Shown here: piece after piece, positions 1 to 64,000 of the stretch
Position numbering within the stretch: the first letter of the stretch is position 1
Layout of the letters: every line of letters starts with the position of its first letter
DNA from: Halichondria panicea
Taxonomy: Eukaryota; Porifera; Demospongiae; Suberitida; Halichondriidae
NCBI RefSeq assembly: GCF_963675165.1
Contig: NC_087388.1
Span: forward strand, 5,461,047-5,525,046
Length of the DNA stretch: 64,000 nucleotides
Reading direction: 5' to 3'
Notes under the pieces: model-generated
Told to the model about the DNA's origin: nothing
The model's input: only the letters and a program-made list of their open reading frames with translations
The model's database searches: none
Made by a program: the position numbers and the translations under genes

Positions 1-176
1 GGTGAACAAGATGCAGAACTTTGACCATCCTTGCGTCATGTCTCTAATTGGGGTGTGTCTCGATGCTGGCCACGGGATTGCCATAGTGATGCCATATATG
101 GCCAACGGGAGCCTTTTTGACTACCTCAAGAAAGAGAGGGATAATCTGGAGCTGGACGATGACTGTGAGATTGATC

Positions 177-178
<2 letters not shown>
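1..178 (+). pseudogene. RTK copy 0, partial exon 19 (kinase N-lobe)
   Basis: The window opens inside an exon equal to exon 19 of the type-2 RTKs B and D. It covers the end of the alpha-C region (VNKMQNFDHP), the strand after it (MSLIGVCLD), the hinge ([10 protein letters not shown]) and the acidic loop ending CEIDQ. The donor follows at once and lies in a GT repeat. The intron resembles intron 19 of B and D, but exons 20-23 (HRD, DFG and C-lobe) never follow; only the terminal exon is found, at 669. The gene is thus a deleted relic. The same exon, differing at one visible base in this stretch, recurs at 63585. Confidence 0.8.

Positions 179-208
<30 letters not shown>
179..208 (+). repeat. (GT)n microsatellite at the splice donor of copy 0 exon 19
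   Basis: About 15 GT units start immediately after the last exon base, so the donor GT is the first unit of the repeat. Repeat length at this spot differs in every type-2 copy (B, D and the end-of-window copy). Confidence 0.85.
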
Positions 209-210
<2 letters not shown>

Positions 211-552
211 TTTAGCAATTTTAATTAGCACTATTATACATATGCCCCAAGGCATAACTACTTGAGTGTAGAAATTAATTTGTATCAGTACAGAACATCT
301 TTTATTAAGCTTTATCAGTATACGGAAGTTCCCGAAATTAATTTGTATCATTATTTGCATGCAAGTATAATTATTATTGTATATAGGGACAGTACAGAGT
401 GGTCATCTTTGCACAATACTTCTATGTAACGGACTGTAACTTCAGAATACATACAAATAGTATACGGTTTATTTTACTGACAGTATCCACAAATACACGG
501 ATTACCCCCTTTTTGGGGTAATGTACACGCATGCGCATACAATGTATACCAT

Positions 553-592
553 GCAGGCCGCCTTTCTCTTCGCGGCCTGGAATCGAGGCTAA
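553..592. repeat. Remnant of a TAGCCTCG-type inverted-repeat element
   Basis: The stretch AGGCCG...CGGCCTGG followed by CGAGGCTA matches the right end of the palindromic mini-elements and Mutator-like elements described further on. It sits near the deletion that removed exons 20-23 of copy 0. The left end is not recognisable. Confidence 0.4.
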
Positions 593-668
593 TAATTATG
601 TAGACTGTCATTATCTGTAACTCGAGACTTGTACGTTAGAAATGTCAAATTTCTTAATACCACTGCAG

Positions 669-787
669 AATATGACTATGTCCCCACGCCCACGGAAGCC
701 TCTCATCACTATGGCAACTTTCCATTAAGTGACCCTCTAACAACTGACAACAGTGCGTATGGCCTCAGGGAAGAGATAACTACATGA
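669..787 (+). pseudogene. RTK copy 0, terminal exon (type-2 tail)
   Basis: After the acceptor CCACTGCAG the exon reads a type-2 cytoplasmic tail with YDYVPTP, HHYGNFP and [10 protein letters not shown], then TGA. It equals exon 24 of B and D. It keeps an open frame, but with exons 20-23 missing it cannot complete a kinase. The intron just before it also matches the 3' end of intron 23 of B and D. One internal deletion from intron 19 to intron 23 explains the structure. Confidence 0.8.
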
Positions 788-1424
788 CTTGGACTATTTA
801 AAATACAGCTGAACTACGATGTCTGCATTATGTAATACAATTGCATTTGAGCTTTGTTTTTTAACTAATTAGATTTAGTTAAGTATTGACTTACATTCAG
901 CTGCTGCATGATGACCACTTATATATTACTTAGTGCATGGGATAATTAGAATACTGCTACCTTTTTCTTATAGTGCCATGTACCCTAGCCAACTTTATAA
1001 TAGTTAAAAGCAATAATTATGTCTCACGGGCAGTTCACCTGAAATTTCAGATAACCTTTTTGTGAGTGCTGATTGGCTCCAAAGTTGGAATATGTAGCGA
1101 ATGGACACTCGTATTTTTTTTAGTCACACTAATTGTATACCAGGGTGTGGTCTAGTTACATTGCATGGCAAAATTATGTGCATGTACATGTACCAATGCA
1201 AAAACTTGAAGTTCAATTATCATTAAAATATTGCACTGTCAGCAATGAGTCATTATGACCTCATGGCCTAGAGTCAACCACATCTAATTACAAAACTATG
1301 TGATGATAATGACTTTCAGTGGGCTTGGTTAACCGTTTCACTTTGCTTGGCATATAATAACAGTGAAGTATCAATACTGCTAAGTTTGTATTAAGGTTAC
1401 CCTAATTGTCCAATGCTAGAATAG
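788..1424. other. Intergenic, copy 0 to gene A
   Basis: AT-rich DNA with no gene seen. Around 976-1110 it is related to the flank downstream of D (52110 onward and 53045-53170) and upstream of C. It holds the uninterrupted version of a site (TAGTGCCATGTACCC) that in the D-E spacer is split by a roughly 0.9-kb insertion. The last ~45 bases (1381-1424, containing GCTAAGTTTGTAT) are conserved ahead of C and E and are probably the 5' UTR or core promoter of type-1 genes. No TATA box is obvious. Confidence 0.5.
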
Positions 1425-4400
1425 ATGGCTATATTAGTAACTCTCCTTGCTTTGTTTCTGCTGCAAGGAGCAGCTTATTCTCAATCACCCTCCTTTGATT
1501 TCATTTCAGCTGAAAATCTCGGACTGCAAGTGGACTCCACTGGGAGAACATTCCTTGCTGCAGACAACTACTTGTATAGACTGAATGCTCAGCTAATACA
1601 AGAGGAGAGAGTTTATCTAGGAGCTAATTTTTATGTCATTAATGAAGGACTTGCCCTGAGCTCTACTGGGATGTTGGTGGTGTGTTTAGAGGATCTCTCT
1701 TGCTCTGTCTACAATGCAAGCAACCTCAGTGCTGGTCCCATTAGGAGTGTCAGTAATGCTATAGCAGGAGATTTTTACTTCGGAGCAGCTTTGTTTATGT
1801 CAGGAGACGCTTTCTACACTGGAGCAATGACTGATGAAGGACAGAGAATGGTACTGCAACAATTCGGAGAGGGGTTCAATAGATCGTCCAACAACAACAA
1901 TCCATCAGACACGCGTAATGAACTGGTTTTTGGAATTAGTTCGTTTACGCGACAATTCTATGCATATGGTGGTTTTGTGAGTGGTGGATTTTCATATTAT
2001 GTTGTCGTCGACTCTGAACCTGCTGATACACGAGCTATAAGACTGCTACGTGTTTGCAACCTGTTTAATTGTGGAGGCCGAAGTACCTGTGGAGTGACTG
2101 CTTTGTATGAACTGGGAATCAATTGTAGCTTTCAGTCGATCACTGAAGATACTCATGTGTGTGCAGTGTCATTAGTGGAGGACTTCAGTGGAATATCTGG
2201 ACCCACTGCTGTGGTAACTATTTGCTTTGGCAATACTAACTCTATTTGTGTGGTCAATATTACTGCTGTCAATGAAGCTATGGACGCTAAATATGACTCA
2301 TGTATTGTGTCACGCACTGTTGGAGAAGAAATTGGTTTAGCATGGAAAACAGGCTCTTCAGAAAGCTGCGATACTCTGCCTCAGCCTCAGGTACACATTT
2401 ATGTAGCATATACTGGTCTACATCAACAATTGATTCATTTTCCAGGATACAGGGGACAGATGTGACACACCCAGTCCAGTCGGCCTTCTCATCCCAAATG
2501 GTGGTATTGACATAATAGCACCAGTTCGTATCAATTTTGGAGTCGACCTTGTCCCTTTTACTTCAGTAGCTGTAAAGGTGGAGCAGTTTTCCTTTGTGTT
2601 TGTGGCAACGGATGATTCCAGGATACTAGGAGTAAGTGAATGCAGTTAGTGTGTAAAATAACGGCATTGTTTGTCTTCACAGTACGATGTCAGTGGTACA
2701 TCGACCCTGGACACTGATAGCTCATTCTACAATCAGCCAGTGGCCTCTGATGTATTTTATTTGGCATGGCATGAGGGACTAAACTACATCACAGCAGCCA
2801 CTGAAGACTCCGTGAGTTAATGCTTGCATGTATGTCCTACCCCATCTATCTGCCTCCCCCCTCTGAAGGTGTACCAAGTACCCATAGAGGAGTGTTCCCA
2901 GCGTATAAACTGTACCAGTTGTACCAATGACCTTAACCCGCTGTGTGGGTGGTGTGTGGTGGAGAACAAGTGCTCTCGTCAGACGCAGTGTCAGAATTCC
3001 GGTCTCTCCAGAAGATGGATACAGTACAACTGTTTTACTATCACTGTTGATCCTATGCAACTTTTCATTGACCCTGCAATTCTTGCTAATGAGGTATGCA
3101 TTAATGTGACTGTCTGAGGTTATATATATAAACTATCCTCACAGGTCACGGTGACCCTGCCTAACCCCCTTCCTGGGGAGAACATCTCCTGTCATTTGGC
3201 GGACAGTGAAGGACGTTTCCCACCCATCTTAGTACCAGCTGTTGAGGTCATCCCAGGAACAGTGTTCAGTTGTGATATTGAAGGGCTGGTACCTGACTAC
3301 CCTGGAGTGACTGCAACCATCAACCTGGGATTTCAGAGCTCTCTGTTCAATGAGCCATTTAACGTTACCAACCAAGCACTCACAATCTACAATTGCTCAG
3401 CAGGGAAAAGGTATAGGTACCTCAACCATATTCATGACCTGCTGATCACACTATGAATGTGCAGCTGTAAGGATTGCCTGGAGCCCAACAGTCCGTGTGG
3501 ATGGTGTAACCTCAACAAGCATTGCAGTGGAACAGCAACTCTGTGCAGGAATGCATGCATCTCACTTCCTACAGGTGATAGCTTGATGACCCCTGACTCT
3601 CTAATGCCTATATCCCTCTATATAGGTGTCTATATCTACACACTTCACAGACCTATGCCCCCTGTTAGATACGGCCCCCTTTGGGGGGCACACTCTACCA
3701 GTGAGGGTGGTCCAGGACTTTCTACTGACCACTAGGAACCTGATACCAACAGTAAGTCAACATGACCTCTGTACCCTGACCAATCCATGGCTTCCCTATA
3801 TATAGACGGATGGTTTCGAGTATTCGTGTATTGTGAATGGAGTTAGTCTGACAGCTCAGTATGAGAACGAGACCTCTATCCTGTGCAATGTGGGCAGTGG
3901 AGACGTAAGTGTTGACACTGTAATACTACAATACAATACATTGTATGAACAGTTTCACAATAAAAACCTTTAATTGATTGTGATTTAATTAGCGTTGTAT
4001 TCTAGTTATCACAATACCATACATGACACAGCTCAACCTGCCTACTGGTAGTGGTAGCTACTCTGTGGTTGCTATGGTGATATGGTCCGGGAATGGCGTC
4101 AACCACCCACTCAGCAGTGTCGCACAACAGACCAACAGTACGTACTGCTACACCACCATCACAGTAACTACAATTGGACTAACATTATTTTTATACAACC
4201 TCTGTCCACCATATGCCACCTCCTCTATACAGTTACGTTGTTTGATTGTCATAACTTGGGCAGTGGATGTTCAGAGTGCCTTGCATCCAGACTGGGGTCA
4301 GAGTTCACGTGTGGGTGGTGTAGCCTTAGCGACAGCTGTGAGGTGTTGCAAGAATGCACCAATGATGTTTTTGTTACTGAGGGGAGAAATTGTCCTACTC

Positions 4401-7400
4401 CTTTCATCACCTTAATCTCTCCAGAATCTGGTAATTATTATATATATACTGACTGCATGCCATGATACTTCCTACATCCTCAGGACCAGTTGATGGTGGT
4501 ACAGCAATTACTGTGATGGGCACTGACCTCGGAGTGACCTTTGCTGACGTTCTGAACGCCACCCTTACATTAGGAGGTGTGGCCTGTACTATCATCAACA
4601 CTGACTATATACCAGGGAGGCAGTTTGTGTGTGTGACCAACAACTTTGGAAGTACAGGCTCCAATGTGTTCACTATGGTCCTGTATGGCAATATAGACGT
4701 CAATGTAAACGCCAATCCCTTCATTGCGTTGAATCCTGTTGTCAGTAGTGTGAAACCGACCTTTGGACCCGTGGCCGGGGGTACCACACTGACTGTGAGG
4801 GGTACTGCACTAAGAGTGGGTAACCATGAGAACACTAGAGTCACTCTGGTCAGTGGAGGGTCAATCTACACCTGCAACGTATTGTAAGTGGCAGTATATG
4901 TTTGGAAAATGTTGAAAACTTTCCTTGCAGAGTTGTTTTTTCTCAAGAGATTGAATGCATCACTACAGCAGCAAATTTCACCTCCGCTGCAGAGGTGGTG
5001 GTTACTATTGATGCAGCTAGACTGGACTTCGGAGTGTTCTTCACTTACAGTAACAACCCCAATGTAACTGCTGTGCGTCCTAGCAACACTATTCCCAGTG
5101 GAGGCATCACACTGACCTTTACTGGAGTGTACTTGGACGTGGTACAACAGCCTGTGTTGGAGATCTACCAGCCGATGGGGGCTCTTCTGGTAAGCCAGCA
5201 ACTATAATTATGTCTGGATGTTTTCCTCACAATAATTATAATACAGTACATGATGCACTGTCCCTCCCCTACAGAAGAGCAACTGCAGTGTTGTGGACAA
5301 TACCACCATCACATGCTTGACTCCTAGTTTGATAAAAACCTCACTGACCCCATTGGACTATGCCCTACTGTTTGATGATGTCCCACCTATCACACAAGCA
5401 CGTTTTCCCATCAGCGTCCAATCAGATCCCTCCAATTTCCGGCTGGAGGGTTCTCAAAAGGTTCCTAATGGCACAGAGACCCTCATACGCATTGTGGTAT
5501 GTCCTACATAGCTAATATACTGACCCTATATATACGTGTGTGTATCCAGGGTGATAATCTCGACTCAGTGGAGACCAGTGAGATAGGAGTGACTGTGGGA
5601 GGGGAGGAGTGTGTCAAGACACCTAGTAGCGTAAGAGGGAGTGAATTCATTTGTACTGCCCCCTTGGAGCCGCCAGGAGGGGAAAACCCAGCCAACATAA
5701 ATGTGTGTATGACTATAGTTATACGTAACTGTGTCACTGTTCACTTCAGGTAACCGTTGGAAGCAACATCGCTCAAAAATTGGACCGGCAACTGACTTAT
5801 ACATTTCCTGAGGCAACGGTTCTCGGGCCAACCGTTCCTCTGGAGATCATCATTCCAGTTATTGTTATCATATTTATAATTGTCGTGTGTGTACTGACGA
5901 TTGCTATTGTCTGCTTGTATCTGAATTCGAGGAGAAAGTCAGTACCAATTTTTATGCATCAGCATGAGCAAAGGATAGAGCTCACGGCTACTGGGTAAGT
6001 AATGATATATACTGTTCAATTTGCAAATTAATTTGTTACAGGAAAACTCACGAGGTAGTTGATGGTAATACTGCACTCGTTAGTAAGTTTTCTTTTCTAC
6101 ACACACATGTATAGTCCCTGTTACATGCAACATATTATATTCAGAATCAGAACTTGTTGAGATTGCTGAGTCCATCCCAGACTCATTCAAAATAGCTGCC
6201 TCAAAATTGAAGCTCTCCAGTACTGCGATTGGACAAGGTAAACAAAGATGTGCATTTCACTTTATTTATGGGATGTCATTATATGTACAGGTGAATTTGG
6301 CGTTGTGTACAAGGGCGTCCTGACAAACTGGAACAAAGTGCCTATGCAGGGGGTGGCCGTGAAGACATTAAAAGGTTTTTAATTTAACAGCATAATTTCA
6401 TGAACCGTATAGTGGGTAGTTTTCTCGGGGTGGGGGGGAGGCAGTAGTTTTCGTGGCGAATATTTCAACTATTAATAAAGCTACCTGACTACCTTTACCT
6501 GTGTGCAAGCAGCAACCACGAAATACACCAACTGACTAATTAAATATTTTGTTTTGCTGCCCCCTATACAGAGATCACCCGACAATGATAATACACTACA
6601 CACATCATCTAGCAATATTCATATCTTGTGCATTTATCAACAGCAACCTGCCTAGGGCGTACAAGGCGGGGTTATAATTGCTCTAGCATGGAAAAGTTGT
6701 GAGATGAATATTAATACACAATGAAACCTTTTGAACACAGAAACTATAAACTCACGATTATTTCGCGATCATTCCCTCTATAGACATGTTAACCTAAATT
6801 CCGGTCTGCAGTCATTTTCTGTGCCCTAGAGATTATAGCACACAACATTTCATTTCATTTCTGATGAGTTAGTTCTTCATTATTTATGCAGGTCTGTTCT
6901 CGTTGTCGGATGTTCAGAGCATGGTGTGTGAGGTGAACAAGATGCAGGACTTTGACCATCCTCACATCATGTCCCTAATTGGAGTTTGTCTCGATGCTGG
7001 CCCCGGTGTTGCCATAGTGATGCCATATATGGCCAATGGCAGCCTTATTAGATATCTCAAGAAAGAGAGGAGCAGCCTTGAGTTGGACGATGACTGTGAC
7101 ATAGATCAGGTGTGTGTGGTGTAGCGTATACGAGTAGTAAATAGCTCAGTATCTATGACGACTACCTTTTGGTTTAGAGCATTGTGGTATTAGTGTAAGC
7201 ATTGTGTGGGTGTCTCAACAGAGAGGTGGGTGGGGCTGATTACTGTGATCCATGTGTATAGAGAGATGCATTCCCGGTCAAAATAATATATTTCTTTCCT
7301 TGACTGCTTAACCAGCGTATAAGATCATCATTCTTTTGGCCTTGACCATATTTAATAAGATCCATGCCACAACAGCTTTATATTTATTTCACTATGATTA

Positions 7401-8997
7401 TAGCTATATATATATGCATGCATGCAAACAAAGTGACAAAATGTACATAACTGATAGTTGTAAAACTGATGCTGAAGACTAACAGTGATGGCAGGGAAAG
7501 AATGATATTAATCCATAGCTAGATCTAGTTATAAACTTAATTGTGTCAGTGTGACTGTTGTGGGGATAATACTGCATGAGTATATATATAGGTGCTTTTT
7601 CAGAGCTTGGTAAAAAATCAGAGCACCAATTAACAATTTATGAAGAAGTGGTTGCCATTGGTACAGATTCTGGAAGTGAGGAAACTGCTACTAAAGATGT
7701 GTCGTCAGATAACACTGGGAATGGCCTACTTGGCTGAACAGAAGTTTGTCCATCGAGATCTTGCAGCCAGAAACTGCATGTGAGTGAACTATTTACAGTG
7801 TACACAATACTATAGACTAAAATATAAGAATTATGCATGCAAAGTTCAAGCCCCACGTTATACTATAGTTGGAGCTTGCATGCGACATATATAATTGGTA
7901 TATATGCATCGATATTGTAAATATCACGAACACACTGGTTAGCATGTTACATGATTGTTTCCGTGAGGCTTCATCTTGTACATTCCTATAGGCTGGACTC
8001 GGGAGGGGGTATCAGGGTGGGGGACTTTGGTCTGGCTGAGGACGTCTATGCTAGCGGCTACTTCAGACAGAACGACCGAGCCAATGTGAAGCTGCCCTAC
8101 AAATGGATGGCCTTGGAGAGTCTCAACGATGCCATCTTCACAGAGAAAACTGATGTGGTGAGTCAGTGCATGATCACAAGCTCTATAACTAATAGGAATG
8201 CACACTGTTTAATCCCGACCCCTACATTGCTTCTAAAATACATTTTCCTTTCATTTATTTTGCTAGTGGCAATAATTATTGTTACTTGTCGTCCATGTGC
8301 TCAGTGGTCATACGGTGTGACTGTGTGGGAGGTCTTCAATGGAGGACGGACCCCCTACCCTGCTGTGGACCCACACTCCCTCATCAAGCTGCTGGGAAAG
8401 GGGCAAAGACTAGAGAGACCTCTCAACGCAGCCTGTTCCACCGAAATGTGAGTGTACACTCTCTGAGTTGATTATCATAGCAGTTGCATTGAGGTAGCTG
8501 TTGTGTTGGGTAGACTGAGATTTGGAATTACCATTTTGTTCCAACTGACTGTACATCCCTCTACACTCACTCAGTTCTGAAGTGATGCGTCAGTGTTGGA
8601 GGGAGGACCCAGAGGAGAGACCAACCTTCTCACAACTGTCGTCCATTGTGGACAAGTTACTGACATCCATTGCTGGCTACACTGAGCTCGGTATGGTGCT
8701 ACTGAACACAGTTCAAGAGGTGGAGCAGCTCAGTAAGTGTATAATTATATAGACATAATTAAGAGTGTACCTTAGTATGCTACTATAAATAGCAGCTCTT
8801 AATGCCCATATATGAATACTTATATACACTTATAGTGTATGCTAAGACATACTTATTCATTCCATGCTCTTACTGCAGAATGTGACAATGTACCTTCACC
8901 TACTGAAGACGCTAATCGCTATGTAGATGGTCCACTAGGTCACCCTCTAGCATTCAAAAACAGAATGTACGAAGGATTTACTTCAACAGACGATTAA
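1425..8997 (+). CDS. RTK gene A (type 1), plexin-like ectodomain and MET-like kinase, frameshifted in exon 6
   Basis: Twenty-four exons: 1425-2390, 2446-2631, 2683-2811, 2869-3093, 3145-3410, 3465-3574, 3626-3751, 3806-3904, 4032-4137, 4233-4430, 4484-4883, 4931-5189, 5275-5496, 5550-5702, 5750-5994, 6042-6082, 6145-6237, 6291-6374, 6892-7109, 7667-7779, 7992-8157, 8305-8447, 8575-8732, 8879-8997. The start has a signal peptide ([15 protein letters not shown]) and aligns with C and E. Kinase motifs are intact: GQGEFGVV across exons 17/18, [19 protein letters not shown], and a tail ending in TAA. Exon 6 (second PSI) is 110 nt rather than the 106 nt of all other copies, because TGCA is doubled (ATGCATGCAT at 3551-3560). 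Translation then meets TAG at 3733-3735 in exon 7, before the membrane span. As written, A could encode only a truncated, possibly secreted Sema-PSI protein. A sequencing error is the alternative. Several donors are weak (GTTTTT after exon 18, GTGTGT after exon 14). Confidence 0.8.
6400..6530. repeat. Decayed CCGTATAG-type MITE in intron 18 of gene A
   Basis: The stretch CCGTATAGTGGGTAGTTTTC with later TTTCGTGGCG and CCACGAAA resembles the ends of the 204-bp element at 37613. Genes C and E lack it at this place, so it inserted in A or was lost from them. Confidence 0.4.
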
Positions 8998-9837
8998 CTA
9001 ATTATAGCCTTTAGCTAGTGAGTTGTCTCTGTATATAATTATAGCCTGTATAAAAACGTACAATTCCAGCTGCTTTAATCTTTGGCACAACCGTGCATGC
9101 ATGGTATGTTCAGTTTACTTTATTCTTTATTAGTATCATGCATGTATACACATGGTCACCGTAGCCTATTATTGTTTTACACAATAAAGTCACATGCAAT
9201 GTTTCCCGTCTTAATAATTTTGTCCTCAATTAACTATTTTCACATGCAGTGCCTATAATATTATATAGGCAGTCTTTTTACAATTTGAACAAAAAATATT
9301 CCGGAATATTGGTTTGGCACAGACCTAGCAATGGGCAAGGGAATATATTGATGTGTTTACTGATAATTATTGATAGTAGCATGATGCATAAGTGACATTC
9401 CAAGGATTGTTATGACAGTACACATCACATGCAGCCAGTCATAATAATGAATACTTTGTATTTATGTACTGACAATTCGGTGTACAGCTTACGTTTTCTG
9501 CTGCATGGGGTCGGCTGCTCTGGTCGTCATGGTAACCTGGACGCATTAGGCACCCACTGAGCAACATATTGAAACAAATTTCAGGTATCATTTCTTTCTG
9601 TCAACAATCATTATCTGCATGGATAGATGCTTCTAGACAATCTAGACAATCCTTTACAGTGATTTTTATTGATAGCCATGATTTGACCAGTGGCAGCAGG
9701 GTATATATGATTAGTGTGTGTGTGTGTGTGCATGGACACACAAATATGAGCTGTTTGAGCAAACTAGACGCTTTTATCAGTTTTTCACGAATTGCTTTAA
9801 CTGCTAATGAGACAGTAGTTGAAAAATAATAGTTATT
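8998..9837. other. 3' flank of gene A, conserved among type-1 copies
   Basis: No gene seen. About 600 bp here match 36217-36990 and 62912-63560 closely. A likely poly(A) signal AATAAA is at 9183-9188 within the conserved ACACAATAAAGTCACATG. The similarity to the C flank ends near 9830, where the DNA switches to IP3R intron sequence (TATTGTACCAGGAGTG). Confidence 0.6.
9183..9188 (+). terminator. Putative poly(A) signal of gene A
   Basis: AATAAA lies about 190 bases after the stop and is conserved in the same context after C and E. Confidence 0.5.
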
Positions 9838-12583
<2,746 letters not shown>

Positions 12584-13181
12584 TACTTATTCTTCTTATT
12601 TGTCCAATTTGATTTTGTCATCGTATAATTATTGTGATGAACTTGTAGATTAACAACTGCATGCTTTGTTTCATTACACGAATATGATCATCATATTATA
12701 ATTAATTGTTTCTCCACTAGGAATTCATAATAATTATAATTATGCATTAGTATATTTTTACTATGTCTTGTACAATCTATATTGTAACAATGTTGTCTAT
12801 CAATTACTGTCATTTTAATTTAATTTGTTGCCTTTTGGATCTGTGAAAATCAATGCAGTGCAGTGTCAATTAGCATATTGCACTGTGGTCAGTTCTGTAC
12901 CGTTTAGAGCTAAATTTTTGAGGAGCTTGTTTTCGTGGGTTAGCAATCCTACACGAAAATTAATTCCACCACAAACAATTATGCAAAAATGAAGTCTTAA
13001 AGGCGTGGCCTGGGGATGCTATCCATTCCACTTGCGCTATAGATAATATCAAGAGTTCATTAGGAAGAGTACGCAACTCCACTTAAACCATAGTAGGAGT
13101 TTCTTCAGGCCTACGTCACAACCACATGCTGTTGTATAAACTGTGAAATCAAATTTGCAATGAATAACAGAGTGATGATTA

Positions 13182-13313
13182 CACTGTAAAAAAATGGTGT
13201 GTGGTTTTGACGCAAGTGCGTGACTATTGTGGCAATTATCAGGAAAAAACGCAAGAAAAAACGCACGTTTGCCACAATAGCCACGCACTCAGGTCAAAAC
13301 CACTTTTACAGTG
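13182..13313. mobile_element. 132-bp MITE with CACTGTAAAA ends and TA target duplication
   Basis: CACTGTAAAA at the left and TTTTACAGTG at the right are each flanked by TA. The arms also pair over GTGGTTTTGACG/GGTCAAAACCAC and TTGTGGCAA/TTGCCACAA. This fits a non-autonomous Tc1/mariner-type element. It has no coding capacity. Confidence 0.75.
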
Positions 13314-13343
13314 TATCACTAATATTATTCATTTACAACTGCG

Positions 13344-13397
13344 GTAGGAAAGGCAATGAATAACAACGTTACTAACTTTATTCATTGCCTTTCCTAC
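13344..13397. repeat. 54-bp hairpin
   Basis: The 20-bp arms GTAGGAAAGGCAATGAATAA and their complement surround a 14-base loop. It may be a remnant fold-back element; no target duplication was recognised. Confidence 0.7.
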
Positions 13398-13546
13398 TTG
13401 CACTAGATTATTATTTGTTCCAATCTTGCACATAATAAGAACAATAATTATTATCTTTATTATCATTGAACACACCAGGAATAGGTGTACATATTATATT
13501 ACATGTATAGTAATAGTATAGTACTAGCTATAGTGCAAGAATAGTA

Positions 13547-14118
13547 ACCTCGATCCCAGGCCGAGTTTTCGCTTTTATAATGATAGGCAAACATGCTCCC
13601 ATCCCTCTACTAGACTCACAAGCCGTCACTGTTGCACGCGACAGTGACGGCTTGCGAGTCTATCCCTCTACCGCTGTAGCTGCGATAGGCCAGTGGGTGC
13701 GGCCTTGTCTTGTGATGACTTTTGTCAGTAATTTTCCAGAGGAGGTACGACATCTGTGTGTCAAAGGAAACGTTTTAGACACACATTCCTTAGATCAAAG
13801 TTCGGAATGTGTGTGTTAAAGACACAGAACCATAGCAATCTATCTTGACGCAGAGGAGGCGCGAAGCACTTAACCTTTGCTACTTAGGTCTCTAGTTGCC
13901 GTTGTGTTAAACTTTGACTCTGCTTTGATGCATCAGTAAATTACATAATTTGCACGTGACATCAATATTAGTATTCCTGATTTACACAAGCTATAGCCCA
14001 GAGTCACCAGTCCCTTTTCTCCCGCCCCCGTCCAATCAGAGAAAAGGGAGTGGCTTGCGAGTCTAGCAGGTACCAGGCCGCCGTAAGCTTATTTTTAATC
14101 GGCCTGAATTCGAGGCTA
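13547..14118. mobile_element. Possible degenerate TAGCCTCG-type (Mutator-like) element
   Basis: The left part (ACCTCGATCCCAGGCCGAG and GCTTTTATAA) equals the start of the 1.08-kb elements at 25372 and 54271. The right part ends AATTCGAGGCTA, like the 47-bp element at 63232. The inside differs and contains another palindromic element (13611-13662). No flanking duplication was found, so it may be two fused remnants. Confidence 0.4.
13611..13662. mobile_element. 52-bp palindromic mini-element with 9-bp target duplication
   Basis: Arms starting TAGACTCACAAGCCGTCACT and ending AGTGACGGCTTGCGAGTCTA form a near-perfect hairpin. TCCCTCTAC stands on both sides (13602-13610 and 13663-13671). It shares arms with the element at 37945. 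Confidence 0.85.
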
Positions 14119-14233
14119 CCTCTGGGCTTGCAATCGACGATCGAGCCACGCCCAACTAATACATATACACATATAATTATATAATTATATCTAGATCTAA
14201 GTAGACTACTTCATTAATATTCAATTAAGAAAA

Positions 14234-17200
14234 ATGGCTATGTTAGTAACTCTCTTTGCCTTGTTTCTGCTGCAAGGGGCAGCTCAATCTCAATCGTTCT
14301 CCTTCCAAGACTCTACCAATGTTCCAGGACTGCAAGTGGACTCCAGTGGGAGAACATTCCTTGCTGCAGGCAACTACCTGTATAGACTTAATTTACAGCT
14401 AGTGCAAGAGGAGAGAATTGATCTAGGAGCTACTGTTATCAATAGAGGACTAGCCCTGAGCTCTACTGGGATGGTGGTGGTGTGTTTAGAGGATCTCTCT
14501 TGCTCTGTCTACAATGCAAGCAACCTCGGTGCTGGCCCGATCAGGAGTGTCAGTAATGCTATAGCCTCTGCAAATCCGAACTTTGGAGCAGCTATCATTA
14601 CGTCAGGAGACACCGTCTATACTGGAGCATCGACTGGTGCAGGAGAGAGAATGGTGCTGCAACAATTCGGAGAGGGGTTCAATAGATCTTCCGACAACAA
14701 TCGTAATTTATTCAATGGGGGTGAACTGATTTTTGGGGTTGGTGAATTCTCCAGACAATTCTATGGAGGATTTGTGAGTGGTAACTTTACCTACTATGTT
14801 GTCTCTGACTATCAACCTGCTGATGCACGAGCTATAAGACTGTTACGTATTTGCAACATGCCTGATTGTGGCGGCCCAAGTACCTGTGGAATGACTGCTT
14901 TGTATGAACTGGGATTCAATTGCGGTTCACGATCAATCAGTGGAGCTACTCGTGTGTGTGGAGTGTCATTAGTGGAGGACTTCAGTGGGATATCTGGACC
15001 TACTGCTGTGGTAACTATTTGTACACCTGGCTTCACTACTAGAAACTCTATTTGTGTGGTCAATATCACTGCTGTCAATGAAGCTATGGACACTAAATAT
15101 GACTCTTGTATTGTGTCACGCAGCACTGTTGGAGAAGACATTAATATAGCATGGAAAACAATTACAGATAACTGCAATGCTCTGCCTGAGGTTTGTAACT
15201 ATAGTAATTTAAATTGGTTTAGTATGGAGAACAAGTTCCTCAGATATCTGCACTGCCCTACCTCCGGTTTGTAAATAATTATAGACTTATATAATTACAG
15301 TAGAAAAAAACAAATCTCACAATTTGATCTTTCTCTAGGTAACTGGGGACAGATGTGATACACCCACTCCTATCGGTATTCTCGCCCCTGATGGTAGTAG
15401 GGACAGTATAGCACCGGTTCGTATTAACTTTGGAGGTACTGTCCCCACCACCTCAATAGCTGTGAAGATGGAGCAGTTCTCTTTTGTGTTTGTGGCAACT
15501 GATGATTCACGGATAAGAGGAGTAAGTGGTTGAGTCAGCTATATTGTGTATAATTATGAGTCTCCACAGTACGATGTCAGTGGTACATCTACCCTATTCT
15601 ACAATCAGCCAGTGACCTCTCTTGTACATCAGTTGTCATGGCAAGAAGGACTGAACTACATCACAGCAACCACTAATAACTCGGTGAGTACGTCTCACCT
15701 CCCATCCACTACCCCATCCCTCTGCATGTAGGTGTTCCAAGTACCCATAGAGGAGTGTTCCCAGCGTATAGACTGTACCAGTTGTACCAATAACCTCAAC
15801 CCGCTCTGTGGGTGGTGTGTGGTGGAGAACAAGTGCTCCCGTCAGACACAGTGTCAGAACTCCAGTCTCTCTAGTAGATGGACACAAGATAATACCAACT
15901 GTGTTACAGCCACTGTGGAGCCTATGCAACCTGTGCTTGACCCTGAGATTTCTGTTGGAGTGGTGAGGATTGTGTATTTGTTTCTGATAACATTCAACGA
16001 CACAGCTCACAGTGGCCCTGACCTCTCCTGGCTTGCCTTTCCTCCTGGCTGGGGAGACCTTCTCTTGTCATCTTGCAGACAGTGAAGGACGTTTCCCTCC
16101 CATTACAGTACCAGCTGTTGAGGTCACCCAGGGAACAGTTTATAACTGCAGTATTACAGGAATGGTACCTGACTATCATGGAGTGACTGCAACTATCAAC
16201 CTGGGATTTCAGAGCTCTCTATTCAATGAGCCATTTGATATCACCAACCAAGCGCTCACCATCTACAGGTGCTCAGCAGGAGAAAGGTATCACCTTAATA
16301 TTCAAATTCAATATTCATGGTACGTATATTTAGTTCCAGTATGGTCATGATTATCAACTCTCCAATGACTGCATGAAGTCCATTTTAATGATGAATAGTT
16401 AAGGCACCACTAAACAGCGAGACTATAATTATGTACATGCGAAATGTCGATGAATGCTATAATTATATGGAGATCTTTCTTTCTCACTGCACAGTTGTAA
16501 GGATTGCCTTGGGCTCGATAGTCCTTGTGGATGGTGTAACCTCAACAAGCAGTGCAGTGGAACATCAGCTCCTTGCAGGAATGTATCTCATTTCCTACAG
16601 GTGAGCTCAGTAACCATGGTTACCTGTGACTCTGTACACATCCTCTGTACAGGTGTCTGGAGGCAACAACTTCACTGCCGAGTGCCCCTTATTGGACACG
16701 CCCCCCTCTAGTGAGTACACTCAACCAATAAGGGTGGCCCAGGACCTTCGACTGACTACCAAGAACCTCATTTCACCTGTAAGTCATATGACATCCGTAC
16801 CTGTTTGTTTAATGGCTTCCCTCTATTAGACGGATGGCTTTGAGTACTATTGTGTTGTGAATGGAGTTAGTCTGATAGCTCAGTATGAGAACAAAAACTC
16901 CATTCTGTGTACAGTGGGCAGCGGGCAAGTGAGTGGAGACAATAACGTTCTTATGATCACTTGTTGTGTTTACTATCATCCTTAAGTGCTTATCTTAGTC
17001 ACTGGAATATCACATATAAGTATTTTCACTTTCTGCACAAGACAAATGATTTTACAATTGCTTGCCTTAAATAGTGATGATCTTGTACAGCTCACACTGC
17101 CTGCTGGTGTTGGCAGTTCCACTGTAGATGTCAAGGTGATGTGGTCAGGGAATGGCATCAACCACCTACTGAGCAGTATCATGCAACAGACCAATGGTAC

Positions 17201-20200
17201 ATGCATACACAGCTAATGCAGGTAACAGATGTTTCAGTATAGAGGCACCAGCACATGTACGTGCATGCAACATTTTTACTGCATGCGGAATGTTGTGCAA
17301 ACGAGTGGGAATGATTGACTATGATATATAGTTGCTAAAAAGTGGCCAAAAGTTCGAAGTATTGGTGCATGGTCAGTGGCGAATCCAAAGGGGGTTCTTT
17401 GGGTTCAATTGAACCCCCCTTTGAGAAAGAAGTGAGTGGGAGGCTCAAGCAACTAATTAGCAAGTTGTTCCTTTCTTACTAGCTTTCACATGCACTTCTC
17501 ACTTACCTTTAGTCCTTGTTAGTCCTGCGAAGCTTTATCTGTGCAGTTTCAGTGACTATGAAGGCTAAAAACTCTCCAGCGTAGTACATACAGACTGCTT
17601 ATGAAAGTGATGACCTTTTTTTTAGGAAAAAATTCGGTGTGTTAATGCACATGCTCACTGTTTCGAAGAAGTTACGACGTCTTTTTTTTAGGTAAAATGT
17701 AAAATTTACAATCCTTGACCCGCTCAGAGACCTGGAACCCCTCTTTCAAGATTCCTAGATCCTCCACTGAAGGTGTAGCCTCTTTTTTCCATCTTGCAGC
17801 TACTATAGTACTATAGCCAGCTAGCTTTCTGCATACCGTATACCTCACTTGCGCACGCGGAAACTGAGGCATAATTATTATGCTTACCACCCTCCCCCTA
17901 TACACACACACAGTGACTCTGTATGATTGTCGTGATTTGGCCAGTGGATGTTCAGAGTGCCTTGTGTCCATACTGGGATCAGAGTTCACGTGTGGGTGGT
18001 GTGTGATCAGGGAAAGCTGTGAGGTGTTGCAAGAATGCACCAATGATGTTTGGGTTACTGAGGGGAGAAATTGTCCTACCCCTTTCATCAACTCAATCTC
18101 TCCAGAATCTGGTAATTGTTATATTAAACCTGTATGCCATGACACTCCTACACCCACAGGACCAGTTGAGGGTGGTACAGCGATCACTGTGATGGGCACT
18201 GACCTTGGGGTGACCTTTGTTGACGTTCTGAACGCTACCCTTACATTAGGAGGTGTAGCCTGCACTCCCATCAATACTGACTATATACCAGGGAGGCAAT
18301 TTGTGTGTGTGACCAACCACTTTGGAATTACAGGCTTCAATGTCTTCACTATGGTCCTATATGGCAATATACACGTCAATGTAAACGCTGATTCCTTCAT
18401 TGCGTTGAATCCTATTGTTAGTAGCGTCAAGCCGACCTTTGGACCCATGGCCGGAGGTACCAAACTGACTGTGGGGGGTAAAGAGTTAGGAACTGGTAAC
18501 CTTGAGAACACTAGAGTCACTATAGAAATCAATGGAGGGCCAACCTATCCCTGCAGCATGATGTAAGTGCTATAATTATTAAAGAACATGCAGTAGACAA
18601 TGTTTAAACCTTTCCGTGCAGATCAGTCTTTTCTCAAGAGATTGAATGCACCGCTACGGCAGCAAACCTCACCTCCGCTGCAGAGGTGGTGGTTACTATT
18701 GATGCTGCTAGACTGACTTTCGGAGTGGTGTTCAGTTACCGTAACAATCCCAATGTAACTGCTGTGTTTCCTAGCAACACCATTCCCAGTGGAGGCATCA
18801 CACTGACCTTTACTGGACTAGACATGAACGTGGTACAACAGCCTGTGTTGGAGGTGTATAGAGGAGCGGGGTCTCCTCTGGTGAGCCAGCAATAATGTTT
18901 GTACATGATGTACTTACTCTCTCCCCCTCTTACAGAGAAGCTACTGCATTGTTGTGAACAGTACCGCAATCACATGCTGTACTCCTAGTCTAGGGACGAC
19001 CTCACTGACCCCATTGAACTATTCCCTGTTGTTTGATGATGCCCCACCCACTACACAAGCACGTCTCCCCATCATCGTCCAATCAGATCCCTTCAATTTT
19101 ACACTAGAGGGTTCTCAAGAGGTCACCAGTGGCACAGTGACCCTCATACGCATTGTGGTACGTCCTATAGCTAGTATACTGACGCTATATATACTGTTAC
19201 CGTGTGTGTATCCAGGGTGATAATCTCGACTCAGTGGAGACCAGTGAGATACGAGTGACCGTGGGAGGGGAGGAGTGTGTCAAGATACCCTCCAATAGTA
19301 GAGGTAGTGACATCATCTGCACTGTCCCCTTGGAGCCGCCAGGAGGGCAGGAACTAGCCATCATAAATGTGAGTAACTATCTAAAAATAACTGTTTGTCA
19401 CTGTCTCCTTCAGGTGACCATTGGGAGCAACATATCTCAAGTATTGGACCGTCAACTGACTTATTCGCTTCCTACCTTTCTTGGGCCAACAGTTCCTCTG
19501 GAGATCATCATTCCAGTTATTGTTGTTATCTTTGTATTGGTCGTGTGTTTACTGATGATTGTGATTGTCTGCTTATATCTGAACTCGAGGAGAAAGTTCA
19601 TGTCGATTGCTATGCACCAACAAATGGTAGAGCTTGTGGCTACTACTGGGTAAGTAACGCTATATAATTATATACCTTCTTATGTCGCTTTTACGGTTGT
19701 ATTAGGAAAACTCCGGAGGCAGTGGATGGAAATAATGCACTCGTTAGTAAGTTAGTATACATGTGTACAATTATAGTCTAGTTATATTCATTGACCTACA
19801 GAATCAGAGCTTGATGAAATTGCCAAGTCCATCCCAGACTCATTCAAAATACCAGCCTCCATATTGAAGCTCTCCAGTACTGCAATTGGACAAGGTAAAG
19901 AAAGATGTGCATTTCACTTAATTTATGGGATGTCACTATACAGGTGAATTTGGCGTTGTGTACAAGGGAATTCTGACAGACTGGAACAAAGTACCTATGC
20001 AGGGGGTGGCCGTGAAGACATTAAAAGGTGACATCAATTGAAAATATTTACCTTACATGTACATGTTACTGTATATAGGTTATATCAACCACTCGTTTTT
20101 CTGGTTCTCTTGCTAGGTTTTTGCTACCCCCTACATAAAAAGTACAATTTCTGGCCAACAGCTAATAATACAACACAGTCAACCAACGTTGCATTTCTGA

Positions 20201-23200
20201 TGAGCCATGCAGTTAATCATTGTTATACTCTATATATGCATGCAGGTCTGTTCTCGTTGTCGGATGTTCAGAGCATGGTGTGTGAGGTAAACAAGATGCA
20301 GGACTTTGATCATCCTCACGTCATGTCCCTGATTGGGGTGTGTCTCGATGCTGGCCCCGGGATTGCTATAGTGATGCCATATATGGCCAATGGGAGCCTT
20401 TTCGACTACCTCAAGAAAGAAAGGGATAATCTGGAGCTGGACGATGACTGTGAGATTGATCAGGTGTGTGTGTGTGTGTGTGTATTTTAGCAATTTTAAT
20501 TAGCACTATTATTTATAAACACACCGGCCCCAATTGCAAGGCATAACTACTTGAGTGTAGAAATTAATTTGTATGCATGCGTATATATAGGGACAGTACG
20601 GAGTGGTTTCAATAATATTGAAGATTAGAGCACCATGCACCAAAGGATTTTGATCATGCAGCGTTGTCCTTTTCATTCTCTGTATAGATTCTGGCAGTGA
20701 GGAAACTGCTACTAAAAATGTGCCATCAGATAGCACTGGGAATGGCCTACTTGGCCGAGCAGAAGTTTGTCCATCGAGACCTTGCAGCCAGAAACTGCAT
20801 GTGAGTGACTATGTGTAGTGAGAGACGTCAGTGTTAACAATAATCACATGTAAAGCTACAAAGATAATTACTGATTCATTGCGACGAATCTAACGTTACT
20901 ATTATCGTAGCAGTATCACAAATCAACAACTCATCCAACTCTTCATGAAAATTGACTTACGTGCATTGTTAGCGTGGTTTCATCTTGTACATTCCTATAG
21001 GCTGGACTCGGGAGGGGGTATCAGGGTGGGGGACTTTGGTCTGGCTGAGGACGTCTATGCTAGCGGCTACTTCAGACAGAACGATCGAGCCAATGTGAAG
21101 GTGCCCTACAAATGGATGGCCTTGGAGAGTCTCAACGATGCCATCTTCACAGAGAAAACTGATGTGGTCAGTCAGTGCATGGTAGACTAATAAGCACTCC
21201 AGGAAATTGTGAAATTTTCTGTGCATTTATTGGTATTATAGGTATAGACCTCCTGCATGTGGTGCTCAATTAATTACAAAGTTTACGACCAAATACGAGT
21301 GGACAAACATTTATAGCAAGACATATGCTCATTCAGTGGTCGTACGGTGTGACTGTGTGGGAGGTTTTCAATGGAGGACGGACTCCCTACCCTGCCGTGG
21401 ACCCACTGTCCCTCATCCAGCTGCTGGGAGAGGGGAGGAGACTAGAGAGACCTCTCACTGCAGCCTGTGCCACCGAGATGTGAGTGTATATACTCTTTGA
21501 GTTGTAGCATGCAGTAATTTGAGTACTGCATCACTGTGTGCAACTCCCCCCCTCCTAGCTCGGAGTTGGCTGTAATTGAAGCGGGGAAAAGTTGTCAATA
21601 CCATTTTAGTGTTGCATGCTCTCTTAATTGTGGTTCCACACTTTTGTTCTAACCGAGGCTACTGTATATGCATTACCTCCTCACCCAGTTCTGTGGTGAT
21701 GCGCAAGTGTTGGAGGGAGGACCCAGAGGAGAGGCCAACCTTCTTACAACTGTCCTCCATTGTGGAGAGGCTACTGGCATCCATCTCTGGCTACACTGAG
21801 CTCGGAATGGTGCTAGTGGATACCAGTAAAGAGGAGGAGGAGCTCAGTAAGTGTATAAATTATATGGACTTAAATTTGTTAGCCATGCAGCTTTTATTTT
21901 GTTTGCCGTAGGCTATAATTATTGTATGTATACAGTAGAACCTCGATTATCCGGACACCTTGGTTCCCGAGGCAGGCCGGATAACTGAATATACGAATAG
22001 ATAAACCACGCCTTGATCCACCCACTTTATTGATAAACAACAGTGCCACCTGGTTGTCTGCGCATGCGCAGAAGATAAACAGACTTGTCTCCATAGTAAC
22101 AGCTGCAATGCGCATGTGCATTTCAGGGACAAGCCCATTTCTGAATTATTATATCTGATTAAAAAGAAACTTCCAAGCCGGATAATGGAGGTTCCGGATA
22201 ATGGAGGGCCGGATAATCGAGGTTCTGTTCTACTGTATTTTGAAAGGAAGTGTATATATACCGACTAGAAAAACATTTGCAATGTGAAAAATTGCTAGGA
22301 TTGCATGGCCAGGGGAACCACAAAAAAACGTGGAAACAAGAAATCCGACGAGAGCATATATATAACTCCAATCCGTTACAACGTCAATCACATGTATACT
22401 GGTTGTTTTCCCAGCCAATAATTATAAATATAAATACGAAATTTTTACTGGTGGGGTGGTGATGACCAATCCTTTTATTATACATCCATTTTGGAATGTG
22501 CAGGCATATAATCATGATGATTTGTGATGAATTGATGTTCCTAATACATGCAGTGTTGAGCACAGGTACACAGTCCATCCATGCATAGTAACATGCACGG
22601 ACCGTATACTGGTAACCTGCATGGAATGATGTGTGGATGGAAGCTGGTAGATGGATCTGGAACACAGTCTATATACTATGTATTGTACATGTTCATGACG
22701 TTGTAACGGATTGGAGTTATATATATGCTCTCGTCGGATTTCTTGTTTCCACGCTTTTTTGTGGTTCCCCTGGCCAATCCTAGCAATTTTTCACATTGCA
22801 AATGTTTTTCTAGTCGGATTCCCTTTCTTTTTCAATACAAGTGGAACGTCAAGAGGCAGTATAGAAGTTCAAGAAGAGAAGACAGGACTAATTAGATATC
22901 TTCTCGAATATCTCTGGACTATATATAATAATTATAGTAATATTTGATATGTTGAATTTGTGAATCAGTATTAAATGACAGCCATTTTAAGAGCATGATA
23001 TATAGCCAGTGCATATAGCATGCTTGTCAGAGAAAGGGAGCTAGAGCTGAACAGTGTGAAGAAAAGCAACACCTCCAGGCTATGGAAATGCACTGATTTT
23101 AGGCGCATGGTTTCTTAGCCACGCCTATCTATTATTTGGCCACAACACAATTGCTGAGTCATTAAAGATGGTGGAATTGTCTAGGTAAGAGAAATAGAGA

Positions 23201-23788
23201 CTGAGAGGTCATCTGCCTCGTAAGCAATCGCAAATCTGAAGAAGCGCTTTATAATCCAGGTTGTAGTTGTTTGGAAACCCTGTGCAGAATGTCCTGGAGA
23301 TGGCTGTACTTGGAGTAAATGCTGGGCAAGAAACTTACTCACTCACTCACTTACTTACTTACTTAGTCAGTCAGACAAAGAGCGGTGAAACGTCGAAATA
23401 GTGCAATTTTTAAAATGACAATATTCACTAAATTTAAAAAGTTCATGGATTATGAAATGAGAGATACAAAGAGAGAAAAGGCTAAATAAACTATCTGTCC
23501 ATTCAGTTTCTTGATGTGGCCTTTCCCTGCAGAGGATAGAACAGTTTGAACATGTCAAAATAAGTGAAATATTGCTAAACACGGGCAAACCCACTGCCAA
23601 TCCTATGTCATTATTTTATAACTCGAGGCTTGTACATCAGAAATGTCAAATTTCTTAATACCACTGCAGAATATGACTATGTCCCCACGCCCACGGAAGC
23701 CTCTCATCGCTATGGCAACTTTCCATTAAGTGACCCTCTAACAACTGACAACAGTGCGTACGGCCTCAGGGAAGAGATAACTACATAA
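14234..23788 (+). CDS. RTK gene B (type 2), plexin-like ectodomain and MET-like kinase
   Basis: Single-pass receptor kinase of 1602 residues when these exons are joined: 14234-15190, 15339-15521, 15570-15683, 15732-15962, 16006-16286, 16495-16600, 16653-16778, 16830-16928, 17091-17196, 17914-18111, 18160-18562, 18622-18880, 18936-19157, 19216-19368, 19414-19649, 19706-19746, 19802-19894, 19944-20027, 20246-20463, 20688-20800, 21001-21166, 21337-21479, 21689-21846, 23670-23788. Sema takes roughly residues 20-418, the PSI/IPT series 425-1155, the membrane span about 1175-1200 and the kinase 1260-1550. Kinase motifs: [35 protein letters not shown]. Unlike type 1, the tail has YDYVPTP, RYGNFP and SAYGL. 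YGNF fits the pYxNx motif known for GRB2 SH2 binding. Exon 3 is five codons shorter than in the other copies. Intron 21 starts GTCAGT, a weak donor shared with D. Intron 23 is 1.8 kb through transposon insertions. Ligand unknown. Confidence 0.86.
15211..15265 (+). pseudogene. Relic of an exon-1 3' end inside intron 1 of gene B
   Basis: AAATTGGTTTAGTATGGAGA and the following ~35 bases resemble the end of exon 1 of type-1 genes (compare C 28466-28520: ATTGGTTTAGCATGGAGAAC). It lies just after the true exon-1 donor of B. It is probably left over from unequal exchange between type-1 and type-2 copies. Confidence 0.6.
17370..17420. repeat. Probable transposon end in intron 9 of gene B
   Basis: CAGTGGCGAATCCAAAGGGG begins a stretch absent from the shorter intron 9 of D. 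CAGTGGCG-type ends are common in hAT-like elements. The other end and the target duplication were not located. Confidence 0.35.
20464..20484 (+). repeat. (GT)n at the splice donor of gene B exon 19
   Basis: About ten GT units start right at the donor. D has about eight, copy 0 about 15 and the end-of-window copy about 19. Confidence 0.85.
21933..22235. mobile_element. 303-bp pogo/Tigger-like MITE in intron 23 of gene B
   Basis: The element begins CAGTAGAACCTCGATTATCC and ends GGTTCTGTTCTACTG, with TA on each side. The ends match the style of pogo/Tigger transposons. No transposase is encoded. An element of the same length sits at the matching place in gene D (51361-51663), so it entered before B and D separated. 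Confidence 0.8.
22261..22817. mobile_element. 557-bp fold-back element in intron 23 of gene B
   Basis: Arms of about 122-125 bp are complementary (22261-22385 against 22696-22817), starting CCGACTAGAAAAACATTTGC and ending CTAGTCGG. Gene D lacks it at the matching site, so it arrived after the B-D duplication or was lost from D. Confidence 0.8.
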
Positions 23789-24129
23789 CTCTTAGACTAT
23801 TAAAATATGGCTACATTATGTACATTGAGCTTTGAGATTTAGTTATAAGTATTGACATTGTTAAACCAGACTTAACCTTTATGCATGAATGCAGTATTTA
23901 AGCATCAGTCTGACTTCTATAGCTATACATCGATTCAGCAGTTTTGTCTCAACATGCAGCTTGAATCTTTTTATACGTATACGTACATGTCGACGACTAC
24001 CTATACCTACAGCTGGCTGATATAATGTAATTATTAAAAAAATGTACTGAAACTTTAACAGCAACATCAAACTTTATGCTTTACCTATATATAATTATAG
24101 CTATAACATATTTTACTGAGGGTGAACCC

Positions 24130-24262
24130 ACATGCACCATTAATTATCATGAAGACGCTCATCGCTCAGTATAATGTCGACCCTCCGTTAAGTTATCTTC
24201 TAACGATTATTATGAACAGCAAAGCGTACAACCTTCTGGCAGGGAAGAAATGACTACAAATA
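24130..24262 (+). pseudogene. Decayed duplicate of a type-2 terminal RTK exon
   Basis: The stretch GAAGACGCTCATCGC... CCGTTAAGTTATCTTCTAAC ... AGCGTACAACCTTCTGG...AGGGAAGAAATGACTACA aligns by eye with exon 24 of B (GAAGCCTCTCATCGC to GATAACTACA), but with small indels and lost frame. It lies about 350 bp after the true B stop. Confidence 0.65.
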
Positions 24263-25371
24263 TGCCCAATTTGTGTGCCTTATTCTGGTTTCTCATTGTA
24301 CCTGATACATGCACTTACACACAGCTGCTGCATATGCATATACATGTGCCATCCACCATGCACCTATTACTTAGTGCATGGCATAATCAGTTATTATATA
24401 ATTATACTTCTTAGTATAGTGCCACCCTATACTTATAGTTCATATAGTCAAAAGTAATCTCAAGGCAGATCACCTGATTTTTCAGTTTTGTTAGAGTCCA
24501 GCCACCATTTGTGTGCATGAGTGTTGAATTATTTGGTAACAAAGTTGGAAGATGTAGCGAATGGACACTTGTTACATGTGTATATGGTGCATGCATGGGC
24601 AATATGCATGGGCAAAAGAAAACCGGCTGATTGTAAAACTAAAAAGTGACAATCACAGTCACTGTGAGATTCCAGATGATTGCTCGTATTAAATACTGTT
24701 TGTCAAAATGCATACACTTGCACATTGATCTACATTTCCAGGGGCGGATCCAGGAAAAACAAAAGGGGGGGCTAGACTAGCTAGAAAGGGGCGAAGCCCT
24801 GTACGAGGGCAGCCTCGCCGGAGGCGAATTTTTTTGCAAGATTTGACCTTTGAATAGCGATGTCAGACCGATTTTCATTTTTGCTATTTCTAACTCCTAT
24901 GTATTACTATCTCTTTTGAACACTCTAGGCAAACCAGAAAAACTTTACTGCACTGGACTTGGTCAAGCGAATGCAGAGATACAGCGTTTTGAAGAACACT
25001 AGTCAGGGCAAAATTCGTACAAAAATTTACCGCATTTTAATGTACTTGGGCGGGACTTATGAAATTTGTTGTTAATACCGGAAATGATCTTAAAGTTAGC
25101 ATATCTGCTGAACCGCTTGGTCTATTCTCTTTTAAAAAGTATGAAATGGACACTCAGGACTCGGGAGTTAACATTGTAACCATTTGATATCTATTATTAA
25201 TGTTTCTGTAATGTATATCTTTATGATGTCCCTATAATAGTATGATGTCTCCTGCTTCAGAGAGTTCTTTTGGATTTAAAGTAACCATGCTATCTTTTCA
25301 GTATATTGTATCATGTTTCAGAACTCTCATCAATGTCCACCTTATGCTTGTATCTGTTTCTTGATGTTTAT

Positions 25372-26446
25372 TAGCCTCGATCCCAGGCCGAGTTTTCGCT
25401 TTTATAACGGTTAGGCGAACAACTGGGCCTGGTACTAGTTGTCTGCGCATGCGTCAAATTTTCATTGTATATTTGTGGTCGGCAAAAATATTTAATAAAT
25501 CAATAATAGAAATTTGTACACAGAAAATGCACAGAGTGAGTACACAAAAGATGCACATAGGGAGCTGCTTCACAAAGGCCTGGGGAGTTGCCAGTTGTGC
25601 TGCAGCACAATTACAGTGACCCAGGGCAACTTCAGGATGATTGAATGCCTTCAAATTACGTTTCAAAAAGATTTAGCAGGCTGCTGGACTTCTCTGATTC
25701 TAGGCCCCAACTCGTAACTCATTGCTTGAGAAAACGTAGATTCTCTTGATGTCTCTGAGCTACCCAGCAACGCTCGAATGAGCAGGTCATACTCCAGTCC
25801 TGTGTCTGTGAGTATAGGACAATATTAAAAGAAACCAAAGGCGGTTAAACCCTTACCTCAAACTGTCCAGTCTCGTCCGTTAGTATAGCCAAGAGGAGCA
25901 CTGTTGGGACAGCTGGATATTAGCCATTGCTCCTGTACAGAGAAGTAGACATTTTAAATACGTGTAGAAATTTCTCGGTTATAGTGTCATTGTCGACGAG
26001 CTGATGATGGCAGCACCAAGTTCTCTAGCTCACACTCTTCACTTGATCCACCATATTAATGATGAAACTATAGTCTACCTACATTCTTGCCAAACATGAA
26101 CAAGACTTGATAGCATAGCCGGCCATAGGGCCCACACAAAAATATCTGACCTTAACAAGCTTGACAAAGCTTTATACCTCTTCCCTTGTTGTTCAGTCTT
26201 CAGAATAAGCTTCAGAGAAGAGAGAAGCTTCAGCTAAGAGCCATTCCAATCGATTCCAATAATGATAAAACGGGAACTGACTTCTAGTACACGATAGTAC
26301 ACAAATATAAATGTCACGAAAGTGAACGAGAATATCCATTCGTCAGAATCTGACGAACGATTGACGCATGCGCAGACAACTAGTACCAGGCCCAGTTGTT
26401 CGCCTAACCGTTATAAAAGCGAAAACTCGGCCTGGGATCGAGGCTA
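25372..26446. mobile_element. 1075-bp Mutator-like non-autonomous element, copy 1
   Basis: Terminal inverted repeats of about 86 bp start TAGCCTCGATCCCAGGCCGA and end with the complement. The 9-bp direct repeat GATGTTTAT flanks it (25363-25371 and 26447-26455). Long arms and a 9-bp duplication fit Mutator-like transposons. No transposase frame was found inside. A near-identical copy is at 54271. Confidence 0.85.
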
Positions 26447-27555
26447 GATGTTTATAAGCAATTTTTCTGTCAATTTCATTTGGTCTAAATAATTCGTTTT
26501 TAGTGTGATGTAGATTTAAGGCCATAGAACTATAAATCTATGATACAACTCTGTTGACAGCTTCTAATTAATACAGTAGATTACTCTTGTCTTTTTTATG
26601 TGCAAATTGAATCAGTTCTTGCAATTTAATAGTTTTGGTAGATTACATTGTTGTCCCTGGAATTCTCTCCAATCTTTCTTGTTTCTTTTCAACAGAGGCT
26701 TTCAGATTGCTTCAATAATTACTTTCAGTAACTTCTAAGAACTTCTAAGAAATAAATACAGCTATTGGTACACTTGGCTTGATTTTACTGCATTTCTATT
26801 CTCAGCTCCACCCATCTATCCATGCAATATGTGATTCCGCAAGAAATAAAAGCTTATTGTAGTAACTTTTTGCATAATCTGCAGAGAGTTAGAGATAAAA
26901 GACATGCTCACTTGTGTTTTTGTTCATTTTCATGTTTGGTTGCCAAAATGATGATCACCTTCGAGAAAAAATCACACGCAAAACAAGCATCAAATGCTAA
27001 AATTATAAAAAAACTGTTATAAAAATCAAATTCTACGCTATTTTTTACCCTTGGGAACAGCTGTTGTTTGCTAGACTCTTCCAGGGCTTGCGGAAAGCCC
27101 TTCTTGTTCACTCACTTTCTGGTCCCGTTTTTTACCATTGAATTACTGTACGAAAATACGCCCACGCACTACTTCCGGTCTGACATCTCTACTTTGAACT
27201 TTCATATTAATGAGTAGAATACGTTGACCTCTGCACTTACTTTTAATACTATGGTGATACTGTACTGATCAGATGTACGTACGTACGTACAGCTAGCTAG
27301 CTAGGTACGTCCAGCTAGCTACCCTAGATCCTTTATACCTAGTAGCTGTTGTCTAGTATGACAAAGTTATAACAATTATTTTTATGAAGGTCAAACTCAA
27401 CACAATAATAATTATTGCACTGTCAGCATAATGAATAATGACCTAATGGCCTCATCAATTGATATAAGAAACTATGCTTTCAGTAAGTATAACAGTGAAC
27501 ATAGATCTACTAAATTTAATGCTGCTAAGTTTGTATAGCTTGTCCAATGCTATAG

Positions 27556-30500
27556 ATGGCTATGTTAGATCTAGTGGCTTTCTTTGCTTTGTTTCTGCTG
27601 CAAGGAGCAGCTTATTCTCAATCACCCTCCTTTGATTTTAAGATTAGAACTGACTATCTCCCAGGACTGCAAGTGGACTCCACTGGGAGAACATTCCTTG
27701 CTGCAGACAACTACCTGTATAGACTGAATGCTCAGCTAATACAAGAGGAGAGAGTTGATCTAGGATCTTATGTCATTGACCAAGGACTGGCCCTGAGCTC
27801 TACTGGGATGTTGGTGGTGTGTTTAGAGGATCTCTCTTGCTCTGTCTACAATGCAAGCAATTTCAGTACTGGTCCCATCAGGAATATCAGTAATGCTATA
27901 GGGGGAGATCTTAGATTTGGAGCAGCTATCATTACGTCAGGAGACACTTTCTACACTGGAGCAATAACTGGTGTGGGACAGAGAATGGTACTGCAACAAT
28001 TTGGAGAGGGATTCAATAGATCGTCAAACAGCAATCTATCAGACGAGTATAATGAACTGGTTTTTGAGATTAGTTCCTTTGCACGAAACTTTTATGCATA
28101 TGGTGGTTTTGTGAGTGGTGGATTTGCCTATTATATTATCGTCGACTATCGACCTGCTAATGCACGAGCTATAAGACTGCTACGTGTTTGCAACATGCCT
28201 GATTGTGGAGGCCCAAGTACCTGTGGAGTGACTGGTTTGTATGAACTGGGAATCAATTGTGGCTTTCAAACAATCACTGGAGATACTCATGTGTGTGCAG
28301 TGTCATTAGTGGAGGACTTCAGTGGGATATCTGGACCCACTGCTGTGGTAACTGTTTGCTCCAGCAGTACTAACTCTATTTGTGTGGTCAATATCACTGC
28401 TGTCAATGAAGCTATGGACGCTAAATATGACTCTTGTATTGTGTCACGGACTGTTGGAGAAGAAATTGGTTTAGCATGGAGAACAAGCTCAGATAACTGT
28501 GATACCCTGCCGCAGCCTCAGGTACGTTTGTATATGATTATAACATACAGGGTTTTGCAAAATCTTTGCAATATCCCAAAAAAGCGTTTTGCGTTGAGCG
28601 TTCCTTATAAGGTTATCTGTGGTCAACCATAAAGTTGTAGATCTTAGTCAGCATGTCAACAATGCACTATTCTACAAACAGTTGATGGATCAACTTGAAG
28701 ATTCCCAGCAACACTTTGATAAGACAGTCCAAGCAGCTCTGTCTGATGCACTATTCTCCATCTAATAATACCGCTTTTTTCACAAGAAAAAGCCATTTTG
28801 TTTTTGAATTTTGCTTCCTAAGCAGACTTGGCATTTCACCACAATGTGTTTATGACACCACAATGTGTAAACATTAGATATCCATATAAGGAACGCTCTA
28901 CACCCTCTATTTCAAAGATTCTGCAAAACCCTGTACTGGTCTTCAACAAATCATTTATTTTCAGATACCTGTGGACAGATGTAACACACCCAGTCCAGTC
29001 GGTCTTCTCATTCCAAATGGTGGTATTGACATAATAGCACCAGTTCGTATCAACTTTGGAGCCAGCCCTATTCCTGATGCTTCAGTAGCTGTAAAAGTGG
29101 AGCAGTTTTCCTTTGTGTTTGTGGCAACTTTTGATTCGAGGATAAGAGGAATAAGAGGAGTAAGTGCGTAATTGTGTATAATTATGACATTGCTTGTCTC
29201 CACAGTACGATGTCAGTGGTACATTGACCCTGGGAACTGATAGCTCATTCTACAATTTTCCAGTGACCTCTAGGGTATTATATTTGTCATGGCATGAGGG
29301 ACTGAACTACATCACAGCAGCCACTGCAGACACTGTAAGTTTATAATGCTTGTATATGTATGTGTTCTACCCTATCCATTTCACCTCCCCCTCTGAAGGT
29401 GTACCAAGTACCCATAGAGGAGTGTTCCCAGCATATAGACTGTACCAGTTGTACCAATGACCTCAACCCGCTGTGTGGGTGGTGTGTGGTGGAGAACAAG
29501 TGCTCCCGTCAGACGCAGTGTCAGAACTCTAGTCTCATCAAGAGATGGACACAGGAAAATACCAACTGTTTTACTACAACTGTGGATCCTATGCGACTTG
29601 TCCTCGACCCTACAATTCTTGCTAATGTGGTAAGGTATATATGCATTAATGTGACACAGGTCATACAAACTGATCCAACAGTTCACGGTGATCTTGCCTC
29701 ACCTCCTGCATGGAGAAAATATATCCTGTCATCTGGCCGACAGTGAAGGACGTTTCTCACCCATCATAGTACCAGCTGTTGAGATTATCCCAGGAATAGT
29801 GTTCAGTTGTGATATTGAAGGACTGGTACCTGACTACCCTGGAGTGACTGCAACCATCAACCTGGGATTTCAGAGCTCTCTGTTCAATGAGCCATTTAAC
29901 GTTACCAACCAAGCACTCACAATCTACAATTGCTCAGCAGGGAAAAGGTATAGGTACCTCAACCATATTCATGACCTGCTGATCACACTATGAATGTGCA
30001 GCTGTAAGGATTGCCTTAGGCCCAATAGTCCGTGTGGATGGTGTAACCTCAACAAGCAGTGTAGTGGAACAGCAACTCTGTGCAAGAATACGTCTCACTT
30101 CCTACAGGTGATAGCTTGATGACCCCTAGCCTGACTCTCTAATGCCTATACCCCTCTATACAGGTGTCTATATCTACAGACTTCAGAACCCTATGCCCCC
30201 TGCTAGATACGACCCCCTTTGGGGGGCACACTCTACCAGTGAGGGTAGTCCAGGACCTTCGACTGACCACTAGGAACCTGATACCACCAGTAAGTCAACA
30301 TTAACTCTGTACCCTGACCCTTCCATGGCTTCTCTATAGACGGATGGCTTCGAGTATTTGTGTATTGTGAATGGAGTTAGCCTGGCAGCTCAGTATGAGA
30401 ATGAGACCTCTATCCTGTGCAATGTGGGCAGTGGAGACGTAAGTGCTAACACTGTAATACAATACAATGTAATGTAATGTAAACTGCACAAACAGTTTCA

Positions 30501-33500
30501 CAATGACCATTAAATGCTAATTGTGATTTAATTAGTGCTGCATTCTAGTTATCACATTACCATACATGACACAGCTCAACCTGCCTACTGGTAGTGGTAG
30601 CTCTTCTGTGGTTGCTACGGTGATATGGTTCGGGAATGGCATCATCCACCCACTCAGCAGTGTCACACAACAGACTGACAGTACGTACACCATCACAGTA
30701 ACTACAAAAGTTGGACTAACATTTATACACAACCTCTGTTTACCATATGCCCCTCCCCCTCCCCCCAACACACACAATGACATAAAGTTACGTTGTTTGA
30801 TTGTCGTAACTTGGGCAGTGGATGTTCAGAGTGCTTAGCATCCAGACTGGGGTCAAAGTTCACGTGTGGGTGGTGTAGCCTTAGCGACAGCTGTGAGGTG
30901 TTGCAAGAATGCACCAATGATGTTTTTGTTACTGAGGGGAGAAATTGTCCTTCCCCTTTCATCAAATCAATCTCTCCAGAATCTGGTAATCATTATAATT
31001 TTACCTACTATATGCCATGATACTTCCTACACCCACAGGACCAGTTGATGGTGGTACAGCAATCACTGTGATGGGCACTGACCTCGGAGTGACCTTTGCT
31101 GACATTCTGAACGCCACCCTTACATTAGGAGGTGTGGCCTGTACTATCATCAACACCGACTATATACCAGGGAGGCAGTTTGTGTGTGTGACCAACAACT
31201 TTGGAAGTACAGGCAGCAATGTCTTCACTATGGTCCTGTATGGCAATATAGACGTCAATGTAAACGCTGATCCTTTCATTGCGTTGAATCCCTTTGTTAG
31301 TAGCGTCAAACCGACCTTTGGACCCGTGGCAGGGGGTACCAAACTGACTGTGAGGGGTACTGCACTAAGAGTGGGTAACCATGAGAACACTAGAGTCACT
31401 CTGGTCAGTGGAGGGTTAATCTACACCTGCAACGTATTGTAAGTGGCAGTATACGTCTGGAAATGTTGAAACCTTTCCTTGCAGATCAATCTTTTCTCAA
31501 GAGATTGAATGCACCACTACAGCAGCAAACCTCACCTCCGCTGCAGGGGTGGTAGTTACTATTGATGCTGCTAGACTGGACTTTGGAGTGTTCTTCACTT
31601 ACAGTAACAACCCCAATGTAACTGCTGTGCGTCCTAGCAACACCATTCCCAGTGGAGGCATCACACTGACCTTTACTGGAGTGTACTTGGACGTGGTACA
31701 ACAGCCTGTGTTGGAGATCTACCAGCCCATGGAGGAGGATCCTCTGGTAAGCCAGCAACTATAATTATGTCTGTATTATTTACTCTCCCCTACAGAGAAG
31801 CAACTGCAGTGTTGTGGACAATACAACCATCACATGCTTGACTCCTAGTCTGCTAATAACCTCACTGACCCCATTGGACTATGCCCTACTGTTTGATGAT
31901 GTCCCACCTATCACACAAGCACGTTTTCCCATCAGCGTCCAATTAGATCCCTCCAATTTCCGGCTGGAGGGTTCTCAAAAGGTCCCTAATGGCACAGAGA
32001 CGCTCATACGCATTGTGGTATGTAATATTAGCTAGTAAACCGACCCTATTAATTGTTATTGTGTGTGTATCCAGGGTGATAATCTCGACTCAGTGGAGAC
32101 CAGTGAGATACGAGTGACAGTGGGAGGGGAGGAGTGTGTCAAGACACCCAGTAGCGTAAGAGGGAGTGAATTCATCTGTACTGCCCCCTTGGAGCCGCCA
32201 GGAGGGGAAAACCCAGCCAACATAAATGTGTATATAACTATAATTATACGTAACTGTGTCACTGTTCACTTCAGGTAACCGTTGGAAGCAACATCGCTCA
32301 AAAATTGGACCGGCAACTGACTTATACATTTCCTGAGGCAACGGTTTTTGGGCCAACAGTTCCTCTGCAGATCATCATTCCAGTTATTGTCATCATCTTT
32401 ATAATTGTCGTGTGTGTACTGACGATTGCTATTGTCTGCTTGTATCTGAACTCGAGGAGAAAGTCAGTACCAATTTATATGCATCAGCATGAGCAAAGGA
32501 TAGAGCTTACGGCTACTGGGTAAGTAATGATAATATTATATACTGTTCAATTTGCAAATAATTTGTTACAGGAAAACTCATGAGGTAGTCGATGGTAATA
32601 CTACACTCGTTAGTAAGTTTTCTTTTCTACACACACATGTATAGTCCCTGTTACATGCAACAAATTATATTCAGAATCAGAACTTGTTGAGATTGCTGAG
32701 TCCATCCCAGACTCATTCAAAATAGCTGCCTCAAAATTGAAGCTCTCCAGTACTGCAATAGGACAAGGTAAAGAAAGATGTGCAAATAATTTGATTTTGG
32801 GATGTGACTATACAGGTGAATTTGGCGTTGTGTACAAGGGTGTTCTGACAGACTGGAACAAAGTACCTATGCAGGGGGTGGCCGTGAAGACATTAAAAGG
32901 TTATAATTATCATTATTGTTGTGAGATGAATATTACACAATGAAACCTTTTGAACACAGAAACTATAAACTCACGATTATTTCGCGATCATTCCCTCTAT
33001 AGACATGTTAACCTAAATTCCGGTCTGCAGTCAGTTATACATTTTCTGAGCCCTAGAGATTCATTTTTCTGCAATTGTAACACACAACATTTCATTTCTG
33101 ATGAGTTAGTTCTTCATTATTTATACAGGTCTGTTCTCATTGTCGGATGTTCAGAGCATGGTGTGTGAGGTGAACAAGATGCAGGACTTTGACCATCCTC
33201 ACGTCATGTCCCTAATTGGAGTGTGTCTCGATGCTGGCCCCGGTGTTGCCATAGTGATGCCATATATGGCCAATGGCAGCCTTATTAGCTACCTCAAAAA
33301 AGAAAGGAGCAGCCTTGAGTTGGACGATGACTGTGACATAGATCAGGTGTGTGTGGTGTAGGGTGCATACGAGTAGTAAATAGCTCAGTATCTATGACGA
33401 CTACCTTTTGGTTTAGAGCATGTATAAGTAATACTATTTATTGCTTTTTAATAAGTGCTGACATCAGCGTTTTACATTGAAATTGCACAGGAAGCGACTC

Positions 33501-36216
33501 ATCACCAACTGTGCAGATATTTTTCCATATCGCACACCCGGAAGTATTATTGCACACTTGTTATTGCACACTAGGAAGTGATTCTTATTTGGAATAAAAC
33601 GTTTTCAGCAGTGAGAGAACAAGAAAAACATAGTTTACACACTTATAATCATGCATTGCAATGTTTATCAGTCTCTTTTCTTGTTTTCTGATGCTCTGTA
33701 TCACTTCTGTGCTCTTTTTGCAGTGAAGCTGAGGGTCAGGAGGTTGTCAGTGTTCATATTTAATGCATCAAACAGGCATCAGTGTTGGGAGTGGGTGCTT
33801 TGAGCGGAGTATTGCACATGTAGAAGTGTACTGCACCACCATATAAGCCTGTTCAGGCTTGTATAAAGTCGTTTTGGCTTCAAAAACGGTTGTCACACTT
33901 TTCTTCAGTTATAGCGGTGCATGTTTCCTCTTCTGATACACTGGAGCATGATAGAAAGCAAGCACATGCTGTTTATCCTTCAGAACTATCCATTTTCAAA
34001 ACGGGTTGCTGGTTGTCAACGTTTTTCTTGTCTTTTTTTCTTGTCTGTTCTCTACAAAATCTTTAAGTAGCCTTCTGCAAGCTCTCTTGGTGTTCTAGAG
34101 TATTATTTCTTTGTCTTTCTAGCTGTTTTCTTTCTCTTAAACTCGTCTTCAACTGGGAGAACTCAATTTTGTTGCTACGCATTCTTCTGGTTGATAAAGC
34201 AACCGCATGTTGCGCATGCGCAGATTCAACCTGCATTTTGGTTGCCAAGCAATAAATGCATTATCCCATGGATACTGATGATTATCACTCGTCCGTGCCT
34301 AGTAACTGTCACTCGTGCCTTGCAGGCACTCGTGCAGTTACTGCACAGACTCGTGATAATCCTCAGTATCCATAGGATAATATCATAATAATTATGGTAT
34401 TAGTGTGAGCATTGTGTGGGTGTCTCAACAGAAAGGTATGTGGGGCTGCATGATTACTGTGATCCATGTGTATAGAGAGATGCATGCTACATTCCCATCA
34501 GCTATACTGGGTCAAAATATATTTCTTACCTAGCTTGACCACTTGACCAGCCTATTTTACTGAAACAACATGCATCAGCCTTATGGCCTGACCATATTCC
34601 ACAACAAATCACGTTCACTATAGCTATGCATGCATATATATAGTGCAAGGTGTACAAAATGATAGTTAAAACTGGCGCATGCAGAATGCAGGGAAAGAAT
34701 GACTATATAGCTATAATTATCTAGAAAGAATTTTTTCAATTTGTGTCAGCAGCGTGATCGATTGTGGGGATAATACTGACTTGGAGTATATAAAATTATG
34801 ATGAGCTTTTCCAGAACTTAGTCAAAAATCAGAGCACCAATTAATAATTTGTAAAGAAGTGGTTGCCATTGATACAGATTCTGGAAGTGAGGAAACTGCT
34901 ACTAAAGATGTGTCGTCAGATAGCACTGGGAATGGCCTACTTGGCTGAACAGAAGTTTGTCCATCGCGACCTTGCAGCCAGAAACTGCATGTGAGTGAAC
35001 AATTGACAGTGTGCACGAAAGAAATCATGACACTAAGTATAATCATGCAAAGTTCATGTTTTTATAGCCACGGTAACGTTATACTATAGTTGGAGCATTC
35101 TTCCTTGCATGCGACAAAAATTATATCCAATGGTATGCATCGATATTGTAAAAATATCACTAGCATACTAGCTGGTTAGCATTTTACATAATTGTTTCCA
35201 TGAGGTTTTATCTTGACATATAATACATTCAGGCTGGACTCGGGAGGGGGTATCAGGGTGGGGGACTTTGGTTTGGCTGAAGACGTCTATGCTAGCGGCT
35301 ACTTCAGACAGAACGACAGAGCCAATGTGAAGCTGCCCTACAAATGGATGGCCATGGAGAGTCTCAACGATGCCATATTCACAGAAAAAACTGATGTGGT
35401 GAGTCAGTGCATGATCACAAGCTCTATAACTCAGTAATAGCTTTATTTTCGTGAACACGCTCTATCTAACCTCAACCCCTAATTTGTGTCTGAAATACAT
35501 TTTCCTTTCATAATCATTGTTACTTGTCGTCCATGTGCCCATGCAGTGGTCGTATGGTGTGACTGTGTGGGAAGTCTTCAATGGAGGACGGACCCCCTAC
35601 CCTGCTGTGGACCCACACTCCCTCATCCAGCTGCTGGGAGAGGGGCGGAGACTAGAGAAACCTCTCAACGCAGCCTGTTCCGCCGAAATGTGAGTGTACA
35701 CTCTCTGAGTTGAGTATCGTAGCAGTTGCATTGAGCTAGTTGTTGTGTTGGGTAGACTGAGATTTGGAATTACCATTTTGTTCCAACTGACTGTACATCC
35801 CTCTACACTCACTCAGTTCTGAAGTGATGCGTCAGTGCTGGAGGGAGGACCCAGAGGAGAGACCAACCTTCTCACAACTGTCCTCCACTGTGGACAAGTT
35901 ACTGACATCCATTGCTGGCTACACTGAGCTCGGTATGGTGCTACTGAACACAGTTCAAGAGGTGGAGCAGCTCAGTAAGTGCATAATTAAAAGATAGTAT
36001 GCTACTATAAATAGCAGCTCTTAATGAATACTTACTTAGTGTAGTATACTAAGACATGCTAAAAATCATTATTCATTCCATGCTTTTACTGCAGAATGTG
36101 ACAATGTACCTTCACCTACTGAAGACGCTAATCGTTATGTCGATGGTCCACCAGGTCACCCTCTAGCATTCAAAAACAGAATGTACGAAGAAGAATTTAC
36201 TGCAACAGACGATTAA
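27556..36216 (+). CDS. RTK gene C (type 1), plexin-like ectodomain and MET-like kinase, intact reference copy
   Basis: Exons: 27556-28521, 28965-29159, 29206-29334, 29399-29629, 29682-29947, 30002-30107, 30164-30289, 30340-30438, 30575-30680, 30788-30985, 31039-31438, 31485-31746, 31796-32017, 32075-32227, 32275-32519, 32572-32612, 32675-32767, 32816-32899, 33129-33346, 34878-34990, 35233-35398, 35547-35689, 35817-35974, 36095-36216. Joined, they give 1613 residues without a stop. Order: signal peptide 1-20; Sema about 20-430 (short for this domain, usually near 500); PSI1 about 438-485 (CTSC, CGWC); IPT1-like 508-590; PSI2 594-630 (CKDC, CGWC); IPT2-like 632-740; PSI3 745-800 (CSEC, CGWC, NCPSPFI); four IPT repeats about 805-1165 ([43 protein letters not shown]); membrane span about 1186-1211, then NSRRKS. 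Kinase about 1270-1560: [21 protein letters not shown] (alpha-C Glu), [39 protein letters not shown] and LPYKWMA...ES are strongly MET-like. The tail ends [11 protein letters not shown]. Substrates and ligand unknown. Confidence 0.88.
28548..28933. mobile_element. 386-bp TA-flanked MITE in intron 1 of gene C
   Basis: CAGGGTTTTGCAAAATCTTTG at the left mirrors CAAAGATTCTGCAAAACCCTG at the right (one mismatch). TA is duplicated at both ends. Intron 1 of A and E keeps the empty site (CATACTGGTCTA in E). This is a Tc1/mariner-type non-autonomous element. Confidence 0.85.
33437..34388. mobile_element. About 0.95-kb insertion in intron 19 of gene C
   Basis: Gene E has continuous sequence here (AAGTAATACTATATAATTATGG near 61066-61090). 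In C it is split by about 950 bp. The 3' part (34262-34381) folds back: TTATCCCATGGATACTGATG pairs with CAGTATCCATAGGATAA, around CACTCGT/ACTCGTG repeats. No frame of note inside. Exact ends and superfamily unclear. Confidence 0.6.
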
Positions 36217-36393
36217 CTAATTATAGCCTTTAGCTAGTGAGTTGTCCCTGTACATATAGCGTGTATATAAACGTACAATTCCAGCTGCTTTAATCTTTGG
36301 CACAACCGTGCATGATACAATCAGTTTACTTTATTCTTTATTAGTATCATGCATGTATACACATGGTCACCGTAGCCTATTATTGTTTTACAC

Positions 36394-36399
36394 AATAAA
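36394..36399 (+). terminator. Putative poly(A) signal of gene C
   Basis: AATAAA in the conserved ACACAATAAAGTCACATG context, about 180 bases after the stop. Confidence 0.5.
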
Positions 36400-37531
36400 G
36401 TCACATGCAATGTTTCCCGTCTTAATAATTTTGTCCTCAATTAACTATTTTCACATGCAGTGCCTATAATATTATAATTATAGGCAGTCTTTTTACAATT
36501 TGAACAAAAAATATTCCGGAATATTGGTTTGGCACAGACCTAGCAATAGGCAAGGGAATATTGATGTGTTTACTGATAATTATTGATAGTAGCATGATGC
36601 ATAAGTGACATTCCAATGATTGTTATGACAGTACACATGCAGCCAGTCATAATAATGCATTTATGTACTGACAATTCGGTGTACAGCTTACGTTTTCTGC
36701 TGCATGGGGTCGGCTGCTCTGGTTGTCATGGTAACCTGGACGCATCAACCACCCACTGAGCAACATATTGAAACAAATTTCAGGTATCATTTCTTTCTGT
36801 CAACAATTATTATCTGCATGGATAGATGCTTCTAGACAGTCTAGACAATCCTTTACAGGTGATTTATACTGATAGCCATGATTTGACCAGTGGCAGCAGG
36901 GTATATATGATTAGTGATTGTGTGTGTGTGTGTGCATGGACACACAAATATGAGCTGTTTGAGCGAACTAGACACTTTCATCAGTTTTTCACGGATTGCT
37001 CGAGACAGTAGTAGTCACCTATAGTCATTCTCGATTCACCCATAATAATAATGCACTGAATAAGGTCATTACGGTAAAAAGTTATACTGTATCCATTTTG
37101 CTCCTTGTGCAATCAATAAATGCTCTATCATGAGTTAAGAATTGCACAATAATTACACAGTACTACATGCCGTATATCGAATGACTGATTTATAAGTGCA
37201 TCCTCGAATATAAGCGTATATAGAGCAGCCTCAGCTCTGCTATTGAGCCTATGAATAAATTACGTGCTCGGAATAATTTTAGTCGAATAGGAGGTAAGTA
37301 TCTAATGGTTATTGTCCATTTTTGGTAAAGATCATTGCATTAAGTTTTGCATAACGACGTTCTCATGGCTGAAAGTTGAATTATGGATCAATTAAGAAAA
37401 CACTGTGTCCAGTTGTGTGTGCTGTATTATGTCTATTATGAAGTATACGTACAAAGGGTATCCATGCATGCATGTACTTTATTAGTATATAGCTACTAAT
37501 TAAAACATGGCTTATGTTTTATTTAATGCAG

Positions 37532-37600
37532 AATATGTGACAGTAAACGCACACCCACTAAAGAAGTTTATCGCTATATCGACCGATTGGAGTTACTAAT
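37532..37600 (+). pseudogene. Decayed type-1 terminal RTK exon
   Basis: AATGCAGAATATGTGACAG followed by CACCCACTAAAGAAGTTTATCGCTATATCGA resembles the start of exon 24 of A and C (GCAGAATGTGACAATG, ACCTACTGAAGACGCTAATCGCTATGT). Indels break the frame. Confidence 0.55.
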
Positions 37601-37612
37601 AACTACGCTCTA

Positions 37613-37816
37613 CCGTATAGCGGGTAATTTTCGTGGGGTAAAATATTCGTTATTTTCGTGGGCAGGCTGACCTCCACGAAATTTTATCGTAGGCGTGGCT
37701 TATCTGAACGTAGGAATGCCGTGCAGCCACGAGACTAAACGAAATTTTTACTCACGAAAACTACCATTCTCGAGTTGAACGAATTTTTTACCCCACGAAA
37801 CTTACCCGCTATACGG
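37613..37816. mobile_element. 204-bp MITE, CCGTATAGCGGG ends, TA target duplication
   Basis: The left end CCGTATAGCGGGTAATTTTC and the complementary right end (…TTACCCGCTATACGG) are each flanked by TA. The arms pair for about 40 bp. A worn relative is in intron 18 of gene A. Confidence 0.8.
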
Positions 37817-37850
37817 TATATAGTCTAATTTCTCGTTCCACGCCTTCCCT

Positions 37851-38058
37851 GGCACTGACCTCGGAGTGACCTTTGCTGACATTCTGAACGCAATCCCATT
37901 AGGAGGTGTGGCCTGCACTCCTATCAACACCGACTGTATATACCTAGACTCGCAAGCCGTCACTGTTGCAGGCGAACTGTTCGCCTGCAACAGTGACGGC
38001 TTGCGAGTCTAGTATATACCAGGGAGGCAATTTGTGTGTGTGACCAACAACTTTGGAA
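37851..38058 (+). pseudogene. RTK IPT3 exon fragment, interrupted by a palindromic insertion
   Basis: GGCACTGACCTCGGAGTGAC to ACCAACAACTTTGGAA equals part of exon 11 of the RTKs ([13 protein letters not shown]...[12 protein letters not shown]). It has a 3-nt deletion and a 67-bp element plus a 9-bp duplication inserted at 37945. No other RTK exon adjoins it; IP3R exon sequence follows within ten bases. Confidence 0.85.
37945..38011. mobile_element. 67-bp near-perfect palindromic mini-element with 9-bp target duplication
   Basis: Two 31-bp perfectly complementary arms (starting TAGACTCGCAAGCCGTCACT) surround a 5-base loop ACTGT. GTATATACC occurs at 37936-37944 and 38012-38020. Intact RTK copies show the empty site (ACTATATACCAGGGAGGC). 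Confidence 0.93.
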
Positions 38059-40104
38059 CGAACAGGGGAGCAAGGTCAACGACTTTTTCAAAAGGACCAA
38101 CAAGCTCCACAAAGAAATGGAGTGTCAGAAAGACCTGAGAAGTATTGTAGGCGGATTACGAGTACCTATAATTATGTTGTAGTCTGAGTGGCCTGTGCAT
38201 GTGATACAGAGCAAAACAAAGTTAGTTCAAATTGAACCACTGTTATCAAGTTATAGCTGTTTAAATTAAGAGTTGAGTTTATGATTGTACAGTGTATCGC
38301 GCTTGCACTGTCTAGGTACATGTATAGGTGTAGCATCTTCGAACTTTATAGTTCTATAAAATTGAATCAATATATACGTGTGTGTATAGAAACTTTTCTA
38401 GGCCCCGATAAATTACTCTTTTTTTCTAAATGTGCTTATATTAATCCCCCAAAAAGTTGACATAACAATTAACACAAAATTAAAACGTGCAACTGACACA
38501 CGACATAGTTAGTGTTATCTATTTTTTGCCCAGAAATTTCGTTATGCAAAATTTAATGTAATGATCTTTACCAAAATGAACATTGTGATGCCCAATTTCT
38601 ATTGAGACCCCTGTTATGCTAAAATTTAATTATTCCAAGTATAATTTATCAGGGCCTAACTGATAAATTACTCCTCCTTCTTTATCGGCTCCCCTCTCCC
38701 TCAGATCGAACGGTCCAATATAAGATAGCTCGTCACATGGGTCTATGTCCAGTATCTCGTTCTACCTTGCCTTCTGTCTCAACATGATGGTGGTCTTTCT
38801 CTACCCCTTCAACAAGGGCTCCAATTACATCAGTGAGTACTGCACAAGTGCTTCTGTTAGCATAATTATAGCACTGTTATAGTACACACTGTATGACTGA
38901 ATAGATCTACTTGTACTTCATTTCCCTTAGTTAGCATTTACTCCGAGTACTTTAAAATGTATAATTATACATTGTATAATAATTGTATCATAGCCACCAT
39001 GTACCCCGATGGCTATGAACTTAATTTGTGCAAGAGCTGATCGAGCTACTTTTATCAAAATAATTATTGGTCCTCATAATTATAAACGTGCATTTATTCT
39101 TACTGGTGAAGTATTTATGCCCCTCCGATAATTCCAGACTCTATGGATTTGAAGACGTTCATGTTGCTATGGATGGTGTTGATTGCTTCTATACTACTAC
39201 TAATCTATGGAGACAGGAAACACATCAAGCGCTACTCTGTGTCTTTAGCGGCACTGGCTGTTATCAGGAGTCTGGTTACCTTGGGGATGCAGCCGACACT
39301 ATTCCTGCTCGGATTCTTACAGGTATACTCCTATCTTAGCGGCCCCTCACTCAAGTATTTTAATAAAGGAAAATCAAAATTTGAGGTTTTACCAATTCAA
39401 GATTATGATAGTTTTTGCATAATGCGGACGGTATACTGGTAGCGTGTGTTTTGATTGTAGCTGTGGACGAATCTCTGTTTAATTTTGAGGCTTATAGAAC
39501 ATGTTAAGGTGAACACCTTTTATCCAATAATCTTACCTCCCCCCCCCCCACACACACACAGCTTGTCAACAAAGGCGTGTTCATAGTGAGTCTATTATCA
39601 AATCGTGGCATCCTTCGTAAGCTGTGGACTGTTAGACCACGACGGGCCACAAAACATTATTTTCAGTTTATTCGTGAGCTGAGCTCTGACCTCTTCTTCA
39701 GTCCCCACCTCCCTTATCATTGGATGCAGTTCACATTCTGTTTCCTGGGGTTCAGTATACACGAGTTCTTCTACTGGGTACTGGTGAGTGTGTGTGGAGT
39801 GTGGTGTGTGGGTGTGGTGTGGAGTGGGCGTGCTTGCGTGTGTTGTATGGTGTGTGGGTAGGTAATTGAATGTGTTTACTAGTGTAGTGGGGTAATTATG
39901 TAGCTTCTGTTTACATTCAGTCTAGAAATTGATTTTGAATCCATGCAGCTGTCACACACAATAGCCTTGAAACCAATTACATGTGCTTCAACCTGTGTTC
40001 ACTGTTTGTCTAAACTTAACCAGAGTTGAACACTATGGACAGTCTTCACTGCATGTACATTCATATGAATATAGCTACCATTAGAATCCACGATTGTACA
40101 CACA

Positions 40105-40169
<65 letters not shown>
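40105..40169. repeat. (CA)n tract forming an IP3R splice acceptor
   Basis: About 30 CA units end in CAG at the acceptor of exon 40171-40369. Confidence 0.9.
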
Positions 40170-40170
<1 letters not shown>

Positions 40171-40694
40171 CTGATTGACATAGTCTATCGCTACGACACG
40201 CTGATGAACGTGATCAACAGTGTTCTCAGGAACTACCAGTCCATTCTCCTCACTACCATACTCGCCATTATCATCATCTATCTCTACGCCATCATCGGAT
40301 ACTTGTTCTTCGCAGATGATTTTAGACTGGTCACTAACCCCCTCCCAATGATTGCCGGGGAGTGTCAAGGTGAGGAGCGGGGTTATTGATAGTTGGTGAG
40401 ATTCAATAAGGCTAGGTATTGTACCAGGAGTGCACTCCTGATTGTACTTATAGTTCCTGAAAAATCTAACACAGATATTATGACTGTACAGTGTTAAATG
40501 AGGAATATTTGTTCTCAATAGGAAAGAGAATTGTTCCCTAGGGTTAGAGTTAAAGTGCATGTGAAAGGCAATAATTTAGGAAGCTTTAAAAAACTTCGCT
40601 TTTGTAAACAAGGATGGTACTGCCTGAAACAAAATGTTTTCTCCAGCTTACAATAATCACGTACTAATCCTGGCTCGATACAATACTCCACACA

Positions 40695-40703
40695 TAACAC
40701 ACG

Positions 40704-40790
<87 letters not shown>

Positions 40791-40793
40791 ACA
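40695..40793. repeat. (CA)n tract next to an IP3R splice acceptor
   Basis: CA repeat with few interruptions ending ACACAG at exon 40795. It is the counterpart of the 459-bp tract of copy 1. Confidence 0.9.
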
Positions 40794-42789
40794 GCTGATG
40801 GTGTAGGTTGCAGCGATTCCCCTGCAGAGTGGCCGGTAGTGATGGAGAAGAGCTGTGATACTCTATTCAACTGTTTCATGACCACCATTAAAGAGGGCCT
40901 GAGGGCAGGGGGAGGGATCAGTGATGTCCTCAGGAAACCATCTAGTCAGGTAAGGGAGGGGGAGGGGCAATGTCATCCAGTTGCAGGGAATTATTAGTTT
41001 ACAGCAATTTCGGCTTAAAAACTTTTAATAGTTTGTATTCGTATGTAATGCTCAGGGGGGGGTGGGGCACAGGGCACAGGTATACATGCCACATGCCTTG
41101 CCCAGCATTAAACAAATCTACTTAAAAAGGCAAACTCCTTACTGCCTAGTGATTATTTGTTTATCATTCTTCCTCTTTTGCGCCACATTCTCTCCAGGAC
41201 CGTCTGTATCACCTGCGGACAGCCTTTGACCTCACCTTCTTTTTCATCGTCATAGTGATTATCATCCAGAACCTCATCTTTGGCGTCATCATCGACACCT
41301 TTGCTGCCCTCAGGGCTGAGAAGGACCACAAGGAAGAGGTGCTCAAGAACACATGCTTCATCTGTGGTAAGGGGTCATTTAATATACTAGCGCTTCGTGT
41401 TCCGTTATAATATTATAATGCCTGTGTGATAAATGATAAAATGGGTACAGGATGTTCATAAGTGAACAATGCCTGATTGCTGTAACTCAGCCTTGATTGT
41501 TTCCTGCTTGTGGATGTGTATATACCCTTTCCTGTACTATTGGAACCTACTGCACACACACTTACCCACCTAGCTCCCACACACCTTCCCCACCCCCACA
41601 TGCACAGGTCTCCCGCGAGGTGCCTTTGAGAACAAAGACGTGACGTTCCACAAACACATTATTCAGGAGCACAACGTTTGGCACTACCTCTACTTTATAG
41701 TGCACCTCAAGACTAAAGACACCACTGAGTTCACTGGACCAGAGAGCTACGTATTCAAGATGATACAGCCTTCATTCAACGTAAGTCATAAATTAAGTTA
41801 GGAGATATTGACCTCTATGATTACCTCGACCTTGAGACAAGGAAATGATGAATCATCTAGTCATAAGTTGGCTTCTGTTGCTCTTAGATCATCAATGCTG
41901 AATATGCTGATGGGAGTGATGCTAGGCCAGGCTCCTCTTCACAAGGAAAAGCTCCGGACTTGGAATGGTTTCCACGATTGCGATGTATGTCGCTACTAAA
42001 TCCTGAAGAGGTTGAACAGGAGCAGTACGAAATGAGAGACCTTCAACTGCAGTTACTCGAGACCAACATGCTCGTCAAGAGCCTGTCAGTCCAGCTCAAC
42101 GACCTTAAAGAGCGGGTGAGTGGCATGTGTGAATATTACACGGAAATTTAGTTGGGTATAATATAGATGCATATGCAATAACTTAGTAAAAAGCGAAACA
42201 AAAAAAAGAAGGAAACCCATCCATCATGGCTTGCATTGTCAGCATAATTATATGAACCATATACATGTAAGACTGAAGTATTTGTTGTAACTATGTTGTT
42301 TAAAAGTTCATTATTAAACTCCTGATGGTATAAAATTGCCATTTGAGGAAAAGGTAACCTTATGCGGCTGTGCACAACTTGTGTATAGAATCCACTCAAT
42401 GCCACCTAGGTGGTTGCCATCAGGCTTCACAAGAGTCCTTAATAAAGTCTTACCTTGCATCACAAGTATTCGGAAAATAACGTGACTTCCTGCATGCTTG
42501 GTATAATTGCCATCTTAGTGGCTGGAGCAGTCACTTGCCTATATAGAGGCAGCAATGAGTTGATCACGCATTTCACGTTATTTTATTAATATTTTGATGT
42601 AAGGTAAGGATGCATACCTTTATTATGGACTCTTGGCATTCACTCATGCAACATTTTTGCTTCTTTACATTTCTTTTTTTACAGATGATAGCTCAGCGAA
42701 AGATGCAACAACACAGAACGCTGCAAGACCGGTTACCAGGCAACGCTCCACAACACGTTCGAATGTCATCTTATCCAATGGGACCCTAG

Positions 42790-43188
42790 TGATCATTCTT
42801 CTTATTTGTCCAATTTGATTTTGATTTCGTATAATTATTGTGATGAACTTGGTAGATTAACAACTGCTTTGTTTCATTACATTTTCTCCACTAGGAATTC
42901 ATATTATTATTCATTAGTGTATTTTTACTATGTCTTGTACAATCTATTGTAACAATGTTGTCTATCAATTACTGTCATTTAATTTAATTTGTTGCATCTC
43001 TGAAAATCAATGCAGTGCGGTGTCAATTGCATATTGCACTGTGGTCAGTTCTGTACCGTTTAGAGGGAAATTTTTACTCTCTAGGATCTGAAGGGCGGGG
43101 GAGGCTGCGCATGTTTGCGTATGCTCCCATCCTTCTATGGTGTTATACATAGTAGATTTTATGGCTCTAGCTTCATTAATATTCAAGA
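42790..43188. other. Intergenic, IP3R copy 2 to gene D
   Basis: Mostly shared with 12584-12920 downstream of IP3R copy 1. The cluster of mini-elements found before B is absent, so the spacer is short. CTTCATTAATATTCAA just ahead of the D start is shared with B. Confidence 0.55.
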
Positions 43189-46100
43189 ATGGCTATGTTA
43201 GTAACTCTCTTTGCCTTGTTTCTGCTGCAAGGAGCAGCTCATTCTCAACCATTCTCCTTCCAAGACTCTACCAATCTCCCAGGACTGCAAGTGGACTCCA
43301 CTGGAAGAACATTCCTTGCTGCAGACAACTACCTGTATAGACTGAATGCTCAGCTAATACAAGAGGAGAGAGTTGATCTAGGAGCTACTGTTATCAATAG
43401 AGGACTGGCCCTGAGCTCTACTGGGATGTTGGTGGTGTGTTTAGAGGATCTCTCTTGCTCTGTCTACAATGCAAGCAACCTCAGTGCTGGTCCTATCAAG
43501 AGTGTCAATAATGCTATAGCCTCAGCAGATCCTGACTTTGGACCAGCTGTCTTTACGTCAGGAGACACTTTCTACACTGGAGCATCGACTGGTGCAGGAT
43601 TAGGAGAGAGAATGGTACTGCAACAATTTGGAGAGGGGTTCAATAGATCGTCCGCCAACAATCCATTAAGCGCACGCAATGAACTGGTTTTTGAGATTAG
43701 TGAATTTTCACGACAATTCTACGGAGGATTTGTGAGTGGTAACTTTACCTACTATGTTGTCTCTGACTACCTACCTAGAATTGATCGAGCTATAAGACTA
43801 TTACGTGTTTGCAACATGCCTGATTGTGGAGGTCCAAGTACCTGTGGAGTGACTGCTTTGTATGAACTGGGGTTCGATTGTGGAGAACGAACAATTGGTG
43901 CAGTTACTCGTGTGTGTGGAGTGTCATTAGTGGAGGTATTCAGTGGGATATCTGGACCCACTGCTGTGGTAACTATTTGTACACCTGGCTTCACTATTAG
44001 AAACTCTCTTTGTCTGGTCAATATCACTGCTGTAAATGAAGCCATGGACACTAAATATGACTCTTGTATTGTGTCACGCACTGTTGGAGAAGAAATTGAT
44101 TTAGCATGGATAAGATCCCCAGATAACTGCAATTCCATTACTCAGGTTTGTAACTTTGCAGTGTTATTGGCATTGATCACGCGTTTCAGACAGGACCCAA
44201 TATATGTTACTTTCCGAATGCACGTGATGCTAGGCTTCGTTCTGTACTCTCTCTCTCTTTTAGTTATTGCCCAGCACGAGTGCAACATAACTTGTTGCCC
44301 AGTGAGTGGGCAGATCAAAGCAATCCAGTGCTCTGTATAGTTACATCACTACCATAGCAACCATATAATATTGCACTGCATTATAATTATTATGGCATAA
44401 TGCACTGGGATTATAATTATGCACTTGCACTGTGTGTAAATGTAGTAGATTTTGAGAAAGAAATCTACTTTTGGGACTTATACCCCACCATCCCATTAGT
44501 TGCATGTGGGAACAAAACCTAAGAATTTACTATGAAATTCAACAAAACTTTCAAATTCCACTCAAAACACATGTCTTATTAGGGAAAAAATTGACTTATC
44601 AGAAGAATTTGACGTCATTGGGCAACAACTAATACACAATGCCCGAGGGCATTATGTCATCCAGTGCAATATAATTATGGCATGTTGCACGAGGGTGCCT
44701 GCCCAATGATGTTAAACTCTTTTGATTGGTCAAGTTTTTCCTTATAAATTGTAATAAAAACATGTGTTTTTTAGTGAAGTAAATTCTTAGGTTTCTTCCC
44801 ATGCACAACTAGTTGAAAAAGTAGTAGTCGGAGGGGTGGGGCATAAGTCCCAAAAGCAGATTTCTTTCATGAAATCTGAATTTACACACAGTGTAAATGT
44901 CATGCATATATATAATTCCAGTGCAATATGCCATAATTATAATGGTTTCTATGGTAGTAATGCAACATGCCATAAATAAGCCCTGGGTTGCTTTGATCTG
45001 CCCATTCACTGGGCAACAAGGACTCTTGCATGCTATTAATAACAAATCACAATTCGATCATTCTCTAGCTGGTAATTGGGGACACATGTGACACATCCAC
45101 TCCCATCGGTATTCGCATCGCTAACAATATAGCACCACTTCGTATTGACTTTGGAGGTACTGTTCCCACCGCCTCAATAGCTGTGAAGGTAGAGCAGTTT
45201 TCCTTTGTGTTTGTGGCAAGTGATGATATGAGGATAAGAGGAGTAAGTGGTTGAGTCAACTATGTACATGTAATGAGTAGTTGCATCCTGCATGTCCACA
45301 GTACGATGTCAGTGGTACATCGACCCTGAGCACTGATAGCTCATTCTACAATCAGCCAGTGACCTCTGATGTATATCATTTGTCATGGCAGGAGGGACTG
45401 AACTACATCACAGCAGCCACTAATAACTCCGTGAGTTAATGCTTGCATGTTCTACCCTATCCAGTATCCTCACCCTCTCTGTACTAGGTGTTCCAAGTAC
45501 CCATAGAGGAGTGTTCCCAGCGTAGAGACTGTACCAGTTGTACCAATGACCTTAACCCACTGTGTGGATGGTGTGTGGTAGAGAATAAGTGCTCTCGTCA
45601 GACGCAGTGTCAGAACTCCGGTCTCTCCAGTCAATGGACACAGGACAATGCCAACTGTTTTACTGCTGCTACTGTGGAGCCTATGCAACTTGTCCTCGAC
45701 CAAGCAATTTTTCCTACAGTGGTAAAAATCATGTATAGTTGTGTTTGATAGCATTCAGTGACTCCTACAGCTCACAGTGACCCTGACCTCCCCCGGTCTG
45801 CCTGACCTCCTGCCTGGAGAGAGCTTCTCCTGTCATTTGGCCGACAGTGAAGGACGTTTCTCACCCATCATAGTATCAGCTGTTGAGGTCACCTCAGGAA
45901 TAGTGTTCCGTTGTGATATTCAAGGACTGGTACCTGACTATCCTGGAGTGACTGCAACCATCAACCTGGGCTTTCAGAGCTCTCTGTTCAATGTGCCATT
46001 TGACATTACCAACCAAGCACTCACAATCTACAAGTGCTCAGCAGGAGAAAGGTATTACACATATCAGGAACTTCCCATATTCAAAACACCCTAATAAGTA

Positions 46101-49100
46101 CATGATCAACTCCCCCTTGAAGGAAATTTATACAAATCATTTATGTTTCCTAATAGAAATTGTGGGTTATAGCTGCTTAAAACTGGCTTTCTTTAGCTGT
46201 AAGGATTGCCTCGGGCCCAACAGTCCATGTGGATGGTGTAACCTCAACAAGCAGTGCAGTGGAATATCAGCTCCTTGCAGGAATGCATCTCACTTCCTAC
46301 AGGTGAGCTCAGTGACGTGTGATGACCTGTATATAAGTCCATCTGTACAGGTGTCTGCAGGCAACGACTTCACTGCCGAGTGCCCCTTGTTGGACACTCC
46401 CCCTTCTGGTGGGTACATTCTTCCAGTAAGGGTGGCCCAGGACCTCCGACTAACTACCAGGAACCTTATCACCTCCGTAAGTCACATGACTTCCGTATCT
46501 CATTTTTATGGCTTCCCTCTTCATTAGACGGATGGCTTCGAGTACTTGTGTGTTGTGAATGGAGTTAGCCTGACAGCTCAGTACGAGAACGAAAACTCCA
46601 TTCTGTGTACAGTGGGCAGTGGACAAGTGAGTGGGGATAATAATGTTCTTATAGTGTATGCCTAGTTGTGTTTACTATCTCATCCCTAAGTACTTATCTT
46701 GGTCACTGGAATATCACATATAAGTATTTTCAACACAAGACAATACAATTGCTTGCCTTAAATAGTGATGATATTGTATGCAGCTCACACTACCTGCTGG
46801 TGTTGGCAGTTCCACCGTAGATGTCAAGGTGATGTGGTCAGGGAATGGCATCAACCACCTACTGAGCAGTATCATGCAACAGACCAATGGTATACATACG
46901 CAGCTATATATAGTAATTACACACATTGACACATGCAGCCTCTGTTAATAAAAGCTCCGCGTACGCTGATGCCTCGGTATAGAGGCATCACGTGCAACTT
47001 TTTCCGCCTCTTTTCTCCCTCTTATATACAGCTACGTACTAATAGCTAGCATTATTACAGAGCTACCTACTAGGTAGTATGGCTAAGTTATATCAACAGA
47101 TTATCCACTAGTCTGAAGAGACTGCAATGGCCTTCAAAGTAAGCAAAAATTAATCTAGCTATAACTCGACGAAGCTTATTTTGCAAATCCACAAATAGAA
47201 ATGTTATATACTATAGTGAGCAGTTGTAGCTAGCAGCCTAGACAGACAGACACACACACACACATGCACTACTCGCTTGGGCATGCGACAACTGAAACAT
47301 AATTATTATGCTTACCCCACCTCCCCCTATACACACAAAGTGACGCTGTATGATTGTCGTGATTTGGGCAGTGGATGTTCAGAGTGCCTTGCGTCCACAT
47401 TGGGGTCAGAGTTCACATGTGGGTGGTGTGCGATTAGAGAAAGCTGTGAGGTATTACAAGAATGCACCAATGATGTTTTCATTACTGAGGGGAGAAATTG
47501 TCCTACCCCTTTCATCAACTCAATCTTTCCAGAATCTGGTAATCATTACAACCTGTATATTGTATGTATAATGATGTGTCATACACACCACTCCACCCAT
47601 AGGACCAGTTGAGGGTGGTACTGCAATCACTGTGAAGGGGACTGACCTTGGGGTGACCTTTGCCGACATTCTGAACGCCACCCTTACATTAGGAGGTGTG
47701 GCCTGCACTCCCATCAACACTGACTATATACCAGGGAGGCAGTTTATGTGTGTCACCAACAATTTTGGAAGTACAGGCAGCAATATCTTCACTATGGTCC
47801 TCTATGGCAATAGAGACGTCAATGTAAACGCTGCTCCTTTCATTACATTGAATTCCTTTGTTAGTAGCGTCAAACCGACCTTTGGACCCGTGGCAGGGGG
47901 TACCAAACTGACTGTGGGGGGTAAAGAGTTAGGAACTGGTAACCTTGAGAACACTAGAGTCACTATAGAAATCAATGGAGGGCCAACCTATCCCTGCAGC
48001 ATGATGTAAGTGGCTATAATTATTAAATAACATGCAGTAGACAATGTTTAAACCTTTCCGTGCAGATCAGTCTTTTCTCAAGAGATTGAATGTACCACTA
48101 CGGCAGCAAACCTCATCTCCGATGCAGAGGTGGTGGTCAATATTGATAATGCTAGACTGAATTTCGGAGTGGTGTTCAGTTACCGTAACAATCCCAATGT
48201 AACTACCGTGTTTCCTAGCAACACCATTCCCAGTGGAGGCATCACACTGACCTTTACTGGACTAGACATGAACGTGGTACAACAGCCTGTGTTGGAGGTG
48301 TATAGAGGAGCGGGGTCTCCTCTGGTGAGCCAGCAATAATGTTTGTACATGATGTACTTACTCTCTCCCCCTATTACAGAGAAGCTACTGCATTGTTGTG
48401 AACAGTACCGCAATCACATGCTCTACTCCTAGTCTAGGGACGACCTCACTGACCCCATTGAACTATTCCCTGTTGTTTGATGATGCCCCACCCACTACAC
48501 AAGCACATCTCCCCATCACCGTCCAATCAGATCCCTTCAATTTTACACTAGAGGGTTCTCAAGAGGTCACCAGTGGCACAGTGACCCTCATACGCATTGT
48601 GGTACGTCCTATAGCTAGTATACTGACGCTATATATACTGTTACCGTGTTGTGTATCCAGGGTGATAATCTCGACTCAGTGGAGACCAGTGAGATACGAG
48701 TGACCGTGGGAGGGGAGGAGTGTGTCAAGATACCCTCCAATAGTAGAGGTAGTGACATCATCTGCACTGTCCCCTTGGAGCCGCCAGGAGGGCAGGAACT
48801 AGCCATCATAAATGTGAGTAACTATCTAAAAATAACTGTTTGTCACTGTCTCCTTCAGGTGACCATTGGGAGCAACATATCTCAAGTATTGGACCGTCAA
48901 CTGACTTATCCGTTGCCTGAGGTAATGGGTGAGCCAACAGTTCTTCTGGAGATAATCATTCCAGTTATTGTCTTTATCTTTGTATTGGTCGTGTGTTTAC
49001 TGATGATTGTGATTGTCTGCTTATATCTGAACTCAAGGAGAAAGTCCACGTCGATTGCTATGCACCAACAAATGGTGGAGCTTGTGGCTACTACTGGGTA

Positions 49101-51911
49101 AGTAACGCTATATAATTATATACCTACTTATGTCGCTTTTACGGTTGTATTAGGAAAACTCCGGAGGTAGTGGATGGAAATAATGCACTCGTTAGTAAGT
49201 TAGTACATGTGTATAACTCTAATTAGTTATTCAATAACCTACAGAATCAGAGCTCGATGAAATTGCCAAGTCCATCCCAGACTCATTCAAAATACCAGCC
49301 TCCATATTGAAGCTCTCCAGTACTGCAATAGGACAAGGTAAAGAAAGATGTGCATTTCACTTAATTAATGGGCTGACACTATACAGGTGAATTTGGCGTT
49401 GTGTACAAGGGAGTTCTGACAGACTGGAACAAAGTACCTATGCAGGGGGTAGCCGTGAAGACATTAAAAGGTGACATCAATTGAAAATGTTTACCTTACA
49501 TGTACATGTTACTGTATATAGGTTATATCGACCACTCGTTTTTCTGGTTCTCATGCTAGGTTTTTTTGCTACCTCCTACATAAAAAGTACAATTTCTGGC
49601 CAATAGCTAACAATACAACACAGTCAACCAACGTTGCATTTCTGATGAGCCATGCAGTTAATCATTGTTATACTCTATATGCATGCAGGTCTGTTCTCGT
49701 TGTCGGATGTTCAGAGCATGGTGTGTGAGGTGAACAAGATGCAGGACTTTGACCATCCTCACGTCATGTCCCTGATTGGGGTGTGTCTCGATGCTGGCCC
49801 CGGGATTGCCATAGTGATGCCATATATGGCCAACGGGAGCCTTTTCGACTACCTCAAGAAAGAAAGGGATAATCTGGAGCTGGACGATGACTGTGAGATT
49901 GATCAGGTGTGTGTGTGTGTATTTTAGCAATTTTAATTAGCACTATTATATATAAATACACCGGCCCCAATTGCAAGGCATAACTACTTGAGTGTAGAAA
50001 ATAATTTGTATGCATGCGTATATATAGGGATAGTACGGAGTGGTTTCAATAACATTGAAGATTAGAGCACCATGCACCAAATGATTTTGATCATGCAGCG
50101 TTGTCCTTTTTATTCTCTGTATAGATTCTGGCAGTGAGGAAACTGCTACTAAAAATGTGCCATCAGATAGCACTGGGAATGGCCTACTTGGCCGAGCAGA
50201 AGTTTGTCCATCGAGACCTTGCAGCCAGAAACTGCATGTGAGTGACTATGTGTAGTGAGAGACGTCAGTGTTAACAATAATCACATGTAAAGCTACAAAG
50301 ATAATTACTGATTCATTGCGACGAATCTAACGTTACTATTATCGTAGCAGTATCACAAATCAACAACTCATCCAACTCTTCAGGAAAATTGATTTACGTG
50401 CATTGTTAGCGTGGTTTCATCTTGTACATTCCTATAGGCTGGACTCGGGAGGGGGTATCAGGGTGGGGGACTTTGGTCTGGCTGAGGACGTCTATGCTAG
50501 CGGCTACTTCAGACAGAACGATCGAGCCAATGTGAAGGTGCCCTACAAATGGATGGCCTTGGAGAGTCTCAACGATGCCATCTTCACAGAGAAAACTGAT
50601 GTGGTCAGTCAGTGCATGGTAGACTAATAAGCACTCCAGGAAATTGTGAAATTTTCTGTGCATTTATTGGTATTGTAGGTATAGACCTCCTGCATGTGGT
50701 GCTCAATTAATTACAAAGTTTACGACCAAATACGAGTGGACAAACATTTATAGCAAGACATATGCTCATTCAGTGGTCGTACGGTGTGACTGTGTGGGAG
50801 GTTTTCAATGGAGGACGGACTCCCTACCCTGCCGTGGACCCACTGTCCCTCATCCAGCTGCTGGGAGAGGGGAGGAGACTAGAGAGACCTCTCACTGCAG
50901 CCTGTGCCACCGAGATGTGAGTGTATATACTCTTTGAGTTGTAGCATGCAGTAATTTGAGTACTGCATCACTGTGTGCAACTTTCCCCCCCCCTCCTAGC
51001 TCGGAGTTGGCTGTAATTGAAGCGGGGGAAAGTTGTCAATACCATTTTAGTGTTGCATGCTCTCTTGTGGTTCCACACATTTGTTCTAACCGAGGCTACT
51101 GTATATGCATTACCTCCTCACCCAGTTCTGTGGTGATGCGCAAGTGTTGGAGGGAGGACCCAGAGGAGAGGCCAACCTTCTTACAACTGTCCTCCATTGT
51201 GGAGAGGCTACTGGCATCCATCTCTGGCTACACTGAGCTTGGAATGGTGCTAGTGGACACCAGTAAAGCGGAGGAGGAGCTCAGTAAGTGTATGGACTTA
51301 AATTTGTTAGCCATGCAGCTTTTATTTTGTTTGCCGTAGGCTATAATTATTGTATGTATACAGTAGAACCTCGATTATCCGGACACCTTGGTTCCCGAGG
51401 CAGGCCGGATAACTGAATATACGAATAGATAAACCACGCCTTGATCCACCTACTTTATTGATAAACAACAGTGCCACCTGGTTGTCTGCGCATGTGCAGA
51501 AGATAAACAGACTTGTCTCCATAGTAACAGCTGCAATGCGCATGTGCATTTCAGGGACAAGCCCATTTCTGAATTATTATATCTGATTAAAAACAAACTT
51601 CCAAGCCGGATAATGGAGGTTCCGGATAATGGAGGGCCGGATAATGGAGGTTCTGTTCTACTGTATTTTGAAAGGAAGTGTATACCTTCTTGCATCCATG
51701 GCCATAGGAGTCTTTGTATAATTTGCAGACTTTCATTATTATAACTCGAGGCTTGTACGTCAGAAATGTCAAATTTCTTAATACCACTGCAGAATATGAC
51801 TATGTCCCCAGGCCCACGGAAGCCTCTCATCGCTATGGCAACTTTCCATTAAGTGACCCTCTAACAACTGACAACAGTGCGTACGGCCTCAGGGAAGAGA
51901 TAACTACATGA
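43189..51911 (+). CDS. RTK gene D (type 2), plexin-like ectodomain and MET-like kinase
   Basis: Exons: 43189-44145, 45069-45242, 45302-45430, 45488-45721, 45771-46051, 46197-46302, 46351-46476, 46528-46626, 46784-46889, 47341-47538, 47603-48005, 48066-48324, 48380-48601, 48661-48813, 48859-49097, 49154-49194, 49245-49337, 49387-49470, 49689-49906, 50125-50237, 50438-50603, 50774-50916, 51126-51283, 51793-51911. The joined frame is open for 1606 residues. It is the sister of B: exons 13-24 and their introns are almost the same. Sema (exons 1-3) and the stalk before the membrane (exon 15: [11 protein letters not shown] in D against [10 protein letters not shown] in B) differ. The tail keeps YDYVPRP, RYGNFP and SAYGL, ending in TGA where B has TAA. 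Intron 1 is 0.9 kb because of a fold-back insertion; exon 2 then gains one in-frame codon (CTG) at its start. Kinase catalytic motifs are all present. Confidence 0.87.
44263..45040. mobile_element. About 0.78-kb fold-back element in intron 1 of gene D
   Basis: Long complementary arms, imperfect: TTGCCCAGTGAGTGGGCAGA near 44293 against TCTGCCCATTCACTGGGCAA near 44997. Inner arms also pair: AGAAATCTACTTTTGGGACT near 44458 against AGTCCCAAAAGCAGATTTCT near 44847. Gene B has only a 148-bp intron here. The first ~180 bases extend the exon-1 frame by chance. Confidence 0.75.
49907..49922 (+). repeat. (GT)n at the splice donor of gene D exon 19
   Basis: About seven GT units, the shortest of the type-2 copies seen, begin at the donor itself. 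Confidence 0.8.
51361..51663. mobile_element. 303-bp pogo/Tigger-like MITE in intron 23 of gene D
   Basis: Same ends, TA flanks and length as the element in gene B (21933-22235), at the same intron position. Only scattered base differences are seen. Confidence 0.8.
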
Positions 51912-52121
51912 CTTGGACTATATTTAAAATACAGCCGAACTACGATGTTTGCATTATGTAATACAATTGCATTGAGCTTTGTTTTTACTAATTAGATTTA
52001 GTTAAGTATTGACTTACATTCAGCTGCTGCATGCTTATACATAATTATAATGACCACTTGTATATTACTTAGTGCATGGCATTTATAATTAGAATACTGT
52101 CTTTTTCTTATAGTGCCATGA

Positions 52122-53045
52122 CTCAGGGGAGTACACAGGGTGGTGCTTAGGGTGCTCCAGCACCCCCATCCAGGCTCTGGTGCTCCAGCACCCGGTACCC
52201 TATCCAGACTCAGAGAAGCTCAAGTAGATAGTTCAACCATCACTGGCTGGCTAGAAGGAAGCTACACTTACTGCAGCTATCTACAGCTTAATAGTGATAG
52301 TTACAATAACTTTAATCTAGCTAGCTAGCCTAAAAAACTTACTTTTCTTCGATCGTTACTGGGATATCCATGGGAACTAATAAAGAGTGGGGAGGGGCTC
52401 AATAATAAGGCTAGGCAGCAGGAAGTGGTTTGCTGTATCAAACACTTGAGCTTGCCTCACAACATGCAGCACAACAAGGTTCTTGGATCCAGGTACATGA
52501 GGTACATGAATGTATAGTATAATTATATAATTAAGCCTACATGTATGTACAATAAATTATAATAATAATCAATGTTTGCAATGTAAACTACAAAGTCTCT
52601 TTTCCTCAACATCAAGGTACGTACTGGTGGTCATACTTTGTACGCTGCCTGTCACCTCCTGGTAAGCTGATCAATCTTTTAGTGGCCTGAAAAGAAAAGA
52701 ATCAAGACTGTCGTCAGATCAAGCAAAGGAACAAACGTTTATCATCACTTAACTTCTACATTTACACAGAGACTAGGCATGATTGCATTGACATTTGACA
52801 TACCTTAAGAAGAGTTGGCTAGAGTTTGCCATCCCAGGTGAATTGAGCTTCTGGTCGTAAACATTCTTGACTTGCTGATGGCACTGTAAAATACTGTCAG
52901 TACTGTGGCCGGCTGTGCACCATCTAGAAAACAGTGGGCGTTGCCGACAAAAGGGGCGTGACCCCGGAGTGGGCGTGGTCTAAATTTTGCGGCGCGTTTC
53001 ACGCGCAATGAGCACCCCCATTTACTGAATCCTAGGATCGCCCCT
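52122..53045. mobile_element. About 0.92-kb insertion with CAGGGG/CCCCTG ends
   Basis: It starts near CAGGGGAGTACACAGGGTGG and ends AGGATCGCCCCTG. The spacer before A shows the empty site TAGTGCCATGTACCC (about 974-988). CATG stands at both insertion edges. It carries no clear coding frame. The superfamily is uncertain; short CAGGGG ends suggest a hAT-like element, but a 4-bp duplication would not fit. Confidence 0.55.
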
Positions 53046-53595
53046 GCATGTACCCTAGCCAACTTCATAATTTAATTATATCTCACGGCAGTTCACCTGA
53101 AATTTCAGATAACCTTTTTGTAAGTGTTGAATGACTCCAAAGAAGATGTAGCGAATGGACACTCGTATTTCATTCCGTGTATGCATGGACAACTTGCTTA
53201 AAATAATTTTGTTATACTGATTGATACAGAGTAGCGTAAGTGACAATCACATTCCCGACGATTGATGATTGCTCATTTATATACATTTCCTGCATGAGAT
53301 TCAATGAATGCGTAAGCTAGCTATCATCAGCCCCTTATTCTAAGCTAGCTCCTCCCCCAAAATTACTTTGGAGGTGTGTGCCCTGAGTCACACCCATTGT
53401 ATACCAGGGTGTGGTCTAGTTACATTGCATTGCAAAATTAGGTACAGTAACATGTACCAATGCAAAAACTTGAAGTAGATCTAGATCTAGTTCAAGATAT
53501 ATTGCACTGTCAGCAATGAATCATTATAACCTCATGGCCTAGTAATCAAAACCATGTGATGATAATCTACTTTCAGTTTGCTTGGCATAATAACC

Positions 53596-55507
53596 AGTGG
53601 CGTGTACAATGGCTTTGGGGGCTTGAGCACCCCCCTGTCCTCCCAGACAACTATGAAACTAATCGTATCACTCAGTAGCTAGCTAGCTAACTGTGCAGCT
53701 CTATCTCATTGACACAACGATTATAAGTCATGACCACGCCCAATTGAGCATGTGCAATCAGTATTGCCATTCCAATGTTGTTATGTAATGCTAATTGCAT
53801 GCATAATAGATCCACTGCACTATCCCAGTCACCTCTTGCTCCACTGAGAGATACTGAGAAGCAATGATTAACACTAGAATGACTGGACATCCCCATTGTG
53901 ATTGACCAGTTTGCTAGGATGTACCCCAGAAGAATAGTGCATGGAGATCCTACAAGATGACTGACTCATAATTATGTCTTATTATCACGCTATGCATGCA
54001 TTAGATCCCATTTGAGTGTATTTAGCAGGGAACTATGAGCTATAGTACCGATACTATAGATTACTCTGGGCTACAAACTACAACATTATACATTGTATTG
54101 TCATTTACAAGAAGATACACAGAAAAATTATTGTAGCTAGATGCTTTGTCTAGTAACATAGTAACAGAACTAGAATGGAAGAGAGAAGCTCTAGAGGAGA
54201 ATAGTAGGAGCCGCTCTTTTCTTGGGCAGTGTGCTGTACTTTTTTGGTGCAAGGCTGCATGGGGGAGGAGTAGCCTCGATCCCAGGCCGAGTTTTCGCTT
54301 TTATAACGGTTAGGCGAACAACTGGGCCTGGTACTAGTTGTCTGCGCATGCGTCAAATTTTCATTGTATATTTGTGGTCGGCAAAAATATTTAATAAATC
54401 AATAATGGAAATTTGTACACAGAAAATGCACAGAGTGAGTACACAAAAGATGCACATAGGGAGCTGCTTCACAAAGGCCTGGGGAGTTGCCAGTTGTGCT
54501 GCAGCACAATTACAGTGACCCAGGGCAACTTCAGGATGATTGAATGCCTTCAAATTACGTTTCAAAAAGATTTAGCAGGCTGCTGGACTTCTCTGATTCT
54601 AGGCCCCAACTCGTAACTCATTGCTTGAGAAAACGTAGATTCTCTTGATGTCTCTGAGCTACCCAGCAACGCTCGAATGAGCAGGTCATACTCCAGTCCT
54701 GTGTCTGTGAGTATAGGACAATATTAAAAGAAACCAAAGACGGTTAAACCCTTACCTCAAACTGTCCAGTCTCGTCCGTTAGTATAGCCAAGAGGAGCAC
54801 TGTTGGGATAGCTGGATATTAGCCATTGCTCCTGTACAGAGAAGTAGACATTTTAAATACGTGTAGATCTATACATATTAAATTTCTCGGTTATAGTGTC
54901 ATTGTCGACGAGCTGATGATGGCAGCACCAAGTTCTCTAGCTCACACTCTTCACTTAATCCACCATATTAATGATGAAACTATAGTCTACCTACATTCTT
55001 GCCAAACATGAACAAGACTTGATAGCATAGCCGGCCATAGGGCCCACACAAAAATATCTGACCTTAACAAGCTTGACAAAGCTTTATACCTCTTCCCTTG
55101 TTGTTCAGTCTTCAGAATAAGCTTCAGAGAAGAGAGAAGCTTCAGCTAAGAGCCATTCCAATCGATTCCAATAATGATAAAACGGGAACTGACTTCTAGT
55201 ACACGATAGTACACGAATATAAATGTCACGAAAGTGAACGAGAATATCCATTCGTCAGAATCTGACGAACGACTGACGCATGCGCAGACAACTAGTACCA
55301 GGCCCAGTTGTTCGCCTAACCGTTATAAAAGCGAAAACTCGGCCTGGGATCGAGGCTAGGGGGAGGAGCTGGATGTATGAAAGATACGCCGCAATAAATG
55401 CGGGGGCGTAAAATCGCGCGCGCTATGCGCGCGGCTCCATTTTTTTTCTGCACTTTTGAGCACCCTCCTGCTTCAATCTCTAGAAACTCCCCTGAATTAA
55501 CAGGGAA
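53596..55507. mobile_element. Composite insertion upstream of gene E
   Basis: Compared with the spacer before A, the DNA after GGCATAATAAC is interrupted by CAGTGGCGTGTACAATGGC (a hAT-like end). Homology resumes near ACCAATGCTGCTAAG. Inside are a Mutator-like element and a GC-rich stretch (GCGCGCGCTATGCGCGCGG near 55416). Confidence 0.55.
54271..55358. mobile_element. 1088-bp Mutator-like non-autonomous element, copy 2
   Basis: Nearly identical to 25372-26446, with a 13-bp extra piece near 54869. It is flanked by the 10-bp direct repeat GGGGGAGGAG (54261-54270 and 55359-55368). No transposase inside. High identity and intact flanks point to recent movement. Confidence 0.85.
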
Positions 55508-55566
55508 CATACCAATGCTGCTAAGTTTGTATTTAAGGTTACCCTAATTGTCTGATGCTAGAATAG

Positions 55567-58500
55567 ATGGCTATGTTAGTGGCTTTCTTTGTTTTGTTGT
55601 TTCTGCTGCAAGGAGCAGCTTTATATTCTCAATCACCCTCCTTTGATTTTCTCCCAGGACTGCAAGTGGACTCCACTGGGAAAACATTCCTAATTGATGC
55701 AGACAACTACCTGTATAGACTGAATGCTCAGCTAATACAAGAGGAGAGAGTTGATCTAGGAGCTACCTATGTCATTGAACAAGGACTGGCCCTGAGCTCC
55801 ACTGGGATGTTGGTGGTGTGTTTAGAGGATCTCTCTTGCTCCGTCTACAATGCAAGCACCATCAGTGCTGGTCCTATCTGGAGTGTCAGTAATGCTATAG
55901 TAGGATATTTTAACTCTGGAGCAGCTATGTTTATGTCAGGAGACAGTTTCTACACTGGAGCAATGACTGATATAGATCTAGGTCAGAGAATGGTACTGCA
56001 ACAATTCGGACAGGAGTTCAGTAGATCTTCTGTAAACAATCAATCAGATATGCGTAATGAACTGGTATTTGAGATTAGTACCTTTGGACGAAACTTTTAT
56101 GCATTTGGTGGTTTTGTGAGTAGTGGATTTGCCTATTATGTTGTTGTCGATTATCAACCTGCTGATGCACGAGCTATCAGACTATTACGTGTTTGCAACA
56201 TGCCTGATTGTGGAGGCCCAAGTACCTGTGGAGTGACTGGTTTGTATGAACTGGGAATCAATTGCGGTCTTCAGGGGATCACTGAAGATACTTGTTTGTG
56301 TGCAGTGTCATTAGTGGAGGACTTCAGTGGGATATCTGGACCCACTGCTGTGGTAACTATTTGCTTTGGCGGTACTAATTCTATTTGTCTGGTCAATATC
56401 ACTGCTGTCAATGAAGCTATGGACGCTAAATATGACTCGTGTATTGTGTCACGCACTGTTGAAGAAGAAATTGGTTTAGCATGGAGAACAGGCTCTTCAG
56501 AAAACTGCGATACCCTGCCTCAGTCTCAGGTACGTTTGTATATAATTATAGCATACTGGTCTATTTATATAACATCAACAATTCACAGGAAACAGTGGAC
56601 ATATGTGACACACCCAGTCCAGTCGGCCTTCTCATTCCAAATGGTGGTATTGACATAATAGCACCAGTTCGTATCAACTTTGGAATTGACCTTGTCCCCT
56701 TTGCTTCAGTAGCTGTGAAGGTGGAGCAGTTTTCCTTTGTGTTTGTGGCAACTAATGATTCTAGAATAAGAGGAGTAAGTCCATGATTGTGTATAATTAT
56801 GACATCATGCTTGTCTTCACAGTACGATGTCAGTGGTACCTCGACTCTGGACACTGATAGCTATTTCTACAGTCAGCGAGTGAGATATGATGTATATCTT
56901 TTGTCATGGCATGAGGGACTGAACTACATCACAGCAGCCACTGCAAACTCTGTAAGTTAATTATGGCATGTAAGCATATATTATTATATGTCCTATATCC
57001 TATCCATGCTTTATACCCCTTTGTAGGTATTCCAAGTACCCATAGAGGAGTGTTCCCAGCGTATAGACTGTACTAGTTGTACCAATGACCTCAACCCGCT
57101 GTGTGGGTGGTGTGTGGTGGAGAACAAGTGCTCCCGTCAGACGCAGTGTCAGAACTCCAGTCTCTCTAGTAGATGGGTACAGGACAATGCCAACTGTTTT
57201 ACTACCACTGTGGATCCTATGCAGCTTGTCCTCGACCCTGCAATTCTTGCTAATGTGGTAAAAGACTTGCATGTCCATGCATTAATGTGACTGTCTGAGG
57301 TTATATAAACTATCCTCACAGGTCACGGTGACCCTGCCTAACCCCCTGCCTGGAGAGAATATCTCCTGTCATTTGGCGGACAGTGAAGAACGTTTCCCAC
57401 CCATCATAGTACCAGCTGTTGAGGTCACTCCAGGAATAGTGTTCAGTTGTGATATTGAAGGACTGGTACCTGACTACCCTGGAGTGACTGCAATCATCAA
57501 CCTGGGATTTCAGAGCTCTCTGTTCAATGAGCCATTTAACGTTACCAACCAAGCACTCACAATCTACAATTGCTCAGCAGGGAAAAGGTATAGGTACCTC
57601 AACCATATTCATGACCTGCTGATCACACTATGAATGTGCAGCTGTAAGGATTGCCTGGAGTCCAACAGTCCGTGTGGATGGTGTAACCTCAACAAGCAGT
57701 GTAGTGGGACAGCAACTCTGTGCAAGAATACGTCTCACTTCCTACAGGTGATAGCTTGATGACCCCTGACTCTCTAATGTCTATATCCCTCTATACAGGT
57801 GTCTATATCTACAGACTTCAGAGCCCTATGCCCCCTGCTAGATACGACCCCCTTTGGGGGGCACACTCTACCAGTGAGGGTAGTCCAGGACCTTCGACTG
57901 ACCACTAGGAACCTGATACCACCAGTAAGTCAACATTAACTCTGTACCCTGACCCTTCCATGGCTTCTCTATAGACGGATGGCTTCGAGTATTTGTGTAT
58001 TGTGAATGGAGTTAGCCTGGCAGCTCAGTATGAGAATGAGACCTCTATCCTGTGCAATGTGGGCAGTGGAGACGTAAGTGCTAACACTGTAATACAATAC
58101 AATGTAATGTAATGTAAACTGCACGAACAGTTTCACAATGACCATTAAATGCTGATTGTGATGTAATTAGTGTTGCATTCTAGTTATCACATTACCATAC
58201 ATGCATGACACAGCTCAACCTGCCTACTGGTAGTGGTAGCTCTTCTGTGGTTGCTACGGTGATATGGTTCGGGAATGGCATCATCCACCCACTCAGCAGT
58301 GTCACACAACAGACTGACAGTACGTACACCATCACAGTAACTACAAAAGTTGGACTAACATTTATACACAACCTCTGTTTACCATATGCCCCTCCCCCTC
58401 CCCCCAACCACACAATGACATAAAGTTACGTTGTTTGATTGTCGTAACTTGGGCAGTGGATGTTCAGAGTGCTTAGCATCCAGACTGGGGTCAAAGTTCA

Positions 58501-61500
58501 CGTGTGGGTGGTGTAGCCTTAGCGACAGCTGTGAGGTGTTGCAAGAATGCACCAATGATGTTTTTGTTACTGAGGGGAGAAATTGTCCTTCCCCTTTCAT
58601 CAAATCAATCTCTCCAGAATCTGGTAATCATTATAATTTTACCTACTATATGCCATGATACTTCCTACACCCACAGGACCAGTTGATGGTGGTACAGCAA
58701 TCACTGTGATGGGCACTGACCTCGGAGTGACCTTTGCTGACATTCTGAACGCCACCCTTACATTAGGAGGTGTGGCCTGTACTATCATCAACACTGACTA
58801 TATACCAGGGAGGCAGTTTGTGTGTGTGACCAACAACTTTGGAAGTACAGGCAGCAATGTCTTCACTATGGTCCTGTATGGCAATATAGACGTCAATGTA
58901 AACGCTGATCCTTTCATTGCGTTGAATCCCTTTGTTAGTAGCGTCAAACCGACCTTTGGACCCATGGCAGGGGGTACCAAACTGACTGTGAGGGGTACTG
59001 CACTAAGAGTGGGTAACCATGAGAACACTAGAGTCACTCTGGTCAGTGGAGGGTTAATCTACACCTGCAACGTATTGTAAGTGGCAGTATACGTCTGGAA
59101 ATGTTGAAACCTTTCCTTGCAGATCAATCTTTTCTCAAGAGATTGAATGCACCACTACAGCAGCAAACCTCACCTCCGCTGCAGAGGTGGTAGTTACTAT
59201 TGATGCTGCTAGACTGGACTTTGGAGTGTTCTTCACTTACAGTAACAACCCCAATGTAACTGCTGTGCGTCCTAGCAACACCATTCCCAGTGGAGGCATC
59301 ACACTGACCTTTACTGGAGTGTACTTGGACGTGGTACAACAGCCTGTGTTGGAGATCTACCAGCCCATGGAGGAGGATCCTCTGGTAAGCCAGCAACTAT
59401 AATTATGTCTGTATTATTTACTCTCCCCTACAGAGAAGCAACTGCAGTGTTGTGGACAATACAACCATCACATGCTTGACTCCTAGTCTGCTAATAACCT
59501 CACTGACCCCATTGGACTATGCCCTACTGTTTGATGATGTCCCACCTATCACACAAGCACGTTTTCCCATCAGCGTCCAATTAGATCCCTCCAATTTCCG
59601 GCTGGAGGGTTCTCAAAAGGTCCCTAATGGCACAGAGACGCTCATACGCATTGTGGTATGTAATATTAGCTAGTAAACCGACCCTATTAATTGTTATTGT
59701 GTGTGTATCCAGGGTGATAATCTCGACTCAGTGGAGACCAGTGAGATACGAGTGACAGTGGGAGGGGAGGAGTGTGTCAAGACACCCAGTAGCGTAAGAG
59801 GGAGTGAATTCATCTGTACTGCCCCCTTGGAGCCGCCAGGAGGGGAAAACCCAGCCAACATAAATGTGTGTATGACTATAATTATACGTAACTGTGTCAC
59901 TGTTCACTTCAGGTAACCGTTGGAAGCAACATCGCTCAAAAATTGGACCGGCAACTGACTTATACATTTCCTGAGGCAACGGTTTTTGGGCCAACAGTTC
60001 CTCTGCAGATCATCATTCCAGTTATTGTCATCATCTTTATAATTGTCGTGTGTGTACTGACGATTGCTATTGTCTGCTTGTATCTGAACTCAAGGAGAAA
60101 GTCAGTACCAATTTATATGCATCAGCATGAGCAAAGGATAGAGCTCACGGCTACTGGGTAAGTAATGATAATATTATATACTGTTGTTCAATTTGCAAAT
60201 TAATTTGTTACAGGAAAACTCATGAGGTAGTCGATGGTAATACTGCACTCGTTAGTAAGTTTTCTTTTCTACACACACATGTATAGTCCCTGTTACATGC
60301 AACAAATTATATTCAGAATCAGAACTTGTTGAGATTGCTGAGTCCATCCCAGACTCATTCAAAATAGCTGCCTCAAAATTGAAGCTCTCCAGTACTGCAA
60401 TAGGACAAGGTAAAGAAAGATGTGCAAATAATTTGATTTTGGGATGTGACTATACAGGTGAATTTGGCGTTGTGTACAAGGGTGTTCTGACAGACTGGAA
60501 CAAAGTACCTATGCAGGGGGTGGCCGTGAAGACATTAAAAGGTTATAATTATCATTATTGTTGTGAGATGAATATTACACAATGAAACCTTTTGAACACA
60601 GAAACTATAAACTCACGATTATTTCGCGATCATTCCCTCTATAGACATGTTAACCTAAATTCCGGTCTGCAGTCAGTTATACATTTTCTGAGCCCTAGAG
60701 ATTCATTTTTCTGCAATTGTAACACACAACATTTCATTTCTGATGAGTTAGTTCTTCATTATTTATACAGGTCTGTTCTCATTGTCGGATGTTCAGAGCA
60801 TGGTGTGTGAGGTGAACAAGATGCAGGACTTTGACCATCCTCACGTCATGTCCCTAATTGGAGTGTGTCTCGATGCTGGCCCCGGTGTTGCCATAGTGAT
60901 GCCATATATGGCCAATGGCAGCCTTATTAGCTACCTCAAAAAAGAAAGGAGCAGCCTTGAGTTGGACGATGACTGTGACATAGATCAGGTGTGTGTGGTG
61001 TAGGGTGCATACGAGTAGTAAATAGCTCAGTATCTATGACGACTACCTTTTGGTTTAGAGCATGTATAAGTAATACTATATAATTATGGTATTAGTGTGA
61101 GCATTGTGTGGGTGTCTCAACAGAAAGGTATGTGGGGCTGCATGATTACTGTGATCCATGTGTATAGAGAGATGCATGCTACATTCCCATCAGCTATACT
61201 GGGTCAAAATATATTTCTTACCTAGCTTGACCACTTGACCAGCCTATTTTACTGAAACAACATGCATCAGCCTTATGGCATGACCATATTCCACAACAAA
61301 TCACGTTCACTATAACTATGCATGCATATATATAGTGCAAGGTGTACAAAATGATAGTTAAAACTGGCGCATGCAGAATGCAGGGAAAGAATGACTATAA
61401 TTATAGCTATAATTATCTAGAAAGAATTTTTTCAATTTGTGTCAGCAGCGTGATCGATTGTGGGGATAATACTGACATGGAGTATATAAAATTATGATGA

Positions 61501-62911
61501 GCTTTTCCAGAACTTAGTCAAAAATCAGAGCACCAATTAATAATTTGTAAAGAAGTGGTTGCCATTGATACAGATTCTGGAAGTGAGGAAACTGCTACTA
61601 AAGATGTGTCGTCAGATAGCACTGGGAATGGCCTACTTGGCTGAACAGAAGTTTGTCCATCGCGACCTTGCAGCCAGAAACTGCATGTGAGTGAACGATT
61701 GACAGTGTGCACGAAAGAAATCATGACACTAAGTATAATCATGCAAAGTTCATGTTTTTATAGCCACGGTAACGTTATACTATAGTCGGAGCATTCTTCC
61801 TTGCATGCGACAAAAATTATATCCAATGGTATGCATCGATATTGTAAAAATATCACTAGCATACTAGCTGGTTAGCATTTTACATAATTGTTTCCATGAG
61901 GTTTTATCTTGACATATAATACATTCAGGCTGGACTCGGGAGGGGGTATCAGGGTGGGGGACTTTGGTTTGGCTGAAGACGTCTATGCTAGCGGCTACTT
62001 CAGACAGAACGACAGAGCCAATGTGAAGCTGCCCTACAAATGGATGGCCATGGAGAGTCTCAACGATGCCATATTCACAGAAAAAACTGATGTGGTGAGT
62101 CAGTGCATGATCACAAGCTCTATAACTCAGTAATAGCTTTATTTCGTGAACACGCTCTATCTAACCTCAACCCCTAATTTGTGTCTGAAATACGTTTTCC
62201 TTTCATAATCATTGTTACTTGTCGTCCATGTGCCCATGCAGTGGTCGTATGGTGTGACTGTGTGGGAAGTCTTCAATGGAGGACGGACCCCCTACCCTGC
62301 TGTGGACCCACACTCCCTCATCCAGCTGCTGGGAGAGGGGCGGAGACTAGAGAAACCTCTCAACGCAGCCTGTTCCGCCGAAATGTGAGTGTACACTCTC
62401 TGAGTTGAGTATCGTAGCAGTTGCATTGAGCTAGTTGTTGTGTTGGGTAGACTGAGATTTGGAATTACCATTATGTTCCAACTGACTGTACATCCCTCTA
62501 CACTCACTCAGTTCTGAAGTGATGCGTCAGTGTTGGAGGGAGGACCCAGAGGAGAGACCAACCTTCTCACAACTGTCCTCCACTGTGGACAAGTTACTGA
62601 CATCTATTGCTGGCTACACTGAGCTCGGTATGGTGCTACTGAACACAGTTCAAGAGGTGGAGCAGCTCAGTAAGTGCATAATTAAAAGATAGTATGATAC
62701 TATAAATAGCAGCTCTTAATGAATACTTACTTAGTGTAGTATGCTAAGACATGCTAAAAATCATTATTCATTCCATGCTTTTACTGCAGAATGTGACAAT
62801 GTACCTTCACCTACTGAAGACGCTAATCGTTATGTCGATGGTCCACCAGGTCACCCTCTAGCATTCAAAAACAGAATGTACGAAGAAGAATTTACTGCAA
62901 CAGACGATTAA
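55567..62911 (+). CDS. RTK gene E (type 1), plexin-like ectodomain and MET-like kinase
   Basis: Exons: 55567-56529, 56589-56774, 56823-56951, 57027-57257, 57322-57587, 57642-57747, 57799-57924, 57975-58073, 58214-58319, 58426-58623, 58677-59076, 59123-59384, 59434-59655, 59713-59865, 59913-60157, 60214-60254, 60317-60409, 60458-60541, 60771-60988, 61574-61686, 61929-62094, 62242-62384, 62512-62669, 62790-62911. The joined frame gives 1609 residues. From exon 7 to the stop it is almost identical to C, introns included. Intron 4 and exons 4-5 are instead closer to A, and Sema differs from both (FDFLPGLQ near the start, AMTDIDLGQ loop). Intron 19 lacks the insertion seen in C. Kinase motifs and the tail ([11 protein letters not shown]) are as in C. 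The gene is compact (7.3 kb). Its 3' flank runs into a fragment of another RTK at 63.56 kb rather than into IP3R sequence. Confidence 0.88.
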
Positions 62912-63088
62912 CTAATTATAGCCTTTAGCTAGTGAGTTGTCCCTGTACATATAGCGTGTATATAAACGTACAATTCCAGCTGCTTTAATCTTTAGTACAA
63001 CCGTGCATGATACAATCAGTTTACTTTATTCTTTATTAGTATCATGCATGTATACACATGGTCACCGTAGCCTATTATTGTTTTACAC

Positions 63089-63094
63089 AATAAA
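63089..63094 (+). terminator. Putative poly(A) signal of gene E
   Basis: AATAAA in the same conserved context as after A and C. Confidence 0.5.
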
Positions 63095-63231
63095 GTCACA
63101 TGCAATGTTTCCCGTCTTAATAATTTTGTCCTCAATTAACTATTTTCACATGCAGTGCCTATAATATTATATAGGCAGTCTTTTTACAATTTGAACAAAA
63201 AATATTCCGGAATATTGGTTTGGCACAGACC

Positions 63232-63278
63232 TAGCCTCGAATCCAGGCCGTATTTTAATCGGCCTGGTCTCGAGGCTA
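63232..63278. mobile_element. 47-bp palindromic mini-element with 9-bp target duplication
   Basis: It begins TAGCCTCGAATCCAGGCCG and ends CGGCCTGGTCTCGAGGCTA. GCACAGACC flanks it at 63223-63231 and 63279-63287. The matching flanks of A (near 9317) and C (near 36530) show the empty site with a single GCACAGACC. Confidence 0.93.
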
Positions 63279-63584
63279 GCACAGACCTAGCAATGGGCAA
63301 GGGAATATTGATGTGTTTACTGATAGTAGCATGATGCATAAGTGACATTCCAAGGATTGTTATGACAGTACACATCACATGCAGCCTGTCATAATAATGC
63401 ATACTTTGTATTTATGTACTGACAATTCGGTGTACAGCTTACGTTTTCTGCTGTATAGGGTCGGCTGCTCTGGTTGTCATGGTAACCTGGACGCATCAAC
63501 CACCCACTGAGCAACATATTGAAACAAATTTCAAGTATCATTTCTTTCTGTCAACAATCATTGTTATACTCTATATGCATGCAG

Positions 63585-63800
63585 GTCTGTTCTCTTTGTC
63601 AGATGTTCAGAGCATGGTGTGTGAGGTGAACAAGATGCAGAACTTTGACCATCCTCGCGTCATGTCTCTAATTGGGGTGTGTCTCGATGCTGGCCACGGG
63701 ATTGCCATAGTGATGCCATATATGGCCAACGGGAGCCTTTTTGACTACCTCAAGAAAGAGAGGGATAATCTGGAGCTGGACGATGACTGTGAGATTGATC

Positions 63801-63802
<2 letters not shown>
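63585..63802 (+). pseudogene. RTK copy F, exon 19 (type 2) without upstream exons
   Basis: A complete 218-nt exon 19 after the acceptor [38 protein letters not shown], and the end CEIDQ. Exons 1-18 of a type-2 gene are missing; the DNA upstream is the 3' flank of E. Exon and following intron match the window start (1-366) nearly base for base. F is thus likely the next copy of the relic seen there. It lacks a promoter and ATP-binding exon of its own unless read through from E. Confidence 0.8.

Positions 63803-63840
<38 letters not shown>
63803..63840 (+). repeat. (GT)n at the splice donor of copy F exon 19
   Basis: About 19 GT units, the longest of this set, directly from the donor. Confidence 0.85.
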
Positions 63841-63842
<2 letters not shown>

Positions 63843-64000
63843 TTTAGCAATTTTAATTAGCACTATTATACATATATGCCCCAAGGCATAACTACTTGAC
63901 TGTAGAAATTAATTTGTATCAGTACAGAACATATTTTATTAAGCTTTATCAGTATACGGAAGTTCCCGAAATTAATTTGTATCACTATATGCATGCAAGT

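Follow-up and report, generated by a model that had tools for sequence, protein, structure and literature searches.

A tandem array of predicted plexin-headed receptor tyrosine kinases, with dozens of genomic copies, in the sponge Halichondria panicea

A stretch of 64,000 nucleotides (64 kb) from the genome of the sponge Halichondria panicea, here termed the window, contains five genes in tandem (g1 to g5), all on the plus strand, each of which is predicted to join a plexin-type ectodomain to a receptor tyrosine kinase. The initial annotation had described one such gene; beyond it, we find all five in the window and dozens of copies in the genome, with kin of the kinase lying beside other types of extracellular domain. 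We consider it probable that these genes belong to a family of sponge receptors whose many heads all feed into a single shared kinase output. A combination of plexin ectodomain and tyrosine kinase was initially thought to lack a standard description, but the available part of Junqueira Alves et al. (2019; PMC6374515) names this layout Met-LP, in Lophotrochozoa and Echinodermata. Nor are MET-like kinases in sponges new as such, since a passing statement in the accessible text of PMC6485061 mentions clear Met orthologues in sponges and ctenophores. Searches of open-access papers turned up no account of either a sponge Met-LP or an array of this kind; what is new is the tandem array and its dozens of genomic copies in a sponge, the layout itself having already been named.

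Results

One gene encodes a plexin-like ectodomain and a tyrosine kinase

Splicing g3 by hand (27556..36216, plus strand, as are all features below) yielded 24 exons and 1613 codons with a single terminal stop, no stop inside and GT-AG borders at 23 of 23 introns. Exons 1-3 (27556..29334) encode a signal peptide and a Sema-like head (residues 1-430), followed by PSI1 in exon 4 (29399..29629; best PSI stretch at residues 439-487), IPT1 in exon 5 (29682..29947), PSI2 in exon 6 (30002..30107), IPT2 in exons 7-9 (30164..30680), PSI3 in exon 10 (30788..30985) and IPT3 to IPT6 in exons 11-14 (31039..32227). By splicing and hydropathy, exon 15 (32275..32519) holds the end of IPT6, the membrane span and the start of the juxtamembrane region, to which exon 16 (32572..32612) also belongs. 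Exons 17-23 (32675..35974) encode the tyrosine kinase, with its Gly loop, [12 protein letters not shown] and DFG intact, and exon 24 (36095..36216) a tail in which motif reading finds YVDG and YEEE. Hydropathy identifies the signal peptide and one span at about residues 1186-1209, after which Pfam places the intracellular kinase.

Pfam reports three PSI stretches (1.5e-15), four TIG stretches (2.2e-22) and a PK_Tyr_Ser-Thr domain (1.3e-80) in the g3 protein, in which the plexin GAP (PF08337) is absent at E-values up to 10. When compared to PDB chains using phmmer, residues 220-1050 align with human Plexin-A2 (2.1e-63, the best PDB match) and residues 745-1141 with MET (1.1e-30); PSI3 to IPT6 alone, a query of 435 residues, matches Plexin-A2 at 6.5e-37 and MET at 1.1e-30, the MET alignment covering residues 5-400 and including PSI3 and the four TIG stretches. 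PSI2 is found both by Pfam and in the Plexin-A2 alignment. The two IPTs after PSI1 and PSI2 are missed by Pfam and come from the Plexin-A2 alignment. Splicing, Pfam and phmmer thus agree with the initial annotation, which had proposed a single gene with three PSI repeats, IPT-like units between them, four further IPTs and a MET-like kinase in place of the plexin GAP. From this combined evidence, we predict that g3 is a single gene with a plexin-like ectodomain and a MET/AXL-like kinase, encoding a cell-surface receptor. That two adjacent genes, one plexin-like and one a kinase, were mistakenly read as one is extremely improbable, because the introns that span the junction (introns 14-17) measure only 47, 52, 62 and 48 bases and exon 15 contains the IPT6 end together with the span and juxtamembrane start; the identical join also recurs in all five window copies.

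The Sema domain that had also been proposed for the head is harder to see. Neither Pfam (three copies scanned, g3, g1 and g2, with g3 at E-values up to 10), nor a PDB search with a three-row profile of head residues 1-438 (no significant match), nor a PDB search with 236 residues of the head's C-terminal half identified one, and an AlphaFold model of exon 1 built from five rows was poor and uninformative (pLDDT 37). The Plexin-A2 alignment, however, extends from PSI1 into the head of g3, and because of this extension and the position of the head, a diverged Sema is its best reading. Against the ectodomain of Met-LP (Sema, three PSI, six IPT), that of g3 shows three PSI and four TIG by Pfam, two IPTs by alignment and a head in which no Sema is detected by itself.

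Two introns of g3 contain inverted repeats. An insert of about 390 bases in intron 1 (28546-28935), where the corresponding intron of g5 measures 59 bases, is flanked by 28-nt terminal inverted repeats (93%) and looks like a transposon remnant. Intron 19 (33347-34877; 1531 bases, compared to 585 in g5) contains a 39-nt inverted repeat.

Five copies of the gene lie in tandem

To model the other window copies, the exon borders of g3 were projected onto each of them, taking stop-free exons in g3 phases within 40 bases of the projected border. The resulting models are g1 (1425..8997; the 24-exon plan of g3, with one of 23 introns requiring a GC donor), g2 (14234..21846; exons 1-23), g4 (43189..51283; exons 1-23) and g5 (55567..62911; 24 exons, near-identical to g3 from exon 7 onward in pairwise comparison). 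No counterpart of exon 24 was found in modelling g2 (after 21846) and g4 (after 51283). All five copies are open over 1563-1613 codons in models that were picked for openness. Since four more copies of its plan lie in the same window, g3 does not represent a chance arrangement.

Pfam finds three PSI repeats each in g3, g1 and g2, a layout that departs from the Sema, one PSI and four IPTs of MET and RON, and reports neither Ig nor FN3 in these three copies. The furin motif RX[KR]R was found in none of the five window ectodomains. Additional pieces of the family are scattered between and around the genes: a genome-wide kinase search identified exon-19 copies at the start of the window (2..181), with no TIG of its own in reach, and 3' of g5 (63584..63805), with no head of its own, and a window search recovered a stray IPT3-like fragment 3' of g3 (37851..38060).

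Kin of the kinase adjoin several types of head

To survey the family genome-wide, the assembly (131.5 Mb in 39 contigs, with the window on contig C12) was searched for the kinase, yielding at least 173 exon matches (1189 candidates, of which 123 were scored). Among the matches listed, 55 exon-19 places were taken for a survey of heads, among them 40 close copies with at least 72% identity (minus one copy on contig C1 at 72%) and 14 more distant copies. A TIG match lies no more than 6.5 kb upstream on the same strand of 33 of the 40 close copies. For two of these (5461003 and 5524627), the nearest TIG belongs to a neighbour, and each of the two seems to be a headless kinase exon, leaving 31; a further three (L064, L065 and L024) are plexin-type by tblastn. 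The plexin-type count takes in none of the other four close copies, C12:5437351, C12:5563274, C4:3071051 and C5:5967359. Accordingly, a plexin-type ectodomain is found beside 34 of the 40 close kinase copies among the matches listed.

Upstream of the 14 more distant copies, no TIG match was seen. Five distant copies were examined for other domains, and three of them adjoin Sushi, FN3 plus Sushi, or SRCR, these heads being assigned by upstream, same-strand position rather than by spliced models. The copy on C6 (L042) has FN3 (9.6e-8) and Sushi (5e-8) upstream on the same strand, and Sushi (7.5e-10) lies ahead of the first of two C1 copies at one locus (L043), the second having no Pfam match upstream. 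Upstream of the C5 copy (L062, C5:2361501-2370500), SRCR is found in four pieces at 2e-8 or better, making this locus perhaps an SRCR-headed receptor kinase, a candidate by position. Another C1 copy (L063) has no confident domain upstream (fn3 at 0.031). Among the kin kinases, the pieces aligned by tblastn break off close to the residues where the exons of g3 end. A single kinase cassette thus seems, by these positions, to bear several kinds of head, and because Sushi, FN3 and SRCR domains adjoin kin kinases, the survey suggests that heads have been exchanged in the family.

Separate plexin GAP exons occur at two sites on C12 and Sema domains at four places in the genome, and it follows that semaphorin-like ligands may exist in this sponge. 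At the locus of the sponge's own plexin (L041), RING/TRAF-like frames were seen by eye on the opposite strand (5699-9979), in the place expected to hold the Sema exons of that plexin. Two stretches of C12, 5258680-5261907 (L022) and 5306320-5309547 (L023), are 99.8% identical over 3228 bases and represent either a recent segmental duplication or an assembly duplicate. A different kinase family, which groups with DDR1 at 100/97, is also clustered, on C10 at 1.70-1.73 Mb and 1.91-1.94 Mb (L006, L008, L014, L015, L028, L033 and L034). As for the sponge origin of the genome, seven short stretches at intron-split silicatein matches were read: in six, the cathepsin cysteine is replaced by serine (CGASYAF or CGSSYAF), the signature of demosponge silicateins, whereas L078 reads CGSCWAF, and the best matches in a single exon (L066-L070) belong to the cathepsin type.

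The kinase belongs to a clade with MET/RON, TAM and RYK

The Gly loop, VAVK, HRD and DFG are intact in all five window copies, and by these motifs the g3-type kinase is predicted to be catalytically competent. Its PDB scores tie among MER (1.2e-64), MET (1.6e-62), AXL (1.1e-61), RON (6.8e-61) and RET (1.8e-60); an EGFR chain tops the list, but it consists of two kinase copies at 1.8e-43 each. The kinase carries [12 protein letters not shown], as do MET and RON. The stretch [11 protein letters not shown] is found in MER as well and is therefore not specific to MET.

The MET and RON receptors have a furin site and a bidentate YVxV docking tail, and the TAM receptors (AXL, MER and TYRO3) have an ectodomain of Ig and FN3 domains. 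The sponge receptors resemble MET/RON in that PSI3 to IPT6 aligns with the PSI and IPTs of MET and the kinase falls within the same larger clade, whereas they differ in the layout of three PSI and six IPTs, in the absence of RX[KR]R and in the tail, where the tyrosines of g3 lie in YTEL, YVDG and YEEE and the YVxV pair is absent. Kinase scores are shared with TAM, unlike the plexin-type ectodomain. Plexins share the ectodomain layout but not the cytoplasmic part, their GAP being replaced by the kinase. When set against Met-LP by its description, the one span, the tyrosine kinase, the lack of a plexin GAP and, if the head is a Sema, the order of the ectodomain are alike; the sponge host, the dozens of copies, the putative Sema beyond the reach of Pfam and the kin kinases beside other heads are not.

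To place the kinase, we built a tree of 42 rows; as a rough check on its reference kinases, it recovered the expected groupings of MET with RON, TAM, ALK with ROS1, and KIT with VEGFR2. The sponge family groups with MET/RON, TAM and RYK at 100/99, and within this clade no sister is fixed. The best tree joins the family to RYK (84/70), and without RYK it joins TAM (86/65); the family with TAM (p-AU 0.188) and the family with MET/RON (p-AU 0.245, and 0.245 again without RYK) are not rejected. The AU test rejects a union of the plexin-headed copies with MET/RON that leaves their sponge kin outside (p-AU 1e-54; 5e-8 without RYK). As to descent of the kinase from MET in particular, the trees decide for none of MET/RON, TAM and RYK, and a plain MET orthologue is borne out neither by the trees nor by the AU tests. 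The corresponding ectodomain tree (PSI3 to IPT5, with human plexins A1, A2 and A4, MET and the sponge's own plexin) did not resolve, the cross-group identity being 27-33% and long branches meeting.

The order within the sponge family differs between the two kinase trees. In the 42-row tree, the C1 kin with Sushi branch first and the remainder group together at 91/88; without RYK, the kin with other heads come out as a clade (88/93) within the plexin-headed copies, and a plexin-headed clade is not rejected (p 0.152). Sushi as the ancestral head, which the C1-first order had raised, was dropped after the tree without RYK gave another order.

Both origins initially proposed for the gene, an ancestral state and a sponge-specific fusion, stay in play given the result for the whole family with MET/RON. 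Tentatively, the first animals may have had a plexin-headed kinase from which MET and RON descend by loss of two PSI-IPT modules, the sponge family keeping the full head and some of its copies later swapping it. This shared ancestry is consistent with the AU result for the family with MET/RON, with the alignment of PSI3-IPT6 to MET and with the nesting of other-headed kin among plexin-headed copies in one tree. Set against it are the first-branching C1 Sushi kin in the other tree and the equal standing of TAM and RYK as sisters, and any case built on domain architecture loses force if heads are exchanged. Also set against it, the available part of PMC6374515 regards Met-LP as polyphyletic and lists neither Met nor Met-LP for the sponge Amphimedon, which is given semaphorins and six plexins, the intracellular part being short in four of these. 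The same work dates Met to the ancestor of bilaterians and assigns Met-LP to two of their lineages.

The kinase is constrained and the ectodomain is looser

We compared dN/dS across ten pairs among g1-g5, omitting pairs without any change in a given region. The ratio ranges from 0 to 0.17 in the kinase, 0.09 to 0.49 in the span and juxtamembrane region, 0.21 to 0.86 in the PSI and IPT parts (with the top value in IPT5-6), 0.54 to 0.65 in the Sema-like exon 1 and 0.37 to 0.88 in exons 2-3, and exceeds 1 over a whole region in no pair. Judged by these ratios, the kinase is under purifying selection and the entire ectodomain is looser, the head being barely set apart, as exon 1 overlaps the rest.

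Exon 1 was additionally sampled across the genome from 18 stretches placed by guess, 13 of which matched and seven of which provided full exons; with the five window copies, this gave 12 sequences, which do not count as independent, L049 matching g1 at 99.9% identity, and one of which, L053, was cut short at its end. Overall piN/piS was 0.63, with 24-codon windows ranging from 0.24 to 1.12 and three reaching about 1. Windows with length changes had both high and low values, and the proposal that the indel loops of the head are its fast-evolving parts was dropped. This evidence falls short of positive selection, because no region has dN/dS above 1, exon 1 overlaps the remaining ectodomain, the indel windows are not those with the highest piN/piS, and introns in the 5' part diverge more than exons in pair comparisons.

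Some of the copies are mosaic in their similarity. Between g3 and g5, exons 1-6 differ by 6-19% and exons 7-23 are about 98-100% alike, and the introns from intron 5 on are mostly 96-100% alike, with intron 19 at 90.5% and of unequal sizes. A similar but less clean step occurs near intron 11 between g2 and g4 (exons 12 and 15 at 96 and 92%, intron 16 at 83%), and g1 and g3 display no clear step. In two of the three compared pairs, the alignments thus indicate that the 3' part is homogenised and the heads stay different.

Discussion

In the receptor family that we favor, a protein ligand would bind the Sema-like end and ligand-bound receptors would cluster, allowing the clustered kinases to phosphorylate each other and the tail tyrosines, which would then serve for docking. 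Many different heads would in this way lead to one shared tyrosine-kinase output. The kinase itself may be an old cassette of the MET/TAM/RYK clade, and recombination within introns close to the juxtamembrane region may have swapped its outer part in this lineage. Many variable heads on one output would, at a guess, suit recognition of other cells or microbes.

A more specific proposal, that the genes form a diversified sponge locus for self/non-self or microbe recognition, we regard as rather unlikely. The dozens of copies, many of them in tandem, fit such a role, as do the conserved kinase beneath a looser ectodomain, the length changes in the head and, for two of the three pairs, a similarity that differs between 5' and 3' parts in mosaic fashion; moreover, the available part of PMC8242945 describes a Halichondria plexin-group receptor and a Sema gene that go up after LPS. 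These LPS-responsive genes may, however, be other than plexin-headed kinases, and dN/dS is below 1 in every region compared. Combining this role with the shared ancestry considered above gives a still bolder and quite doubtful picture: a recognition locus with dozens of exchangeable, variable Sema-like heads and one kinase output, its cassette also taking Sushi, FN3 and SRCR heads, and descended from a first-animal plexin-kinase that predates the loss of two PSI-IPT modules by MET. Mostly decaying copies with little function are very improbable: the loose IPT and kinase exon fragments, the failure to find an exon 24 in either g2 or g4 and the GC donor required in g1 would fit decay, but all five window copies are modelled open and, weighing more than models picked for openness, kinase dN/dS is at most 0.17 in ten pairs. 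On the same two grounds, we hold a chance or decayed copy unlikely for g3.

Returning to the receptor family with many heads and one kinase output, a sponge family of the Met-LP layout would either bring the join of plexin and kinase nearer the animal root or represent a third independent case. A kinase that retains its catalytic part while its neighbouring heads change would illustrate domain exchange at work, and if the heads vary between individuals, the family would be a concrete candidate for sponge self/non-self recognition.
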